Below, piece by piece: positions 1 through 64,000 of a stretch of 64,000 bases of DNA. How positions within the stretch are numbered: the stretch's first letter is position 1; each line of letters begins with the position of its first letter. This DNA comes from Bacillota bacterium (GTDB lineage Bacteria > Bacillota > Clostridia > Caldicoprobacterales > DTU083): the NCBI GenBank assembly GCA_029549985.1, contig JAKPIB010000037.1, positions 1-64,000 on the forward strand, in the 5' to 3' direction. A model generated the notes under the pieces. That model did no database searches, was not told the DNA's origin, and saw nothing but the letters and a program-made list of their open reading frames with translations. Both the position numbers and the translations under genes were made by a program.

Positions 1-2
1 AC

Positions 3-881
3 AAGTACAGAAGGTACAAGAAGCTAAGGAGTCTTATCATCCGGGAAAAGCCCGACCTGTTACTGGCTATGCCTGAAGATATCGGAATATACGTAATAAT
101 AGCACTTATAGGGACCAAAATACCTGTTGTGGTGTCTGAGCGCAACAATCCATATGTCATGCCATGGAAAAAAACGACCAGGCTATTGCGCAAGCTGTTT
201 TACCCGTATGCAGCAGGTTTTATATTTCAAACCAGGCAGGCAGCAGAGTTCTTTGGCCCAAGGATCCGTAGCCGGGGCATCATCCTGCCAAACCCCATAG
301 ACCTGAATAGCCTGCCGGAACCCCATAGGGGTGAGCGGCGCAACGAGATAGTAGGTGCCGGCAGGCTGGAAAGTCAGAAGAATTTTTCCTTGCTTATCCT
401 GGCTTTTGCCAGGTTTTTTGAAAACAACAGGGATTACAGATTGACCATTTATGGCGAAGGCGCACTTAGAAAGGAGCTCGAGGACCTGGCCGCATCTTTG
501 CTGCCCAGGGAAGCATACAGCATGCCGGGCGTCACAGCAGATCTGCCGGAACGTATCAAAGGAGCAGCTATGTTTGTACTGAGCTCAGACTATGAGGGTA
601 TGCCAAATGTGGTGATCGAGGCAATGGCGATGGGTATGCCTGTAATCGCAACAGACTGCCCTACGGGTGGTCCTGCAGCGCTTATAAAGCATAGTGAAAA
701 TGGCATGCTTGTACCCGTGGGTGATGTAGATAAGCTTTGTCAGGCAATGCAAAGAATTGCTGTAGATAAAGAGTATGCAGATAGAATGGGACAAAAGGTA
801 TTGGAAATCAGGAATCGGCTCAATTCGGATATCATAGCAGAGCAGTTGAGAGAATATCTTACAAAATGTTGTAGTTCATGA
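3..881 (+). CDS. GT4-type glycosyltransferase, 5' end outside window
   Basis: The frame is open from the left edge, so the N-terminal acceptor half is incomplete; the first ATG in frame (69) is internal. The visible part has the GT4 C-terminal Rossmann half: a GAGRLESQKNF segment that starts the nucleotide-sugar domain, and the donor-binding EGMPNVVIEAMAMGMPVIATD region holding the E-x7-E pattern. This family moves a sugar from a nucleotide donor to a growing glycan at the cytoplasmic face of the membrane. A flippase follows 43 bp downstream and an LCP ligase after that, so a role in surface polysaccharide synthesis is likely. Donor and acceptor cannot be told from sequence. Confidence 0.9.
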   Translation, partial: KYRRYKKLRSLIIREKPDLLLAMPEDIGIYVIIALIGTKIPVVVSERNNPYVMPWKKTTRLLRKLFYPYAAGFIFQTRQAAEFFGPRIRSRGIILPNPIDLNSLPEPHRGERRNEIVGAGRLESQKNFSLLILAFARFFENNRDYRLTIYGEGALRKELEDLAASLLPREAYSMPGVTADLPERIKGAAMFVLSSDYEGMPNVVIEAMAMGMPVIATDCPTGGPAALIKHSENGMLVPVGDVDKLCQAMQRIAVDKEYADRMGQKVLEIRNRLNSDIIAEQLREYLTKCCSS

Positions 882-924
882 TAGTTCGAAGGTTTAGCCA
901 TCTCACAGCAAAAGGAGAAACAGG

Positions 925-2439
925 ATGGCAGAAAGCAGAACTAAGAATACAATGCGCAATGCTATATATGGTACCGTCTATCAGACCATCATGCTCATTC
1001 TGAGCCTGGTAAACAGGACCCTGTTCATAAGGCTGCTTGGGGTAGAATATCTGGGCATAAATGCCTTGTTTGCAGATGTACTGACCATGCTCTCGATGGC
1101 GGACCTGGGCTTTGCCACTGCCATGATGTACAGCTTTTACAAGCCGCTGGCCGAGGGGGATCAGGACAAGCTGGCTTCATTGATAAAGCTGTATAGAAGG
1201 GTCTATAACACAATAGCAGCCGGTGTAGCTGTTATAGGCCTTGCCCTGCTGCCTTTTCTGCACCTGATAGTGAATCTGGACAAACCGATACCATACCTTA
1301 AGCTGTACTATCTCTTCTTCCTGGCAAACACGGTCATATCGTACTTGTTTACATACAAGACTGCTATAATCAATGCGGACCAGAAGCATTATCTAATATT
1401 CAAATATAAAATTTTCACGAACATTGGCAGGGTTATACTGCAGATCATCTTCCTGCTCCTGACCCGCAGCTACTTTGCTTTCATAGGGATCCAGGTGCTG
1501 GCGACCCTGGTCAACAACCTGTTGGCATCACGTATGGCCGGCAAGCTATATCCGTTGATCAACAATCCTGCAAGAGAACTGGAAAACAAGGACAAGCGCT
1601 CCATATATGAAAATGTCAAGTCCGTGTTTTTATATAAGATTTCGTCAGTGCTGCTAAGAGGCACTGATAACACGCTGATATCGGTAATAGTCGGAACGGT
1701 ATGGGTTGGGTATTATTCAAACTATAACCTTGTACTCAATACCCTGAACACGTTCATCTATATCCTGTATACTGCTGCAAGTGCCAGCATCGGTAACGCC
1801 GTTGTCACCGAAACACCCAGGAAACGCTTTGAGATATTCAAATCACTTCAGACTATCAGCCTGATTATCAGCACCTTTATGTCAGTATGCCTCTTTGTTC
1901 TGTTCAGTGATCTGATAAATGTCTGGCTTGGCAGCAAATATGTACTGGATCATCTGATCTTGGGAGCGATCATACTAAACTTTTATGTAGTAGAAATTTT
2001 GCACCCTGTGGTCTCATACAGGGAATCCACCGGCATGTATATGAGGACGAAGTATATAATGCTGATATGCGCGATCGAAAACCTTGTATTATCAGTATTG
2101 CTGGGTTATGTGATGGGCATGGCGGGTATCCTGTATGCATCAGCCATATCCAGGCTGACCACATACTTCTGGTATGAACCGAGGATCCTGTTCGGCGAAT
2201 ACTTCAAGGAGAGTACGAGGAGCTTCTATCTGCCGTTGGTAAGGAATGCTCTGCTTACAGGCGCGTTGATAGTGGTATTTATGCTCGCTTCACGATATTT
2301 TACAATAAACACATTGCCGGAGCTTATCCTGAAGACATTTGCAGTGGCAGGACTGACCCTGGCTGTCCTGGTCCTGGCCTATCGCAGGACCGAAGGCTTC
2401 AGGATGATCGTAAGCAAGGTTAAATGGCTTGGAAGATGA
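925..2439 (+). CDS. Polysaccharide flippase (MOP/Wzx-like)
   Basis: 504 residues with about 12-14 hydrophobic segments over the whole length and a short basic C-terminus, the shape and size of Wzx/RfbX-type flippases of the MOP superfamily. The N-terminal NAIYGTVYQTIMLILSLVNRT stretch is typical of the family. The proposed job is to flip lipid-linked glycan repeat units across the cytoplasmic membrane. The start is set by an AAAGGAG site about 10 bp upstream. It sits between a glycosyltransferase and an LCP-type ligase, which agrees with glycan export. Substrate unknown. Confidence 0.88.
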   Translation: MAESRTKNTMRNAIYGTVYQTIMLILSLVNRTLFIRLLGVEYLGINALFADVLTMLSMADLGFATAMMYSFYKPLAEGDQDKLASLIKLYRRVYNTIAAGVAVIGLALLPFLHLIVNLDKPIPYLKLYYLFFLANTVISYLFTYKTAIINADQKHYLIFKYKIFTNIGRVILQIIFLLLTRSYFAFIGIQVLATLVNNLLASRMAGKLYPLINNPARELENKDKRSIYENVKSVFLYKISSVLLRGTDNTLISVIVGTVWVGYYSNYNLVLNTLNTFIYILYTAASASIGNAVVTETPRKRFEIFKSLQTISLIISTFMSVCLFVLFSDLINVWLGSKYVLDHLILGAIILNFYVVEILHPVVSYRESTGMYMRTKYIMLICAIENLVLSVLLGYVMGMAGILYASAISRLTTYFWYEPRILFGEYFKESTRSFYLPLVRNALLTGALIVVFMLASRYFTINTLPELILKTFAVAGLTLAVLVLAYRRTEGFRMIVSKVKWLGR

Positions 2440-2470
2440 TTGGAACAAAAATTATACTATCAGCGTCTAT

Positions 2471-2498
2471 CTGAACTACCGGCTAAATATGTTATAAT
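2471..2498 (+). promoter_or_regulatory. Possible sigma-A promoter for the LCP gene
   Basis: CTGAAC (2471-2476), 16-bp spacer, TATAAT (2493-2498). The -10 is perfect and the -35 weak. It lies in the 107-bp gap before the LCP gene. Confidence 0.45.
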
Positions 2499-2546
2499 AA
2501 ATAAGATTGAGCCTGATTTATTCAATATATTGAAAGGTATGGGGTT

Positions 2547-3584
2547 ATGAATATAAAGGCGTTTGATTTCAAGACACTGGACAAAAAAAAGGTGATAATG
2601 GGCCTTCTTATAGCCCTTTTGATACTTTTACTGGCATTGTGCATCACCTTATACGCATATGTTCAGCAAAAGCTGAGCCTGATCAACAGGCCTGAGCCGC
2701 TGCCTACCATAGGACCGGATGACGAGTTTTTCGAAACGGAGCCTCCGGATGAAGAAGGTGAGGACAATGAAGACCACGAAGAGATGGATCCGGAGGAGAT
2801 CAGATGGCCCAGTGATTCAGAGCTTATAAGGAACAAGAACATAATAAACATACTGCTTATCGGACAGGACAGGCGGCCCGGTGAAAAGAGGGCAAGGTCC
2901 GATTCCATGATGATCGCTACCATAAACAAGGAGAAAAAGACCATAACGTTGACTTCCTTGATGCGGGATATGTATGTCCAGATCCCCGGCTACAGCGACA
3001 ACCGCATAAATGCAGCTTACCTGTTCGGCGGCATGGAGCTCCTGGATAAGACCATAGAGAAGAATTTCGGCGTTCACATCGACGGCAATATCGAGGTGGA
3101 TTTCGACGGATTCAAGGAGGTCATAGACAAGATAGGCGGTATTGATATACCCTTGAACGAAAAGGAAGCAAAGCACCTCAAAAAGCAGGGCTTTGGCGAC
3201 CTTGAGGCAGGCATGGTCCACATGGACGGCGAGCTGGCCCTGGCTTATGCCCGTATCCGCAAGGTGGGCAACGCGGACTATGAAAGGACGGAACGGCAGA
3301 GACGGGTACTCACCACAGTGTTCAACAAGGTCAAGGATCTGCCGCTGAGCGAAATATTGAAGCTCGTGGATGTCATCTTCCCGCTGGTCACTACCGATAT
3401 GACCAACGGGCAGATAATTGCCCTTGCCTATACCGTTTACGGTATCCATGCTGACGAGATCGCGACCTATCGCATACCGGTCGACGGCGGCTACAAGCCG
3501 GCTATGATCCGCAAGATGGCAGTGCTTGTGCCCGACCTGGATAAGAACAGGGCGGCCTTGCGGAAGATCATCTATGGTGAATGA
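2547..3584 (+). CDS. LytR-CpsA-Psr (LCP) family glycopolymer ligase
   Basis: 345 residues: short cytoplasmic N-terminus, one membrane segment (about 16-40), an acidic proline-rich linker (about 48-90), then the extracellular LCP domain (about 95-340). Landmarks are NILLIGQDRR, ARSDSMMIATI with the conserved Asp, and LTSLMRDMYVQIPG with the conserved Arg that contacts the polyprenyl-phosphate. LCP enzymes attach teichoic acids or capsule chains from a lipid carrier to peptidoglycan. The preceding glycosyltransferase and flippase make this the plausible last step of the same surface polymer pathway. The acidic linker is longer than in many relatives. Confidence 0.92.
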   Translation: MNIKAFDFKTLDKKKVIMGLLIALLILLLALCITLYAYVQQKLSLINRPEPLPTIGPDDEFFETEPPDEEGEDNEDHEEMDPEEIRWPSDSELIRNKNIINILLIGQDRRPGEKRARSDSMMIATINKEKKTITLTSLMRDMYVQIPGYSDNRINAAYLFGGMELLDKTIEKNFGVHIDGNIEVDFDGFKEVIDKIGGIDIPLNEKEAKHLKKQGFGDLEAGMVHMDGELALAYARIRKVGNADYERTERQRRVLTTVFNKVKDLPLSEILKLVDVIFPLVTTDMTNGQIIALAYTVYGIHADEIATYRIPVDGGYKPAMIRKMAVLVPDLDKNRAALRKIIYGE

Positions 3585-3690
3585 CGGTATTAAAGATCCA
3601 TAGTATCGAAATGGCTGTTTATAGCTTATACTAGTTTTATTCTGTACATTGGCTATGTATCAGATTTAGGATGATAACAGGAGGATATAT

Positions 3691-4374
3691 ATGGAAAATG
3701 AATGGCTTGACCTTGTGAAAACCAAGGCTCTGCTTGACGCGAAGGAATCGATAGCAGGGGACTTTCTGGAGCGGTTCGAATTCCCCTGGCAGGCACTGCC
3801 GCACATCAAGGATGAAATAATCAAAATCGGCATGGCACTGCCGCCCGAGGAATACGAGCAGCGCGGAGAACATATCTGGATAAGCCGGACTGCTGTCATC
3901 GCGCCTACGGCCCATATAAGCGGTCCGGTCATCATAGACCACAAGGCTGAGGTCCGCCACTGTGCCTTCATAAGAGGCAGCGCCATAGTCGGCCGGGAAT
4001 GCGTGGTGGGCAATTCCACCGAGTTGAAGAACGTCATCCTGTTCAACAAGGTCCAGGTGCCCCATTACAATTATGTAGGGGATTCGATACTGGGCTACAA
4101 GGCCCATATGGGGGCCGGTGCGATCACGTCCAACGTGAAATCGGATAAATCACCGGTCACAGTGAAAATTGGCGAAAACAGGCTTGAAACCGGCCTCAAG
4201 AAGTTCGGGGCGATCTTGGGCGACAATACGGAGGTGGGCTGCAACAGCGTACTCAATCCGGGCACGGTAGTGGGCAGGTGCACCAATATATATCCCCTTT
4301 CCATGGTACGGGGGTACGTGCCCGAATACAGCATATTCAAAAGCCAGCAAAATATTGTAAAGAAACCTTTGTAA
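3691..4374 (+). CDS. Left-handed beta-helix (hexapeptide repeat) protein, GlmU C-terminal-like
   Basis: 227 residues with repeated hexapeptide turns, for example the series around IAPTAHISGPVIIDHKAEVR and later VGCNSVLNPGTVVGRCTNI, the signature of LbH acyltransferases. It resembles the C-terminal half of GlmU and its stand-alone relatives annotated as UDP-GlcNAc pyrophosphorylase-like, but has no nucleotidyltransferase domain. An N-terminal helical part (1-60) precedes the helix. The start has an excellent AGGAGG site 7 bp upstream. It may acylate a sugar nucleotide or act on a cell-envelope precursor; the substrate is not evident. Confidence 0.78.
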   Translation: MENEWLDLVKTKALLDAKESIAGDFLERFEFPWQALPHIKDEIIKIGMALPPEEYEQRGEHIWISRTAVIAPTAHISGPVIIDHKAEVRHCAFIRGSAIVGRECVVGNSTELKNVILFNKVQVPHYNYVGDSILGYKAHMGAGAITSNVKSDKSPVTVKIGENRLETGLKKFGAILGDNTEVGCNSVLNPGTVVGRCTNIYPLSMVRGYVPEYSIFKSQQNIVKKPL

Positions 4375-4382
4375 AAATATTG

Positions 4383-4411
4383 TTGAATTTTGTATATTTA
4401 TATCTTATAAT
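4383..4411 (+). promoter_or_regulatory. Sigma-A promoter of the riboswitch leader
   Basis: TTGAAT (4383-4388), 17-bp spacer, TATAAT (4406-4411). The expected start at about 4418 coincides with the 5' strand of riboswitch helix P1, which supports both calls. Confidence 0.82.
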
Positions 4412-4416
4412 GTAAT

Positions 4417-4520
4417 AGAACAAGAATTTGATAAAGGCAAACTTATCGAAAGGTAAGGACGCAAAGCCACAAGTCTAAAGCACTTTGACAAGTGCCATGA
4501 TGGTTGGGTTGCCGGGTTCT
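4417..4520 (+). ncRNA. c-di-GMP-I (GEMM) riboswitch
   Basis: The conserved GEMM-I core is present in order: GGCAAAC, a GAAA tetraloop hairpin, GGACGCAAAGCC, GTCTAAA, then the second arm ending in GGGTTGCCGGG. P1 can form between AGAAC (4417-4421) and GTTCT (4516-4520). The aptamer is followed by an intrinsic terminator and sits just upstream of a c-di-GMP phosphodiesterase-type gene. The class identity rests on motif match; whether ligand turns the gene on or off is inferred only. CTGCT (4519-4523) could pair with AGCAG (4541-4545) in the terminator, which would make ligand-bound P1 favour termination. Confidence 0.93.
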
Positions 4521-4536
4521 GCTCACATTTAAATAT

Positions 4537-4566
4537 CTGCAGCAGTACTCCCGCTGCAGTTTTTTT
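4537..4566 (+). terminator. Intrinsic terminator of the riboswitch expression platform
   Basis: CTGCAGC (4537-4543) pairs with GCTGCAG (4553-4559), followed by seven T. It lies 17 nt after P1 of the aptamer and 21 nt before the start codon, so it is placed as the riboswitch-controlled attenuator. Confidence 0.88.
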
Positions 4567-4586
4567 ATGTAGGGGAGAGCTTACAA

Positions 4587-7511
4587 ATGAAAATGTGCTC
4601 AGCAAAGGCCGGGAGTGATGCCGCCAAACAGCTGGCAGGTATCGCCCTTTTGGCCGTATTGGGTCTACTGGGCAATTTTTTGTCCCTGGAGCTTATATCC
4701 GGTTTGAACCTTGTTTTCGGATCCATAGCAGTACTCATAGCAGTCTACTATTATGGTATCATCGCTGCTGTGTTCGTTGCGGCAGTTATCAGCATACCTA
4801 CATATTTTCTGTGGAATCACTATTTTGGCATAGCCACATTTCTCCTGGAAGCACTTGTGACAGGCCTGCTGCACCACAAGGCCAAAAAGAATCTGGTAAT
4901 TTCAAACATGTTATTCTGGCTGTTTATCGGTATGCCCATGGTATGGGTAAATTGCAGCCTTTCGAAAATGGGAACGATCGAGACCATCCTGCTTGTTTTA
5001 AAGCAACCGATAAACGGCTTGTTCAACGTCGTCACCGCAAGCCTTATAATACACATTCTGGTCTACAGGAGCAAATCACGCACTATCTCCCTCAGAAGAT
5101 TCATGCTCAATTTCCTGACCTTTTCTGTCATAGCAGTATCACTGGCCTGCATCAAGATAGGCACTACCGAGGAATTGAGGGACATGGAAGCCGGCATCCA
5201 CGTTGATGTGCAAAACTGCTCTGATGCCGTATCCGGCATGATAAGCCGGTGGTATGCAAATCATCTTGTCCCGCTCCAGGTCATCGCCAGGACATTGTCT
5301 GATGCAAATATGGAAATAAGCAATGACTTTGACAGGGAGCTGGAGGTCATCAGGGAATCCTTTCCCGATTTCCAGCTGCTTTATATAGCTGACGCCCAGG
5401 GCAAGGCCATAAGCATCACGCTCACCGGGGAACCTGAGGGCAGCATGGAAGACCTCGATTTTTCGGACAGGGCATACTACAAGCAGATAAGAAAGACTCT
5501 GGAGCCTGTCGTATCCGATGTGCTGCTGGGAAGGGTCGGAAGCAAGGAGCCTTTGGTAGCCATATGTGTCCCTGTCATCAGGGACGGAGACTTCATCGGA
5601 TATGTGGCAGGAGCGGTCAATCTTGATCATATATCCGATCTGCTGGCTGAGCATGCCGACGGCAGCAACATTCAAATAACCCTCCTGGACGGTGAAGGAA
5701 AGGTCATTGCATCCACAATTCCGGATCTGCGCCGGTCGGGCATGTATACCAGGTACAGGCAGGGGAATGTCATCTACAAGGGAAACGGCCTGTATTACCG
5801 CGACACATCCGGTAAAGGCGGTAAAAGGCTTTCGGACTGGCGCAGCTCCAGTTATTTCCATCTGGGCACGCCCAGGGAGATAGGCGGGTGGACCTTCGTG
5901 TGCGAAGGCTCTCTGTTTCCCTACGTATACAACCTGTTCACTATCTATATCTATATCTTCATTTTCATGCTCCTGGTCCTGCAGATCCTGTTCGGGTTTT
6001 TCCAGATTATCTTCAAGCTGGTCTTCACTCCTTTTGAAAACCTGGTGCAGGTCATAAGTGACCTGGCGCACAAGATCGAGAACCAGGAAAAGGTGGAATG
6101 GCCTTCCAGCAATATCTCAGAGCTCAGGTCGATCATCGCAAGCTTCAGGCTGGTGACGATGAAGCTCAATGAGACATTCCAGAGGATAAAAAAGCAGAAG
6201 GATGAGCTTGAGCATCTGGCCATGTATGACCAGCTCACAAGCCTGCCAAATATCAGGATGCTTCAGAAGAACATCAAAGAGAGAACAGCCGGCCCGGACA
6301 GCAGCCAGTCTTTTACGATCTTTTCCCTCGAGCTCAACCGTTTGAAGTTTATCAATGAGACCCTGGGATATAAATCAGGCGACAAGCTCATCAAAATGGC
6401 TGCAAAACGCCTGAAGGAGGTATTCGGCAACGAGTATGCGATCTACCGCAGCAGCGGGGATTCATTCGTTCTGCTGCCCGGACCCGGACAGGTCCAGGAC
6501 CGTGCTGCGGCTGATGCCGGGAATATCATAAGGGTCCTGTCGCAGCCCTTCAACATCGACGGGCTTGATGTCAGCACTTCCATAAGCATAGGCATCAGCA
6601 TCTATCCCCGGGATGGAGCGAACGCAGAGGTATTGATCCGCAATGCCGACATCGCCAAGCATGTTGCCAAGCAGGCAGGTGACAACAAGTACAGCTTTTT
6701 CAGCACAGGCATGGATGAAAAGCTCAGAAAGCGCAATATATTGGAAAGCGAGCTGATACATGCCCTGGAAGGGGAGGAGCTCACCCTCTACTATCAGCCC
6801 ATCATAAGCTCAGCGACCGGCCGTATGCTCGGTGCAGAGGCCCTGCTGCGCTGGAGGCACCCTGGGATGGGTATGATCCCGCCGCTTGAGTTCATCCCTG
6901 TCGCAGAAGAGACCGGGCTTATCGTGCCCTTGGGTAAATGGGTGCTGAAAGAGGCCTGCAAGGAAGCCGGACGCTGGGAGACCGAATTTGGCATCAGACT
7001 GACCGTTTTTGTCAATATATCAACGATCCAGCTGAAGGACGGGGATTTCGTTCAGACGGTCAAGGACATACTGGATGAAACGAGGCTCAGCCCGGAGCAC
7101 CTGGTCCTGGAGATAACGGAGACGGCCCTCACAGGTTCGCTGCAGCAGACCGCCATGGTATTTGAAGAGCTTAGAAAGCTTGGAGTAAGGCTTGCCCTTG
7201 ATGATTTCGGGACAGGCTACTCTTCACTGAATTATCTGAAAATGCTGCCGGTTGATATTCTGAAGATCGACAGAAGCTACATAAACGGCATGCTGGACAA
7301 TGCATACGACAAGCGCATCGTTGAGATCATCACATCCATAGGAAAGGCTTTGGATATAACCATTATCGGAGAAGGGGTAGAGCAGGACAAGCAGGCAGAG
7401 CTCCTGAAGGCAGCCGGCTGTCATGGGCTGCAGGGATACTTCTACCATAGGCCTGTGCCACCGGATGAGCTCACGGACTTCATCATGACTGCACCGGATG
7501 AGAGTGCTTGA
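4587..7511 (+). CDS. Membrane Cache-GGDEF(degenerate)-EAL protein, likely c-di-GMP phosphodiesterase
   Basis: 974 residues. Order: about five membrane segments (12-195), an extracytoplasmic Cache-like sensor (about 205-440), a membrane segment (about 455-485), a HAMP-like linker, GGDEF (about 535-700) and EAL (about 715-965). The GGDEF signature reads SSGDSF near residue 621, so cyclase activity is unlikely. The EAL domain keeps EALLRW, LEITE, DDFGTGYSSL, KIDRSYI, EGVE and QGY and should be active, cleaving c-di-GMP to pGpG. The c-di-GMP riboswitch in its leader implies feedback by its own substrate. The degenerate GGDEF may bind GTP and tune the EAL domain, as in known relatives. Confidence 0.92.
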   Translation: MKMCSAKAGSDAAKQLAGIALLAVLGLLGNFLSLELISGLNLVFGSIAVLIAVYYYGIIAAVFVAAVISIPTYFLWNHYFGIATFLLEALVTGLLHHKAKKNLVISNMLFWLFIGMPMVWVNCSLSKMGTIETILLVLKQPINGLFNVVTASLIIHILVYRSKSRTISLRRFMLNFLTFSVIAVSLACIKIGTTEELRDMEAGIHVDVQNCSDAVSGMISRWYANHLVPLQVIARTLSDANMEISNDFDRELEVIRESFPDFQLLYIADAQGKAISITLTGEPEGSMEDLDFSDRAYYKQIRKTLEPVVSDVLLGRVGSKEPLVAICVPVIRDGDFIGYVAGAVNLDHISDLLAEHADGSNIQITLLDGEGKVIASTIPDLRRSGMYTRYRQGNVIYKGNGLYYRDTSGKGGKRLSDWRSSSYFHLGTPREIGGWTFVCEGSLFPYVYNLFTIYIYIFIFMLLVLQILFGFFQIIFKLVFTPFENLVQVISDLAHKIENQEKVEWPSSNISELRSIIASFRLVTMKLNETFQRIKKQKDELEHLAMYDQLTSLPNIRMLQKNIKERTAGPDSSQSFTIFSLELNRLKFINETLGYKSGDKLIKMAAKRLKEVFGNEYAIYRSSGDSFVLLPGPGQVQDRAAADAGNIIRVLSQPFNIDGLDVSTSISIGISIYPRDGANAEVLIRNADIAKHVAKQAGDNKYSFFSTGMDEKLRKRNILESELIHALEGEELTLYYQPIISSATGRMLGAEALLRWRHPGMGMIPPLEFIPVAEETGLIVPLGKWVLKEACKEAGRWETEFGIRLTVFVNISTIQLKDGDFVQTVKDILDETRLSPEHLVLEITETALTGSLQQTAMVFEELRKLGVRLALDDFGTGYSSLNYLKMLPVDILKIDRSYINGMLDNAYDKRIVEIITSIGKALDITIIGEGVEQDKQAELLKAAGCHGLQGYFYHRPVPPDELTDFIMTAPDESA

Positions 7512-7641
7512 TCTGCGGGCTGTTGCGGAGGCCTATGATGCGATGACCAACAGGTACAGAGGAAATCCGCTTGGCAGTGCCGAGGCTGCCCGTGAGACCA
7601 AAAGGCTTGCAGGCGTAGCATATGACCCCCCGGATCGCTGA
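7498..7641 (+). other. Short open frame between the two c-di-GMP genes, possibly a remnant
   Basis: 47 codons starting at an ATG that overlaps the end of the EAL gene by 14 bp. It begins MRVLDLRAVAEAYD and ends at a TGA at 7639-7641, after which the same frame continues without another stop for about 33 codons. No clear ribosome binding site or family is visible. It could be a translated small protein, the decayed end of a lost gene, or chance. Confidence 0.25.
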
Positions 7642-7687
7642 TATTTACATTGGTGGATCAACTACGGCAAGGAGTGGTTTTGGCTTG

Positions 7688-8551
7688 ATGGTAATAAATC
7701 ACTTGGCGGACGCATTGGAAAAAATCAGACTGGTTGAAGGAAAGTATGATGTCATACGCATAGTAGAGCCGGAAAAGAAGAGGACCATGCTGGTTAAGGA
7801 AGACAGGTACATATCGGATGGAAGCATATGCTACAGCATGTGGGAAAGGGGCTCCTGCTGCCAAAACTGTATATCCAGCAAAGCGGCTGCCGAGAAGGAT
7901 ATAGTCTTCATGTCCAGGAGGGTCAACGGCAAGGCCTATCAGATAACTGCCGTTCCGTTTCGGGTCGATGACCGGTCCCTGGTCGTAGAGCTTATAAAGG
8001 ACATTACCAGTACTGTCTATGCGATGCGCAGCATACCGGACATTGATGGTACCATGCTGAATTCCGGGGATTACAGGCTGCAGCTCGATTTAAAGGATGA
8101 GGTTACGAACCTGTTCAATAGAAAGTTCGTATATGAGACCCTGCCGGCAGAGCTCCTCAGGGCATCCCTCAATGAGGAGCCCTTGTCAGTGGTCATGGTG
8201 AATCTGGACTGCTTGCAGCCGGTGATCGAAGAATTCGGGGACAATGTCGGTGACAGGCTGATAATGGAGTTTGCCGACGAGCTGAAAAAATACTTCGCCG
8301 CTGTCAGCAGGCATTGGGTCGCCAGGCTCAGCGGCGAGAAGTTCATGATCTGCTTGAACATATGCGATAAAGAAGTAGCCGGCATAATAGCCAATAATGT
8401 CACAACGGATATTTCAGCAAAAGAGGTGATCATAAACGGAGTCAGGATCTACCTGTCATGCAGCAGTGAAGTCCATACCGTCTGCGATGGGCAGAGCTGC
8501 ATCTCGCTGGACGAGCTTTCAGGAATAATAGGATGGTTCTGCAATCATTGA
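7688..8551 (+). CDS. GGDEF-related protein with degenerate active site
   Basis: 287 residues from the ATG at 7688, preferred because AAGGAG lies 12 bp upstream and homologous proteins begin close to HLADALEKIRLVEGKYDVIRI; an ATG at 7622 would add 22 unconvincing residues. The N-terminal half is a PAS-like module with a CYSMWERGSCCQNC cysteine cluster typical of many clostridial GGDEF proteins. The C-terminal half follows the GGDEF fold (DEVTNLFNRKF) but the signature is SGEKF instead of GGDEF, so catalysis is doubtful. The conserved cysteines could bind metal or sense redox. It ends 7 bp inside the convergent sigma-like gene. Confidence 0.8.
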   Translation: MVINHLADALEKIRLVEGKYDVIRIVEPEKKRTMLVKEDRYISDGSICYSMWERGSCCQNCISSKAAAEKDIVFMSRRVNGKAYQITAVPFRVDDRSLVVELIKDITSTVYAMRSIPDIDGTMLNSGDYRLQLDLKDEVTNLFNRKFVYETLPAELLRASLNEEPLSVVMVNLDCLQPVIEEFGDNVGDRLIMEFADELKKYFAAVSRHWVARLSGEKFMICLNICDKEVAGIIANNVTTDISAKEVIINGVRIYLSCSSEVHTVCDGQSCISLDELSGIIGWFCNH

Positions 8552-9105
8552 TCCAGCAGGCCGGACAGTATCTCCAGAGCCCTTTTCCTGATCCTTTGCA
8601 CGGTCTTGGTGCTGACGTTCAGGGCTCCGGCGATTTGCTTCATGGTTTTCCGCTGGAAATAGTACAGCTCTATGACCCTTCTCTGCCGGGGCTCCAGGCT
8701 CCTCAGCGCTTCACGCAGGGCAGCGCTCTGCTCTTTGGCCAGATATTCCTCGGCCAGGTCCGAGCCGTCCGCCACCAGATCCATATATTCCGTGCCTTCG
8801 TCGCTGTCGGAGGGCACATTCAGGGACTCAGCCGGGCGATATTTTCTCGCCAGGTTGAAAACGTGGAAGTATACCTTTTGCTTTATGTACAGGAGAAAGG
8901 GGACCTGCCTGGCTTCATCATACTCCTGTATGCCTTCAAGTACAGCCAGTGCGGCTTCCTGCAGCAGATCCTCCCTGTCAAGGGAGAGGCCGCAGCGGTT
9001 CACGGCAGAAAGCATAAGGGGCTTCAGGCGCTGCAAAAGCTGCAGCCTGGCCTCCTCACTCCCTGACTTGGCCCCGATGACCAGGGCTTTGAATTTGTAG
9101 TCCAT
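8545..9105 (-). CDS. Sigma-70 family RNA polymerase sigma factor
   Basis: 186 residues from the ATG at 9105, chosen because AAGGAGG lies 7 bp upstream; the frame continues 12 codons further up but without a site. Region 2 is seen in REDLLQEAALAVLEGIQEYD and the following helix, and region 4 in LEPRQRRVIELYYFQRKTM with the helix-turn-helix IAGALNVSTKTVQRIRKRAL. There is no region 3 or region 1.1, so it is of ECF or short clostridial sigma type. Its target promoter is unknown. An attenuator-like hairpin lies in the leader, and a second HTH gene lies upstream on the same strand, so both may be read from the promoter near 10030. Confidence 0.88.
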   Translation of the reverse strand: MDYKFKALVIGAKSGSEEARLQLLQRLKPLMLSAVNRCGLSLDREDLLQEAALAVLEGIQEYDEARQVPFLLYIKQKVYFHVFNLARKYRPAESLNVPSDSDEGTEYMDLVADGSDLAEEYLAKEQSAALREALRSLEPRQRRVIELYYFQRKTMKQIAGALNVSTKTVQRIRKRALEILSGLLDQ

Positions 9106-9172
9106 TGCGATTCCTCCTTGCAAAAAAATATGACGGAGCAAAAAGGTTTACATAATATCAACTCAAGGGCAT

Positions 9173-9216
9173 AAAAAAAGCCCCTGCCCGAAGGGAATAA
9201 ACCATCGGAAGGAGCT
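9173..9216 (-). terminator. Terminator-like hairpin in the leader of the sigma gene
   Basis: Read on the minus strand, AGCTCCT (9216-9210) pairs with AGGGGCT (9185-9179) with one G-U pair, CCGA pairs with TCGG inside, and seven T follow. It lies 68 nt before the sigma start codon and about 160 nt after the upstream HTH gene, so it either ends that gene or attenuates the sigma gene. Confidence 0.68.
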
Positions 9217-9379
9217 TAACCGTCCTGGCCCTGCTATCGCCGAAAATCATGCAATATACTCCATCATACTGAGTATATGGCCTGTATGGTATCATTTCAA
9301 TTTCATGTATCTGTCACTGTGCTGTCTCATACCTCCTGCTCATCTGTCAAGAATCTCTCTCATGACTGTGATTTAACTG

Positions 9380-9931
9380 TCAATCGTATCTCTCAGCTGC
9401 CTGCTTGCAGTCTGTCGGATCCCATAAGCCTGACAGCTCCGGCCGGACCAGGCCCCAGAGGATGGTGCCGAGCTTTTCGGTAGCCTGCCTCTTGTAACGA
9501 AAATAGGTGGAAGGGGAGATGTGAAGCCTGTCCATGATCTGCTTGTGGCTGAGCCTCTGCCTGCTTATATGGCAGCCGTAGAGTATCTGAAAGTATATTT
9601 CACCGTACCCGGGATAATTTCTAAGCTTCGCCAGGGATTTATCTATTATGTCGATAATCTCCTTCGACTCTGCAATGCTGGTCAGCCTTTCCTCAAGCCT
9701 TCTTTTGTCCGTGCCGTTTCGATATTCACCTATGTCCAGGGAGAGAAAATCACAAAGGGATTTGATGCGGTCACCCCCAAGGGAGCAGGCTGCATCATGT
9801 ATATCGATAATGTCCTCCTCCATGCGCCATACCGCATCCCGGTAGATATGCAAAAGCAGCCTCGTTTTGTGGTATACGTCATTGACAGCATCCGCCATGC
9901 TGCGGCTCATCATATCATTGATGCTTTTCAT
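9380..9931 (-). CDS. HTH protein with sigma region 4-like C-terminus
   Basis: 183 residues from the ATG at 9931, which has a GGAGGGTG site 6 bp upstream; the longer open frame to 10081 would run through its own promoter. The N-terminal two thirds is helical and not recognised. The C-terminus has a helix-turn-helix, LSHKQIMDRLHISPSTYFRYKRQ, of the kind seen in sigma region 4 and phage late regulators. The promoter upstream (10013-10041) carries a LexA-type box just after the -10, which suggests induction by DNA damage. Exact function unknown. Confidence 0.66.
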   Translation of the reverse strand: MKSINDMMSRSMADAVNDVYHKTRLLLHIYRDAVWRMEEDIIDIHDAACSLGGDRIKSLCDFLSLDIGEYRNGTDKRRLEERLTSIAESKEIIDIIDKSLAKLRNYPGYGEIYFQILYGCHISRQRLSHKQIMDRLHISPSTYFRYKRQATEKLGTILWGLVRPELSGLWDPTDCKQAAERYD

Positions 9932-9986
9932 TGGTTCACCCTCCGATCCATATTGAACTTTAGCTTCCTTTGAGATATAATATAGG

Positions 9987-10000
9987 CGAACATATGTTCC
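9987..10000. promoter_or_regulatory. LexA (SOS) box
   Basis: CGAACATATGTTCC: the core GAACATATGTTC (9988-9999) is a perfect palindrome matching the Firmicutes LexA/DinR consensus GAAC-N4-GTTC. It starts about 6 bp after the predicted minus-strand transcription start, a position where a repressor would block transcription. Confidence 0.8.
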
Positions 10001-10012
10001 TGTGCAGTACTG

Positions 10013-10041
10013 ATTATAAAACATGATTTGACGAATGTCAA
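10013..10041 (-). promoter_or_regulatory. Sigma-A promoter of the minus-strand HTH gene
   Basis: Minus strand TTGACA (10041-10036), 17-bp spacer, TATAAT (10018-10013): a full consensus match. Its -35 overlaps the inverted repeat at 10027-10042. Confidence 0.85.
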
Positions 10042-10042
10042 A
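10027..10042. promoter_or_regulatory. Inverted repeat over the divergent promoters, probable XRE operator
   Basis: TTTGAC-GAAT-GTCAAA. It covers the -35 of the minus promoter and the -35 of a possible plus promoter (TTGACG 10028-10033, 17-bp spacer, TATCAA 10051-10056) serving the XRE-ImmA pair. This is the usual place for an autoregulating XRE repressor. Confidence 0.6.
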
Positions 10043-10114
10043 CTGTTTTTTATCAAAACTGAAATATTTGCCAGACAGCAAATTTATTCAACCCGGACCG
10101 GAGGGAGTGATAGG

Positions 10115-10546
10115 ATGGGCTTCGGTGAGTATCTAAGGCATTTAAGGAAGGTAAAAGGGCTGACCCAAAAGCAGCTGGCCGACCTGGCGGGCTTCAGCAA
10201 TACGGAGATATCCAGGATAGAGTCCGGAGACAGGCGAAAGCCCTCGCCGATCATATTGAAGGCCATAGCCCCCCATCTGTCTGTACCGTATGAGGAGCTT
10301 CTAAAGCAGGCCGGCTATCTGGAGGAGGTCATCGACCACAGGGGATATACCGAGCATGTGTTCATGGACGAGGACGGCAGGCTGACGGATATCGTGAGAA
10401 AGGCAAAGGAAATGCAGGAGGCTGACAGCGACTGGGCCAGCATCGCCTACAGGGTGTCAAAGGAGCTGCCCAGGGAGGACCTTGAGGCCATCAAGGCCAT
10501 AGCCCAATCACTGTTGAACAGGCAGGGGAGCAAAAATGGCAAATAG
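10115..10546 (+). CDS. XRE-family HTH transcriptional regulator (ImmR-like)
   Basis: 143 residues; start at 10115 because of a GGAGGGAG site 7 bp upstream and because MGFGEYLRHLRKVKGLTQ is a standard XRE N-terminus. The HTH spans about residues 5-60 (LTQKQLADLAGFSNTEISRIE). The remaining helical part has no recognised ligand domain. It overlaps the ImmA/IrrE gene by 11 bp, the classic repressor-protease pairing in which the protease cuts the repressor. Likely operator: the inverted repeat at 10027-10042. Confidence 0.9.
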   Translation: MGFGEYLRHLRKVKGLTQKQLADLAGFSNTEISRIESGDRRKPSPIILKAIAPHLSVPYEELLKQAGYLEEVIDHRGYTEHVFMDEDGRLTDIVRKAKEMQEADSDWASIAYRVSKELPREDLEAIKAIAQSLLNRQGSKNGK

Positions 10547-11432
10547 CCTTATCCCAAGGCACAGGCTGGAGTATATCGACCTGAAGCTGAAGGAGCTCAT
10601 CAGCCGGTATGATATCGTAAAATGGCCTGTAGACTGCATCGAGCTGCTTATCAGGATGAAAGAGAAGGGCGATCCTCCGGTCAGGCTGGTATCTACCCGC
10701 AGCCTGGAGGACGATGCTGATGCCTGCACTATCTACATCAAGGATGAAGGCTATATCGTAAAGTTCAACAGAAACAGGTTCAGATATCCCTTTGTGACAT
10801 CGTCAGACCGGCGCACCAATTTCACGGCTGCCCATGAGATCGGGCATATCGCCCTGGAGCACCTGGTGATACCGGCCAGGCTGAAATCCAGGCTTGAAAG
10901 CAGGATGGAGGAGCTGGAGGCGGATGAATTCGCCGCCCGCCTCCTGATGCCGGATAGGCTGATTTTTACCTGCAACTATCACGCCTTTGCGGCGACTGCG
11001 GCCTATATGAAGGTATCGAGGGCCGCCCTCAGGCGGCGGCTCAAGAACATGGGGAGGACCGACCTGGTCAGGTCCTGCGGGAAAAGGTGCTGCTTTACAT
11101 GCGGCAATACAGGTTTTTCAGCCTTCGCAAGGTTCTGCTGCATATGTGGGGAGGCGATAGACGGCAGCAAGCGGGGAATCAGGAGGGTCGTATACCCGGC
11201 CATGATCCCCCAGGACAGGTACAAAAGGGCCCTTGCCTGCCCTAAATGCGGCACCGCCTTAGAACACAACAAGTCGGAGAGATGCAGCATATGCGGGACT
11301 TATGTGTTCAACTACTGCAGCGGGTATTTCGAGCCGGGCGGGGATGGATGCGCCCATGCCAATCCGGGCAATGCACGGTATTGTGAGATGTGCGGCAGAA
11401 AGACCTATTATCATAGAGAAAGCTTCCTGTGA
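10536..11432 (+). CDS. ImmA/IrrE-type metallopeptidase with C-terminal zinc-ribbon array
   Basis: 298 residues. The N-terminal peptidase (about 1-150) shows HEIGH at 100-104 and EADEFAARLLMP with the third metal ligand near 128. ImmA/IrrE enzymes cleave a partner XRE repressor, which is encoded just upstream with an 11-bp overlap. Unusually, the protein goes on with three Cys clusters: a Cys-rich set at about 186-212, a CPKC...CSIC ribbon at about 240-260 and a C...CEMC set at about 277-292. ImmA proteins are normally about 150-200 residues without ribbons. The ribbons may bind nucleic acid, protein or sense metal; this is inference. Confidence 0.9.
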   Translation: MANSLIPRHRLEYIDLKLKELISRYDIVKWPVDCIELLIRMKEKGDPPVRLVSTRSLEDDADACTIYIKDEGYIVKFNRNRFRYPFVTSSDRRTNFTAAHEIGHIALEHLVIPARLKSRLESRMEELEADEFAARLLMPDRLIFTCNYHAFAATAAYMKVSRAALRRRLKNMGRTDLVRSCGKRCCFTCGNTGFSAFARFCCICGEAIDGSKRGIRRVVYPAMIPQDRYKRALACPKCGTALEHNKSERCSICGTYVFNYCSGYFEPGGDGCAHANPGNARYCEMCGRKTYYHRESFL

Positions 11433-11589
11433 TCAGAAAAAGTGCATAAACGATCCTTAAATATGGAAGCGGCCCTGTGATATGAATGAGACCAGGTAAG
11501 TTTAAATCAGGCTTCAATGTTTAGAAGATCATCTCTGAGGTATTATATATTAAGCAATTTGAACATGAATTTCCAAAGGAGATGATTTG

Positions 11590-12207
11590 ATGGATAAGTT
11601 GAAACTATCAGTAATATATTACAGCATGACCGGTATAAACTATCAGATGGCGAAATGGGCAGCGGAAGCTGCTGTAAAGGCAGGGGCAGAGGTACGGCTC
11701 CGCAAGGTGCATGAGCTGGCACCGGAGGAGGTAGTGAACAGCAATCCCGCATGGAAGGCCCAAAAAGAGGCAGAGAAGGACGTCCCGGAAGCAAGCTCGG
11801 ATGACCTGGACTGGGCAGATGCCATAATCTTCAGCGCGCCGACCAGGTTCGGTACCCTTCCGTCACAGATGAAGCAGTTTTTGGATATCCAGGGCGGGCT
11901 TTGGGCAAAGGGCAGGCTTACGAACAAGGTAGTCAGTGCCATGACCTCGGCCCAGAACCCCCATGGAGGTCAGGAGGGCACCGTAAAGGAGCTCTATACG
12001 GTCATGATGCACTGGGGAGCCATAATCGTACCGCCCGGATACACCAGTGATGTGATATTCGGAGCCGGGGGCAATCCCTATGGCACATCGGTCACCCAGG
12101 GCCAGGACGGCAGGATGGTCGAAGACGTGAAGGCCGCAGTCGAGCATCAGACCAGGCGCACGCTGGAGGTGGCGGGCTGGCTCAAAAAGGGCAGGGGCGA
12201 GGGCTGA
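11590..12207 (+). CDS. wrbA: WrbA-like flavodoxin-fold NAD(P)H:quinone oxidoreductase
   Basis: 205 residues with the flavodoxin fold: VIYYSMTGINYQMAKW for the FMN phosphate loop, SAPTRFGTLPSQMKQFLD, and the late GGNPYGTS segment typical of WrbA. These enzymes bind FMN and reduce quinones by two electrons. Start is the ATG at 11590 with AAAGGAG 8 bp upstream; a TTG one codon earlier is less likely. It stands alone and converges on the SGNH gene. The first loop is MTG rather than the common TYG, so the exact substrate is open. Confidence 0.85.
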   Translation: MDKLKLSVIYYSMTGINYQMAKWAAEAAVKAGAEVRLRKVHELAPEEVVNSNPAWKAQKEAEKDVPEASSDDLDWADAIIFSAPTRFGTLPSQMKQFLDIQGGLWAKGRLTNKVVSAMTSAQNPHGGQEGTVKELYTVMMHWGAIIVPPGYTSDVIFGAGGNPYGTSVTQGQDGRMVEDVKAAVEHQTRRTLEVAGWLKKGRGEG

Positions 12208-12219
12208 CCCGGGTCAGCC
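12202..12219. other. Perfect 18-bp palindrome covering both convergent stop codons
   Basis: GGCTGACCC followed by GGGTCAGCC. It contains the stop of the WrbA-like gene on the plus strand and of the SGNH gene on the minus strand. It could form a hairpin in both transcripts, but there is no T-run. Confidence 0.5.
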
Positions 12220-12897
12220 TATCCTGGCCAAAAAGCCATTGACGACCTCTGATATGAGTGAATGGCCTGCTTCGTTTGGATGTATGCCATCCTCACAGTA
12301 CATTTTTGTATAGTCCCGGGCTTCCAGGAAGGCCCGGCGTATATCGATCAGGGGAACATTCTTGGTGGCTGCAAGCTTTACCACGGCGAGATTGTACATC
12401 TCGTGCCATCGGTAGATATGCTCTACATCGCCCAGCCACCTAAGGATGTTCTCTGCATTTAACCCCCTGGTTATAAAGCTGAAATACCTGGGTGCATCCA
12501 GCGGGGGAAGGGACAGGAGGACAGGGTTGCCGCCGGCTGCCTTGATGCTGTCTATGATGCCCTCGTAATGGGTTTCAAACTCGGATATCGGGGTTTTAGG
12601 CAGATGGGTGTCATCTGGCCGGTCAGATACCGCTGCCCAGTCAAAATCACAGTCATTGCCGCCAAACTCCAGGGCGACATAGCGGTGTCCGGACAGCTCT
12701 GCAGCATGCCTTTCGATGATCTGCCTGCCTGTCGTGATGGTGCAGCCAAATTTCGCATAATTCTTCACGGCAAAGCCGGAGTGTCTGCTGAACAGCTCAA
12801 CAAAGCTGTTCTTCAGCAGGGAGTATCTGTTTCTCAGGCTATCGAACACGACGCCCTTGACTATTGAGTCGCCGAACAGGCACAGGGAGTTGGTCAT
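12214..12897 (-). CDS. SGNH/GDSL-family hydrolase
   Basis: 227 residues with the four SGNH blocks: FGDSIVKG (Ser, block I), the Gly in YAKFGCT (block II), FGGNDCD (Asn, block III) and DGIHPNEAGH (Asp/His, block V). There is no signal peptide, so it is cytosolic. Such enzymes are esterases, often removing acetyl groups from sugars, or lipases. A GGTGAT site precedes the ATG. The gene is alone on this strand, divergent from the DUF1836 gene across an AT-rich region. Confidence 0.88.
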   Translation of the reverse strand: MTNSLCLFGDSIVKGVVFDSLRNRYSLLKNSFVELFSRHSGFAVKNYAKFGCTITTGRQIIERHAAELSGHRYVALEFGGNDCDFDWAAVSDRPDDTHLPKTPISEFETHYEGIIDSIKAAGGNPVLLSLPPLDAPRYFSFITRGLNAENILRWLGDVEHIYRWHEMYNLAVVKLAATKNVPLIDIRRAFLEARDYTKMYCEDGIHPNEAGHSLISEVVNGFLARIG

Positions 12898-12915
12898 ACC
12901 ATATCACCTTTTTCT

Positions 12916-12956
12916 TTATCATATAATGTAATTATTAATATTATATTATATGATAA
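12916..12956. promoter_or_regulatory. Long AT-rich inverted repeat between divergent genes
   Basis: TTATCATATAAT (12916-12927) and ATTATATGATAA (12945-12956): 12-bp perfect arms separated by 17 bp. It lies 19 bp from the SGNH start and may be an operator or a leader hairpin. Confidence 0.45.
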
Positions 12957-13077
12957 CAATAATATCAATATATCAAACACAGAATTATCATATCTGTTTG
13001 CATCAATGTTTTTCGGATGGTAGAATACTATGTGTGGTCATTTCAACTATTTTGATTTCCGAGAGGTGATGACTGGA

Positions 13078-13626
13078 ATGGAAGAACTGCTGGAACTGAA
13101 GCGAAGGCTGTCCGGTGAGAGGCCGGAGTCCTGGGACAATTTCCCTGACATAGGGCTATACAAGGACCAGGTGGTAACATACATGCAAAGGCAGCTTATA
13201 AGCTTCAGTGATGAAGAACAGCTGACCTCGGCCATGATCAACAATTATATAAAGGACAGGCTGCTCCCCCGGGCAGACGGAAAGAAGTATAACAAGGAGC
13301 ATCTGGCACGGCTGACTGAAATACTGGTGCTGAAGCAGGTACTTTCCGTCAAGAATGCCGGGGTCCTGCTGGAAAGCGAGTTGGAGGGCAGCGACCAGGA
13401 AAGGTTTTATGACAAATTCAGAACGATATTGGATGAGGCTCTGACCGAAATATCCGGGCTGATAGATTGCGACTGGGACTATGAAGCCCTGTCCGATGCC
13501 GCGCTGAAGCTGGCCATAACCAGTTACGCGCGAAAGCTGGCCTGCGAAAGGCTGCTCGACATCATCATCAGCAAGCGTGAGGCCGGGCTTTCAAAAAGGG
13601 CTGAGAAACCACAGGACGACAAATAG
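13078..13626 (+). CDS. DUF1836 family protein
   Basis: 182 residues. The N-terminal half has the DUF1836 pattern: FPDIGLYKDQVVTYMQRQL, then LTSAMINNYIKDRLLP and KYNKEHLARLTEILVLKQVLS, a winged-helix/MerR-like layout predicted to bind DNA. This family is common in Clostridia and Bacilli and has no settled role. The start at 13078 is preferred because GAGGTG lies 9 bp upstream; an ATG at 13069 overlaps that site. Confidence 0.82.
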   Translation: MEELLELKRRLSGERPESWDNFPDIGLYKDQVVTYMQRQLISFSDEEQLTSAMINNYIKDRLLPRADGKKYNKEHLARLTEILVLKQVLSVKNAGVLLESELEGSDQERFYDKFRTILDEALTEISGLIDCDWDYEALSDAALKLAITSYARKLACERLLDIIISKREAGLSKRAEKPQDDK

Positions 13627-13701
13627 GCCGTTTTCGTTTATTGCTCATCGTAAAGGTAAAACTAATCCGCAAATAGAATAAGTTGATACGAGGTGATCGC
13701 T

Positions 13702-15114
13702 ATGAGCCTTATTGGTTTTTATCTGATGCCCCACCCGCCGATAATCATACCCGAGGTGGGCAGGGGAGAAGAGGAAAAGATCAGCGCCACCAGTGACAGC
13801 ATGCACAGGGTCGGCAGGGAGATAGCTGAGAAGGCGCCGGACACGATCATCCTGATAACTCCCCATGGCCCGATGTTCAGGGATGCTGTTGCCATCAGCA
13901 TGGGCGACTCGATCGGGGGCAGCCTCAGGCAGTTCAACGCAGGGTCTGTTTCCATGGACATCCCGATCGACACAGCCCTGACAAGCAAGATCTTCGAAAT
14001 GTCACAGGGCGAGAGCATACCTGCAGTATCGCTGACCCCAAAGCTGCTCAAGCGTTATGATGCAGAGTTCACCCTCGATCATGGCTCCATGGTGCCCCTG
14101 TATTTTATCAACATGTACTACACCGGCTACAAGCTGGTGCACATAACCTATGCTCCCCTCGGAGATCACCAGCTCTATAGATTCGGAACGGTCATAAGAA
14201 AAGCGGCAGAAGCCCTGAAAAGGCGCGCTGTGATCATAGCCAGCGGCGACTTGTCCCACAGGCTCACAGAAGACGGGCCATATGAGTACGATCCCGACGG
14301 GAGAAGGTTTGATGAGCAGTTTTTACACCTCCTCGAAGCAGGCGATGTCAAAGCCCTGCTCAATATGGACAGAAGGCTTGTTGATAATGCCGGGGAGTGC
14401 GGCAGACGGTCGGTGCTGGTCATGCTCGGCGCTTTGGATGGCCTGAGGTTCAAGGGAGACCTCCTGAGCTATGAAGGGCCCTTCGGCGTGGGCTATGGGG
14501 TTATGAGACTGGCCCCTGAGGGAGGCTGCGATTCGCTGGTGCCGGAGCTGGAAGAAATGAGGAGGAAAGCCATAGCTGAAAAGCTGGATCAAGCCGACCC
14601 ATATGTGAGGCTTGCCCGGGAGAGCCTGACCACATACCTGGAAACGGGCAGCGAAATGACCCATTTGCCCGATTATGTCACTGATGAGATGAAAAAGGAG
14701 CGCCGGGGAGTCTTCGTATCATTGAAAAAGCACGGGGACCTCAGGGGATGCATCGGTACGATCGAGCCGATCACGGACTGTGTAGCCCGGGAGATCATCC
14801 GGAATGCCATTGAGGCGGGCATCTATGATCCAAGATTCTATGAAGTGGAAAAGGATGAGCTTGTTGATATCGATTTTTCCGTAGATGTCCTGACGGAGCC
14901 TGAGTCTGCGGTCAAAGAAGAGCTCGATCCCAGGGTCTACGGCGTGATCGTCAGGAGCGGGCGCAAGCGAGGCCTGCTGCTTCCCGACCTTGAGGGTGTG
15001 GATACTGTGGACAAGCAGATAACCATTGCCCTTCAAAAGGCCGGCATCAATGCGGGAGAGAAATATGAGCTCATGAAGTTCAGAGTGATCCGGCATACGG
15101 AGAAACAGGGGTGA
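13702..15114 (+). CDS. Memo-like (protein B) and AMMECR1 (protein A) fusion, AmmeMemoRadiSam system
   Basis: 470 residues. The N-terminal half (about 1-275) is Memo/LigB-like: LIGFYLMPHPPIIIPEVG, ILITPHGPMFRD, SGDLSHRL and the TLDHGSMVPLYF segment with metal-site histidines. The C-terminal half (about 285-470) is an AMMECR1 domain with RRGVFVSLKKHGDLRGCIG. The partner radical SAM gene follows after 6 bp, so all three parts of the AmmeMemoRadiSam set are here in two genes. The reaction has not been established to my knowledge. The start at 13702 is fixed by AGGTG 6 bp upstream. Confidence 0.93.
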   Translation: MSLIGFYLMPHPPIIIPEVGRGEEEKISATSDSMHRVGREIAEKAPDTIILITPHGPMFRDAVAISMGDSIGGSLRQFNAGSVSMDIPIDTALTSKIFEMSQGESIPAVSLTPKLLKRYDAEFTLDHGSMVPLYFINMYYTGYKLVHITYAPLGDHQLYRFGTVIRKAAEALKRRAVIIASGDLSHRLTEDGPYEYDPDGRRFDEQFLHLLEAGDVKALLNMDRRLVDNAGECGRRSVLVMLGALDGLRFKGDLLSYEGPFGVGYGVMRLAPEGGCDSLVPELEEMRRKAIAEKLDQADPYVRLARESLTTYLETGSEMTHLPDYVTDEMKKERRGVFVSLKKHGDLRGCIGTIEPITDCVAREIIRNAIEAGIYDPRFYEVEKDELVDIDFSVDVLTEPESAVKEELDPRVYGVIVRSGRKRGLLLPDLEGVDTVDKQITIALQKAGINAGEKYELMKFRVIRHTEKQG

Positions 15115-15120
15115 ACAGCA

Positions 15121-15978
15121 ATGAAGGTTCAGGCCAGGTTTTATGAAAAGCTGAAGGACAAGGTCCACTGCTTTTTGTGCCCCCACAACTGTGTAATCGA
15201 AAAGGAGGGCTTTGGCAAATGCCGGGTGAGGATAAATGAAGGCGGAGACTTGTATGTCATCAACTATGGCGAGATAACATCCCTGGCCCTGGATCCCATC
15301 GAGAAAAAGCCTCTGCATTATTTCAGGCCGGGGACCTTTATCCTGTCGGCAGGGACCTTCGGCTGCAATTTTACTTGCGGTTTCTGCCAAAACTACGAGA
15401 TATCCCAGTCTAGGCCGCCAAGCGAATCATTGACGAAGGAGCAGCTCGTGCAGATCATACTGAAAACGGACAGCAATACCGGGATCGCATTTACCTACAA
15501 CGAGCCTGCCATCTGGTACGAGTATGTCTATGACTGCGCGCGGCTCCTGAAGAAGACGGACGGGCGTTATGCCGTAGTGCTGGTGACCAATGGATATATA
15601 AGCGAAGAGCCTTTGAAAGAGCTCCTGCCCTATGTGGATGCCATGAACATCGATCTTAAAGGCTTCAGCGATGATTTCTACAAGAGGCTGTGCGGCGGGA
15701 GGCTAAAGCCCGTGCTCAGGACGATCGAGACAGCCATACAGGCATCATGCCATGTGGAGATAACGACTCTCCTCGTCAGCGGGCAGAATGATACCCTGGC
15801 TGAGGTCGAAAGGATAGCAGGATACCTCGGTGCCATAGATAAAGACATCCCCCTGCATCTGAGCCGGTACTTTCCACGATACAAGTTCAAAAGCCCTCCG
15901 ACCGACATCGGGTTCATGCGGGAGGCGGAAAAGGCAGCCAGAAAGCATTTGAACAGGGTCCTGCTGGGAAACGTATGA
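15121..15978 (+). CDS. amrS: AmmeMemoRadiSam system radical SAM enzyme
   Basis: 285 residues. The [4Fe-4S] motif is FGCNFTCGFCQNYE (C-x3-C-x2-C). An N-terminal CFLCPHNC cluster, as in this family and in pyruvate formate-lyase activases, may bind extra iron or zinc. It follows the Memo-AMMECR1 gene by 6 bp, and the set is co-transcribed by layout. Family members are often somewhat longer (about 330), so this is a compact version. Substrate unknown. Confidence 0.92.
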   Translation: MKVQARFYEKLKDKVHCFLCPHNCVIEKEGFGKCRVRINEGGDLYVINYGEITSLALDPIEKKPLHYFRPGTFILSAGTFGCNFTCGFCQNYEISQSRPPSESLTKEQLVQIILKTDSNTGIAFTYNEPAIWYEYVYDCARLLKKTDGRYAVVLVTNGYISEEPLKELLPYVDAMNIDLKGFSDDFYKRLCGGRLKPVLRTIETAIQASCHVEITTLLVSGQNDTLAEVERIAGYLGAIDKDIPLHLSRYFPRYKFKSPPTDIGFMREAEKAARKHLNRVLLGNV

Positions 15979-16003
15979 ATCTTCGACAGGATAATGCGGC
16001 TAC

Positions 16004-16032
16004 TTGCAAAAGGCCTGATAAAACAATATAAT
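16004..16032 (+). promoter_or_regulatory. Sigma-A promoter of the nucleotide-sugar operon
   Basis: TTGCAA (16004-16009), 17-bp spacer, TATAAT (16027-16032). Transcription would start near 16039, only 3 bp before the ATG at 16042, which argues that translation starts at the TTG at 16066. Confidence 0.78.
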
Positions 16033-16065
16033 TAGTACTGTATGAAACAGGCAGGAGGGATACTT

Positions 16066-17085
16066 TTGGACCGGGAAAAAACATGCCTGGTGACCGGCGC
16101 AGCCGGATTTATCGGGTATCATCTATCCAAAAGACTGCTTGAGGAAGGCAACCGGGTGGTCGGTATCGACAATATGAATGACTACTATGATCCTGGCCTG
16201 AAATATGCACGTCTGGACAAGCTTGCGCCCTATGAGGGCTTTATCTTTGTAAAGGGCGACATTTCCGACAAGGACATGGTAATGGACGCTTTCAGCCGGT
16301 ACAAGCCGGAAGTGGCGGTAAACCTGGCTGCCCAGGCAGGTGTGCGCTATTCAATTGAAAATCCCGATGCATACATCAAAAGCAATATTATAGGCTTTTA
16401 CAACATACTGGAGGCTTGCAGGCACAATCCCGTCAGGCACCTTATCTATGCATCCTCCAGCTCAGTCTATGGGTCAAATAAGAAGGTGCCCTTTGAAGAG
16501 ACGGATTTTGTGGACCATCCGGTATCCTTGTATGCCGCTACAAAGAAGTCCAATGAGCTGATGGCGTATACGTACAGCCACCTGTACGATATACCGGCTA
16601 CAGGCCTTAGGTTTTTTACCGTATATGGTCCTATGGGCCGGCCTGACATGGCATATTTCAGCTTTACCGACAGGTATTTCAGGGGCGAGCCCATACAGAT
16701 ATTCAACAACGGCGATTTTGAGCATGACCTGTACAGGGATTTCACATACATAGATGATATCATCGAAGGGATAGTCAGGCTCATCGACAACCCACCCGCA
16801 AGGTCCGGCGGGGATGCTCCCCACAGGGTGTACAATATAGGCAACAACTCTCCTGAAAAGCTGATGGCCTTTATAGCTGCCCTGGAGAAGGCCCTTGGCA
16901 GGGCCCTGGGGAGGGAGGTCGTCTTTGAAAAGCTCTTTGAGCCCATGAAGCCCGGCGATGTACCGGCCACCTATGCGTCAACCGACAGGCTGCAGCAGGT
17001 GGTGGGATTCAAGCCTTCAACTCCGATCGAGGAAGGCCTGCAGAAGTTCGCAGACTGGTATGTAGAATATTATAATAAAAAGTAA
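16066..17085 (+). CDS. NAD-dependent sugar-nucleotide epimerase, probably UDP-glucuronate 4-epimerase
   Basis: 339 residues from TTG 16066, chosen because AGGAGG sits 7 bp upstream. It is an extended SDR: VTGAAGFIGYHLS binds NAD, VYGSNKKVPFEE and YAATKKSNE hold the catalytic Ser/Tyr/Lys. MNDYYDPGLKYARLD and FTVYGPMGRPDMAYFSFT are typical of UDP-GlcA 4-epimerases, which interconvert UDP-glucuronate and UDP-galacturonate. The next genes are a UTP-glucose-1-P uridylyltransferase and a GHMP kinase, which fits nucleotide-sugar supply for the surface glycans. Confidence 0.88.
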   Translation: MDREKTCLVTGAAGFIGYHLSKRLLEEGNRVVGIDNMNDYYDPGLKYARLDKLAPYEGFIFVKGDISDKDMVMDAFSRYKPEVAVNLAAQAGVRYSIENPDAYIKSNIIGFYNILEACRHNPVRHLIYASSSSVYGSNKKVPFEETDFVDHPVSLYAATKKSNELMAYTYSHLYDIPATGLRFFTVYGPMGRPDMAYFSFTDRYFRGEPIQIFNNGDFEHDLYRDFTYIDDIIEGIVRLIDNPPARSGGDAPHRVYNIGNNSPEKLMAFIAALEKALGRALGREVVFEKLFEPMKPGDVPATYASTDRLQQVVGFKPSTPIEEGLQKFADWYVEYYNKK

Positions 17086-17103
17086 AACCGGAGAGTAATG
17101 TAC

Positions 17104-17988
17104 ATGATCAAAAAGGCCGTCATTCCTGCTGCGGGCATGGGCACAAGGATGCTGCCCCTTACCAAGGCACAGCCCAAGGAGATGCTGCCCCTGGGGCGGA
17201 AGCCATGCATACAGTACATAGTTGAAGAGCTGGCAAGCGTCGGGGTGGAGCAGATCCTGTTCATTACGGGGCATAAGAAGAGAGCCATAGAGGACCACTT
17301 CGACAAGGACAACGAGCTCAGCCGGATCCTGTCCTTGAGCGGACAGCAGGAGCTTCTGGAAGAGCTCAAGTTCGAGGATGCGAGCATCACCTATTTTTAT
17401 ACCAGGCAGAGCATCCCGGCAGGGCTTGGCCACGCCATAAGCTGCGCCAGGGACTTTGTGGGAGATGAGCCCTTTATCATAGCCCTGGGTGATTCGATCA
17501 TTTTTTCAAGGGAAAACAGGATACTGCTCAGACGGATGCTCGATGTATATGAGCAGCATGAAAACTCCTTTGTGATCGGCACCCGGAATGTCCCTTTGGA
17601 GTCGGTCCACAGGTATGGCATCATAGAGCCATTGGGTGATAGCAGGGACGGTATCACTCAGATCAGGGATCTGGTTGAAAAGCCTGCCATGCAGAACGCC
17701 CCGTCGACCCTGGCCGTGGCAGCCAGATATATCATGCCCGGCAGGATCTTCGATGCCCTGAGCCGGACAAGCCCTGGCAGGGGCGGGGAGATACAGCTTA
17801 CAGACGGCATACGCCTCCTGCTGAAGGAAGGCATGACGGGGTATGCGGTGAACCTGACGGATAGGGAAAAACGCTACGATATAGGCAATTTCCAATCCTA
17901 CTATGAAGCCTTTGTGGATTTTGCGCTGAATGACGAGAAGTATGGCTATCAGTTGAAGCAATATATCATAAAGAGCTTGAACCTGTAA
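17104..17988 (+). CDS. galU: UTP-glucose-1-phosphate uridylyltransferase
   Basis: 294 residues from ATG 17104. The nucleotide-binding start KKAVIPAAGMGTRMLPLTKAQ with PKEMLP and the later VEKP and LTDGIRLLL segments are characteristic of GalU. The reaction is UTP plus glucose-1-P to UDP-glucose plus PPi. It lies 18 bp after the epimerase and 32 bp before the GHMP kinase. RYDIGNFQSYYEAFVDFAL near the C-terminus fits the family. A broader UTP-sugar specificity is possible given the neighbours but cannot be judged. Confidence 0.93.
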   Translation: MIKKAVIPAAGMGTRMLPLTKAQPKEMLPLGRKPCIQYIVEELASVGVEQILFITGHKKRAIEDHFDKDNELSRILSLSGQQELLEELKFEDASITYFYTRQSIPAGLGHAISCARDFVGDEPFIIALGDSIIFSRENRILLRRMLDVYEQHENSFVIGTRNVPLESVHRYGIIEPLGDSRDGITQIRDLVEKPAMQNAPSTLAVAARYIMPGRIFDALSRTSPGRGGEIQLTDGIRLLLKEGMTGYAVNLTDREKRYDIGNFQSYYEAFVDFALNDEKYGYQLKQYIIKSLNL

Positions 17989-18020
17989 TAATACCCAAGG
18001 GGTATGAGAGGTGAAGGGTG

Positions 18021-19058
18021 ATGATCAGGGCGTCAGCGCCCGGCAGGGCCGGCATCATAGGCAATCCGACCGATGGCTACGGCGGGTCTATGATCGCATG
18101 TTCCATCAAAAACAGGGCATATGTCACAATAGATGAAAGCGATCAGCTCATACTTGAAAACGGCTTGGGCAGGGAAGTACTCAAGTGGAAAAACGACTTT
18201 GAAAACAAGGGCGACTATTTTGACGTGATCCGGTCAGTACTTCGCTACTTCAAGCTGTTTGATATGAAGGCCCGGATCACCGCAGCTACATCGGTACCGG
18301 TGCAGGCCGGGCTGGCGGGATCCACAGCCCTGTTGTCAGCCCTTATCTCAGCCGTTGCCGCATATGCCGGGCTCAAGTACAACAGGTATCACCTGGCTGA
18401 GCTCAACCGTACGATCGAGCTTAACTATATGAAATGCCACTGCGGGTATCAGGACGCCTATATGACCACCTTTGGCGGACTGAACTACATGGATTTCAGG
18501 GGCAAGGAGTATTACAGGGACCTGGATGGAGAGCTGTATGCAACCATAGAGCCCCTGGCAGGCTTCGTAGACAGGCTTCCTTTTGTGATAGCCCATACCG
18601 GTATCAAGCATCATTCGGGCAGCTTCCACAAGCCGCTGAGGGAGCGGTGGCTTGAGGGTGAAGAGGCAGTGGTCAAGGCTTACAGGGATATAGCCCAGCT
18701 TGCCAGGGAGGGCAAGAAGGCCTTGATCAACGGCAAATGGGAAGACCTGGCCTACCTGATGAATGAAAATCACAGGATCCAGGACAGCCTGACAGATTCA
18801 GGCGCGCAGAACAATCATATGATCAGGGTCGCCAGGGAAAACGGGGCCCTGGCCGCAAAGCTGGCCGGCGCGGGTGGTGGCGGTACCATAATCGCCCTGT
18901 CGCTGGAGCCCGAGCGGACCATCAGGGCGCTCATGGATGCCGGAGCGGAAGAGTTCATCGAGCTTGACCCGGCCGGCCTAGGTGTCGTGGTCGAGCAAGG
19001 GGATATAGTAAGACCTGATATAGAACCGGACATAGAAATCCAGGCCGGTATAAGATAA
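18021..19058 (+). CDS. GHMP-family sugar kinase, possibly glucuronokinase-like
   Basis: 345 residues. GHMP blocks: ASAPGRAGIIGNPTDGYGG near the N-terminus, PVQAGLAGSTALLSALISA (the glycine-rich phosphate loop of about 95-115) and KLAGAGGGGTIIAL near the C-terminus. Members phosphorylate sugars at C1 or mevalonate-type alcohols. Because a uridylyltransferase and a UDP-uronate epimerase are directly upstream, phosphorylation of a uronic acid or other monosaccharide to its 1-phosphate for UDP activation is a reasonable guess. Start set by GAGAGGTG before ATG 18021. Confidence 0.85.
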   Translation: MIRASAPGRAGIIGNPTDGYGGSMIACSIKNRAYVTIDESDQLILENGLGREVLKWKNDFENKGDYFDVIRSVLRYFKLFDMKARITAATSVPVQAGLAGSTALLSALISAVAAYAGLKYNRYHLAELNRTIELNYMKCHCGYQDAYMTTFGGLNYMDFRGKEYYRDLDGELYATIEPLAGFVDRLPFVIAHTGIKHHSGSFHKPLRERWLEGEEAVVKAYRDIAQLAREGKKALINGKWEDLAYLMNENHRIQDSLTDSGAQNNHMIRVARENGALAAKLAGAGGGGTIIALSLEPERTIRALMDAGAEEFIELDPAGLGVVVEQGDIVRPDIEPDIEIQAGIR

Positions 19059-19117
19059 TTATTAATTTTATAAAAGTAAAACCAGAGAGAAAAGAGGATC
19101 TAAAAACGCAACTAGCA

Positions 19118-20419
19118 TTGGGGTTGTTTGTGTTAACTTATGTCTTGCTGCTGGCTTTTCCCAAGGTGAGAGCCCATATAGCGCTTGTCTCCGCCGGCAT
19201 ATTCGTACTACTTGCCACACCGCGGTTCAGCGCATATTTCGGCCTTGACTGGAGCATCCCGGCCATGCTGGGCAACATCGACTGGAACGTCATATTGATG
19301 ATCGCCGGTACCATGGGCACTGTGTACCTGTTCATCGAATCCAGGATGCCGGCCCTTTTGGCTGACCTGCTCATCGAAAAGACTCCCAACGTCAAATGGG
19401 CAATAATCTCACTGGCCTTGTTCGCCAGCATAGTTTCAGCATTTATAGATAATGTGGCAACGGTATTGATGGTTGCTCCCGTTGCCATTGACATATCAAA
19501 GAAGCTGAAGATGTCGCCCGTACCGAGCATCATTGCCATATCCATTTCATCCAACCTGCAGGGTGCGGCCACCCTGGTGGGAGACACCACCTCAATACTG
19601 CTTGGAGCTTATGCAAACCTTGACTTCATGGACTTCTTTGTTTACAGGGGCAAGCCCGGCTTGTTCTGGGTAGTGCAGGCCGGGGCTGTGGTTTCGACCC
19701 TTGTGCTCCTGTATGTGTTCAGGAGAGAAAAGCAGCGAATAAGTACGAAGAAGCGCACGAGGGTCACAGATTACTTTCCTACGTTCTTACTTGTCGGGAC
19801 TATAGCCCTGTTGATCCTGGCATCCTTTGTGCCGGAAAAGCCTGCTATAACCAATGGCCTGATCTGCATGGGCCTGTTCATAGTGGGTTTGCTCAGGGAT
19901 TACTCCAAAACAGGCAGCTTTGATATCATCAAGGATGCCTTCAGGGAAATCGACTACTTTACAATAGCACTGCTTACCGGGCTCTTTGTGGTCATAGGCG
20001 GTATCAAGGAAGCAGGCGTTGTGGATGCCATCGGACAGTTCCTGGCCAATATCAGCGGCGGCAACGTATTTGTAGTGTATACGCTGATAGTCTGGTCTGC
20101 AGTCTTACTGTCCGCCTTTATAGACAATATCCCCTATGTAGCGACCATGCTGCCTGTAACTGCGGGCCTTGCACAAATCCTCAATGTGGATCCGACATTG
20201 CTTTACTTCGGGCTTTTGACAGGCGCGACCCTTGGCGGCAACCTCACCCCGATCGGTGCTTCGGCCAATATCACAGGCCTGGGCATACTGCGCAGGGAAG
20301 GCCATGAGGTCAGGGCATGGGACTTCATGAAGATCAGCATACCCTTTACCCTCTCTGCCGTGACTACCGGCTATTTGCTGGTATGGCTGCTGTGGAGCCT
20401 AGAGGCTTACGCCCTGTAG
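19118..20419 (+). CDS. ArsB/NhaD/SLC13-type ion permease
   Basis: About 433 residues with 10-12 membrane segments. AFIDNVATVLMVAPVAI and SAFIDNIPYVATMLPV are the duplicated half-site signatures of the ion-transporter superfamily, and SNLQGAATLVGDTTSILLG is the re-entrant anion or sodium site. It could exchange Na+/H+ or move arsenite, citrate or another anion. The start is uncertain: TTG 19118 is the first usual codon, but the frame stays open up to the preceding gene and no good binding site fits TTG. Its end overlaps the convergent APH-like gene by 13 bp. Confidence 0.85.
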   Translation: MGLFVLTYVLLLAFPKVRAHIALVSAGIFVLLATPRFSAYFGLDWSIPAMLGNIDWNVILMIAGTMGTVYLFIESRMPALLADLLIEKTPNVKWAIISLALFASIVSAFIDNVATVLMVAPVAIDISKKLKMSPVPSIIAISISSNLQGAATLVGDTTSILLGAYANLDFMDFFVYRGKPGLFWVVQAGAVVSTLVLLYVFRREKQRISTKKRTRVTDYFPTFLLVGTIALLILASFVPEKPAITNGLICMGLFIVGLLRDYSKTGSFDIIKDAFREIDYFTIALLTGLFVVIGGIKEAGVVDAIGQFLANISGGNVFVVYTLIVWSAVLLSAFIDNIPYVATMLPVTAGLAQILNVDPTLLYFGLLTGATLGGNLTPIGASANITGLGILRREGHEVRAWDFMKISIPFTLSAVTTGYLLVWLLWSLEAYAL

Positions 20420-21375
20420 CGCGTAAGGACCTGGTAAAGCCAGCCCAGCAGGTAATCCTGCAGGGATCTCAGGACCTTGCTTCTGTACCCGGCATCCGGG
20501 TTGGCGCACAGGTCATTCAAAAAATCCCTAAGGTCGACCATGAAGCGTTCATAGACATAGTACCTGATGAAGTTTTCATTGACAGCATAATCATTGAAAG
20601 ACTGCCGCATGACCTGATCCCATATGCGGCTTTCTTCATTTTCCCGCACACTTATCATCCAGCCGTCCCGTTCCAGCGGCCCGAAGAGGCTTTCATCAAA
20701 GTCGATCATATACTGCCTGCCAAGGCTGTCTACCATGATGTTCCCCGGAAAGTCACTATGGGTCAGATAATAGGGGGCTTTTTGGCTCCGGCTTGCTGCT
20801 ACTGCCGCCCGGGCCTCGTCTGGCAGTGACTTCAGGTCTGATGCGTAAGGCATGAGGATATCCCTGGCAGCTTCAGCCTCTTTGTATTTATAGTCTGAGC
20901 TGAAAAAGTGGGAGAGCTGCTTTTCATATGTCTCTATAAACCCGTCGTGGAAGGTCTCGCTTAAAAAGCTGCTTTTATCGGGAAACTGAGCTGAGGCTTT
21001 ATATATCGCCGCCAGCTTTTCAAAGGCATCCTTCATGTCAAACTCATAGGTTTGAACAGCGTTTATTTTTTCAAATATGGCATATACGCCGTTTTCCTTT
21101 TTAAGATAAAGGGAGCCGTCTGCTGCAGGTATGACCCTTGGTATAAAATCTATGCCTGACCTTGTCAGGGCGTCGACTACCCTTAGGCCGTTCATAAACA
21201 ACGGATACCTGTGGACCCTGCTCGTTATCTTCAAAAAGTAATCGCATTCCCGGCTGCTCAGGTAATATGTGTCCGCAGCATAGCCCCTTGGAGCGGGTGT
21301 TATGCTTGCGGCATCGATCGTGTAGTGCCTGTTCACATCCTCCAGAATGAGGTCTAAAGCCCTTTCTGTATCCAT
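20407..21375 (-). CDS. APH/CotS-like kinase-fold phosphotransferase
   Basis: 322 residues from ATG 21375, with an AAGGGGG site upstream. The kinase-fold marks are YFLKITS (ATP-binding Lys), LTHSDFPGNIMVD (H-x-D-x4-N catalytic loop) and MIDFDESLFGPLERDGWMI (metal-binding Asp). This is the pattern of the aminoglycoside phosphotransferase/choline kinase superfamily and, within sporeformers, of CotS-type spore coat proteins. The substrate is unknown; resistance function is not implied. Confidence 0.82.
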   Translation of the reverse strand: MDTERALDLILEDVNRHYTIDAASITPAPRGYAADTYYLSSRECDYFLKITSRVHRYPLFMNGLRVVDALTRSGIDFIPRVIPAADGSLYLKKENGVYAIFEKINAVQTYEFDMKDAFEKLAAIYKASAQFPDKSSFLSETFHDGFIETYEKQLSHFFSSDYKYKEAEAARDILMPYASDLKSLPDEARAAVAASRSQKAPYYLTHSDFPGNIMVDSLGRQYMIDFDESLFGPLERDGWMISVRENEESRIWDQVMRQSFNDYAVNENFIRYYVYERFMVDLRDFLNDLCANPDAGYRSKVLRSLQDYLLGWLYQVLTRYRA

Positions 21376-21513
21376 ATGCAAGCCCCCTTCGTTATAGTTT
21401 GTCGACTCTATATAAAATACTTCATGTTGAGACCTAATCCTTTATGCTGCTACAGTAAGTTTATTGTATAATGAAATCACAGGTGAAATTTCAAAGAACA
21501 GGAGTGTATGTCA

Positions 21514-22311
21514 ATGGAAAAGCTGAAGCTATGGAATGGAGATATACCTGGCTACGATGCGGGGATCTCTGACTTTGTACCCACCATAACGCCTTTCCTT
21601 CTGTCAGGCAGTGAAAAGAGGGGGGCAGTTATCGTATTCCCGGGAGGCGGATACTATATCAAGGCCGGCCATGAGGGGGAGCCTGTTGCAAGATGGCTCA
21701 ACAGCATAGGCATCCATTCCTTCGTGCTGGACTACCGGGTGCACCCATACAAGTATCCATGCCCCCTGCTGGATGCACAGCGGGCTGTCCGCCTGGTCAG
21801 GTATCACGCAAAAGAGTGGAACATAGATCCTGACAAGGTAGGCATCCTGGGCTTTTCCGCAGGCGGACACCTGGCTGCCACCGCGGGCACCCATTATGAC
21901 GCCGGAGATCCGGACGCTGAGGACCCGATCGACCGGCTAAGCAGCAAGCCTGATGCCATGGTGCTGTGCTATCCAGTGATAAGCATGAAGCGGTACTGCC
22001 ACTTGGGTTCAAGGCAGGGGCTCCTGGGCGACGACCCTTCAGCCGAGCTGATAGACCTTATGTCCAATGAAGACCAGGTCACTCCCGATACCTGTCCGGC
22101 CTTCCTGTGGCATACTGCGGAGGATGATTATGTGCCGGTTGAAAACAGCATCATGTTTGCAAAGGCCCTGGCAGCCAACAAGGTGCCTTTTGAGCTTCAT
22201 GTCTTTCCAAGGGGTCATCATGGGAAGGGCCTGGCAGAGGACATGCCTGAGCTGGCCGTATGGACTGAGCTGTGCGCAACCTGGCTGAAAGGGCTGGGCT
22301 TCAGCGGCTGA
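21514..22311 (+). CDS. Alpha/beta hydrolase, acetyl-xylan-esterase-like
   Basis: 265 residues from ATG 21514 (GGAG 9 bp upstream). Catalytic triad candidates: Ser in GFSAGG, Asp in TAEDDYVP and His in PRGHHG. The oxyanion segment is VFPGGGYY. No signal peptide, so cytosolic. It resembles the dienelactone hydrolase-like esterases that deacetylate xylo-oligosaccharides in Clostridia. The neighbouring MFS sugar transporter 157 bp downstream supports work on imported oligosaccharides, though the substrate is not shown. Confidence 0.85.
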   Translation: MEKLKLWNGDIPGYDAGISDFVPTITPFLLSGSEKRGAVIVFPGGGYYIKAGHEGEPVARWLNSIGIHSFVLDYRVHPYKYPCPLLDAQRAVRLVRYHAKEWNIDPDKVGILGFSAGGHLAATAGTHYDAGDPDAEDPIDRLSSKPDAMVLCYPVISMKRYCHLGSRQGLLGDDPSAELIDLMSNEDQVTPDTCPAFLWHTAEDDYVPVENSIMFAKALAANKVPFELHVFPRGHHGKGLAEDMPELAVWTELCATWLKGLGFSG

Positions 22312-22468
22312 CAGGCAAGGGGTCTCAGGACTGTCTACTTCCTTTAGCCTTGCATACTTCCCGAATTTTGTATATATGGGCCCTATAATATGGTATAATG
22401 AAGTCGATCCTTCATGTCTGTATCTGACGAATACATACATGGGTGAATAGTATATAGGGGGTTGTTGC

Positions 22469-23773
22469 ATGAAACTGAACTACAAGCGCACTTTTATGAT
22501 AGGCCTTGCCTTTATGTCGATCAGCGCTTTCTGGCAGTTGTACGACAGTCTGGTACCCAAGATGCTGGATTCGACCTTCGGTATCAAGGAAACAGCGACA
22601 GGGGCGATCATGGCCCTGGACAACGTACTGGCCTTGTTCCTGCTCCCGTTTTTCGGAGCCCTGTCAGACAGGGTCGACACAAGGCTGGGCAAGCGTACGC
22701 CCTTCATACTCTTTGGCACGTTTGTGGCGGTTATAAGCATGATGGTGCTGCCGCTGGCCAATGAATGGGTCAATTTTCCCTTGTTCTTCATAGCGCTTGG
22801 GATGGTGCTGCTCGCTATGAGCGCATACCGTTCGCCTGCCGTGGCCCTGATGCCTGACCTGACACCCAAGCCCCTGAGAAGTCAGGCCAACGCGATCATC
22901 AACCTTATGGGCGCATTTGGCGGGATCTTCTCCCTGTTGATGATCAGCCTGCTCGTTCCCAGGGTAGACAAGCCGAACTATACACTGGTGTTCCTGGCGG
23001 TCGCCCTCTTTATGGTAGTAGCCGTAGCGGCCCTGGTAAACACTGTAAAGGAGAAAAAGCTGTCAAAAGAGCTGGCGGATGAGCTTTCGGACGAGATGGA
23101 GGCCCAAAGGGCAGAGGATGAGGACGCAGCTACATCGGAAGCAAAGAAGGGCAGTAAGCTGCCTAAGGATGTATTTCGCAGCATGGTTTTCCTGCTGGCA
23201 TCGATCTTCTTCTGGTTCACGGCATACAATGCGGTCACGACGGCATTCTCCAGATATGCTGAGAAGGTATGGGGCCTGAAAGGCGGCAGCTTTGCCAATT
23301 CAATGATGGTCGCCATGGGGGCTGCGATCATAGCCTTCATTCCCATAGGCTTCGTATCAAGCAGGATCGGGCGTAAAAAGACCATCATAGCCGGCATCAT
23401 AATGATAACGTTATCCTATCTGTGCGGCTTCCTGTTCTTCAACTATTCACCATGGATAAACGTTGTCTTTGCCATCACCGGCATCGGCTGGGCATCGATC
23501 AATGTAAACTCCTACCCAATGGTGGTCGAGATGAGCCGGGGCGCTGACATAGGCAAATATACGGGCATATACTACACCTTCTCTATGATCGCCCAGATAT
23601 TCACCCCGATCTTTTCCGGATTTCTGCTTGAGAAGATCCACTACAGGACCCTGTTCCCCTATGCGGTGGTATTTTCGCTCCTGTCGCTCCTGACGATGCT
23701 GAATGTCAGGCACGGCGACTCCAAGCCCCCGGTCAAGGAGGATATCATAGCCAACTTTGATATCGCGGACTAA
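22469..23773 (+). CDS. MFS transporter, sugar (GPH/SLC45-like) type
   Basis: 434 residues with 12 predicted membrane segments. The cytoplasmic loop after segment 2 reads GALSDRVDTRLGKRTPFIL, which is typical of SLC45/GPH-like sugar symporters. The central loop (about 190-235) is very acidic and alanine-rich. It probably takes up a disaccharide or glycoside with H+ or Na+. The start has GGGGG 8 bp upstream. It is next to an esterase, suggesting uptake and deacetylation of an oligosaccharide. Confidence 0.85.
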   Translation: MKLNYKRTFMIGLAFMSISAFWQLYDSLVPKMLDSTFGIKETATGAIMALDNVLALFLLPFFGALSDRVDTRLGKRTPFILFGTFVAVISMMVLPLANEWVNFPLFFIALGMVLLAMSAYRSPAVALMPDLTPKPLRSQANAIINLMGAFGGIFSLLMISLLVPRVDKPNYTLVFLAVALFMVVAVAALVNTVKEKKLSKELADELSDEMEAQRAEDEDAATSEAKKGSKLPKDVFRSMVFLLASIFFWFTAYNAVTTAFSRYAEKVWGLKGGSFANSMMVAMGAAIIAFIPIGFVSSRIGRKKTIIAGIIMITLSYLCGFLFFNYSPWINVVFAITGIGWASINVNSYPMVVEMSRGADIGKYTGIYYTFSMIAQIFTPIFSGFLLEKIHYRTLFPYAVVFSLLSLLTMLNVRHGDSKPPVKEDIIANFDIAD

Positions 23774-24150
23774 AGCCGGCTGAAGAAGCCTGTTATCCTG
23801 TGACCGGCCCCGGGCCTGAAAAACATAGCGCCTATGGCAGTCAGGCTCAGAATATAGGATATCATATACCTGATCTGAAGCTTGTTGATTATTATAACTC
23901 CATTCACTGCAGGCAGGCGGTTGAGTATGAAGCTGCCCGCCACCGGAGCGAGCAGGGCACTTGGGCCGAAGACGGCACCATACCAGCCTTCGTAGATGGT
24001 TTTCTGCCCTTCCGGTATAGTGGTATATCTATAGGTAACAGTGGCTACGTTGAAGCCACTGTTGCCTATTCCTGCGAAAAACGGAGTCACCAGCAAAACA
24101 GGACCGTATTTTGAGAAGCAAAGCCATAGGGCAGGAGCTCCGTTGTAGCA
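23770..24150 (-). pseudogene. C-terminal remnant of an MFS transporter
   Basis: About 120 codons encode the end of an MFS protein: TPFFAGIGNSGFNVATVTYRY, then IPEGQKTIYEGWYGAVFGPSALLAPVAG and a hydrophobic tail. There is no start codon with a ribosome binding site, and the coding resemblance fades upstream of about 24150. A full MFS protein is about 400 residues, so two thirds are missing. The fragment converges on the intact MFS gene and overlaps its stop by 4 bp. It is not closely similar to that neighbour, so it is not a simple tandem copy. Confidence 0.78.
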
Positions 24151-24214
24151 GCGTCTATGAGTTTGCCGTCAAATATGAATAGATCTGCTGCTGCGATTCT
24201 CACCGCGGCACAAG

Positions 24215-24236
24215 TGGAATAGGGTATACTATTCCA
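24215..24236. repeat. Inverted repeat, 8-bp arms
   Basis: TGGAATAG-GGTATA-CTATTCCA. It lies between the MFS remnant and the bactofilin terminator. No T-run follows on either strand; it may be an operator or relic. Confidence 0.4.
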
Positions 24237-24274
24237 TATACTAAAATGTCAGCCTTTCAGGAAGAAATAAGCAG

Positions 24275-24297
24275 AAAAAAAGCGGGCTATTTGCCCG
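24275..24297 (-). terminator. Intrinsic terminator overlapping the bactofilin stop codon
   Basis: On the minus strand, CGGGC (24297-24293) pairs with GCCCG (24287-24283), followed by C and seven T. The bactofilin stop codon TAG lies in the loop and stem. Confidence 0.85.
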
Positions 24298-24700
24298 AAG
24301 TATCTACTTTGTTATTTGGAGTAAACAAACCGTTGCCTTTCTTCACCGGTTCCTTGTTGATCGTACATTTGCCAGTAAAAATCGCACCTTCGTCTATTAC
24401 GATGTTCTGGCATGTGATATCGCCGTTGACTACGCCCGTTTCTGTTATGTGGATCTGGCCGCAGGCTTTGATATTGCCCTGGATGTGGCCGCAGATCAGG
24501 ATGTTTTCGCAGGAGATATCGCCTTCGACATGACCGCTGGTGCCGATCACCAGGGACCCCCTGGTGTTTATATCGCCGAGCAGCCGCCCCTCGATCCTGA
24601 TCGTCTTCTCGGCCTGCAGATGGCCGTCCTTTATAACTACATCATCGGCTATTATCGTGCTTACCTTGTCGTACTGCGTTTTACTGTTCTTTTTGCCCAT
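24287..24700 (-). CDS. Bactofilin (polymer-forming cytoskeletal protein)
   Basis: 137 residues. A short charged N-terminus is followed by a central bactofilin beta-helix (about 15-115) with repeating turns such as RGSLVIGTSGHVEGDISCENILICGHIQGNI, and a flexible polar tail. Bactofilins polymerise without nucleotides and scaffold cell-wall enzymes. The gene lies 13 bp after an M23 endopeptidase gene on the same strand, a pairing known from other bacteria where bactofilin positions an M23 hydrolase to shape the cell. Confidence 0.92.
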   Translation of the reverse strand: MGKKNSKTQYDKVSTIIADDVVIKDGHLQAEKTIRIEGRLLGDINTRGSLVIGTSGHVEGDISCENILICGHIQGNIKACGQIHITETGVVNGDITCQNIVIDEGAIFTGKCTINKEPVKKGNGLFTPNNKVDTSGK

Positions 24701-24713
24701 TCTGTCCCCCCCT

Positions 24714-25718
24714 TTACTTAAGTATAAAATCCAGCGGGTTTTTTGCTACCCCCTTGACCCTTACTTCATAATGCACGTGGGGTCCCGTACTCCGTCCGGA
24801 GTTGCCGGATCTTGCTATGATATCCCCTCTTTCCACCTTTTGCCCGCGTTTTACCAGCAGCTTTGAATTATGGCCATAGTAGGTCTCTATCCCAAAGCCA
24901 TGGTCTATTATAACGAGGTAGCCATAACCGCTTCTATAGCCAGCGAAGGATACCGTACCGGCACCGGTGGCTTTTACCTTGGTCCCTATTTCAGCCTTGA
25001 TGTCGATCCCGGAGTGGAAATCCTTGCCTTTGCCTGTTATGGGATCTCTCCTGTATCCAAAATCAGAAGTGAACTTGCCGCTGACAGGAAGGATGGACGG
25101 GTAGGCCTTAAGGTAATTCTTCATCTCCTCAAACCGGTCACTAAGCTTGACGGTTGAGGTCTCCAGGGTTTGCAGGCTGCTTTCCGCCTCGAGCAGCTCT
25201 TGTGTGAGGACCGCATAGCCCTGATTGAAGGTAGCGCTCTGAGGCAGCAGGCTGTTGATGTCCGGCCTGTCACCGTTTCGTGAGGAGAGCTTGTCCTCTT
25301 CCTTGACCTCGATCTTCAGCCCCAACAGGTCTCCTATTTCCTCTATGATCCGCATATTTATCGCAGTGGCTTCCGCTGTCCTCCTGTCGAGGTCCTCAGT
25401 GACTGCCAGCAGGGAGATAAGCCTTTGCTTGTAGGATTCGATATCATCTTCCAGTTCATTTATATTGCTGGCAGAAAGGTCAAGCAATTGCAAATACTCG
25501 GAGAGGGAGGCGTTCTTGTCAGCAAGCTCCTTATTGAGTGAGCTTATGTCGTTCTGCATCCTGCCCACAGTATAGGAGGCTGCCGCTACCAGGACAAGCA
25601 CGGGTATAAAGATCCATTTTGGAATCTTTATGCTCATGGTCTTGCTTGATGCCCTGGGAACGATTATTATGGTGAAAAAACGGTTATTCAGTTGTTTATG
25701 CTTGGTTTTTAGTCTCAT
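24714..25718 (-). CDS. Membrane-anchored M23 family peptidoglycan endopeptidase
   Basis: 334 residues from ATG 25718, where GAGG lies 6 bp upstream. A basic cytoplasmic N-terminus (1-35), one membrane segment (about 37-58), a long coiled coil (about 60-200) and a C-terminal M23 domain. Zinc ligands are seen in DFHSGIDI (H, D) and GPHVHYEV (H-x-H), with GYLVIIDHG before the second motif. LytM/M23 enzymes cut peptide cross-links. The downstream bactofilin gene probably encodes its scaffold. Confidence 0.93.
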   Translation of the reverse strand: MRLKTKHKQLNNRFFTIIIVPRASSKTMSIKIPKWIFIPVLVLVAAASYTVGRMQNDISSLNKELADKNASLSEYLQLLDLSASNINELEDDIESYKQRLISLLAVTEDLDRRTAEATAINMRIIEEIGDLLGLKIEVKEEDKLSSRNGDRPDINSLLPQSATFNQGYAVLTQELLEAESSLQTLETSTVKLSDRFEEMKNYLKAYPSILPVSGKFTSDFGYRRDPITGKGKDFHSGIDIKAEIGTKVKATGAGTVSFAGYRSGYGYLVIIDHGFGIETYYGHNSKLLVKRGQKVERGDIIARSGNSGRSTGPHVHYEVRVKGVAKNPLDFILK

Positions 25719-25860
25719 ATACAACCTCGATAACACATGCGGATCATGGATCAGGAATTATTTGTGCAATTATTATATCAAAATATTCATATAAAAGTAA
25801 TATATTCTTAATAAATATTTAAGGAAATATAAGGAACGATGTAGGCATGTCAGTATATGA

Positions 25861-26298
25861 TCAGTAATCTGACAGGGTATCGAGGCCCTTTTCATAAAGG
25901 AGCTCTTCGAGATCCATAAAGGTCAGTTTGTTGTTGATGGCGAATATTATCACTGCATCCCTTTTATATTTGCAGTACAACTCCAGCTTTCCGGCTGCTC
26001 TCAGCAGCTTGTTGACCTCGGACAGAGACAGCCCCATGCCTATCCCGATCTGTATGATCTTGTCCCTTGAGGGCATCCTGATACCCTTGAACACCTGATA
26101 GCAGTATGACTGGCTCATCCCCGACCTGGCCACGACCTGAGCTATCGTCAGCCTCTTTTCCCTGAGAAGTTCGTTTAGACAAGCCGTGAAGTCGGGCTCG
26201 ACGAACCTGTCCTTGTTGTCCTCCAGGAAATGGCCGATATCGTGCGCTGTCGACAGCATCCTCATCAATTCTGCGGTGCTTCCGCCGGTATTGCTCAT
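25861..26298 (-). CDS. XRE-like HTH protein divergent from a Ser/Thr kinase
   Basis: 145 residues from ATG 26298, with AAGGTG upstream. The HTH is at about 48-100: LREKRLTIAQVVARSGMSQ, then a recognition helix and KGIRMPSRDKIIQIGIGMG. The tail (DAVIIFAINNKLTFMDLEELLYEKGL) is helical. In Clostridia this type of HTH protein often lies beside an STK gene and may be a kinase substrate or its transcription regulator. The divergent arrangement here supports that link. Confidence 0.8.
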   Translation of the reverse strand: MSNTGGSTAELMRMLSTAHDIGHFLEDNKDRFVEPDFTACLNELLREKRLTIAQVVARSGMSQSYCYQVFKGIRMPSRDKIIQIGIGMGLSLSEVNKLLRAAGKLELYCKYKRDAVIIFAINNKLTFMDLEELLYEKGLDTLSDY

Positions 26299-26386
26299 AA
26301 CATGCACCTTCCTATATTTTTGTATGTCTGTACAGCAGAGGTATATACTACATTATAACTCAAAATCTTACAGTATTCCATATAAT

Positions 26387-26415
26387 ATAACAATTATGCG
26401 TTCTACTATTGTCAA
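26387..26415 (-). promoter_or_regulatory. Promoter of the HTH gene
   Basis: Minus strand TTGACA (26415-26410), 17-bp spacer, TGTTAT (26392-26387): perfect -35, 4/6 at -10. Confidence 0.6.
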
Positions 26416-26506
26416 AATAAAGTAAAATTAGTTTATCCGTATAAAGTTTGGTATAATTGAATCATGAAATGCTCCATGGTAGATGAGATATACATGGGGG
26501 TTGATG

Positions 26507-27940
26507 ATGGTGGGCAATAATCCACAGGCTTTTGAAAACAGCATCGAGTACGATCTATACAGCACCGAATTCGGATCGAAGCTTCTCGCCAGGTATCATC
26601 TGGAAAGCATGATATATCATAATAACGCGACCAGCGTGTACCTGCTCAGAGAGAGGGCAACGAACAAAAAGTACGTGCTGAAGGTCATAGCCAACAGCAA
26701 AGTCAGCCTCGATCCTGATATCCTGAAAGCGCTGAGCCATCCGGGGATAGTAAGGATAGAGGATGTCGGCGTCACGGAAAGCTACGCTTATATGGTAAAG
26801 GAGTTTTTGAGCGGCATCACCCTTGACAAGTATGTGGAGGAAAACGGGCCTATAACCGAGGAAGCGGCAATCTGCATCTTAAGGCAGATCTGCAGCATCT
26901 TCAAATATCTCCATGGGATGAGGGACCCTATCATATACCGGGACCTCAAGCCCTCCAACATAATGCTCATGCAGGATGGCAGCATCAGGCTTTTCGATCT
27001 GGACTCGATCAGGCAGTACAAGGATACTTCCAGCAAGGATACGATATTTCTGGGTACGGAAGGGTACGCGGCGCCTGAGCAGTTTGGGTTCAGTCAGACG
27101 GATGTCAGGACCGACATCTACACCATTGGCACTACCCTCTACTTTCTGCTGACCGGCAAAGCCCCGGTCGTAAGCAACTTCAGGCTGGAGGACATAAGCA
27201 ATTGCAGGAATGATCTGTCGGACAGCATCTGCAGGATAGTCAGGAAGTGTGCAATGTTCAGCCCTGAGTACAGGTACCAGAGCATCACCGAGCTGGAGCA
27301 GGAGATCTCATGCATGTACAGGCAAGCCAGGGGAAGAGATGCAAAGGTGATCCCCGGAGTGAAAAGGCTTATCAGGCATGGTAAGGCCGAAGCTATCAGC
27401 ATCAGGCCTTTGGTCAGGATCGCAGCTATTCCTCTGGCAGCTGCAGTTGTTTTTATCATCCTGCTTGGCCTTAGGTCAAAGAGGATTACATCCGGGCACG
27501 GCTATGGAGATATGTCGGTCAGTCCTGTGGCCAAGCCCCCTGTTCTAAGCAATATAATACACGATGAAGACAAGGAAGGCGTGGTCAGAATACCCATACC
27601 GGCCTACACGGGCAGCGGGAAGGCACAGATAGTCGGTAACAAAGCAAAGGGTATGGGAAAGGACGATCCGGATGGGAAAATATACAGCATCGATCCCAAC
27701 ATATACCAGCCGGGAGGCATACGGAGGCTCATGCTGAATGTATCAGGCGAATATACGGATGTTGAGTACAGCTTCAACCATATCGACTGGTACAGGTACG
27801 ATATGCCCCTGGATTTTGCCGGCAGCCTGTATATACATATCAGATACAGGAAGCCGGACGGCACCTATGAGTACATGAACCTGTTCATACCCCTTGAAGA
27901 CTATGATGCAGCAGAGATAGTGGAAACCGATGATGATTGA
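26507..27940 (+). CDS. Membrane Ser/Thr protein kinase with extracellular domain
   Basis: About 477 residues. Kinase domain about 25-285: VLKVIA (Lys), YRDLKPSNIML (catalytic loop, YRD rather than HRD), LFDLDSIRQ (DLD where DFG is usual) and GTEGYAAPEQFG (activation segment). A membrane helix at about 300-325 is followed by an extracellular part of about 150 residues with a beta-rich end that ends in a bound-looking RYRKPDGTYEYMNLFIPLEDYD. No PASTA repeats. Start 26507 or 26504 with GGGGG upstream. It likely phosphorylates the product of the divergent HTH gene or a wall regulator; this is inference. Confidence 0.88.
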   Translation: MVGNNPQAFENSIEYDLYSTEFGSKLLARYHLESMIYHNNATSVYLLRERATNKKYVLKVIANSKVSLDPDILKALSHPGIVRIEDVGVTESYAYMVKEFLSGITLDKYVEENGPITEEAAICILRQICSIFKYLHGMRDPIIYRDLKPSNIMLMQDGSIRLFDLDSIRQYKDTSSKDTIFLGTEGYAAPEQFGFSQTDVRTDIYTIGTTLYFLLTGKAPVVSNFRLEDISNCRNDLSDSICRIVRKCAMFSPEYRYQSITELEQEISCMYRQARGRDAKVIPGVKRLIRHGKAEAISIRPLVRIAAIPLAAAVVFIILLGLRSKRITSGHGYGDMSVSPVAKPPVLSNIIHDEDKEGVVRIPIPAYTGSGKAQIVGNKAKGMGKDDPDGKIYSIDPNIYQPGGIRRLMLNVSGEYTDVEYSFNHIDWYRYDMPLDFAGSLYIHIRYRKPDGTYEYMNLFIPLEDYDAAEIVETDDD

Positions 27941-27996
27941 GACCGGAGCGGCTGCTCAGGAGAGCCGCATGCGACGAATGACGAAAGGATCATGGT

Positions 27997-28461
27997 ATGC
28001 ATAAGAGCAATAACAGGAACATATGGCTTTGGGCATTGCCCATCCTATGGATGGGTGTGATATTCGCCTTCTCCCATCAGCCCGGTCAGGATTCATCCCG
28101 GCTCAGCGGCTGTATAACGATACATATAGCAAATCTGCTTGAAATGCTGGGTATGGATATTTCAGGCATGGATCTGGGCTTTTTCATACGCAAGGCTGCC
28201 CATTTCTCCATATATTTCGTGCTTGGCATCCTGACTTTTATCGCAAACTACGCCAATAGGAGGCGGCTAGTGGAATCAGCGGTGGTTGCGGTATTGATAA
28301 GCACAGGATATGCAGTCTTGGATGAATACCACCAGTCGTTCATACCGGGCAGGAGCTGCCAGCTTAAAGATGTGCTCATTGACTCAAGCGGTTCCTTTGC
28401 AGGCGCGGCTGTCTGTTTATGCTTGCGGCTCATAAAAATGCGAAAATGCAGATCCGGTTGA
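27997..28461 (+). CDS. VanZ-like membrane protein
   Basis: 154 residues, four membrane segments. Typical VanZ marks: ILWMGVIFAFSHQPG, FIRKAAHFSIYFVLGIL and LDEYHQSFIPGRSCQLKDVLIDSSG. VanZ-like proteins are common and mostly of unknown role, although VanZ itself lowers teicoplanin binding. Alone between the kinase and a HAD phosphatase. Confidence 0.88.
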   Translation: MHKSNNRNIWLWALPILWMGVIFAFSHQPGQDSSRLSGCITIHIANLLEMLGMDISGMDLGFFIRKAAHFSIYFVLGILTFIANYANRRRLVESAVVAVLISTGYAVLDEYHQSFIPGRSCQLKDVLIDSSGSFAGAAVCLCLRLIKMRKCRSG

Positions 28462-28538
28462 TTCTATGCCTGGTTTCATATGAGTAAATGCTGTATACTT
28501 ATATGGTGTGCTTATTATAGATAAATGGGGCAGCGAAT

Positions 28539-29318
28539 ATGGATTGCAAGAAGTATGCAGTATTTATCGATATAGACGGGACCTTGATGAGCGGGGGCAC
28601 CATTCCTGAGGCCAACATAGAGGCGATAGCAAGGGTGCGAAGGCAGGGACATAAGGTTTTTATCAACACAGGCCGGTCCCTGGCCTGCATACCGGGGTTC
28701 GTGCTGGACAGGGTGGAAGTAGACGGCATCGTAGCAGGTATCGGCTCATATGTGACCCTGGGGGGCAAGGTGGTCCACTGCGTCACGATACCCGATGCCA
28801 GGCTCATCAGGATCGCCGAACACTTTATGTCAACAGGCAGGCATTGTATCCTTGAGGGCATAGAAAAGCTATATTATATAAACTTCAAAAACAGCAAGGA
28901 CAGGACAGTAATCGAAAGCGGTTCTGACCCTGCCGCTGTTTTGACCGGAGCCCGCATATCCAAGGCTACCGTGGCCGGGATCCCGTCAAAGGCTGATATT
29001 GAACTGCTGGAGCCTGATTTCAACATATTTCAGCATGAGGGATATTTCGAGTTCGGCCTCAAGGGCTGCAGCAAGGCAGCCGGCATGATGATCCTGCTTG
29101 AGAAGCTGGATATCCGGAGGGAGTGCTGCATAGCCATCGGCGACAGCAGCAATGACATGGATATGCTGAGGTTTGCCGGGATCAGCGTTGCTATGAAGGA
29201 TGCCCCCGAGGAGGTCAAGGCCGTATGCGACCTTGTCACTGACAGCGCTGAAAACGCGGGGGTAGCCCAGGCATTGAAAGAGCTGATCATAAATACAAGC
29301 AAAGGGGAGACGTTATGA
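28539..29318 (+). CDS. HAD superfamily Cof-type sugar phosphatase
   Basis: 259 residues. HAD motif I FIDIDGTLMSGG, motif II NTGRS, motif III Lys in the SKAAGM segment, and motif IV GDSSNDMDML. The cap insertion between motifs II and III fits Cof/IIB phosphatases that act on sugar phosphates and cofactors. It overlaps the ABC exporter gene by 4 bp (ATGA), implying co-translation. Confidence 0.88.
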   Translation: MDCKKYAVFIDIDGTLMSGGTIPEANIEAIARVRRQGHKVFINTGRSLACIPGFVLDRVEVDGIVAGIGSYVTLGGKVVHCVTIPDARLIRIAEHFMSTGRHCILEGIEKLYYINFKNSKDRTVIESGSDPAAVLTGARISKATVAGIPSKADIELLEPDFNIFQHEGYFEFGLKGCSKAAGMMILLEKLDIRRECCIAIGDSSNDMDMLRFAGISVAMKDAPEEVKAVCDLVTDSAENAGVAQALKELIINTSKGETL

Positions 29319-31066
29319 AGGAGCTCAAGGCATTACTCCGATACATGAAACCCTACAAGGGCCACCTGGCCCTGGCTACGATCTCGATGGTAACGGTAAC
29401 GGTAATGAACATGATACCGCCGCAGATGATCCGCAGCCTGATCCGGATCGTCGATACCGAAGGCCGGATAGATGACAGCTTTTTCAAAAGCATAGCCGTA
29501 ATGGCCCTGCTTGCGCTCGGTGTATACTTTATAAGGGCCCTGGCCCAGTTCGGCACCGAATATGTATCCCACTATGCCGCATGGCATATCCTGCATGAAA
29601 TAAGGCGGGACCTGTATGACCACATGCAGAAGCTTTCCCTTCGCTATTACCAGGATAAACAGACCGGTGACCTGATGGCCCGGGTCATTGACGATACACG
29701 GAACTTTGAGATGCTCCTCGCCCACGCAGTACCGACGATCGTGGTCAACGCCCTCATGCTGGTCGGCGTATCCGTCATGCTCTTCATGATGAACTCCGTG
29801 CTGGCCCTTTACACCCTGATACCGATACCCCTCCTTGCCTGGCTGGTAGTGAAATCAAGCAGCATATCCAGGCCCCTGTTCAAGCAGGCCCAGGTGAGGA
29901 ATGGCGAGATGAGCGCCATACTCCAGGACAACTTCTCGGGTATAAAGGAGATAAAATCCTTTACGAAGGAGAAGTATGAGAGCGGCAGGGTGGATAAGTC
30001 AGTAGGCAGCCACACTATTGCGATACTAAAGGCATTGAGGTTTTCCAACGCCTTTTATCCGAGCGTCGAGTTCGTATCGAGCCTTGGGACCGTTTTGGTG
30101 ATCCTGTTCGGCGGCAGGCTGGCCTTGAGCGCCCGCCTTCCCGTCGAGGACCTGGTCGCTTTCCTCCTGTATATAGGCTCCTTCTACCAGCCGATAACAG
30201 CCCTGGGGCGAATAAATGAGGGCCTGCAGCATGCCCTTGCGAGCGCCGAGCGGGTGCTGGAGATACTCAATGAGGAGTCGGAAATAAGGGACCTGCCCGA
30301 AGCCATAGAGCTTGACAAGGTCAGGGGGCAGATCACCTTCAATAACGTCAGCTTCAGGTATGTAGAGGGCATACCGGTCCTTGAGGATATATCCTTCTGC
30401 GTGGATCCCGGAGAGACCCTGGCTCTGGTAGGCCCCACAGGGGTCGGCAAGACTACCATGGCCAACCTGATACCCAGGTTTTACGATCCCCAGGAGGGAG
30501 AGATCCTGATAGACGGCATCGATATCAAGAACGTCTCCCAGGCCAGCCTGAGGAAGCATATCAGCATCGTGTCCCAGGATGTGTTTTTGTTCAACGGCAC
30601 TGTCAGGGAAAATATCTTGTACGGCAGGCAGGATGCTACTGAGGAGGAGGTCATCGAGGCCGCCAAAATGGCCAATGCCCACGACTTTATCATGGAGCTG
30701 CCCGAGGGGTATGATACCAGGGTAGGTGAGAGGGGAGTCAAGCTTTCGGGCGGGCAGAAGCAGCGGATATCGATCGCCAGGGCCGTACTCAAGAACGCTC
30801 CCATTCTTATCCTGGACGAGGCTACTTCGTCAGTCGATACCCAAACCGAGCTGCTGATCCAAGAGGCTCTGAACAAGCTCAAGGAAAACAGGACCACCAT
30901 AGTCATAGCCCACAGGCTTTCGACCATACAGGATGCGGACCAGATAATCGTGCTGAAGGACTGCAGGATAGCAGAGAAGGGCACCCACAGCGAGCTGCTC
31001 AGGGCAAACGGGCTCTACGCCCAGCTATGCAAGGCCCAGGACAGCCTCCAGGGCCTGGCGGTGTAG
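29315..31066 (+). CDS. ABC exporter half-transporter (permease-ATPase fusion)
   Basis: 583 residues: six membrane helices (about 1-320) followed by the ATPase domain. Walker A GPTGVGKTT, Q-loop VSQDVFLFNG, signature LSGGQKQR and Walker B ILILDEATSSVD are intact, and the H-loop is IAHRLST. Type IV exporter, likely a homodimer, moving lipid or small hydrophobic substrates. No second half-transporter gene lies beside it. Confidence 0.93.
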   Translation: MKELKALLRYMKPYKGHLALATISMVTVTVMNMIPPQMIRSLIRIVDTEGRIDDSFFKSIAVMALLALGVYFIRALAQFGTEYVSHYAAWHILHEIRRDLYDHMQKLSLRYYQDKQTGDLMARVIDDTRNFEMLLAHAVPTIVVNALMLVGVSVMLFMMNSVLALYTLIPIPLLAWLVVKSSSISRPLFKQAQVRNGEMSAILQDNFSGIKEIKSFTKEKYESGRVDKSVGSHTIAILKALRFSNAFYPSVEFVSSLGTVLVILFGGRLALSARLPVEDLVAFLLYIGSFYQPITALGRINEGLQHALASAERVLEILNEESEIRDLPEAIELDKVRGQITFNNVSFRYVEGIPVLEDISFCVDPGETLALVGPTGVGKTTMANLIPRFYDPQEGEILIDGIDIKNVSQASLRKHISIVSQDVFLFNGTVRENILYGRQDATEEEVIEAAKMANAHDFIMELPEGYDTRVGERGVKLSGGQKQRISIARAVLKNAPILILDEATSSVDTQTELLIQEALNKLKENRTTIVIAHRLSTIQDADQIIVLKDCRIAEKGTHSELLRANGLYAQLCKAQDSLQGLAV

Positions 31067-31127
31067 ATAAACGAACCATGGACCAATAACCATATTCCAT
31101 GGACTTAAACCATATTTGAATGAAAAA

Positions 31128-31158
31128 GGGAAGCTGGCAAGCTTCCCTAAGTTTTTTT
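31128..31158. terminator. Bidirectional intrinsic terminator
   Basis: GGGAAGCT-GGCA-AGCTTCCC with seven T on the plus side and five T on the minus side. It serves the ABC exporter and the convergent phosphodiesterase, whose stop codon overlaps the stem. Confidence 0.9.
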
Positions 31159-32460
31159 ATCGATGATCTCATCCAATACCCTGCCGTCACAGGCATAGAA
31201 ATCCATGCCAAGTATCCTGGCGGCCGTAGGGGCTATATCCACCATCTCTATCGGGCCTGCATCGAAGCCTTTTTTGATACCGGGGCCGAAGGCCAGGAAT
31301 ATGCACTTATAACCCGGCTTTTCCGGCGAATAACCGTGGGTCGCATACTTCTTGCCCTGCTCTGTATAGCTTTCCACTGTCTGCTCGTGGAGCTCATCGC
31401 AAAAGTGATAGCCGGGCCGGGCTTCGACGACATAGCTTATTTCCTTCGGCGCACGCAGCCTGTCAAGCTCAGCCCTGTCATATATGGCTTCTATGCCATA
31501 GCGGCCGGCATCCATTGCCCGCCTCAGGAGGTCCACAGCCTCTCGTTCCACTTCCTTGTCATTGTCCTTGACGTGCAGGTAGGCATTGCCGCCTGTGGTC
31601 TGCAGGTATGCCTTCCAGGCAGGTCTGCCGTTTTCTTCATATATAAACCCTGCATCCCTGAGTAGGTTGTTCAGGTGTACATTGTGATCCACATTTATCT
31701 GCCCGTGATCGCCCAGCAGTATGAAAGCCGTATCGTCATAAATGCCTGTGGCCCTGACAGCATCCAGGATCTCACCTATACGCCTGTCCAGCCTTTCAAG
31801 CGACCTGTCTACCTCCGGGCTGTCGGTGCGGCATTTGTGCTTGGTGCTATCCAGGTCTGTCAGATGGACCAGCATCAGGTTGGGCTTCTTGCGCTTTATG
31901 GTGTCAACGGCGCAAAGGGCCACAAAATCATCCAGATGGGGCTGCTCCATACTCACCCTTTTCTTTCCCAGCCTGAGCTCCAGGCCGATGCAGTAGAGGG
32001 GAGAGCCATTCCGTATGATCTTGAGGGCCTGGCTTTCACCCCTGATCGCGGCCAGCTCAGGCATGTTATACCTGATCGAGGACTTACCGGTCACAGGCCA
32101 TAAAAGCCCTGCAGTCACCATATTGTGCTTTTTTGCCAGGTCATATAGAGTGGGCACCTTTACTTCATGCCGGTACCAGTACCAGGTCTGGTCTTCATCC
32201 GGCACAAAGGGCTGCAGCTGGTGGTTGTGGATGATGCCGTGCCTGTCAGGATATGTACCGGTCACGATCGAGGTATGCACCACATAGGTGTGGGTCGGGA
32301 AGACGCTTTTCAACGATGTGGAATATGTACCGTCTGCTATGATCCTTTGAAAATTGGGCAGGGTCCTGACGGTCTCCCAGTCGCTCTCCGACAGGGCGTC
32401 CAGGGAAATCATGATCAAATGCTTTGCAAGCTCTCTGCCACTGAAATCGGGCTTTTTCAA
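31147..32460 (-). CDS. Type I phosphodiesterase / nucleotide pyrophosphatase family protein
   Basis: 437 residues from TTG 32460, chosen because AAAGGAGAGG lies just upstream of it; the longer open frame to 32532 ignores that site. Alkaline phosphatase superfamily marks: MISLDALSESD (metal Asp), VFPTHTYVVHTS (Thr nucleophile), TDLDSTKH (metal Asp/His) and LLGDHGQ (Asp-His). No signal peptide, so cytosolic. It should cleave phosphodiester or pyrophosphate bonds; substrate unknown. Confidence 0.88.
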   Translation of the reverse strand: MKKPDFSGRELAKHLIMISLDALSESDWETVRTLPNFQRIIADGTYSTSLKSVFPTHTYVVHTSIVTGTYPDRHGIIHNHQLQPFVPDEDQTWYWYRHEVKVPTLYDLAKKHNMVTAGLLWPVTGKSSIRYNMPELAAIRGESQALKIIRNGSPLYCIGLELRLGKKRVSMEQPHLDDFVALCAVDTIKRKKPNLMLVHLTDLDSTKHKCRTDSPEVDRSLERLDRRIGEILDAVRATGIYDDTAFILLGDHGQINVDHNVHLNNLLRDAGFIYEENGRPAWKAYLQTTGGNAYLHVKDNDKEVEREAVDLLRRAMDAGRYGIEAIYDRAELDRLRAPKEISYVVEARPGYHFCDELHEQTVESYTEQGKKYATHGYSPEKPGYKCIFLAFGPGIKKGFDAGPIEMVDIAPTAARILGMDFYACDGRVLDEIIDKKT

Positions 32461-32693
32461 TACAGCCTCTCCTTTTGGTTCGATTTGCTCGTTTATATCA
32501 GCAGTGTCCGGGAACCGGAATGGCATCGACAAAGTCGTATATGTCGTTGCATACCAGTGTTTGCATACATTATATCAATAACCAGCAAGGCCGGCAATTT
32601 ATAATCCGGCATACAGATCGACGAATGGATTTCAAATATTTCCTCCGGGTGATGTAATGGATGTGATAATCAAACCATGAAAGGATTGATCAT

Positions 32694-32891
32694 ATGACCA
32701 GGTGGGAATACAAGACGCTGAAATTCGAAACAAAGGGTATAACAGGCGGCATACTCGACACGGATACATTCAATGAGGTCCTGAACAGATACGGCTACGA
32801 GGGCTGGGAGCTGGTAAGCTGTTTTGATACAAACCAGTCCTATGGTTCCAGCAGATATGTGATAGCTGTGATGAAAAGGCCAAAACCATAA
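32694..32891 (+). CDS. DUF4177 family small protein
   Basis: 65 residues: WEYKTLKFE at the start, then YGYEGWELVSCFDTN and a hydrophobic VIAVMKRP end. This is the DUF4177 layout (a small beta-alpha-beta fold of unknown role). It lies just ahead of a DUF6054-like gene (18 bp). Confidence 0.85.
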   Translation: MTRWEYKTLKFETKGITGGILDTDTFNEVLNRYGYEGWELVSCFDTNQSYGSSRYVIAVMKRPKP

Positions 32892-32909
32892 CGGAAAGGG
32901 ACATATTTT

Positions 32910-33269
32910 ATGGCAAAATATGAGCGCAGGCTGAAGGGCAACTTTGATGAGCTGCTCAACTGGATACATAAAAGGATAACTGAAGGCAGCATTTCTGCCA
33001 GCTATGAGGACGGGAGCGATGTAAGGTCAGAGCAGATGAGGCTGGCTGTCAGGGTATACGAGCGGTACAGCTGGGTGGGAGGCAACCGTGTAAGCCTTAA
33101 CGTCACCCTTTTCGGGACAGGTCAGGACCTGTTCATCTCTGCCATAACCTCCGGGGGCAGCCAGGCTGTCTTTTTCAAGATCAATACACTTGGTGAGGAG
33201 TCATTTCTGGGAGAATGCCGGGCTGCGGTAGAAGATTATATCAGAAAAAGCGGCACGGCTCAGGAATAA
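32910..33269 (+). CDS. DUF6054-like protein
   Basis: 119 residues. MAKYERRLKGNFDELLNWI, ISASYEDGSDVRSEQ, RVYERYSWVGGNRVSLNVT and SQAVFFKINTLGEESFL match the DUF6054 pattern as I remember it. Small soluble protein of unknown role. Located between the DUF4177 gene and a metallo-hydrolase. Confidence 0.72.
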   Translation: MAKYERRLKGNFDELLNWIHKRITEGSISASYEDGSDVRSEQMRLAVRVYERYSWVGGNRVSLNVTLFGTGQDLFISAITSGGSQAVFFKINTLGEESFLGECRAAVEDYIRKSGTAQE

Positions 33270-33298
33270 AACAAGGAGTATGAAAGGATGATGGAACG

Positions 33299-34072
33299 AT
33301 GAAATCGCCTTACACGTCACAGCTTCTTATGCCGGGAGTGTGGCAGATAACGGATAAGCCGGAGGGAGCGGCTTTTGGCGTAGATATGTATCTGCTGGAG
33401 GGAACCACCAGGGCCTTCTTGATCGACGCTGGGGAAAGTAAAGCCGACCTGGCCGGGTACATTGCCACGCTGACTGACAAGCCTGTGGATCTGGTCATCA
33501 CTCACGGACACGGGGATCATACCGCAGGTATGGGCCAGTTTGAAAGGGTGTATATGTCTCATAAGGATGTACCTATTCTGAACTCCATGTTCAGGACTAA
33601 GGTCAAAGCATCGGAAATTATCGATCTCAAAGGCGGCGAAGTATTTGACATCGGCACGTATAAGATCGAGGTGGTCGCGCTGCCCGGACATACTCCAGGC
33701 TCAGTAGTCCTGCTTGACCGCGAAAGACAGCTGCTGTTTACCAGTGATGCGCTGGGTACCGGAGTTTTGTGGATGCAACTGCCCTGCTGCACATCCATAG
33801 AGGCATATGCAGAAGAGCTTAGAAAGCTGGAAAAGCATGTAGAGGGCATGGATGGGCTCAGGCTGTATCCGGGACATGACTGCCAGAAAAATCTGAACTT
33901 TGGCATGCAGTACATCAGGGATGTAAGGACCCTGGCAGAAAAAATCGTTTCCGGAGAAGTAACAGGCACGCCAACAGAGGATAAAAGCAAAATCACCGGT
34001 GGACTGTCTGCTTCATACGGGCAGATGATAGGTTTTATCTATAAGGCGGAGAACATTTATAACAAGCGTTGA
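33299..34072 (+). CDS. MBL-fold metallo-hydrolase
   Basis: 257 residues with the metallo-beta-lactamase fold: THGHGDHTAG (H-x-H-x-D-H, dinuclear zinc site), LPGHTPGSVVLLD (His), FTSDALGTG (bridging Asp) and YPGHD (last His). These enzymes hydrolyse thioesters such as S-lactoylglutathione, lactones or phosphodiesters. Intact and of normal length. A terminator follows. Confidence 0.9.
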   Translation: MKSPYTSQLLMPGVWQITDKPEGAAFGVDMYLLEGTTRAFLIDAGESKADLAGYIATLTDKPVDLVITHGHGDHTAGMGQFERVYMSHKDVPILNSMFRTKVKASEIIDLKGGEVFDIGTYKIEVVALPGHTPGSVVLLDRERQLLFTSDALGTGVLWMQLPCCTSIEAYAEELRKLEKHVEGMDGLRLYPGHDCQKNLNFGMQYIRDVRTLAEKIVSGEVTGTPTEDKSKITGGLSASYGQMIGFIYKAENIYNKR

Positions 34073-34117
34073 TCCACAACGACATGTCATCTGATATGCA
34101 TATCAACACAAATATGG

Positions 34118-34145
34118 ACCCGGGCAACAGCCCGGGTTCTTTTTA
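34118..34145 (+). terminator. Intrinsic terminator after the MBL gene
   Basis: ACCCGGGC-AACA-GCCCGGGT followed by TCTTTTTATT. Confidence 0.93.
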
Positions 34146-34188
34146 TTAGCTTATAATGCTTCAATAAATCCTGGAAGTAAAATGTAAG

Positions 34189-34227
34189 AAATTCTTAAGG
34201 ATTTTGCTCAGATTTTCCTAAGAATTT
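34189..34227. repeat. Imperfect inverted repeat upstream of the ABC remnant
   Basis: AAATTCTTAAGGA (34189-34201) and TCCTAAGAATTT (34216-34227), with one bulged base. Possible leader hairpin or relic of a mobile or rearranged junction. Confidence 0.4.
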
Positions 34228-34275
34228 GCAGGTATCATTTATAGTAAATTTACCAGGATTACAATTATCTAGTAA

Positions 34276-34668
34276 ATGGGTACGTTGAAAATGGGCTATG
34301 CAAGGAGAACAATGATCCTATTTTCTTGCATGATCATTATAATGATCTCGGCCTTTGCAGTGCCTGATGTTGAATACATCTCAAAAGAAATAATTCTTCT
34401 TAAAGAAGGAGTTATGATTTACAAGGACACTCAGAAGCACCTTACAAAGATGCTTGAAGGCAAGGTCTTTGAATGTCATGTACCGGTTGACAAGCTCCAT
34501 GAATTTGAAAAAGATCATAACATAGTATCTATGGTCAAGGAAAAGGATATAGTAAAGGCCAGGATCATATCAGGTTCCCGGGAATTGGCTTTTGATGCAC
34601 AGGAAGTTGCTCCTTCACTGGAGGATGTATACATTTATATTTATAAGGATCCATCATATGTCCAATGA
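34276..34668 (+). pseudogene. C-terminal remnant of an ABC transporter ATPase
   Basis: 130 codons. From residue about 28 onward it matches the end of bacitracin/Na+-type ABC ATPases: VPDVEYISKEIILLKEG (H-loop region onward), KVFECHVP, RIISGS and the closing VAPSLEDVYIYIY. The Walker A, signature and Walker B regions are absent, so it cannot be an ATPase. The first 27 residues (hydrophobic, LFSCMIIIMISAF) replace the missing part. It is probably a truncated gene. A stable small membrane protein using the ABC tail as a new domain is a less likely reading. Confidence 0.78.
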
Positions 34669-34692
34669 ATATGATAAGAACGTTTAGCCACG

Positions 34693-34723
34693 CAAAAAAC
34701 TGCACCGTCTGAAGCGGTGCAGT
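34693..34723 (-). terminator. Intrinsic terminator after the GH116 gene
   Basis: Minus strand ACTGCACCG-CTTCAGA-CGGTGCAGT followed by TTTTT. Confidence 0.88.
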
Positions 34724-34769
34724 GTAAAACAAGCCAAATATCCTGATCGCACAGCAGGACAATACCTGA

Positions 34770-37237
34770 TCATGGCCTGCTGTCATAGGGGATGTACTCT
34801 ATATCTTTTATTTCGACATTTCCGGCCACAGCCTTGTAGAAAGGCTCTCCGTTCTTGACGCCGGCCAGTCCATACCCAAAGGCGGTGCATAGGAAGGATG
34901 TAAAATCGCCGGCTAATCTCGGGGCTATGGTGAGTTTCCCGGTGACAGCATCATACCGTATTCCGGTGAAGCCCTGCAGCAGGGAGTAGGAGGAGAGGGC
35001 GCGCCCGTACCAATGCCCACACTCATATTCGTTGAACGGATTTCTGACAGTACCGTCATAGCGCTTGCGGGCGCTTTTTACGATCCTGAGCGCCTCTTCC
35101 GTCAATCCCTTGGATGCCATGTGGGCAGCCACCTGGTACTCGATGCCGGTCCATACTTCGTCAGCATATATCATACGTAGCGTTGGTTTGCTGCCATCAG
35201 GCCAGGTGCACAGCACCAGCCCGCCTTCATCGGATAAGGCGTAGCTGGGGCGCTGGACATTTGAATGGCGTAGCAGGCTGGGCTTGTAATTGTATCTGTA
35301 TACGCTCTTCAGGTGACCGGTCACCTTTTCACTGTCGATTTGATTTTCAAGCCCCGCAGAAAAGCCCATCCAGTCGCCGATGATCCCGTCACTGAGGCAG
35401 CCTGTGCCATACTGGTAATGGGGCCCTTCCTTTTTGACAAGCTCGATGCTCTCCGGGGTGAGGTCCGGGTGCAGCTTGAGATAATCAAGGCCCAGCTCTT
35501 CATGCATGACTTTCTGATAGAAATATTCGCCGTTATACAGCTCTGACTCCAGATATTCCTTGGCCAGCCCGTACAGGCGTTCATATTCTCCGTTGTCTTC
35601 GCCTACTTCAACGCATAGCAGGGCCATAGCCTTAAGCGCCGGTACATATATGGACTGGGTCATACCGCTCGGCCCCCAGAACTCTATATCATATGTATTG
35701 TGATGGGGATATTTGAGCTGGCCGCTGCGGTCCCTGTCCCATAGACTTATGCAGTATTCCAGGCTTTGCTTTGCCTTGGGCCACAGGCTCATGAGCCATT
35801 GCCTGTCACCGCATATATGGTAATCCCGGTACAGCTTGATTATACCGCCGAGCTGCCCGTCTGCGGCAGCATGGAAGCTGTGGTCGCATTCCCTGATCGG
35901 CAGGGAGGACCGGAAATTCTGATGGCCCTGTTCATCCTGGGACTCGTTGAACTCCGTATATCGCAGGCTTCGCTCAAGCTCGGGGAACAAGTGGCAAATG
36001 GCCTGGGCGTAGTTCCACACATGGGTGCATGACCCGTGGCAGCAGCCCTCACTGTCGCAGCAGCCTTCCCACGCCCAAAGCCGCCCGTCATGCTGCCTCA
36101 GTATGGTGGGGGACTTCAGGATGCACAGATTGGAGACGACAGCATCCATTATCTCATCATCCAGGGTGGTCGAATAAAGGGTATCCGTAAAAAGCCTTGT
36201 CTCCCGACGAAGGGCTTCCTAGGAGCTTCTCCAGTATTCGGACACCTCATGGATGGATGAGAACTGGGATGCATACCACGGTCTGTAGCCCGGCAGCCTG
36301 GTCTCGGTATTTTCATTGCAGCAGCAGGCGGTACTGCAGCAAGCGGTGTTGCCTTCGCCTAATTCAGCGCCTACCCGCAGATTGGAGTCAGGCACATACC
36401 ATGAGAACCTTAGGACGATGGTCCGTGACTCTCCCGATGGGAGGGAAAGGGGCACATATATGCTTCCGCCGGGGCTTTGGCGGTCGTCTGTATAAGGATA
36501 CGGCTGGTCATCAACCACATCACCGTTTTCAACATGCCTCCACATATTCATAAGGTCATCGAACATGAAACCCCTGAGCCAGCGGGGGTCTACTGCCGTG
36601 CCCGGACTGTCACACTCTACTGAAAACCAGCCTCTGTCGAACTCCCGGCCTGTCTCTGGCATAAACTCATACATAAGGCCGTTTTGTGTCCGCGACACGC
36701 GGGTCCGTCCCCTGCCCGGTTCCTTGGGTGACAGGAAGGAGCTGCAGTGGAATGAAAATACCATATCCAGGGCAGTGCCTGTATTGTTGCAGAAGGTGTA
36801 TTCGACACCGGCTACCGGCAGGCAGGAATCGAAGGTGTTGTTTGGGATAAAGGGGCTCCAGCCGGTTATCTCGACTTTGACGGGCAGGTCTTCATCGGTA
36901 AGCTCCACTGTCCCGAAGGGGAATCTTGCTGTGAAAGCGGAGTTTTTGAATCGGGCAAGGCCGTAGCTCTTCCTGTACAAGCCGTTGCCGCCGCCTTCCT
37001 GCCTGAAAATTTTCCATTCTGGCACCTGGCCTTCCAGCACTACGGCTGTGTTTTTGTCTTTTCCCTTCAGGCACAGGGCTGATATTATATATGGTTCATT
37101 GAAAACCTCCGGGCGGTGGTAAAAGGAGAAATGGGAAAAGGCTCCGGTACCCTCGATGCAGAACATACCGGCGCCGGTCCCTCCGAGGGGGTAGGCCACA
37201 ACTTGATATGCTCACGGCTGTAGGTTTTGGGTTTCAT
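34770..37237 (-). pseudogene. GH116 family beta-glucosidase/glucosylceramidase gene, broken twice
   Basis: The gene encodes about 820 codons of a GH116 (GBA2-like) glycosidase: N-terminal beta-sandwich with AYPLGGTGAGMF and GTGAFSHFSFYHRP, and a C-terminal (alpha/alpha)6 barrel with SCTHVWNYAQA and YDIEFWGPSG. Two lesions: a missing base near 37200, after which the frame of the natural start (ATG 37237, MKPKTYSREHIK, with GGGAG upstream) leaves the frame of the rest; and an in-frame TAG at 36219-36221 between EYWRSS and EALRRETRLF. No other decay is visible, so inactivation is recent, unless both are sequencing errors. Intact members hydrolyse beta-glucosides or beta-xylosides. Confidence 0.9.
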
Positions 37238-37367
37238 GGGTCATCTCCCTTCATGGTTGTGGATGCCTGGTTTTGGCAGTCTGCCGGACAGCATCATTAT
37301 ACATATTATTACATTTTTTACATCAGGGATCGAAAGCGGCCTGATATATCATTGATATATAAGTATA

Positions 37368-37396
37368 TTGATTATTATCATAAATAGTGGTATCAT
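37368..37396 (+). promoter_or_regulatory. Sigma-A promoter of the dehydrogenase gene
   Basis: TTGATT (37368-37373), 17-bp spacer, TATCAT (37391-37396). The LacI-type operator begins about 2 bp after the expected start point. Confidence 0.7.
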
Positions 37397-37404
37397 ATAG
37401 CTAA

Positions 37405-37420
37405 GGTTAAACGATTAACC
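37405..37420. promoter_or_regulatory. LacI-family operator
   Basis: GGTTAAACGATTAACC: CG-centred near palindrome, 14 of 16 symmetric. Placed at about +2 to +17 of the promoter, the classic repression position. Its AAACGATT core recurs at 46273-46284, 46595-46610 and 46628-46641. Confidence 0.72.
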
Positions 37421-37487
37421 ATAATTTTGGCTTGAGTTAGCCTGTTCTGCAATCAGCGTAATACAAAAACAAGTTAGGATGTTATAT

Positions 37488-38432
37488 ATGAAATGCAATG
37501 TGCTGTTAGGCAACGGCCGTTCTGAGACAGTTGAAATGCCCATCCCGGAGATAGGAAGCACCGAGGTGCTGATCAGGGTGCTGCTATGCGGCGTATGCAC
37601 CTCTGAATACCAGACCTGGCTTGCGGATTACGGCAAGGGTATGCAGCTGGGCCATGAGGTAGTTGGCATCGTAGAGAAGACAGGCAGCGACGTCAAGGGA
37701 TTCAAGAAGGGCGACCGGGTCACGGGCATGATATATAAGGGCTATGCCGAGTACACCAAGGCAGATTACCGCCTGCTAGTAAAGGTCCCGGACTCACTTG
37801 AGGACTGTGAGGCATTGGGAGAGCCTTTGTCCTGCCTGCTAAGCGGACTAAGGCGTATCGACAGCCTTCCCTGCGAAAACGCGGCGGTCATAGGTACGGG
37901 CTTTATGGGCCTGGGCATGGTGCAGCTTTTGAAGTACAAGGGCGCAAAAAATCTGATCGCTGTGGATGTAAGGCAGGAAAGCAGGGACAATAGCCTTATG
38001 TTCGGCGCTGACATGGCCGTACACCCTGATGAAGTGAAGGATATATACAAGGTAACTGACTGGGACCAGATGGACAGGGGAGTGGAGGTCGTAATAGAGG
38101 CCAGCGGCAACCAGAAGGGTCTGGACCTGGCGGGGCAGATGACCGCGGTACACGGCACCCTTGCCATTACCGGCTACCACCAGGGAGGCCCCAGGCTGGT
38201 AAATATGGAGCTTTGGAACTGGAAGGCCATCACAGTGATAAACGCCCATGAGCGCAGGGACCAGGTGCATATAGAGTGCCAAAAGGAAGGCTTGTCCCTT
38301 ATAGAGAAGGGGCTGTTTAGAATGAAGCCCATGATCACCCATGAATTTGCCCTGGATGAGCTGGACAAGGCATTCAATGTTATGAAAGAAAAGCCTGCCG
38401 GGTTTATAAAAGCCGTGATCCGAATGGGCTAG
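37488..38432 (+). CDS. Zinc-type medium-chain alcohol/polyol dehydrogenase
   Basis: 314 residues from ATG 37488. MDR marks: LCGVCTSEYQTW (catalytic Cys), LGHEVVGIVE (zinc His-Glu), a Rossmann stretch AVIGTGFMGLGMVQLL, and VDVRQESRD for the ribose Asp. The four-Cys structural zinc loop is absent and the protein is shorter than the usual 340-350. It probably oxidises a sugar alcohol or hydroxy-sugar with NAD. It is first in the LacI, epimerase, kinase and isomerase series and has the LacI-type operator in front. Confidence 0.85.
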   Translation: MKCNVLLGNGRSETVEMPIPEIGSTEVLIRVLLCGVCTSEYQTWLADYGKGMQLGHEVVGIVEKTGSDVKGFKKGDRVTGMIYKGYAEYTKADYRLLVKVPDSLEDCEALGEPLSCLLSGLRRIDSLPCENAAVIGTGFMGLGMVQLLKYKGAKNLIAVDVRQESRDNSLMFGADMAVHPDEVKDIYKVTDWDQMDRGVEVVIEASGNQKGLDLAGQMTAVHGTLAITGYHQGGPRLVNMELWNWKAITVINAHERRDQVHIECQKEGLSLIEKGLFRMKPMITHEFALDELDKAFNVMKEKPAGFIKAVIRMG

Positions 38433-38548
38433 GCCGGCCCTGCTGTCAGCCGTTGACGACCAGTGTCATATATTGACTATGTCATTCCGGTATGATAATC
38501 TGATTTATAGCGGTCAAATCAGGGAACATGCCTGTTGTTCATATTTGC

Positions 38549-38565
38549 ATGTATACTATATACAT
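38549..38565. promoter_or_regulatory. 17-bp palindrome upstream of lacI-like gene
   Basis: ATGTATA-CTA-TATACAT, 25 bp before the regulator start codon. Possible binding site or part of the promoter. Confidence 0.42.
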
Positions 38566-38590
38566 TAAATATATATGAGTGTGATAAACA

Positions 38591-39589
38591 GTGAAAAAGC
38601 AGGTTACCATAAAGGACATAGCCAAACTGGCAGGTGTATCAGTAGCCACGGTATCCAGGGTGATCAACGGCAACGGGAGATACTCAAAGGACACAGAAGA
38701 ACGGGTCTTGCGCATCATCAAAGAACACAACTACTCGCCCAACATGCTGGGCAAGGGGCTGAGGACCAACAAGACCAACACGATCGGAATCGTGGTGCCT
38801 GATATCACCAATGAATTCTTTGCCAGGATAATACAAGAGGTTGAAAAGAACCTGTTCAGAGCCGGGTATACGACTCTTGTATGCAACACCAGCGAGAACC
38901 CGGAGCTTGAAAAGCGCTATCTGGAAGTGCTCAACCTGAACAGGGTCAGCGGTACCATATATATAGCGGGTGATACACGTGTCAAGCATGAGGAGCCCCG
39001 CGGGATACCCGCTGTCTACATCGACCGCTGGCCTTCCACGACCCGAAAGGATATAGTATTTATAGAATCGGACAACTTCGAAGGCGGGCGCCTGGCAGCT
39101 CAGGAGATGCTGAAATGCGGTTGCCGCCGTATCATTTTCCTTACTGATGAAAGACGTACCTCGGCCCACCAAAGCCGTTGCGAGGGATATATAAGGGCCC
39201 ACCGGGAGTTTGGCGTGGTGCCTGATGAACGGTTTATCATAGGGCTGTCTGAAATCAGCTTTGATGCGGCTTACAACGAAGTGATAAGACTGATAGACAA
39301 CAATGTGAAGTTTGATGGAATCTTTGCATCTACAGACTGGCTGGCGCTGGGATCCCTGGTCGCCCTTGAGTCCAGAGGCATAAAGGTACCCGAACAGGTG
39401 AAGATTGTTGGGTTTGACAACATTTCGATATCCAAGCACTGCAGTACCCCGATCACCACTATCAACCAGAATGTCACCCAGATGGGAGAGCTGGCGGTGG
39501 ACCTTCTGCTCAAGCTGATAGACGGCAAGGAGATAGATAAGAAGTACTATGTGCTTCCTGTAGAGCTTGTAAAGCGAAGCACCACCTGA
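38591..39589 (+). CDS. LacI-family transcriptional repressor
   Basis: 332 residues with GTG start. N-terminal HTH TIKDIAKLAGVSVATVSRVIN and hinge helix SPNMLGKGLRTNKT; then a periplasmic-binding-like effector domain (about 62-330). Its operator is probably the AAACGATT-cored near-palindrome found ahead of the dehydrogenase, GH13 and ABC operons. The stop overlaps an ATG of the next frame (TGATG), but the epimerase most likely starts 57 bp later. Effector unknown; allose or a related sugar is a guess from the genes around it. Confidence 0.93.
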   Translation: MKKQVTIKDIAKLAGVSVATVSRVINGNGRYSKDTEERVLRIIKEHNYSPNMLGKGLRTNKTNTIGIVVPDITNEFFARIIQEVEKNLFRAGYTTLVCNTSENPELEKRYLEVLNLNRVSGTIYIAGDTRVKHEEPRGIPAVYIDRWPSTTRKDIVFIESDNFEGGRLAAQEMLKCGCRRIIFLTDERRTSAHQSRCEGYIRAHREFGVVPDERFIIGLSEISFDAAYNEVIRLIDNNVKFDGIFASTDWLALGSLVALESRGIKVPEQVKIVGFDNISISKHCSTPITTINQNVTQMGELAVDLLLKLIDGKEIDKKYYVLPVELVKRSTT

Positions 39590-39645
39590 TGGTTCGACAG
39601 ATACATTTATATGCGTATACGCGGAATAGGGGGTCAGCACCGGCA

Positions 39646-40320
39646 ATGAAAGCACAGTTCTCAGTATCTGTAATGTGCATGGATCTTTTGGATATAAGAT
39701 CACAGATAGAAACCTTGAACGGCTGCGCCGATTACTATCATTTTGACATAATGGACGGACATTTCAGCCCCAATCTCATGCTTCCGCCGCTTTTCGTAAA
39801 ACACCTGGCACCGGCGATGAAGCTGCCCATCGAAGCCCATCTCATGGTCGACGATCCCGGCCAATATATTGATGAGCTCGCTGCGGCAGGGGCGACTTAT
39901 ATTTCGCTTCATGCGGAAACGATTAACACCCATGCCTTCAGGTTGATAAGCAGAATCAAATCCCTTGGATGCAAGGTTGGCATCGCGCTCAATCCAGCGA
40001 CTCCACTTGAGTATATAAAGCATTATCTCAATCATGTGGACCTGCTCACGATCATGACGGTTGACATAGGATATTCCGGGAGCCCGTTTGTGGTCGAAAT
40101 GCTTGACAAGATAAGAGAGGCGGTCAGGCTTCGCGGCGAAAACGATTACCACTATAAAATCCAGGTGGACGGGGCCTGCAATGAGAAGACATTCAAGATG
40201 CTTACGGAAGCAGGCGCAGAGATATTTGTCATGGGTAATACCGGCCTGTTCAAGAACGATCCGGATGTCGGCAGGGCATACAGCATAATGATGGATAATT
40301 TCAACAGGGAAGTAAGGTGA
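39646..40320 (+). CDS. alsE: D-allulose-6-phosphate 3-epimerase
   Basis: 224 residues from ATG 39646, where relatives start (MK...SVMCMDLL); a frame-continuous ATG at 39589 is coupled to the lacI-like stop but adds an unmatched extension. TIM-barrel epimerase of the ribulose-phosphate 3-epimerase family: FDIMDGHFSPN (metal Asp/His), EAHLMVDDP and VDGACNEKT. The AlsE-like MCMDLL N-terminus and the kinase next door point to allulose-6-P to fructose-6-P rather than the pentose reaction. Confidence 0.88.
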   Translation: MKAQFSVSVMCMDLLDIRSQIETLNGCADYYHFDIMDGHFSPNLMLPPLFVKHLAPAMKLPIEAHLMVDDPGQYIDELAAAGATYISLHAETINTHAFRLISRIKSLGCKVGIALNPATPLEYIKHYLNHVDLLTIMTVDIGYSGSPFVVEMLDKIREAVRLRGENDYHYKIQVDGACNEKTFKMLTEAGAEIFVMGNTGLFKNDPDVGRAYSIMMDNFNREVR

Positions 40321-41246
40321 ACAGTTTGAACCAATGGATCTTATGCATGGATATAGGCGGTACCAATATCCGAACGGGAATGGTAAACAAGGAGTACAGG
40401 GTCGAGAATTTCGTTATAACCGACAGCCAGTCCATACTGGACGGTATAAGCTCCACAGAGAACCTGAGCAGGTATATCAGAGACTATATAGAACGAAATG
40501 CCGGTTTCGGCAAACCTCTGGCAATATCGCTGGGTTTCCCCGCCACCATAGACAAGGAAAAGAAGTATGTTGTCTCAGCCCCTAACGTCAAGGGAGTCGA
40601 CAACATACCCATTGTGGACATACTGCAAAAGGAGCATGGCATCCCGGTATTTCTGGACAGGGATGTAAACATGCTGATCAGCAACGATATGTATGACCTG
40701 AAGCTGGAAACCAGCGGCATAGTCATGGCCTGCTATATAGGCACCGGCTTCGGAAATGCCATCTGGATCAACGGCTCCATATATTCAGGCTACTCAGGGT
40801 CGGCAGGCGAGCTGGGACATATACCCGTCCTGGGCAGAGACGACCTCTGCGGCTGCGGCAATACAGGATGCATAGAGAATTACAGCGGCGGCAAGATGCT
40901 TGAGCATATACATGAAGCGCATTATTCCAAAACAGATATATCGGACATCTTTGTAAAGCACGGTGATGAGCCTCTGATACAGGACTTTGTAGAGGCCTTG
41001 TCCATACCGATCGCTGCAGAGATAAATATCCTCGATCCCGAGTACGTTATCCTGGGCGGCGGAGTACTCCAGATGAAGGATTTCCCAAGAGACCTCTTTG
41101 AAGGCTTCATCAGGAAGCATACCCGGAAGCCCTTCCCCGAAAAGACACTCAGGATCATATATTCTGAGCAAAGGCAGGAAAACGGGGTAAGAGGGGCCGG
41201 TATATACGCCTTTAAGGCACTGGAAAAGAAGGAGGCAGCGCAATGA
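40317..41246 (+). CDS. alsK: ROK-family sugar kinase, AlsK-like allose kinase
   Basis: 309 residues, GTG start overlapping the alsE stop by 4 bp. ROK marks: CMDIGGTNIRTG (ATP loop), GELGHIPV (catalytic region) and CGCGNTGCIE (zinc-binding Cys cluster). Overall similarity to E. coli AlsK is visible in GFPATIDKEKKYVVSAPNV and LDPEYVILGGGV. Expected to make D-allose-6-P from D-allose and ATP. Function is supported by the flanking alsE and rpiB genes. Confidence 0.87.
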   Translation: MNSLNQWILCMDIGGTNIRTGMVNKEYRVENFVITDSQSILDGISSTENLSRYIRDYIERNAGFGKPLAISLGFPATIDKEKKYVVSAPNVKGVDNIPIVDILQKEHGIPVFLDRDVNMLISNDMYDLKLETSGIVMACYIGTGFGNAIWINGSIYSGYSGSAGELGHIPVLGRDDLCGCGNTGCIENYSGGKMLEHIHEAHYSKTDISDIFVKHGDEPLIQDFVEALSIPIAAEINILDPEYVILGGGVLQMKDFPRDLFEGFIRKHTRKPFPEKTLRIIYSEQRQENGVRGAGIYAFKALEKKEAAQ

Positions 41247-41692
41247 TAGCTTTGGCAAGCGACCATGTAGGGATAGATCTCAAGAAGGAAATAATGGCCC
41301 TGCTTGATGAGATGGGCCTTGAATACAAGGACTATGGGGCATATACAAAGGAGCGCACGGATTATCCTATCTACGGCGCGAGGGCTGCAAGAGCGGTGGC
41401 AAACGGGGAATGCGAGCGGGCGATCCTTATATGCGGCACGGGAGTAGGCATATCGATAGCAGCGAACAAGGTCGACGGCATCAGGGCCGTTGTCTGCAGT
41501 GACTGCTACTCTGCCAAGCTCTCCAGGGAGCACAACGACTCCAATGTGCTGGCCATAGGAGCCAGGGTGGTAGGCCCCGACCTGGCAAGGATGATCGCAA
41601 GGATCTGGCTCGAAACACCCTTTGAAGGCGGCCGCCATCAAAAACGGATCGACATGATAGCCCGGCTTGAAAAGGGCCTGGATATAGAATGA
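41243..41692 (+). CDS. rpiB: RpiB-type ribose/allose-6-phosphate isomerase
   Basis: 149 residues. ALASDHVGIDLK, LICGTGVGISIAANK (active-site Cys in CGTG) and the SREHNDSNVLAIGARVVG segment are diagnostic of RpiB. In E. coli RpiB also isomerises allose-6-P to allulose-6-P, completing the route AlsK, RpiB, AlsE. It overlaps alsK by 4 bp with a good GAAGGAGG site, so these genes are translationally linked. About 135 bp separate it from the terminator. Confidence 0.93.
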   Translation: MIALASDHVGIDLKKEIMALLDEMGLEYKDYGAYTKERTDYPIYGARAARAVANGECERAILICGTGVGISIAANKVDGIRAVVCSDCYSAKLSREHNDSNVLAIGARVVGPDLARMIARIWLETPFEGGRHQKRIDMIARLEKGLDIE

Positions 41693-41826
41693 TCCGGGAC
41701 ACAGCTCTAAACTGGAGCAAGACCGGATACAAAGGTTAATATGAAAGCTATGATCGTGTATGATATAAATAAATACGACAGCTGCGATCTGGCATAAGGA
41801 TGGATAGAAACAAGAGGGCTGATAAA

Positions 41827-41860
41827 AGAGCTGCGGTACTTGACCGCAGCTCTGTTTTTA
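41827..41860. terminator. Strong intrinsic terminator between convergent operons
   Basis: AGAGCTGCGGT-ACTTG-ACCGCAGCTCT, 11-bp stem, then GTTTTTA on the plus side; TTTT follows on the minus side. It ends the rpiB operon and probably also the GH13 operon. Confidence 0.9.
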
Positions 41861-41884
41861 TGCTTTTTACTGTCTTCGTGCCTA

Positions 41885-44128
41885 CTAGTCAGCCTTGTCG
41901 AGTATGGCCGCACTGTATGGGGACAGGACCGCCGTGCTGCCGTCCAGGGCCACTCCCCGGTTATAGAGGAACTTGTCATAGCCGCTTGCATCGAAGGTAA
42001 GCTCCTCTCCGGACAGGTTGATGAGCACCAGCCGGTCCTCGCGGTCGGTAAAGCGCCTGAAGGCTACTACGGCCGTTTCGTTCAGGATATACTCTATATC
42101 ATACTCATTTCCGAGATATTTTTCCCTGGCCTCATTCAGCTCAGTGAAGAACTGGACCAGGTTTTCGCCCTGGCCCCGCCAGATCTCAGGGTTCTCATCA
42201 CCCTGGTATATCATGGGCACACCGTCTATAAAGTGGGTGAGTGACCAGAGGGCTTTTGCCTTTTCCGTACCGTAGGTCTTTACAGGCCTTGCCTTGTCCC
42301 AGGTCCAGGATACTACGTCATGATTGCTTATGAACCTCAGCCGCACTAGACCCCTTGGGGATACAGCGCGCTGAACGCTCAGCCAGTAGGCCAGTTCTAC
42401 AGCAAACCTGGTCTCGTCGTAGTTTCTGACCCTCATGTCATGTATCATCCGGAACAGGGTCATATCGTAGAACAGGTCAGTATATGGCGCGTACTGGGGC
42501 ACTGGATGGAAGTTCTCCGGCAGGATGACCGGTTGCTTGCCTGCCTTCAGGAAACCTTCCCGGATGGCCTTGGTTATGTTCAAACCTGCTCTGAGCCCTG
42601 AGCTGCTGGGCCTTAAGCCTTCAACAGGATCCCAGTTGGACAGGCCGCCCATGGCGCAGTCGATCCTGGAGCCGTCGACGCCCAGCTCGCTGGCATGGTA
42701 TAGCACACATTCGACCATATGGTCATAGAAGCCGGGGTTATTGTAGTCGAAGGATACGCAGTCCCATTCGATCTGCAGTGAGCCGTCCATCCTTTTCGAA
42801 GGCCAGTCGGGATTGTCCTTGACTATCGGGTACTGGGGCGCTGGGCCGTGGGGCACATAATCAAGCATGACCCTCATACCCAGCTCATGGGCCTTGTCAG
42901 TGTACACCTTCAGGCCTTCATCTCCGCCGTATATGAAATGGATCTTCCTAAAGTCCGTTGAAGTGTAAACGTTGCCGCTCTGATGCTGGTTGATGGGCAG
43001 GAGCCAGACGTTTTTATAGCCCATGGCCCTGATCGTATCCAGGTATTCCGCGTATTCCTGGAGCTTTTTCCCGTCCCTGAAGCCGCTGTCCATGGTACCG
43101 AAGGGATGGCCGGAATATACGGCTCCGTCGGATGCTCCATCCTCCGGGGCTCTCCAGCCCATGGAATCATAGAAGTCCACGACTGCACCGTAGGGATCGC
43201 CCTTGGGCAGCTGGATATACATATTGCCGACCTCCAGGGTATCTCCCTTGGCGAGATAGGACTCTACCGCAGGCTGATTGGCCACGTTCACGCCCCCGTC
43301 ACGGTTGCGGTATACCGCCGTACCCCATTTCTCATGCTCGTCGATAAAAAGCACGTTCAGGTGGGAATCGCCGGTCTGGAGGTGGACGATGGGGTTGCAG
43401 TAGTCTGTCCTGGTAACATAGGATGCCGGATAATCAGCCAGCCTGAAAACCTTGCTCGGCACACCGCTTGTGATGTTGCCGGGGAACTCGTAGGATGTGG
43501 TCTCGAGGTCCAGGTCCATGCCCCTTGCAATAAAAGTCACGCCGTTTATATGCTTTTTCTGGGGATCGACAGTCTGGAGCCTTGCTGAGACCTTCAGCAG
43601 CCCGGAGCTCTTATATTCATATACCGTGTGCCACACGAAGTCTCCAAGGGAGTGGATCACCACCAGGCTGTCATCGCCTTCAAATACCCCTTCCAGTGTG
43701 AGCTCCGGCAAGGGCTTGGTTTTCGGGGTTATCGTCGGCAGGGTCCAGGTGTTGAAGTCAAGGAATGACTCGTAGCCGACCTGGTCCAGGAGGGTCTTGC
43801 CATTGACGCCGACATCTATATAGATACCCTCAAGGCCGAGGCTTCTGCCGTCGCTCTCTATTTTCCTGAGCATACCGTTTCCATCAATGCTCAGGGCAAG
43901 GCCGTTCTTCTCTGCCGTATACCCATCAGCGCCGAGTTCAACAGGGCTCAGGGCCGGATAGGCTGCCGCAAAATCTATGTCGATGGAAGGAGGCGGCGTA
44001 GGGTCCGGAGAGGAAGAAGGAGATGGGGAGGGTGTCCCCTTGCCTGGAAGGGAACACCCTGCAAATGAGAAAACAAGTAGGAGAGTAAGGGCAAGAGTTA
44101 CTTGTCTAGTTGTTTTACTATGCATCAT
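41885..44128 (-). CDS. Lipoprotein GH13-like (alpha-amylase family) glycosidase
   Basis: 747 residues. Signal peptide with lipobox FAGC at Cys25, a Pro/Ser-rich linker (30-50), a beta-sandwich domain (about 55-310) and a GH13-like barrel (about 330-660) ending in a beta domain. Catalytic-type regions: DGSRIDC (Arg and nucleophile Asp), LPENF (acid Glu) and FISNHD (Asp). The usual DxVxNH region reads DYVPHG, lacking the Asn-His pair, and the His after the nucleophile is gone, so this is a divergent subfamily. It would act outside the cell on an alpha-glucan-like chain. Paralog of the next gene. Confidence 0.84.
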   Translation of the reverse strand: MMHSKTTRQVTLALTLLLVFSFAGCSLPGKGTPSPSPSSSPDPTPPPSIDIDFAAAYPALSPVELGADGYTAEKNGLALSIDGNGMLRKIESDGRSLGLEGIYIDVGVNGKTLLDQVGYESFLDFNTWTLPTITPKTKPLPELTLEGVFEGDDSLVVIHSLGDFVWHTVYEYKSSGLLKVSARLQTVDPQKKHINGVTFIARGMDLDLETTSYEFPGNITSGVPSKVFRLADYPASYVTRTDYCNPIVHLQTGDSHLNVLFIDEHEKWGTAVYRNRDGGVNVANQPAVESYLAKGDTLEVGNMYIQLPKGDPYGAVVDFYDSMGWRAPEDGASDGAVYSGHPFGTMDSGFRDGKKLQEYAEYLDTIRAMGYKNVWLLPINQHQSGNVYTSTDFRKIHFIYGGDEGLKVYTDKAHELGMRVMLDYVPHGPAPQYPIVKDNPDWPSKRMDGSLQIEWDCVSFDYNNPGFYDHMVECVLYHASELGVDGSRIDCAMGGLSNWDPVEGLRPSSSGLRAGLNITKAIREGFLKAGKQPVILPENFHPVPQYAPYTDLFYDMTLFRMIHDMRVRNYDETRFAVELAYWLSVQRAVSPRGLVRLRFISNHDVVSWTWDKARPVKTYGTEKAKALWSLTHFIDGVPMIYQGDENPEIWRGQGENLVQFFTELNEAREKYLGNEYDIEYILNETAVVAFRRFTDREDRLVLINLSGEELTFDASGYDKFLYNRGVALDGSTAVLSPYSAAILDKAD

Positions 44129-44153
44129 TTTTCTCCTTATATCATTCTGTGCT

Positions 44154-46199
44154 TCATGCCAGATCGAATATGGCGTAGCTATATGGCTCGACCGAGATCA
44201 TCGAAGCTTCCAGGGTCACTTTGCCCGTCAGCAGCTTGAGCCGGCCGATGTTGTGCCTATCGGCATCGAAGGTGCAGCTTTCCTTAGACAGGTTGACGAG
44301 CACCAGGCGCTTTCCGCCCTCTACCGGCCGGATAAAGGCCATGACCGGCGTATCTGTATAGATATATTCGATCTCCTTGGAGTCGCCGATATATTCTTTC
44401 CTGTCAGCAAAGAGCTTTTTGAAGAAGTCACGGAGCACCGGGCCTTCCTTAAGGTATATGGCCGGATCCTCGTCACCCTGGTATATCATGGGCATACCGT
44501 CTATCAGTGTGATGACAGCCCAGAGGGCTTTTGCAGTCTCGACTCCGTAGTAGTCCGTCGCTCTGGCTGACTGCCATACCCAGGACACGGTGTCATGGTT
44601 GCCCAGGAACCTCATTTTTGTGTAACCGACCGGTGTCGACAAGTATTCCTTCTCCAGCCAGGAGGTCAGCTTTTTGACGTATTCAGCCGGATGATCGTGG
44701 ATGAGCCTGTCCAGCTCGCATAACACCCGGTATAGGTTCATGCCGTAGAACACGTCGGTATAGGGATAATAATTGGGGATAGGGTGGAAGTTCTCAGGCA
44801 GGTTGAAGGGCTTTTTGCCGCCCTTTATGAACCCGTCCCTGACTGCCTTGGATATGCTGACTCCGGCCTTGACACCGTTGGCGCTGGGACGGTTGTCACC
44901 GTAGGGACGCCAGTTGGAAAGCCCGCCCATGGCGCAATCGATACGGGCTCCGTCCACTCCGAAGCGTTTCACATGGTCATATGCAAGGTTGACCGTATAT
45001 TCCTGGTATTCAGGGTTGTTGTAGTCAAAGGACACACATTCCCACTCTATCTGCAGGGACCCGTCCTGCTTCCTGGAGCACCAATCGGGGTTGTTGACCG
45101 CCAGGGGCTGGTGTTTGGCAGGTCCATGGGGTACATAGTCAAAGAGGACCGTCATGCCAAGCTCGTGGGCTCTATCGACAAAGTATCTGACATCCTCGTC
45201 GGTACCGTACCTCTTATCTATTATGGCCTGGTCGCTGGAATGATAGCAGTTGCCGTCGGGGTGGTCGAAAATGGGCAGGAGCCATACGTGGTCTATGCCC
45301 ATATCCTTGAGCTTTGGAAGGTACTCAGCATATTCATTCATCTTGAACCTGAGGGGGAAGTTGGAATCCATGGTGCCGTGGGGATGGCAGGAGTACATGA
45401 TCCCTTCCCTGATGCCATCGTCGGCTGCCTTGTAGCCCAGGTCCTCGTACAACTCCCTTATTTTAATATAGGGATTCTCTTCCTCAACCGGCTGGAAGTA
45501 CAGATCGCCGCAGACAATGGGCTCTCCGGGCTTTGCCATCACCTCAAGGTTCGGCACATAGGCATACTCGGTGATGGTGCCGGTAGTCCACACCCCACAG
45601 GACCATTTCTCTATAGGGTCGATGAAGGCAAGGTTCAGGTGGCCGGTGCCTATGACGGAGTGGACGCAAGAGTTCACAAGGCCTGTGATCACAGGCTTGT
45701 AAGGTTCAAGCGCCCTGGTATCGAATTCGCCGCAGGGGACGTTGGTAGGAAAATCAAACACGGCATCGGACTCAAGGCCGGTTATGAAGGCCAGCCCGTT
45801 GAGCCACAGCTCCTTTTCTGTCCTGTTGACCAGCTCGGCATGGACCTTGAGGGTACCTGCCGCAAAGGAGTACACCAGCCTGAGGTCCAGAGGGCCGAGG
45901 GTGTAGCTGGCGATAAGCCTGTCAGCTCCTTCCTCAAAGCCAGTGAATACGGCTGCGCTCCTGCCCTGCTTAGGGGCAATGAGGGGCAGCTCCCAGGTCC
46001 GCTTGTCCAGCATGCTGTCAAATACCAAAGAGTCCAGGATGTAGTCGCCGTCACAGCCTACGTCCACGGTTATGCCCTTAAGCGGAAGCTTATAGCTGCC
46101 TTTTTCAATGGATTCGAGGGTGCCGGTGCCAAGATCGAAGGTGCATATCAGGCTGTCGGAAACAAGCTTTAATTTGGATCCCGTTTTTTCTATCCTCAT
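44154..46199 (-). CDS. Cytosolic GH13-like glycosidase, paralog of the lipoprotein
   Basis: 681 residues, no signal peptide. Same domain order: N-terminal beta-sandwich (1-245), GH13-like barrel with LLFDYVPHG, DGARIDCAMGG, LPENFHP and FLGNHD, and a C-terminal beta domain. It shares long identical stretches with the downstream lipoprotein (for instance YNNP, CAMGGLSNW, MIYQGDE), so the two arose by duplication. It is first in the operon, 25 bp before the lipoprotein gene, with AAGGAG at its start. It probably finishes degradation of the imported product. Confidence 0.86.
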   Translation of the reverse strand: MRIEKTGSKLKLVSDSLICTFDLGTGTLESIEKGSYKLPLKGITVDVGCDGDYILDSLVFDSMLDKRTWELPLIAPKQGRSAAVFTGFEEGADRLIASYTLGPLDLRLVYSFAAGTLKVHAELVNRTEKELWLNGLAFITGLESDAVFDFPTNVPCGEFDTRALEPYKPVITGLVNSCVHSVIGTGHLNLAFIDPIEKWSCGVWTTGTITEYAYVPNLEVMAKPGEPIVCGDLYFQPVEEENPYIKIRELYEDLGYKAADDGIREGIMYSCHPHGTMDSNFPLRFKMNEYAEYLPKLKDMGIDHVWLLPIFDHPDGNCYHSSDQAIIDKRYGTDEDVRYFVDRAHELGMTVLFDYVPHGPAKHQPLAVNNPDWCSRKQDGSLQIEWECVSFDYNNPEYQEYTVNLAYDHVKRFGVDGARIDCAMGGLSNWRPYGDNRPSANGVKAGVSISKAVRDGFIKGGKKPFNLPENFHPIPNYYPYTDVFYGMNLYRVLCELDRLIHDHPAEYVKKLTSWLEKEYLSTPVGYTKMRFLGNHDTVSWVWQSARATDYYGVETAKALWAVITLIDGMPMIYQGDEDPAIYLKEGPVLRDFFKKLFADRKEYIGDSKEIEYIYTDTPVMAFIRPVEGGKRLVLVNLSKESCTFDADRHNIGRLKLLTGKVTLEASMISVEPYSYAIFDLA

Positions 46200-46272
46200 T
46201 TATGCATTTCACTCCTTAAAAAGTATTTATGTTTATTTTGCCTGAATACCTGGTTTAGAATTTTGTGGGTGG

Positions 46273-46284
46273 GAAAACGATTAC
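46273..46284. promoter_or_regulatory. LacI-type operator in the GH13 leader
   Basis: GAAAACGATTAC. It shares AAACGATT with the operator at 37405-37420 and lies 42-53 bp downstream of the -10 of the GH13 promoter, where a bound repressor could block elongation. Confidence 0.55.
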
Positions 46285-46325
46285 AGCGATGATAGATATA
46301 TAAAGTGTTCCTTATTTATATATAG

Positions 46326-46354
46326 ATTATAAGGTGTGCGGCTACATATGTCAA
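46326..46354 (-). promoter_or_regulatory. Consensus sigma-A promoter of the GH13 operon
   Basis: Minus strand TTGACA (46354-46349), 17-bp spacer, TATAAT (46331-46326): perfect match. Leader about 120 nt with a LacI-type site inside. Confidence 0.88.
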
Positions 46355-46414
46355 TCCATACGGAATAAATGGGTACATAGGCAAATAGGTGCAGTACGGA
46401 AAGGACATTTGATG

Positions 46415-46443
46415 TTGACACCCACCTATTCGGGTTGTATAAT
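46415..46443 (+). promoter_or_regulatory. Consensus sigma-A promoter of the dual ABC operon
   Basis: TTGACA (46415-46420), 17-bp spacer, TATAAT (46438-46443): perfect match. AATAGGTG (46384-46391) and CACCTATT (46423-46430) form an inverted repeat across it. Leader to the start codon is about 208 nt. ATTGTAT-TGTTT-ATACAAT (46458-46476) lies just after the start point. Confidence 0.88.
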
Positions 46444-46594
46444 AAACGTAAGTTATAATTGTATTGTTTATACAATAAAGCATCCATATATAATGTAAGG
46501 TTTTGATCAGGGCTCCAGCAGCCTGGATACCGCCCGGTTTAAAGATATGCACTCAAGCTGTGGGTATGGATGAGTGTCCATTAGTGTTTAAATC

Positions 46595-46610
46595 GGGTAA
46601 ACGATTGCCC
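46595..46610. promoter_or_regulatory. LacI-type operator upstream of the CBM-SBP gene
   Basis: GGGTAAACGATTGCCC, CG-centred near-palindrome like the one at 37405. AAACGA is repeated right after it (46611-46616). Confidence 0.6.
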
Positions 46611-46627
46611 AAACGAATCAAGGGAGT

Positions 46628-46641
46628 ATCAAACGATTTGG
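46628..46641. promoter_or_regulatory. Second LacI-type site upstream of the CBM-SBP gene
   Basis: ATCAAACGATTTGG, 17 bp after the preceding site and 17 bp before the start codon, overlapping the translation-initiation region. Confidence 0.52.
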
Positions 46642-46657
46642 AATCAGAGGTGCTGTT

Positions 46658-49537
46658 ATGAAATCCTTCAGTAAACTAATTGCCATACTACTTGCGGTTC
46701 TGATGCTGACCGGGGCGCTGCCGGCCTTCGCTCAGGAGACCGAAGGAGGAGCGGAGGAACCTGCCGAGGGCGGCGATATGAAGCCCGGCGGCTATTATTC
46801 ATATATAGATAAGTACAAAGGAGCATCCGTGCCTCTGGCGGAGGTATCGGTAAAGGGCTCTGATTATCAGCTGGATGACGGTGCCAATGTCACGGTAAAG
46901 GACTATGAGGGCAAGGAGGACGTGCTCTACTGGGATTCCCAGCAGGGCGGCGTGGAATGGAAGATAAGTGTGCCCGAATCAGGCCTTTATAATATAGGCA
47001 TCAGCTATTGCCCGATAGTCAGCAAGGCCAGCGATATACAGCTCACCCTGAGCATAGACGGCAGGGTCCCCTTTTCAGAGGTAGAGCTGTTCAAGCTGCA
47101 GCGCATATACAAAAACGATACCAACGAGTTTCGCACGGACGCCAGGGGCAATCACCTAAGGCCCAAGCAGGTCGAGGTTTTGAAATGGCGCCTTGTCCCC
47201 GTGACGGATTCGGAAGGCCGTCACAACGACCCCTTCAAGTTTTACCTGGAGGAGGGCGAGCACACGATCCGTCTCGACCTGATCAGCGAAGCCCTTGCGA
47301 TAGAGGAGATCAGGCTATACCAGGTGCCCGTCCAGAAGCCCTATGCAGAGCCTGTCATCAATACACCGGTGAAAGGCGTCCTGGAGATATTCCAGGGAGA
47401 GTTCACCTATGAGAAATCCCATGCCACCCTGTATCCCACGGAGGACAGGGGCAACCCGGCAGCCCAGCCGGCCCATCCATACCTGGTGAGATACAACACT
47501 GTGGGCAAGACCACCTACAGGCTTCCCGGCCAGTGGATCTCCTGGGAGTTTGAAGTTCCGGAGGACGGGTATTATCATATTGCCTTCAAGGCAAGACAGA
47601 ACGTCAACAGGAGCATGTACAGCACCAGGCGCATCTATATTGACGGCGAAGTACCCTTCGACGAGCTGAACAACGTGAAGTTCCCGTACAGCATCCGCTG
47701 GTACAACCAGTTCCTGGGCGGAGATACACCCTACCTGTTCTATCTTGAGAAAGGCCGCCACGAGATCAGGATGGAGATCGTCACCGGCGATCTGGCCGAA
47801 GCCTTGTCGGAGCTTGAGGACATCATATACGAGCTTAATACCTGGTACCGGAAGATCATCATGATCACCGGCTCCAATCCAGATGCCAGCAGGTCGATAA
47901 TAGACGTGAACCGCGACTACCTGCTCGACCAGAAGGTACCCGGCCTGATGAAGGCTTTTGGCGATATAGCAAACAGGCTGGAAAAGAACAAGGCGATAAT
48001 CGATGAATTCAGCATGGACCGCGGCAATACGGCCTCCTTCATAAACCAGATCGTGGCCCAGCTCAGAAGCTTTGTAAAGGAGCCGGAGACCATACCGCTC
48101 AGGCTGGACAGCTACAAGAGCAACATAAGCACCCTGTCGACCGCAGTGCTCGACATGAGGGAGCAGCCCCTGGAGATCGATTACTTTGCCCTGGTTTCCC
48201 CGGACATGGTCAAAAAGCTGCCGAAAGCTACTGCAGGCTTCTTTGAGACCCTTAGCTTCAGGTTCCAGATGTTTCTATCCTCCTTTACCCAGGACTACAG
48301 CTCTGTAGGGGAGGTCTATGAAAACGATCCCATAGATGTATGGGTCAGCACATCGGATATCGCCATGACCGGCATATCATCCGGCCGTGACCAGGCGCAG
48401 ATACTGAAGAGCCTAGTGGACGACCTCTTTGTACCGGATAAGGGGATAGGGGTCAACTTAAGCCTTGTCAACAGCTCGGAGGCCCTGATCCAGGCGGTCC
48501 TCGCCAACAAGGGCCCGGACGTTGCCCTCTTCATAACCAAGGAGACCCCGGTCAACCTGGCGATAAGAGGAGCCCTGGTGGACCTGAGCCAGTTCGAGGA
48601 CTTCCCGGAGGTGGCAAAAAGGTTCCACGAATCGGCCCTGATACCATACTACTTTGACGGCAAATGCTATGCCCTCCCTGAGACCCAGAACTATGACGTC
48701 ATGTTCTACAGGAAGGACATATTCGAAGAGCTTGGCCTGTCGGTCCCGACTACCTGGGATGAGTTTTACGAGATAGCCGCCAGGCTGTATATCAACAACA
48801 TGATGATAGGTATCCCCGAAAGCCAGCGCACCTTTGAAATGCTGCTCTTCCAGAACGGCGGTACCTTCTACAACGAAAAGCTGACCAAAACGGCCTTTGA
48901 TACCCCTGAAGCCCTGACGGCTTTCAAACAGTGGACGGAACTCTATTCCAAGCACGGGCTTCCCCTTGTATTCGACTTCTTCAGCCGCTTCAGGACAGGG
49001 GAGATGCCCCTGGCAATCATGCCGTACACCCAGGCCAACTATCTCCATGCCGCAGCGCCGGAGATTAAGAACCTGTGGGAAATGGTCCCGGTCCCCGGTG
49101 TGGTGGGTGAGGACGGCACCATAAGCAACGCCGTTACATCCTATGGGACAGGTGCCATAGCCATCAAGGGCGACAAGGAAAGAGAATCCTACGAGTTCAT
49201 CAAATGGTGGACCAGCAGCGATGTCCAGGCCAGGTTCGGCAACGAGCTCGAGCAGCTTATGGGGCCTGCAGCCCGGTATCCCACTGCCAATGTGGAAGCA
49301 TTCGACATGCTGCCCTGGGAAAGGGCCCAGGCTGAGTACCTGAAGCAGCAGTGGGAAAATGTCACCGACGTGCCTCAGGTGCCGGGCAACTACTATATAC
49401 AGCGCAACATCAGCTTTGCATTCAGGGCTGTTGTAATAAATTATGCAAACGTGCGTGAGACCTTGAACAAGTACAACAAGGAGATCAACAAGGAAATCAG
49501 ACGCAAGCGCATAGAATTCGGTCTGCCGACCGATTAG
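46658..49537 (+). CDS. Extracellular solute-binding protein fused to two CBM-like domains
   Basis: 959 residues. Signal peptide (1-25, cleavage after AFA) without a lipobox Cys. Two beta-sandwich sugar-binding-like modules follow (about 45-225, and about 245-385 with GYYHIAFKARQNVNR), then a helical linker (about 395-560) and an SBP type-1 domain (about 565-930) with DVALFITKETPVNLAIRG, VMFYRKDIFEELGLSVPTTWDEF and YEFIKWWTSS. SBPs are usually about 420-450 residues and lipid-anchored. Here the modules may hold polymer at the surface while the SBP domain delivers oligomers to the permeases encoded next. Confidence 0.85.
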   Translation: MKSFSKLIAILLAVLMLTGALPAFAQETEGGAEEPAEGGDMKPGGYYSYIDKYKGASVPLAEVSVKGSDYQLDDGANVTVKDYEGKEDVLYWDSQQGGVEWKISVPESGLYNIGISYCPIVSKASDIQLTLSIDGRVPFSEVELFKLQRIYKNDTNEFRTDARGNHLRPKQVEVLKWRLVPVTDSEGRHNDPFKFYLEEGEHTIRLDLISEALAIEEIRLYQVPVQKPYAEPVINTPVKGVLEIFQGEFTYEKSHATLYPTEDRGNPAAQPAHPYLVRYNTVGKTTYRLPGQWISWEFEVPEDGYYHIAFKARQNVNRSMYSTRRIYIDGEVPFDELNNVKFPYSIRWYNQFLGGDTPYLFYLEKGRHEIRMEIVTGDLAEALSELEDIIYELNTWYRKIIMITGSNPDASRSIIDVNRDYLLDQKVPGLMKAFGDIANRLEKNKAIIDEFSMDRGNTASFINQIVAQLRSFVKEPETIPLRLDSYKSNISTLSTAVLDMREQPLEIDYFALVSPDMVKKLPKATAGFFETLSFRFQMFLSSFTQDYSSVGEVYENDPIDVWVSTSDIAMTGISSGRDQAQILKSLVDDLFVPDKGIGVNLSLVNSSEALIQAVLANKGPDVALFITKETPVNLAIRGALVDLSQFEDFPEVAKRFHESALIPYYFDGKCYALPETQNYDVMFYRKDIFEELGLSVPTTWDEFYEIAARLYINNMMIGIPESQRTFEMLLFQNGGTFYNEKLTKTAFDTPEALTAFKQWTELYSKHGLPLVFDFFSRFRTGEMPLAIMPYTQANYLHAAAPEIKNLWEMVPVPGVVGEDGTISNAVTSYGTGAIAIKGDKERESYEFIKWWTSSDVQARFGNELEQLMGPAARYPTANVEAFDMLPWERAQAEYLKQQWENVTDVPQVPGNYYIQRNISFAFRAVVINYANVRETLNKYNKEINKEIRRKRIEFGLPTD

Positions 49538-49549
49538 GAGGTAAGGGAT

Positions 49550-50482
49550 ATGAGTGCTGTTCAATCGGATATCAAAACTGCAAGAAAGGTTAGGAGAAAG
49601 CCGTCCTTCCTCAAGGAGAACGGGCCCGCACTGGTATTTCTTGCCCCCTTTACGCTGTTTTTCTTCGTGTTCACCATACTGCCGATCCTGACATCAATCT
49701 TTTTCAGCTTCACCTACTTCAATATGCTGGAACCTCCGAGACTGATCGGCTTCACCAACTATATAAGGATGTTCTTCGACGATGACGTGTTCCTGATCGC
49801 CCTGAAGAACACCCTGATATTTGCCTTCATCACCGGCCCCCTCGGCTATACCCTGAGCTTTTTGTTCGCATGGCTCATAAACGAGTTCAGGCGCGGAGTG
49901 CGGTCCTTGCTGACCCTGATCTTCTACTCACCGGTCCTGGCAGGCAACGTGTATTTCATCTGGGTGTTCATGTTCAGCGGCGACGCATACGGCCTCATCA
50001 ACAGCACGCTGATAAAGCTGAGCCTGATCAAAGAGCCGATCCAGTGGCTCACGGACCCCAAGTACAATTTCACAGTCGTGACCCTGGTCATATTGTGGCT
50101 CAGCATGGGCGCCGGCTTCCTGGCCTTCGTTGCAGGCCTTCAGTCCCTTGACAGGTCACTGTTTGAGGCCGGGACCATCGACGGCATCAAAAACCGGTTC
50201 CAGGAGCTGTGGTATATAACCTTGCCGCAGATGGGCCCCCAGCTTCTCTTTGGTGCCGTAATGTCGATCGCGGGAGCTTTTGCGGTCGGATATGAGAGTA
50301 TGAGCATAACGGGTTTCCCGAGCACTGACTACTCTACCCATACCCTGGTGCTCCATATCCTCGACTTTGGAAATATGAGATTTGAGATGGGCTATGCATC
50401 CGCTGTCGCTGTCTTCCTGTTTGCCTTGATGCTGTTGGCATGGTGGATAGTCAGCAAGACCCTGTCAAAGCTGACAGACTGA
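49550..50482 (+). CDS. Carbohydrate ABC transporter permease (MalF/UgpA type)
   Basis: 310 residues, six membrane segments. The EAA loop is FEAGTIDGIKNRFQELWYITLPQM, where the transport ATPase docks. First permease after the CBM-SBP gene (13-bp gap). Expected to pair with the next permease as a heterodimer. No ATPase is in the operon. Confidence 0.9.
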   Translation: MSAVQSDIKTARKVRRKPSFLKENGPALVFLAPFTLFFFVFTILPILTSIFFSFTYFNMLEPPRLIGFTNYIRMFFDDDVFLIALKNTLIFAFITGPLGYTLSFLFAWLINEFRRGVRSLLTLIFYSPVLAGNVYFIWVFMFSGDAYGLINSTLIKLSLIKEPIQWLTDPKYNFTVVTLVILWLSMGAGFLAFVAGLQSLDRSLFEAGTIDGIKNRFQELWYITLPQMGPQLLFGAVMSIAGAFAVGYESMSITGFPSTDYSTHTLVLHILDFGNMRFEMGYASAVAVFLFALMLLAWWIVSKTLSKLTD

Positions 50483-50541
50483 CAAATTTAGCCCGGTTTG
50501 ATTAAAAAGAAACTGTCGCAAGGATGGAAAGGGATGACGAA

Positions 50542-51441
50542 ATGATCCACAGCGCTGAAACACCGGCTCTTGGCAGGAAAAAGCACTTTGGCCGGTATAA
50601 AAAGCCCAGCTTGAGCAGATCGAAGGGCGGTACCATAGCGATATTCATATTCCTTATCATGGTAAGCGTGTTTATGGTCATGCCCATGGTGTATACTATC
50701 GTGCAGTCGCTCAAGCCGATAAACGAAATATTCCTGTATCCGCCAAGGTTCTTTGTCCAGCAGCCTACCCTGGACAACTTCACCATGATGATACAGCTTG
50801 TGCAGGATATGTGGGTGCCCTTTGAAAGGTATCTGTTCAACAGCTTGTTCGTAGCCATAGTCGGCACCGGCTTGTACATCGTTGTCGCCTCAATGGCTGC
50901 CTACCCGCTTTCGAAGCTAAAATTCAGGTATGCTGCCCTGTACTATCAGATCATCGTATGGGCTATCCTGTTCAGGCCCGAGGTCACAAGGATCCCCCAA
51001 TACGTTATAATCGCAAAGCTCGGGCTGATAAACACATACCTGTCCATCATACTGCCGGTCCTGGCGACCTCCTTCGGTGTGTTCCTGATGCGCCAGTTTA
51101 TGATCACCGTACCTGATGAGATCATCGAAGCGGCCAAGATCGACGGCGTAGGGCACTTCACGATGTTTACGAGGATAATCATGCCAATGGTCAAACCCGC
51201 CTGGCTCACGCTCATCATATTCACGTTCCAGCAGCTTTGGAACACGACCGGCGGCCAGTATATATACGATGAGACAGTAAAAATGCTGCCTACGGTACTC
51301 CAGCAGATATCCTCCGGCGGTATCGCACGATCCGGTGCCGGGGCCGCGGTTGCTTTGATACTGATGATTCCTCCGATCACTGTTTTCATAATTTCCCAGT
51401 CCTCCGTCATGGAGACGATGGCTCAATCGGGAATCAAGTAG
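50542..51441 (+). CDS. Carbohydrate ABC transporter permease (MalG/UgpE type)
   Basis: 299 residues from ATG 50542, preferred because AAAGGGAT is about 7 bp upstream; an ATG at 50524 lacks spacing. Six membrane segments, EAA loop EIIEAAKIDGVGHFTMFTRIIMPM. Second subunit of the first importer. It precedes the NHL gene by 28 bp. Confidence 0.9.
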   Translation: MIHSAETPALGRKKHFGRYKKPSLSRSKGGTIAIFIFLIMVSVFMVMPMVYTIVQSLKPINEIFLYPPRFFVQQPTLDNFTMMIQLVQDMWVPFERYLFNSLFVAIVGTGLYIVVASMAAYPLSKLKFRYAALYYQIIVWAILFRPEVTRIPQYVIIAKLGLINTYLSIILPVLATSFGVFLMRQFMITVPDEIIEAAKIDGVGHFTMFTRIIMPMVKPAWLTLIIFTFQQLWNTTGGQYIYDETVKMLPTVLQQISSGGIARSGAGAAVALILMIPPITVFIISQSSVMETMAQSGIK

Positions 51442-51469
51442 GGCGTACCAATTTGAGAGGGTGAAAGCA

Positions 51470-52921
51470 ATGTCAAAACTGAAAAGAGCTGCTGTATTGC
51501 CGCTAGTGCTGCTGATGCTTTTGTTGCCCTGCAAGGCAGTTTTTGCGGACGAGGCGCCATACAGGTCATACACATACGACAGATTCCATAATGCAGTTCC
51601 GTCTCCCAACGGCTACCTGCCAGGGGCCCAGTTGTTCGGAAGTGACCTGGGAGTAGGAGATCTCAACAACCCCAACGACCTGTTCGTGGATAAGGAACGC
51701 AACGAATTGTATATCGTGGATACGGGCAATAAGAGGATAGTGGTCGTTGATGAGGACTACAAGCTGGTCAGGGTGATCACCGAGTTTGACAATGACGGCG
51801 AGGTAGTGACCCTGAATGTCCCAATAGGCATATTCGTCGACAAGGACGGCACGATGTATATAACGGACCAGGCCGAGCAGGGTGACGGCAGGGTACTTAT
51901 AAGCGACAAGGACCTGAAGATAAGGAACATCTTCGGCAAGCCCCAGTCTGACCTTATAACCGGAAATTTCGTATACAAGCCATCCAAGATCGTGGTCGAC
52001 CGGTACGGAAAGATATATATACAGGCGACGGACGTTACCCAGGGGCTTTTCTGCCTGACACCGGAAGGCAAGTTCCTCAACTACTTCGGCAGCAACAAGG
52101 TTGAAATGGACGCCCGGAAGCTCATCCTCCAGCTATGGAGAAAAATCCTTCCGAGGCAGGCTGCGCAAAGCATAATCAATTTCATACCGATCGAATATTC
52201 GAACGTCTATATAGATGACAAGGGCTTCATCTATGCAACGGCTGCTGCGTCAACAACCTATGAGTACCAGGTCATGAGCCTCAATCCCCTCGGCAGTGAC
52301 GTTTTAAGATGGAAGAGGCTTGACTGGTTCGAAGGCTCCAACTTCAAGGACATATATGTGGACGAATACGGATTCATTACGGCAGTGGACCAGACCCGGG
52401 GCAAGGTTTTCCAGGTGGAGCCCGATGACGGCACCATGATGTTCACCTTTGGGGGCATCGGCAGCATGACCGGCCTGTTCACCAAGCCGGTAGCCATCGA
52501 AGGCTTCAATGGCAAGCTCCTGGTATTGGACAGCGAGAAGCGGGCCATAACCGAGTTTAAGCTGACCACCTTCGGCAAGGCGGTCAGGGATGCCCAGGTC
52601 CTGTATATGGAGGGCAGATATGTCGAGAGCATCGAGCCCTGGCTGGAAGTCGTGAAGCGCAATGCCAACTACCTCTTCGCCTACGTCGGCCTTGGCAAGG
52701 CATACTACCAGCTGGAAGACTATCAGACTGCCATGAAATACTTCAAGCTGGGCTACAACAAGGAGTATTATTCCGAAGCCCTGCGCGAGTATTCCCTCAT
52801 AGCCATGAGGAGCAATTTCGGCTATATAGTACTTGGGATCGGATTATTCATAGCTTTGATAATAGTGATCAGGACACTTAGAAGGAAAAGGGTATTAATC
52901 AAACTGGGAGGTGCAGTCTGA
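51470..52921 (+). CDS. Secreted/membrane NHL-repeat protein with TPR and C-terminal anchor
   Basis: 483 residues. Signal peptide (about 1-27), an NHL beta-propeller (about 60-375) with repeats such as NPNDLFVDKERNELYIVDTGN and IYVDEYGFITAVD, a TPR-like helical part (about 375-445, LGKAYYQLEDYQTAMKYFKLG) and a C-terminal membrane helix (about 450-472) with a basic cytoplasmic tail (RTLRRKRVLIK). Start at ATG 51470 with GAGAGGGTG upstream. It is expected to be displayed outside the cell, anchored by its tail. Role unknown; probably contacts the binding proteins, YIP1 or DUF5696 partner. Confidence 0.83.
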   Translation: MSKLKRAAVLPLVLLMLLLPCKAVFADEAPYRSYTYDRFHNAVPSPNGYLPGAQLFGSDLGVGDLNNPNDLFVDKERNELYIVDTGNKRIVVVDEDYKLVRVITEFDNDGEVVTLNVPIGIFVDKDGTMYITDQAEQGDGRVLISDKDLKIRNIFGKPQSDLITGNFVYKPSKIVVDRYGKIYIQATDVTQGLFCLTPEGKFLNYFGSNKVEMDARKLILQLWRKILPRQAAQSIINFIPIEYSNVYIDDKGFIYATAAASTTYEYQVMSLNPLGSDVLRWKRLDWFEGSNFKDIYVDEYGFITAVDQTRGKVFQVEPDDGTMMFTFGGIGSMTGLFTKPVAIEGFNGKLLVLDSEKRAITEFKLTTFGKAVRDAQVLYMEGRYVESIEPWLEVVKRNANYLFAYVGLGKAYYQLEDYQTAMKYFKLGYNKEYYSEALREYSLIAMRSNFGYIVLGIGLFIALIIVIRTLRRKRVLIKLGGAV

Positions 52922-53538
52922 TGGTTGAGGAGTTCAGGTTTCTGTTTTACACCATGCTGCATCCGTACAACGGCTTCGATGCCGTCAAGTATGAAAGGAA
53001 AGGCTCTGTCAAGACCGCTGTACTGGTAGCCCTGCTTTTCTTCCTGCAAAATGTCATTTCAGCGGCAGGCTCAGGGTTTCTGTTCACATACGGAGACCCG
53101 GACAAGATATCAGTGCCCAACATATTCATAATAAGCATCGGGGCCCTGGTGTTCTGGATCGTTTCCAACTGGGCTGTTGACTCGCTGATGGATGCCGAGG
53201 GAAAGGTAAGAGAGATCATCATAGTCACCACCTATGCACTCATGCCCTACATCATCTTCAGCCTGGCCAATACGATCATCGGCAACTTTGCGACCAATGA
53301 GCTCAGGCCGTTCATGAATATGCTGTCGATCGTCGGCATGGCATGGAGCGTGTTCATCTTGTTCGTCGGCATGTACCAGATACATCAGCTGACCTTCGGC
53401 GGCACCGTCGGCATACTGCTGCTGACAGTGTTCGGCATGGCGGTGATGATATTCATACTGGTGCTCTTATACAGCTTGTACCAGCAGGTATATATATTCC
53501 TGTATACCTTGTTCAGCGAAATAATGTTCAGGATGTGA
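52921..53538 (+). CDS. YIP1 family membrane protein
   Basis: 205 residues with five hydrophobic segments and the YIP1-like N-terminus FYTMLHPYNGFDAVKYERKG. Its start overlaps the NHL stop by one base (TGATG), so translation is coupled. YIP1 proteins of bacteria have no settled role; in eukaryotes they act in vesicle traffic. Tight coupling with the NHL-TPR gene suggests a membrane complex. Confidence 0.85.
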   Translation: MVEEFRFLFYTMLHPYNGFDAVKYERKGSVKTAVLVALLFFLQNVISAAGSGFLFTYGDPDKISVPNIFIISIGALVFWIVSNWAVDSLMDAEGKVREIIIVTTYALMPYIIFSLANTIIGNFATNELRPFMNMLSIVGMAWSVFILFVGMYQIHQLTFGGTVGILLLTVFGMAVMIFILVLLYSLYQQVYIFLYTLFSEIMFRM

Positions 53539-53542
53539 GGTG

Positions 53543-55903
53543 ATGAGGGTGAAAGGACTGCAATGGCTAAAGCCCTTCAATATAATACTGGCAATACTGC
53601 TTACGGCTATGCTTCTGACATCTACAGTCCCTGTGATGGCTGTGACCGGCGATGGCCAGGAAACCGGTCAGACCGGGGAAGAAGTGACAGAAGGCGACCA
53701 GGCAGGGGAAGAGCAGGGTGAGGAGACTTCCGAGCCTGAAAACCCCGATACGGAAGCAGGCCTTGAGACCTATGAGAAGATAGCCGAGCAGCAGCGCCTC
53801 GTGCTGTATGCCAGGCTGAAGACAGGCGAGATAGCAGTAGAAGACAAGCTGACCGGGGAGGTCTGGTATTCCAATCCTCCGGACAGGGAGAAGGATACTC
53901 TTGCCAACGGATTTTACAAGGTGAGCCTCAACTCCCAGCTGCTTATGAGCTTTTCGGACCCCAAGGGAGTCGTCCTCCAGCGCGGCAGCTTCCTCCACAG
54001 CGTCCAGCGCAACGGACTTTCCTACGAAAAAAGAGGGGACACCATAGTTTTCAAATACAGGTTCGCCCAGGACGGCATTATGATCCCCGTGCAATACAGC
54101 ATCTCGGATGACTGCTTCAGCGCGACCGTCCTGACAGACGAGGTGGAAGAAGGCGAAAACACAAGGCTGCTGACCATAGACCTCCTGCCCTTCTTCGGAG
54201 CGGCCGGCACAGAAGATGAGGGATATATCCTGGTCCCTGACGGATCCGGCGCCCTGATCTACCTGAACAACGGCAAGACGGCGGCCAACACCTACCAGGC
54301 TCCGGTCTACGGTGAAGACCAGGGGCAGGGTGGACTGCTGATCCCGGCTTCCTCGGCCCACCTGGCTACGATAACCAACAAGGAAGCCATCCGGATCCCG
54401 GTCTTCGGCATGAAGAAAAACAACACGGGATTCCTGGCTGTCATAGCATCATCCGAAGCCAGGGCCAATATAGTTGCCGATATAGCCGGCAGGGGCACAT
54501 ATTACAACAAGGTGCACTCCCAGCTCGAGTTCCGCAGGTCCGGCAGCGTCATGCTCACCCAAAAGGAATTTGCCGAGCGTAAGTCCTCGATACCTGAAAG
54601 GCTTTCCGCAAGGGGTACCCCCTTTGAAGTCAAGTATTTCTTCCTGGATGAAGCAGACGCCGATTATGTCGGAATGGCGAAAAGATACAGGGAATACCAG
54701 AAGTCTGCGACCGGCCTCGACTCCAAGGTGAAAGCCGGGGACATCCCGCTGTATATAGATCTCTATGGTTATATCAACAAGGTCAAGCCCTTCCTTGGCA
54801 TCCCCATCGAACGGGTGATACCCCTGACTACTCTTGAGGACGTCCGGACGATCATCGGGGAGCTCTTCGACAACGGCATCAGCAACGTGGTAGTCAAGTA
54901 CAACAACTGGGCCAAGGGTGCCTCATTCAAGAAGCTCCCGGTCAATGCAACGATCGAAGGCAAGCTGGGCTCGGTCAAGGATTTCAAAGCCCTGGAGCAG
55001 GAGCTTAAGGAGATGGGCGGCAGCATCTACCTCTCCGCAGACCTCATGAATGTTTACAGGGCTGGCAACGGCTTTTCCAAATACAGCGATGCGCTCAAAA
55101 ACGTGGCAAACACGCCCCTGGTGCTGCAAAAATACGTTCTTGATTCAGCTGCGGTGGACAGCAGCATACCGGGCTGGTACCTGCTCAACCCGAAAAAGTT
55201 CGATAAGTTCTATTCAAGGTTTGTAAACAACCTGTCCAAATACGGCACAGAAAACGTCGGGCTCGACAGCCTGGGCAGCATGGCATACTCGGACCTTAGC
55301 TCAAACGGCACAAGCAGGACGGATATACCCGGGATCGTAGCCGGCCTACTGGACAAGATACAGGACAGCCTGCCCTCGATACTCCTTGAGCAGGCCAACG
55401 CCTATGCAGTGCCCTATGCCGAGCATGTGGTCAACACGCCGGACCATGCGACCTTCTATGATATCATAGACGAGCACATACCCTTCTACCAGATCGTGTA
55501 TCACGGGATGGTCAACTACTCCATGGTAGCTACCAACCTCAGCTCCAATCCCGAGTATGTGTTCCTCAAATGCCTGGAGACGGGTGCTGCGCCGATGTAC
55601 TCCTGGGTAGGCAGAAACAGCGAAGAGCTGTTCAACAGCAGGCTCAACCACCTGTTCAGCGCTGACTACAAGGCGTGGATAGATGAAGCTATAAGCGATT
55701 ACAAGAAGATAAACGAAGTGCTCTCCAGGGTCTCGACCAGTGAGATAACAGCCCATGAGAGGCTGGCTGTCGGGGTTTATCGGACGGCCTACGGAGATGC
55801 GCTTGAAGTATTTGTGAATTATAACGACGAAAAGGTTACTGTCGACGGGGTGACCATTGACGGTTACGGCTATACCGTAAGAGAGGCTGGTGGGCTTCAA
55901 TGA
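53543..55903 (+). CDS. DUF5696 family secreted protein, putative glycosidase-like barrel
   Basis: 786 residues. Signal-anchor (about 10-35), an acidic low-complexity linker (about 38-75, rich in E, G, Q, T), an N-terminal beta domain (about 80-400, including TGEVWYSNPPDRE) and a C-terminal TIM-barrel-like part (about 410-760) with NVVVKYNNWAKGA, ENVGLDSLGSM and PSILLEQANAYAVP. These last two carry Asp and Glu candidates for catalysis, by comparison with GH36/GH13-like barrels; this is inference. It lies between YIP1 and the second permease pair and overlaps the next gene by 4 bp. Confidence 0.82.
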   Translation: MRVKGLQWLKPFNIILAILLTAMLLTSTVPVMAVTGDGQETGQTGEEVTEGDQAGEEQGEETSEPENPDTEAGLETYEKIAEQQRLVLYARLKTGEIAVEDKLTGEVWYSNPPDREKDTLANGFYKVSLNSQLLMSFSDPKGVVLQRGSFLHSVQRNGLSYEKRGDTIVFKYRFAQDGIMIPVQYSISDDCFSATVLTDEVEEGENTRLLTIDLLPFFGAAGTEDEGYILVPDGSGALIYLNNGKTAANTYQAPVYGEDQGQGGLLIPASSAHLATITNKEAIRIPVFGMKKNNTGFLAVIASSEARANIVADIAGRGTYYNKVHSQLEFRRSGSVMLTQKEFAERKSSIPERLSARGTPFEVKYFFLDEADADYVGMAKRYREYQKSATGLDSKVKAGDIPLYIDLYGYINKVKPFLGIPIERVIPLTTLEDVRTIIGELFDNGISNVVVKYNNWAKGASFKKLPVNATIEGKLGSVKDFKALEQELKEMGGSIYLSADLMNVYRAGNGFSKYSDALKNVANTPLVLQKYVLDSAAVDSSIPGWYLLNPKKFDKFYSRFVNNLSKYGTENVGLDSLGSMAYSDLSSNGTSRTDIPGIVAGLLDKIQDSLPSILLEQANAYAVPYAEHVVNTPDHATFYDIIDEHIPFYQIVYHGMVNYSMVATNLSSNPEYVFLKCLETGAAPMYSWVGRNSEELFNSRLNHLFSADYKAWIDEAISDYKKINEVLSRVSTSEITAHERLAVGVYRTAYGDALEVFVNYNDEKVTVDGVTIDGYGYTVREAGGLQ

Positions 55904-56820
55904 CAAGTAAAGGCAAGGGCAGAAGGAGAGTACCCTACGAGGTGCGAAAGCAGCGGGCGGGATATGTGTTCATCCTCCCGTGGATACTGGGGTTTCTGTT
56001 CTTCTTTGCAGAGCCGATGATAGAATCGATAATATTCTCTTTCAGTGATGTGACCGCCGGCCAGTCCGGCTTGGTGACGAAGTTCGTCGGCCTGGCCAAC
56101 TACGAAATGGTGCTGGTCAAGACCGATGAGTTCCTCCGGTATCTATGGACGGCAGTTGTGAACATGCTGAGCGAAATAGCGATCATACCCCTGTTCAGCC
56201 TGTTCATAGCACTGATCCTGAATCAGAAGTTCAGGGGAAGGACGGTGTACAGGGCGATATACTTCCTGCCTGTCATCATGACCTCAGGTGTCGTCTTCAC
56301 CATGATGTCCGGCGTTATGAGCTCTTCCCTGAGCGGCACCCAGAATGCCTATTTCCAAAGCACAGGCCTTATGAACATCCTCATCCAGGGAAATGTGCCA
56401 ATGAGCCTTGTCAACTTCATAACCTCGGTAGTTGACAGGATCTTCTCTCTAACGCTGAAATGCGGGGTGCAGATACTGCTGTTCCTGAGCGGACTGCAAA
56501 AGATCCCGGCTTCCTCCTATGAAGCCTGCAAGATCGAAGGCGCTACTGCCTGGGACAGCTTCTGGAAGATCACCTTCCCCCTTATCCTGCCCATGATGAT
56601 GCTCAACATCGTATATACGATCATAGATTCCTTCACAGCCTATGGTACCCAGGAAGCCGGCAACGTGGTCATGGCCTACATCTACCGGATAGGCTTCGGC
56701 AAGAGCATGAAATTCGGTTTGAGCGCAGCTATGGCGTGGTTGTACTTCATAGTGATAATTTTGTTCCTTACGGTGGCTTATCTTGTGGTAGGCCGTAAGG
56801 CTTCCAGAATAGAGAGTTAG
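55900..56820 (+). CDS. ABC transporter permease (LplB/MalF type), second importer
   Basis: 306 residues, six membrane segments, EAA loop SSYEACKIEGATAWDSFWKI and following FPLILP. It overlaps the DUF5696 gene by 4 bp (ATGA), so it is translationally coupled to it. Clearly different from the first permease pair in sequence, so the operon carries two importers rather than a duplication. Confidence 0.9.
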   Translation: MTSKGKGRRRVPYEVRKQRAGYVFILPWILGFLFFFAEPMIESIIFSFSDVTAGQSGLVTKFVGLANYEMVLVKTDEFLRYLWTAVVNMLSEIAIIPLFSLFIALILNQKFRGRTVYRAIYFLPVIMTSGVVFTMMSGVMSSSLSGTQNAYFQSTGLMNILIQGNVPMSLVNFITSVVDRIFSLTLKCGVQILLFLSGLQKIPASSYEACKIEGATAWDSFWKITFPLILPMMMLNIVYTIIDSFTAYGTQEAGNVVMAYIYRIGFGKSMKFGLSAAMAWLYFIVIILFLTVAYLVVGRKASRIES

Positions 56821-56832
56821 GATGTGAGAGAC

Positions 56833-57855
56833 ATGAAGGGTCCAAAATCACTGCCTGCCGTCGACCGGCAAGCAATAGACAGCTTTATAGAAAAAGCAAG
56901 GCACTATATAAGATCGAAGCATCCTCAGAGAAAGATCTGGGCTGTTTTCAGGCACGCCCTGCTGATAGGGATCGGTTTTGTGATCATGTACTCCATCCTG
57001 TACATGATAAGCAATGCCTTCAGGCCTCCGTCTGAAAACTTCGATCCTTCCGTCATATGGATACCCAAAGCGCCGACCCTGTCCAACTTCACGGATGCGC
57101 TGCAGGTGCTCCAGCTGGAAAAGATCATGGGCAACACCCTGGCTATTACCATAGGTACGACTATAATGCAGGTCATAGTATGCCTGTTTGTCGGGTACGG
57201 CTTCGCCAGGTTCAGGTTCAAGGGCAACAAGGTGCTCTTCGGCCTGGTCATCCTGACGATCATAATCCCTCCGCAGACCCTGGCTGTTTCGATGTATTCA
57301 AAGTTCAGGTATTTCGACCTGCTGGGCATCATTGGCCTGCTGAAGAATATAACCGGAGGGGCGATCCAGCAGCCCAATCTGATAGGCAAATACTGGGCGG
57401 CCTGGCTGCCTGCTCTGACGGGCATGGGCCTAAGGTCAGGCTTGTATATCTTCATGTACAGGCAGTACTTCATGGGTATGCCCAGGGAGCTGGATGAAGC
57501 GGCTGCTATCGATGGCTGCGGCCCTTACAGCACCTTCCTGAGGATCATGGTACCAAATACGAAAAATATCGTAATTACAGTGTTCCTGTTTGCCATCGTG
57601 TGGAACTGGAACGATTACTACACCCCGGCCTTGTATATGCAGGGCAAGCCGACCCTGGCCACGTCCCTGGCGGAGTTCCAGAACAACCTCCAGATGCTGG
57701 CCAATGTAGGCGGCGCCAATGTGGATCCGATAGTGGTCCTGACCAGGATACAGGCAGCCTGCCTGATCGCGATACTTCCTTTGCTGATACTGTATGTCTT
57801 CACGCAGAAGTACTTCACCGAAAGCATCGAGAACACCGGTATCACAGGTATATAA
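56833..57855 (+). CDS. ABC transporter permease (LplC/MalG type), second importer
   Basis: 340 residues; ATG 56833 is used, GTG 56824 is also possible. A basic N-terminal extension (about 1-40, RKIWAVFRH) precedes six membrane segments. EAA loop ELDEAAAIDGCGPYSTFLRI. It ends 53 bp before the binding-protein gene and pairs with the preceding permease. Confidence 0.9.
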   Translation: MKGPKSLPAVDRQAIDSFIEKARHYIRSKHPQRKIWAVFRHALLIGIGFVIMYSILYMISNAFRPPSENFDPSVIWIPKAPTLSNFTDALQVLQLEKIMGNTLAITIGTTIMQVIVCLFVGYGFARFRFKGNKVLFGLVILTIIIPPQTLAVSMYSKFRYFDLLGIIGLLKNITGGAIQQPNLIGKYWAAWLPALTGMGLRSGLYIFMYRQYFMGMPRELDEAAAIDGCGPYSTFLRIMVPNTKNIVITVFLFAIVWNWNDYYTPALYMQGKPTLATSLAEFQNNLQMLANVGGANVDPIVVLTRIQAACLIAILPLLILYVFTQKYFTESIENTGITGI

Positions 57856-57907
57856 CCGCTTTATGGCGGTAAAATATAAATCAATCAAAGAAAGGGAGAA
57901 TAAGAAA

Positions 57908-59167
57908 ATGAAGAGAAAGCTCTTTGCGCTTATCTTGATCGCCGCAATAGCCGCAGCAGGACTCATGTCAGGCTGCAGCAAGGGCAATGACGGCCCCTCC
58001 GGCGGCAGCGGTAAGGACATCTCGATCATCTACTGGATGAGCGAAAACGGTTACAAAGCACAGGTAGCAGCAAATGACACCGTATATGATCCCATACTGG
58101 ATGCAATCCCGGTATACGAGGAGAAATACAACGTTGATGTCAACCTGATAGCTGTTCCCTGGGGCGATATGCTCTCGCAGATGACCCAGCTGCAAAACTC
58201 CGGCCAGGCTCCGGACCTTGTAGAGGTCTATGACCGCACGATGCACAACGTCATACTGAACAACTATGTCATGGCCCTGGATGAGTATGTAACAGACGAG
58301 GATTATTCCCACTTCAAGGTCAGCAGGGACCTGTTCTCCTGGAATGGCAAGACATATGCGATCCCCCTCAAGCCTTACCTGTACTACATTATGTTCAACA
58401 AGGACATGTTCGACATGGAGGGCCTGCCCTATCCCGATGAGCTGTTCAGAAACGGAGAATGGACCTTCGACAAGTTCGAGGAAGTCGGCAAGGCCTTGAC
58501 CAAGTATGTTGACGGCGAGCGCGTCCAGTATGCATTCACCTCCTGGACCGAGCATCTTGCCGCTACGATCGTAAGCAACGGCTCAGCCATCGTAAAGATC
58601 GACAACCAGAACGGTACAGCCGAATCCGGGCTTTCCGACCCCAAGACCATAAGGGCACTTGAATACCTCTCCCGCTGGGTCAACCCCGTAAACGGCATCA
58701 TAGAGATCTCAGACAATATGTGGGGAGACTTTGACAACAACAGATGCGCTATGAACCGCGGTAAAGAGTATCCCGACGGATGGGATCTGCCCTTTGCAAC
58801 AGGCATGGTGCCCCTGCCGGCAGGACCCGATGCCCCGCCCAAATCAGTATACGTTTATCCCCAGGCTATGGCAGTGCCGACCGGTTCCAAGAACCCCGAG
58901 GCCGCAGTCGAGTTTATGAGGATCGTACACCAGAGGCAGAAGGAAGTCGGAGACGCCAAGGAAGCTGCCAGGATCGGGCAGGAAAACTACGATATGATCT
59001 ACTCCGACGATACCAACTTCATATATGCCTATGACAAGGGCATCGAAGGCTATGACGAGATCGAGGCTATGATCTACGAGATGTTGGTAGAAGGCATTCC
59101 GCCGGCAACCATCGCTGAGACGATAGCACCTGATATCAATGCAGCCATCGAAATGATGTTCAAGTAA
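57908..59167 (+). CDS. Extracellular solute-binding lipoprotein, second importer
   Basis: 419 residues from ATG 57908 with AAAGGGAG upstream. Lipobox LMSGC at Cys23. SBP type-1 fold: IIYWMSENG, VEVYDRTMHN, YYIMFNKDMFDMEGLPYPDELF and the closing PPATIAETIAPDINAAIEMMFK. Normal length and lipid-anchored, unlike the large CBM-SBP of the first importer. Binds an oligosaccharide delivered by an unknown route. A hairpin follows the stop codon. Confidence 0.92.
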   Translation: MKRKLFALILIAAIAAAGLMSGCSKGNDGPSGGSGKDISIIYWMSENGYKAQVAANDTVYDPILDAIPVYEEKYNVDVNLIAVPWGDMLSQMTQLQNSGQAPDLVEVYDRTMHNVILNNYVMALDEYVTDEDYSHFKVSRDLFSWNGKTYAIPLKPYLYYIMFNKDMFDMEGLPYPDELFRNGEWTFDKFEEVGKALTKYVDGERVQYAFTSWTEHLAATIVSNGSAIVKIDNQNGTAESGLSDPKTIRALEYLSRWVNPVNGIIEISDNMWGDFDNNRCAMNRGKEYPDGWDLPFATGMVPLPAGPDAPPKSVYVYPQAMAVPTGSKNPEAAVEFMRIVHQRQKEVGDAKEAARIGQENYDMIYSDDTNFIYAYDKGIEGYDEIEAMIYEMLVEGIPPATIAETIAPDINAAIEMMFK

Positions 59168-59179
59168 AGCATATACGGT

Positions 59180-59206
59180 GAGGGGGCAGGCATATTGCCT
59201 GTCCTC
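59180..59206 (+). other. Hairpin after the SBP gene
   Basis: The core of GGCAGGCA and TGCCTGTCC arms (59185-59204), with GAGG and CTC flanks partly pairing. No T-run, so it may protect the SBP message or weaken read-through to the downstream glycosidase genes. Confidence 0.45.
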
Positions 59207-59261
59207 TTATATCTTAAGCACATATGACCTGCAATATTATACATAGAATGGTGGTTATCTG

Positions 59262-61418
59262 ATGGAAAGAGGAATTTACTTCGATGCATGGTACAAGAAC
59301 AACCATTGCTATCATCCGAGTCTTCCTATGCGCAGCATGCAGATGATCGAAGATTTGGAGAAATACAAGGGCACCATCCTCGTGTGGTCAGCCCTGGGCG
59401 GCGGGTCCATATCGCTGCCCTACCTGGAGCATGAGGCCTTTGGCGAGGTCGACCCGAGGCTTCGTTTCTACGGCTTCATGAACGACAGTGAGTTCATTGC
59501 CGAATGCAACAAGCGCGGCATCAAGGTCTTTGCCATAGTCTTTGAAGTACAGGGCTGGGAGTTCCCTGCGGTCATTGACGATAAGGGCAACTTCAAGGAG
59601 CTCAACGTGATGCGCTCAGAGGGCGGCCATGACTGGTACGGCCTCAGGGAGTTTTCAAACGGCAAGCATGACAAGGTGTTCAACAAGACCTTGAGGGACT
59701 ATTTCCCCGAAGGCCTTTACAACTCAGCCGGAGACGAAGTCACGGACCTTTGGGCTGAGGTCGCGGCAGTCGATTACAACGGCACCCCTGTTCATGCCCA
59801 GTGGGTCGAGGTAGTAGGCCACAAGGCTATCTGCTATCAAACCTGCAGGAACAATCCTGTATGGCGCAAATACCTGAAGAAGATAATCGAGATCCAGATA
59901 GATGCAGGCGCGCCCGGCATACAGCTTGATGAAGCCGAGCTGCCCATCACATCACTGAGGCATGGCGGCTGCTTTTGCCGTGACTGCAGGCGGCAGTTCA
60001 CCGAATACCTGAAGGAGCTGCGGGCCAAGGGCGAGCTGTCAAGCGAGTATGACGATATCGACCTTGACAGCTTCGACTACGGTGAATATCTGAAATCCAG
60101 GAACATCAAGTTCCCCTCTGATGAAAAGGGAGTCCCGCTCTTCAGGGAATACTACGAGTTCCAGCTGCGTGCTGTGAAGAAGTATTTCACAGAGCTGGTC
60201 GACCATGCGAAGGAATACGGCAGAAGGAAGTACGGCAAGGAGATCCTTGTGTCGGGCAATTTCTTCAATCTGATGCCGGTCTACTATCCCATTGAAAATA
60301 CGGTGGACATCGTTATCACCGAGATGGAAAAGACCCTTTTCAAGCAGCCCTACTGGTACAGGTATGTAGCCGGCTATTCCGGCGACAAGCCCGTGATCGT
60401 AGTGGAGAACCCCTACGGCGGCATCATCCCCGAGCTGCTCAGCCAGCTGGACAAGGGCAAGGCCTATGACCTATACCGCATATTCCTGCTGGAGGCAGCG
60501 GCTTATGGCTGCAACATGGCAGTGCCCTACGGTGGCTGGATGGGCAATACGATAAAGGATGCCTTCTACCCGCCCAGGGACGTGACCAAAGAGGTCCAGA
60601 CCTTCCTTGCGAACAATGAGAGGCTGTTCGCAAAAACCTCGGGATCCGGCGTAGCCGTGCTTTACAGCTGGAAGAGCTACTACTGGACAGAGGCCACCAA
60701 GGCATCGACCGGCAATGTCGAAGGCAGCGATGAATCCATCCTCTTCTTCACGCCTACGGACATAGATGACCCGAAGACGACCAGGCTGCCCTTCTGGGAG
60801 ACCATAAAGGCCCTTTCGGATGAGCAGGTGATCTATGATGTCAAGGTACTGGCCGACGGCGAAATGCGGGCTGACGAGTTCAAGCTGGCAGACCTAGACG
60901 GAGTCAACCTTCTGGTCCTGCCTGACTGCCATGACCTGACGGCCAACCAGGCTGAAGTTATCCTGGATTATGCAAAAAGCGGCAGGAAGCTTTTCGTATA
61001 CGGCCGCATCGGGGAAAACATCGAAGGGCTCAGGGAAAGGCTGGCAGCCTACGAAAATGTGATATTCTGCCCCAACCCGGATGACAAGCAAAAAGCCACT
61101 GCTATGTTTAAGCAGGAGTTTTCAAGGGTATACGATGATATGTGGCTGGTCAGGACCGACAACAGGAACGTTGGCATACAGCTGCATCAAAACAGGGAAT
61201 GCAAAGCAGTACATCTCATTAATTACAGCTACAACAAGGAACGCGACGCCATATTGGACATTCCTTCGATAGAGGTCGAGTTCAACCTCAGGCTGGGCGA
61301 TGTGAAGCTGCATACCTTGGACGGGCGGGATGTCAGGTTCGACCGTTTCGATGAAAACGGCAGGACCAGGCTTGTGCTCAAGGACATGCCCCTGTATACC
61401 GTCATAGAGTTCAACTGA
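59262..61418 (+). CDS. Predicted cytosolic TIM-barrel glycoside hydrolase, family not assigned
   Basis: 718 residues, no signal peptide. The N-terminal half resembles GH42-like and related barrels: MERGIYFDAWY, then GAPGIQLDEAELPITSLRHGG with a Cys-rich loop GCFCRDCRRQF, and VDIVITEMEK; Glu and Asp in these are acid/nucleophile candidates. A middle Rossmann-like part (about 520-610, LLVLPDCHDLT and LFVYGRIGEN) and a C-terminal beta-sandwich follow. The layout looks like GH42 plus its trimerisation-like domain. It follows the lipoprotein SBP gene and would act on the imported sugar. Confidence 0.75.
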   Translation: MERGIYFDAWYKNNHCYHPSLPMRSMQMIEDLEKYKGTILVWSALGGGSISLPYLEHEAFGEVDPRLRFYGFMNDSEFIAECNKRGIKVFAIVFEVQGWEFPAVIDDKGNFKELNVMRSEGGHDWYGLREFSNGKHDKVFNKTLRDYFPEGLYNSAGDEVTDLWAEVAAVDYNGTPVHAQWVEVVGHKAICYQTCRNNPVWRKYLKKIIEIQIDAGAPGIQLDEAELPITSLRHGGCFCRDCRRQFTEYLKELRAKGELSSEYDDIDLDSFDYGEYLKSRNIKFPSDEKGVPLFREYYEFQLRAVKKYFTELVDHAKEYGRRKYGKEILVSGNFFNLMPVYYPIENTVDIVITEMEKTLFKQPYWYRYVAGYSGDKPVIVVENPYGGIIPELLSQLDKGKAYDLYRIFLLEAAAYGCNMAVPYGGWMGNTIKDAFYPPRDVTKEVQTFLANNERLFAKTSGSGVAVLYSWKSYYWTEATKASTGNVEGSDESILFFTPTDIDDPKTTRLPFWETIKALSDEQVIYDVKVLADGEMRADEFKLADLDGVNLLVLPDCHDLTANQAEVILDYAKSGRKLFVYGRIGENIEGLRERLAAYENVIFCPNPDDKQKATAMFKQEFSRVYDDMWLVRTDNRNVGIQLHQNRECKAVHLINYSYNKERDAILDIPSIEVEFNLRLGDVKLHTLDGRDVRFDRFDENGRTRLVLKDMPLYTVIEFN

Positions 61419-61447
61419 GCAAAATTTACGACCTTAGGAGGTAAGAA

Positions 61448-64000
61448 ATGGAGTACAACAAGCTGGTAAACGGCGAACCCCTATCCAGGGAAAAGTTCAA
61501 GCGGCCGTCCAGGGAATTCGGCATCATGCCCTTCTGGTTCTGGAACGGCGAAATGAGCTATGAAGAAATGGAGTATCAACTGCGGGAATATTACAACAAG
61601 GGCATTCCCGCCATATATATCCATGCACGCTTTGGGATCCTTGAGCCCATCGGCTACCTGTCCGATGACTGGTTCGACAGGGTCAAGTTCACGATCGAAA
61701 AGGCCCAGGAGATAGGCCTGCAGGTCTGGGTATATGATGAATACAACTGGCCCAGCGGCACTGCCGGCAAAGAGGTAATGAAGCGCAAGCCTGAGCTTAC
61801 GCAAAGATACCTGGAGCTGGTGGAGAGCGACGTGGCAGGGCAGTATTTCACCTTTATGGAGGGCACGGACTCCAGGTACAACGACCTGGAGGAATCAGAA
61901 CCCGTATATGCCTGCGCCATCCTGAAGGAGGACCTGGAGAAGGGCAACCCCAAATTTGTCAACCTGATGCCCTCCCTGTCCTTTGACAAGGTCATATCCT
62001 GGGAGGCTCCAAAAGGCCCGTGGAAGATGTTTTACTTTATAGAGCGCAAGGCTTCATGGTACAGCGACGTGCTGAACCCTGAGACCACAAAGGAGTTTTT
62101 GAAGCTCACCCATGAAAGGTACAAGGAGTACCTGGGCAAAGATTTCAAAAACCTAAAGGGCTTTTACACCGACGAGCCAGCCATGCATTACTTTGAGGTG
62201 GCCAGGGACAACTTCATCATACCCTGGTCCAGGCAGATGTTCAAAATCTTCAAGGAGCACAACGGCTACGACCTCAAGGAACACCTGCCCCACCTGTTCT
62301 ACAACATCGGCGAAGAGTCGGAAAAGATCCGCTATGACTTCTATAGCGCACTGACCAAGCAGTATGAAAAAACCTTCTACAAGGAGATCGCCGACTGGTG
62401 CGATGAGAACGATATGGTGTTCACCGGCCACCTCCTCTTCGAGGAATGGCTGCGCCTGCACGCCAGGACCGGCGGCAACCTCTTCAAGCACCTGCGCCAT
62501 ATGGACATGACGGGTGTAGACCATCTGTACCCCAGGATAGGGACCAGGGAAATGCCTGATGAGCACGTGGCACTTAAGCTCGCCAGCTCGGCAGCCCACC
62601 AGTTCGGCAGCACCAGGCTCCTTTGCGAATCCCTGGGCGGGTCATATTGGGACTGCACCATGGAGCGCATGAAATGGATCGCCGACTGGGAATATGTACT
62701 GGGTGTAAACCTTTTCAACCCCCATGGCTTCCATTATTCCATAGAAGGGGAGCGCAAGCGCGACTGGCCCCCGTCCCAGTTCTATCATCACACCTGGTGG
62801 GAGCAGTACAAGCTGTTCAATGACTATATGACCAGGCTGGGCTATACCTTAAGCGGCGGCAAGCATGTTGCCAAGATCGCCATGCTGTACCCCCTGAACA
62901 GCATCTGGGCTACCTATACGCCCCAGGCGCGCAACAAAACAGGCAACACCATCGAGGGCGAGTTCAACTACATGACCGACCGCCTCCTCAGGCTGCACAC
63001 TGACTTTGATTACCTCGATGAAGACGTTATGACAGAATGCACTATCAAAGACGGCAAGCTCTGCATCAGGGATGAGGAGTATGAAGTCCTCATACTGCCT
63101 GCAGCTACCCACCTGAAGGCTTCGACCCTTGACATAATGGAGAAGTTCGTCAGGGAAGGCGGCAAGATCATCGCCGACACCATGCTGCCCCGCAGGTGCA
63201 TAGAAGGCCAGGCCGATGACTTCGTTGCCAGGATCGAAAACCTCTTTGGAGCCGATCCCTTGAAGGTAAACGAAGCCTATCTGAATGACGAGGCCAAGGA
63301 GTTCAAGATATTTGAGAAGGCCCACGGCGACAAGGGCGGCAAGACTGTCCTGATACAAGGGCCCTCACTGGCCAAGGCGGATGCGCTGGATGTACTGAAG
63401 CGCGCAGTTCTCTCCTGCCTGACCCCCGAGATCGAGATAGACAGCGAAGAGGTATTCTACCTGCACAGGGTCAAGGATGGACAGGACCTGTATTTCCTGA
63501 TCAACCCCACGGATGAGGAGCGGCTTATCCGGGTCAGCATAGAAGGTGAGTTCACGCCTGAGCTGTGGAACCTTGAGACCGGCGAGATCAAGGATATCAA
63601 GGTATACGAATGCAAAGACGGCAAAACGACTTTCAGCCTCCGCATGTACCCCTACGGGTCCGCCATGGTCGGCGTTTCCCCGCTCAAAGCAGGGCTTAAG
63701 GTCGCCGGATCCGATATAGAGGTCACTGAGATCTCAGGGAACACGGTCAAGGGCTACGGCCGGCTTGAGAAGGGCGGCAGCCTGACCGTACTGAAGGACG
63801 GCAGCCTGATCAGGGCCGATGTCCCTGCAGTCAAGCCCTTAGAGCCAATCAGCCTGAAGGGCACCTGGAAGATCCGGACCGACAAGCCCAATACCATATT
63901 GACGGACAACTGGAAGGTCACCTACGATACCGGCCAGTGCGCCGCTGATTTTGCAAAAGAGGATTACTCCTTCGAAGGCTTCTATGACTTCAGGATGGGT
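61448..64000 (+). CDS. GH106-like glycosidase, 3' end outside window
   Basis: Open from ATG 61448 to the right edge (851 codons visible). The start has an AGGAGGT site 7 bp upstream. The N-terminus PFWFWNGEMSYEEMEYQLREY, IPAIYIHARFGI and VWVYDEYNWPSGTAG is the pattern of GH106-type and related rhamnosidase-like proteins; GFYTDEPAMHYFE and LCESLGG hold further acidic residues. The middle region (LILPAATHLKAS) is a Rossmann-like domain and the visible C-terminus begins a GH2-like sugar-binding domain (GTWKI). No signal peptide. Substrate unknown; alpha-L-rhamnosides are a possibility by family. Confidence 0.8.
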   Translation, partial: MEYNKLVNGEPLSREKFKRPSREFGIMPFWFWNGEMSYEEMEYQLREYYNKGIPAIYIHARFGILEPIGYLSDDWFDRVKFTIEKAQEIGLQVWVYDEYNWPSGTAGKEVMKRKPELTQRYLELVESDVAGQYFTFMEGTDSRYNDLEESEPVYACAILKEDLEKGNPKFVNLMPSLSFDKVISWEAPKGPWKMFYFIERKASWYSDVLNPETTKEFLKLTHERYKEYLGKDFKNLKGFYTDEPAMHYFEVARDNFIIPWSRQMFKIFKEHNGYDLKEHLPHLFYNIGEESEKIRYDFYSALTKQYEKTFYKEIADWCDENDMVFTGHLLFEEWLRLHARTGGNLFKHLRHMDMTGVDHLYPRIGTREMPDEHVALKLASSAAHQFGSTRLLCESLGGSYWDCTMERMKWIADWEYVLGVNLFNPHGFHYSIEGERKRDWPPSQFYHHTWWEQYKLFNDYMTRLGYTLSGGKHVAKIAMLYPLNSIWATYTPQARNKTGNTIEGEFNYMTDRLLRLHTDFDYLDEDVMTECTIKDGKLCIRDEEYEVLILPAATHLKASTLDIMEKFVREGGKIIADTMLPRRCIEGQADDFVARIENLFGADPLKVNEAYLNDEAKEFKIFEKAHGDKGGKTVLIQGPSLAKADALDVLKRAVLSCLTPEIEIDSEEVFYLHRVKDGQDLYFLINPTDEERLIRVSIEGEFTPELWNLETGEIKDIKVYECKDGKTTFSLRMYPYGSAMVGVSPLKAGLKVAGSDIEVTEISGNTVKGYGRLEKGGSLTVLKDGSLIRADVPAVKPLEPISLKGTWKIRTDKPNTILTDNWKVTYDTGQCAADFAKEDYSFEGFYDFRMG

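Follow-up and report, generated by a model that had tools for sequence, protein, structure and literature searches.

A conserved two-importer gene unit with NHL-TPR, YIP1 and DUF5696 accessory proteins in Bacillota

A nine-gene unit that encodes two CUT1 importers and three accessory proteins is kept together across Bacillota genomes: the large binding protein with CBM-like arms (SBPcbm), the permease P1, NHL-YIP1, DUF5696 and the permease P3 are passed on jointly, and the permeases P2 and P4 accompany them. The unit was studied in a stretch of 64,000 nucleotides, referred to here as the window. It is probable that the unit constitutes a conserved Gram-positive module for oligosaccharide uptake, in which a constant CUT1 importer and a substrate-specific one share an ATPase and NHL-YIP1 and DUF5696 are surface subunits. 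Little is understood of how Gram-positive bacteria, which have no outer-membrane SusCD machine, link uptake to the degradation of insoluble plant polymers. This package is present in about 1 in 11 of the sampled Bacillota genomes, is tied to many enzyme sets, and includes three accessory proteins without an assigned role.

An ORF check of the window placed the nine reading frames, all on the forward strand, at the coordinates given by the initial annotation (46658-59167). Pfam assigns SBP_bac_1 to the C-terminal part of the 959-aa SBPcbm, BPD_transp_1 to all four permeases, and NHL, Yip1, DUF5696 and a second SBP_bac_1 to the remaining products. Coordinates and Pfam thus agree with the initial description of a one-strand unit of nine genes having two SBPs, two permease pairs and three accessory genes. 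The CBM part of the window's SBPcbm has no Pfam match, and the CBM parts of its relatives match CBM35/CBM6. From SBPcbm onward to the GH106-type gene, the intergenic gaps are, in order, 12, 41, 19, -1, 1, -4, 3, 52, 94 and 29 bp, and the reported overlaps of 1 bp (NHL/YIP1) and 4 bp (DUF5696/P3) proved exact on a coordinate check. SBP2 probably starts at 57908 rather than at the ORF start, 57794, because the latter falls inside P4 and the former has an upstream GGGAG and a lipobox signal peptide. The gene run extends past 59167 with a 718-aa protein, a GH106-type protein, and then a PfkB kinase and a nucleoside-hydrolase-type gene (locus L003). Searches of Pfam, NCBIfam and PDB gave no match for the 718-aa protein.

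Table 1. Features of the unit and its surroundings in the window.
Feature	Position	Strand	Description
LacI regulator, ribulose-phosphate-epimerase family protein, ROK kinase, RpiB	38591..41692	+	sugar-phosphate genes, same region; LacI by eye only
GH13 lipoprotein paralogue	41885..44128	-	43% identical to neighbouring GH13 protein
GH13 protein	44154..46199	-	no signal peptide; divergent from unit
Three AAACGATT motifs	46275, 46599, 46631 (within 46275..46638)		LacI-family-operator-like; divergent intergenic region
Divergent promoter for GH13 genes	46354-46326	-	perfect, 12/12
Sigma-70 promoter of unit	46415..46443	+	TTGACA-17-TATAAT; perfect, 12/12
SBPcbm	46658..49537	+	large secreted binding protein; two CBM35/CBM6-like regions, helical linker, C-terminal SBP domain; constant receptor
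P1	49550..50482	+	CUT1 permease, MalF type, EAA loop
P2	50524..51441	+	CUT1 permease, MalG type, EAA loop
NHL-TPR	51461..52921	+	signal peptide, NHL beta-propeller, TPR, C-terminal TM helix
YIP1	52921..53538	+	about 5 TM helices; overlaps NHL-TPR by 1 bp
DUF5696	53540..55903	+	secreted or N-terminally anchored; GH129-like, without GH129 nucleophile
P3	55900..56820	+	CUT1 permease, dedicated subfamily; overlaps DUF5696 by 4 bp
P4	56824..57855	+	CUT1 permease; partner of P3
SBP2	57908..59167	+	lipoprotein SBP; variable receptor
718-aa protein	59262..61418	+	no signal peptide; GH-like by eye
GH106-type protein	61448..64000	+	no signal peptide; continues beyond window end

Full-length DUF5696, NHL-TPR, CBM-SBP and the P3 subfamily occur in the same 37 of 398 Bacillota genomes, a co-occurrence with a chance probability below 1e-48 if the genomes are assumed to be independent. 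Strong matches outside these genomes were confined to three contigs of 3-4 kb that end inside the cluster, and the genomes that seemed to carry SBPcbm only (G080, G104, G154) do so in appearance, on contigs of 3.1-4.3 kb ending within P1 or P2. The gene directly before DUF5696 is NHL or YIP1 in all 57 testable loci, and in 34 of these NHL is fused to YIP1 in a single protein. The shared genomes and the synteny bear out the initial proposal of a real, co-selected two-importer unit and rule out a chance grouping: NHL, YIP1 and DUF5696, which might have been found mostly apart elsewhere, stand together in every testable locus. A scan of genome contigs with one protein as the query returned a 90%-identical relative as its sole match.

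The two halves of the unit can nonetheless be found apart. Linked CBM-SBP units are present in loci L093, L094, L095, L098 and L100, and SBPcbm-P1-P2 occurs without the rest of the unit in three loci (L096, L097, L099). In the window's own genome, a P3/P4/SBP2 set lies in an inositol-type operon (L107) without NHL, YIP1 or DUF5696, which rules out a strict confinement of P3/P4 to the unit and suggests that the accessory proteins may be dispensable for transport as such. NHL-TPR and YIP1 had been proposed to organize the importers; NHL-YIP1-DUF5696 does go with P3/P4, but an organizing role is not borne out, because CBM-SBP-P1-P2, which can move or stand alone, separates from NHL-YIP1-DUF5696. 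The enzymes that flank related loci differ (GH2, 3, 10, 26, 30, 31, 35, 42 and 43), and in P. cellulosilyticus, where UgpC directly precedes the unit, its neighbors are flavin oxidoreductases, not glycosidases.

Each half of the unit has, by Pfam, the SBP and two BPD_transp_1 permeases of a CUT1 importer, and the EAA coupling loop (EA...DG/EG...P) is conserved in P1, P2, P3 and P4. Over 21 loci, the mean pairwise identities are 0.49 for the SBP domain of SBPcbm, 0.57 for P1 and 0.55 for P2, as against 0.25 for SBP2, 0.42 for P3 and 0.43 for P4, a contrast to which non-orthologous SBP2 genes could contribute in part. Judged by these identities, the CBM-SBP importer is nearly constant whatever enzymes adjoin it, and SBP2 is variable. 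The unit has no ATPase gene, and the whole genome has one OB_MalK-type (MalK/MsmX-type) ATPase, at 156 kb on the same contig. CUT1 importers with a common MsmX/MsmK ATPase likewise consist of an SBP and two EAA-loop permeases, in an operon without an ATPase and with one elsewhere. They differ from the present case, in which two importers are tied to three accessory proteins and one SBP bears a pair of CBM-like arms and shows unusually high conservation.

The unit had been called undescribed, but the same gene order has been published as the xylan degradation locus of Caldicellulosiruptor bescii (Anaerocellum bescii), xloEFG-X-GH129-axoFGE-xynF..., which is xylan-induced and co-regulated, with expression up on xylan and cellulose (PMC8579813). 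The order SBPcbm-P1-P2-NHL(YIP1)-DUF5696-P3-P4-SBP2 is identical in both; "X" corresponds to an NHL-YIP1 fusion, which is two genes in the window, and "GH129" to DUF5696. The C. bescii neighbors are xylanases (GH10, GH43), whereas those in the window are GH13, GH116, GH106 and sugar-phosphate enzymes. In its main text, that paper is silent on the accessory proteins and on conservation across the phylum (PMC8579813). In C. bescii, XynR binds an operator before the unit (PMC12285236), and we located the published operator before SBPcbm in loci L072-L074. MsmK drives CUT1 importers in this species (PMC12096829), and the abundance of its SBP2, Athe_0181, is 8-256-fold higher on complex substrates (PMC5865380). 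This SBP2 also aids a mannanase on biomass (reviewed in PMC10492685). One example was previously known, from a xylan-eating thermophile, but no explanation seems to exist for the entire package or for its three accessory proteins.

DUF5696 had been suggested to trim the captured polymer. Its profile similarity to 5opq (1.8e-11) and 5wzn (1.9e-8) is significant but remote and covers the first part of the TIM barrel only. Over this part it resembles both the GH129 alpha-N-acetylgalactosaminidase NagBb and DagB (ZGAL_3152), a GH129-like anhydrogalactosidase, and the likeness to DagB includes an N-terminal segment. The alignment places the NagBb nucleophile, an Asp before Gly-Trp, at DUF5696 position 455, which is N in the window protein; among 40 relatives this position is never Asp, once Glu, and mostly T, S, N, L or V. 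The missing nucleophile led us to reject a standard GH129 enzyme, and trimming by this remote GH129 relative is therefore unsupported. Well-conserved acids are found in the barrel region (D585, 90%; E680, 97%; D644, 90% acidic), and with D585 and E680 conserved, catalysis by another route is possible. The alignment stops short of the second catalytic acid (Asp435 in NagBb, Asp486 in DagB). DagB, which has been proposed as a separate family, also lacks one of the two NagBb catalytic residues. Single-sequence structure prediction of DUF5696 gave no usable model (pLDDT 34.6), and the viral contigs examined contained no DUF5696 relatives.

As an uptake module, the unit would handle oligosaccharides that the enzymes of each locus release, whether secreted or at the cell surface; the C. 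bescii expression data (PMC8579813) lend indirect support to oligosaccharide transport. SBP2-P3-P4 would be the substrate-specific importer and SBPcbm-P1-P2 a second, shared one, whose CBM-like arms would keep polymer or long chains close to the membrane and whose SBP domain may recognize something common to all of these loci. NHL-TPR-YIP1, a predicted membrane-anchored propeller plus TPR, and DUF5696, GH129-like but without the GH129 nucleophile, would serve as surface subunits of the importer SBP2-P3-P4, binding glycan or partners rather than cutting in the classical sense. One shared MsmX-type ATPase would power both importers, and cytoplasmic hydrolases and kinases would finish off the imported products; the putative cargo in the window's genome is a glycoside processed by GH13, GH106 and sugar-phosphate enzymes. 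The products of the unit may form a physical complex. A supercomplex in which the propeller-TPR-YIP1 and a retired glycosidase, DUF5696, join the constant and exchangeable importers at the surface and hand over glycans, as a counterpart of SusCD in role, seems to us rather unlikely.

The unit could instead represent two independent oligosaccharide importers in one operon, with DUF5696 active outside the cell as a GH129-type glycosidase and with NHL-YIP1 unrelated in function. Rodionov et al. describe two CUT1 transporters, XloEFG and AxoFGE, and list DUF5696 as GH129 (PMC8579813), the remote GH129 similarity points the same way, and the two importers can separate, as the solo loci and L107 indicate. 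We hold this reading to be somewhat unlikely, given that the complete set is shared by the same 37 genomes, that a constant SBPcbm beside varied enzyme sets is unexpected for an ordinary specific importer, and that Asp is absent from the nucleophile position of the 40 aligned proteins.

Long polysaccharide chains are imported during alginate uptake by Sphingomonas A1, which provides a model for import of such chains by the permease pairs and CBM-SBP for cytoplasmic digestion. The CBM-like arms of the SBP, the lack of signal peptides in the GH13, GH106 and 718-aa proteins of the window, and the four cytoplasmic CAZymes of the C. bescii locus (PMC8579813) are consistent with such a route. It is quite improbable, however, since related loci also have secreted endo-enzymes and the permeases are ordinary in size and EAA loops. 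More improbable still is a sensing or signaling unit in which the main task of SBPcbm and NHL-YIP1 is to signal a shared ligand, with transport coming second: the constancy of SBPcbm and the interaction architecture of an NHL propeller plus TPR would suit it, but Pfam detects no kinase, sigma factor or cytoplasmic effector domain among the unit products, and P1 and P2 keep their EAA loops.

The package offers a starting point for work on DUF5696 and this NHL-TPR-YIP1 family, cautions against labeling DUF5696 an active GH129, and identifies genes that can be tested directly in C. bescii, a species in which deletions can already be made. Upstream of the unit in the window, D-allose catabolism was considered as a candidate role for the RPE-ROK-RpiB trio. 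The AAACGATT motif occurs 7 times in the window, as compared to 1.07 expected, which is a weak excess for a motif picked after reading the sequence.

All nine genes placed on a single strand by the initial annotation are present at the positions it described (CBM-SBP, the permeases P1 and P2, NHL-TPR, YIP1, DUF5696, the permeases P3 and P4, and the second receptor, SBP2), and the names of all nine products are backed by Pfam, with the CBM label coming from relatives that match CBM35 or CBM6. The 1-bp NHL/YIP1 and 4-bp DUF5696/permease overlaps were confirmed. In a sample of 398 Bacillota genomes, full-length DUF5696 is found in 37, scattered over many families. Full-length NHL-TPR(-YIP1) is found in the identical 37 genomes, plus one fragment, and full-length CBM-SBP in the identical 37 plus three others, where the gene lies on 3.1-4.3 kb contigs that end inside P1 or P2. 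Matches to the P3 profile above 280 bits are confined to the 37 genomes; below this value come a 206-bit fragment in one of the 37 and then permeases of the ordinary kind, none above 178 bits. P1 profile matches above 420 bits are confined likewise, save for one on one of the three short contigs. The probability of such agreement by chance is <1e-48 if genomes are treated as independent, although in fact they are not. The genes are inherited as a set, and their grouping is not due to chance.

We compared gene order at 58 loci around DUF5696. NHL or YIP1 lies immediately 5' of DUF5696 in all 57 loci at which the upstream neighbor could be judged, and P3 lies immediately 3' in 55, the remainder being cut or diverged. 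NHL and YIP1 form a single fused protein in 34 loci and are separate in 23. CBM-SBP-P1-P2 is mostly immediately upstream of NHL-YIP1-DUF5696-P3-P4, but it is downstream of P4 in six loci (L061, L071, L075, L083-L085) and solitary, with none of the accessory genes nearby, in three genomes that belong to one family (L096, L097, L099). Since CBM-SBP-P1-P2 moves or stands alone, we regard NHL-YIP1-DUF5696-P3-P4 as a tight core and CBM-SBP-P1-P2 as its linked partner. Two loci, L040 and L045, carry 5 or 6 consecutive SBP2-type genes downstream of P4, behind one unit. The unit is also found on two plasmids. On that of Paenibacillus cellulosilyticus (L090:6960-27436), a UgpC ATPase gene is immediately upstream and four LLM flavin oxidoreductases lie downstream among two additional SBPs, which hints that the cargo is modified or is not a glycan; on Butyrivibrio fibrisolvens pNP243, a GH43 gene is upstream. 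Elsewhere in the window's own genome (contig C36, L107:4371-7837), a third P3/P4/SBP2 set lacks NHL, YIP1 and DUF5696 and shares an operon, possibly for inositol-type catabolism, with a ThDP enzyme, an isomerase-like protein and Gfo/Idh. In family f19 genomes (L109:1934-9215), the nearest P1/P2 relatives lie beside two dedicated ATPase genes and a partial SBP-like match, again without NHL, YIP1 or DUF5696.

The unit is thus a real, widespread package. It had been called undescribed, but one instance is published, as two transporters, in the xylan degradation locus of Caldicellulosiruptor bescii, the operon xloEFG-X-GH129-axoFGE-xynF-xynE-xynD-xyn10A-xynX-xynB, which is regulated by XynR and AraR and is up on xylan and cellulose (Rodionov et al., PMC8579813). 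What is new is the accessory proteins and the split into a constant and a variable importer. The 20-bp XynR operator reported for Athe_0174 (PMC12285236) is immediately 5' of the gene for CBM-SBP at three loci (L073, L072 and L074), and in L073 a 1370-aa GH43-CBM6 protein corresponding to xynF follows SBP2; the assignment to the species C. bescii is based on these operator and xynF matches. C. bescii CUT1 importers are driven by MsmK (PMC12096829), and at the equivalent C. saccharolyticus locus the transporters Csac_2412 and Csac_2417-2419 are up on biomass (PMC5658599). Athe_0181, which is the SBP2 gene by gene count from Athe_0174, reaches 8-256-fold higher levels when the substrate is complex (PMC5865380) and, as cited in PMC10492685, boosts mannan hydrolysis. 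In the literature searched, with subscription papers outside its scope, we found no paper on a role for NHL-YIP1 and no mention of DUF5696 by name.

A DUF5696 profile built from 40 relatives matches two enzymes of known structure: DagB, an anhydrogalactosidase (5opq, 1.8e-11), and NagBb of family GH129 (5wzn, 1.9e-8). In the aligned block, 'HLDGW' of NagBb stands against 'xYxGW' in DUF5696. W457 is invariant among the 40 relatives, and the position of the NagBb Asp, which we take from the alignment to be the nucleophile, is mainly T, S, N, L or V (Asp 0/40, Glu 1/40), leaving the proposal that DUF5696 trims polymer unsupported. The conserved acids D585 (90%) and E680 (97%) are nevertheless retained, so catalysis by another mechanism is possible. 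Of the NagBb catalytic pair, Asp435 alone is retained in DagB relatives (PMC5698469).

At 21 loci that have every gene of the unit, pairwise identity averages 0.57 (P1), 0.55 (P2) and 0.49 (CBM-SBP, SBP domain), compared with 0.42 (P3), 0.43 (P4) and just 0.25 (SBP2). The SBP2 genes may be non-orthologous. The flanking enzymes vary by locus (GH2, GH3, GH10, GH26, GH30, GH31, GH35, GH42, GH43 and others). Given this contrast and these varied enzymes, CBM-SBP looks like a receptor for a common ligand and SBP2 like the specific receptor. EAA loops are present in all four permeases, and the window's own genome has one MalK/MsmX-type ATPase gene. We propose that one constant and one specific CUT1 importer would be powered by this common ATPase and that the specific importer would include NHL-YIP1 and DUF5696 as subunits at the cell surface; a physical complex of this kind could capture a glycan and hand over the cargo.

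Within the window, the GH13 pair consists of one lipoprotein and one protein without a signal peptide, 43% identical to each other. Together with GH106 and the sugar-phosphate genes, the pair suggests that the unit imports a glycoside whose breakdown is finished inside the cell. The start of SBP2 is better placed at 57908, which opens a lipobox signal peptide, and the transcript probably runs on past this gene through genes for a 718-aa protein, a GH106-type protein, a PfkB kinase and a nucleoside-hydrolase-type protein. The 718-aa protein (59262-61418) looks GH-like by eye and has no match in Pfam, NCBIfam or PDB. The LacI-family-operator-like motif AAACGATT, picked after reading the sequence, has 7 copies in the window against 1.07 expected.

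Promoters and operator-like motifs in the window
Feature	Position	Remark
Perfect sigma-70 promoter	46415-46443	directed at unit
Perfect sigma-70 promoter	46354-46326	directed at two GH13 genes
AAACGATT copies	46275, 46599, 46631	divergent promoter region
AAACGATT further copies	39917, 40140, 37409, 33943	

On the - strand, a GH116-type gene (34770-37199) apparently consists of two ORFs, 34770-36149 and 36219-37199, a split that appears to reflect a frameshift, stop or assembly error. Downstream of the locus (L003:6364-9551), a glycyl-radical enzyme and its activating enzyme were recognized by eye.
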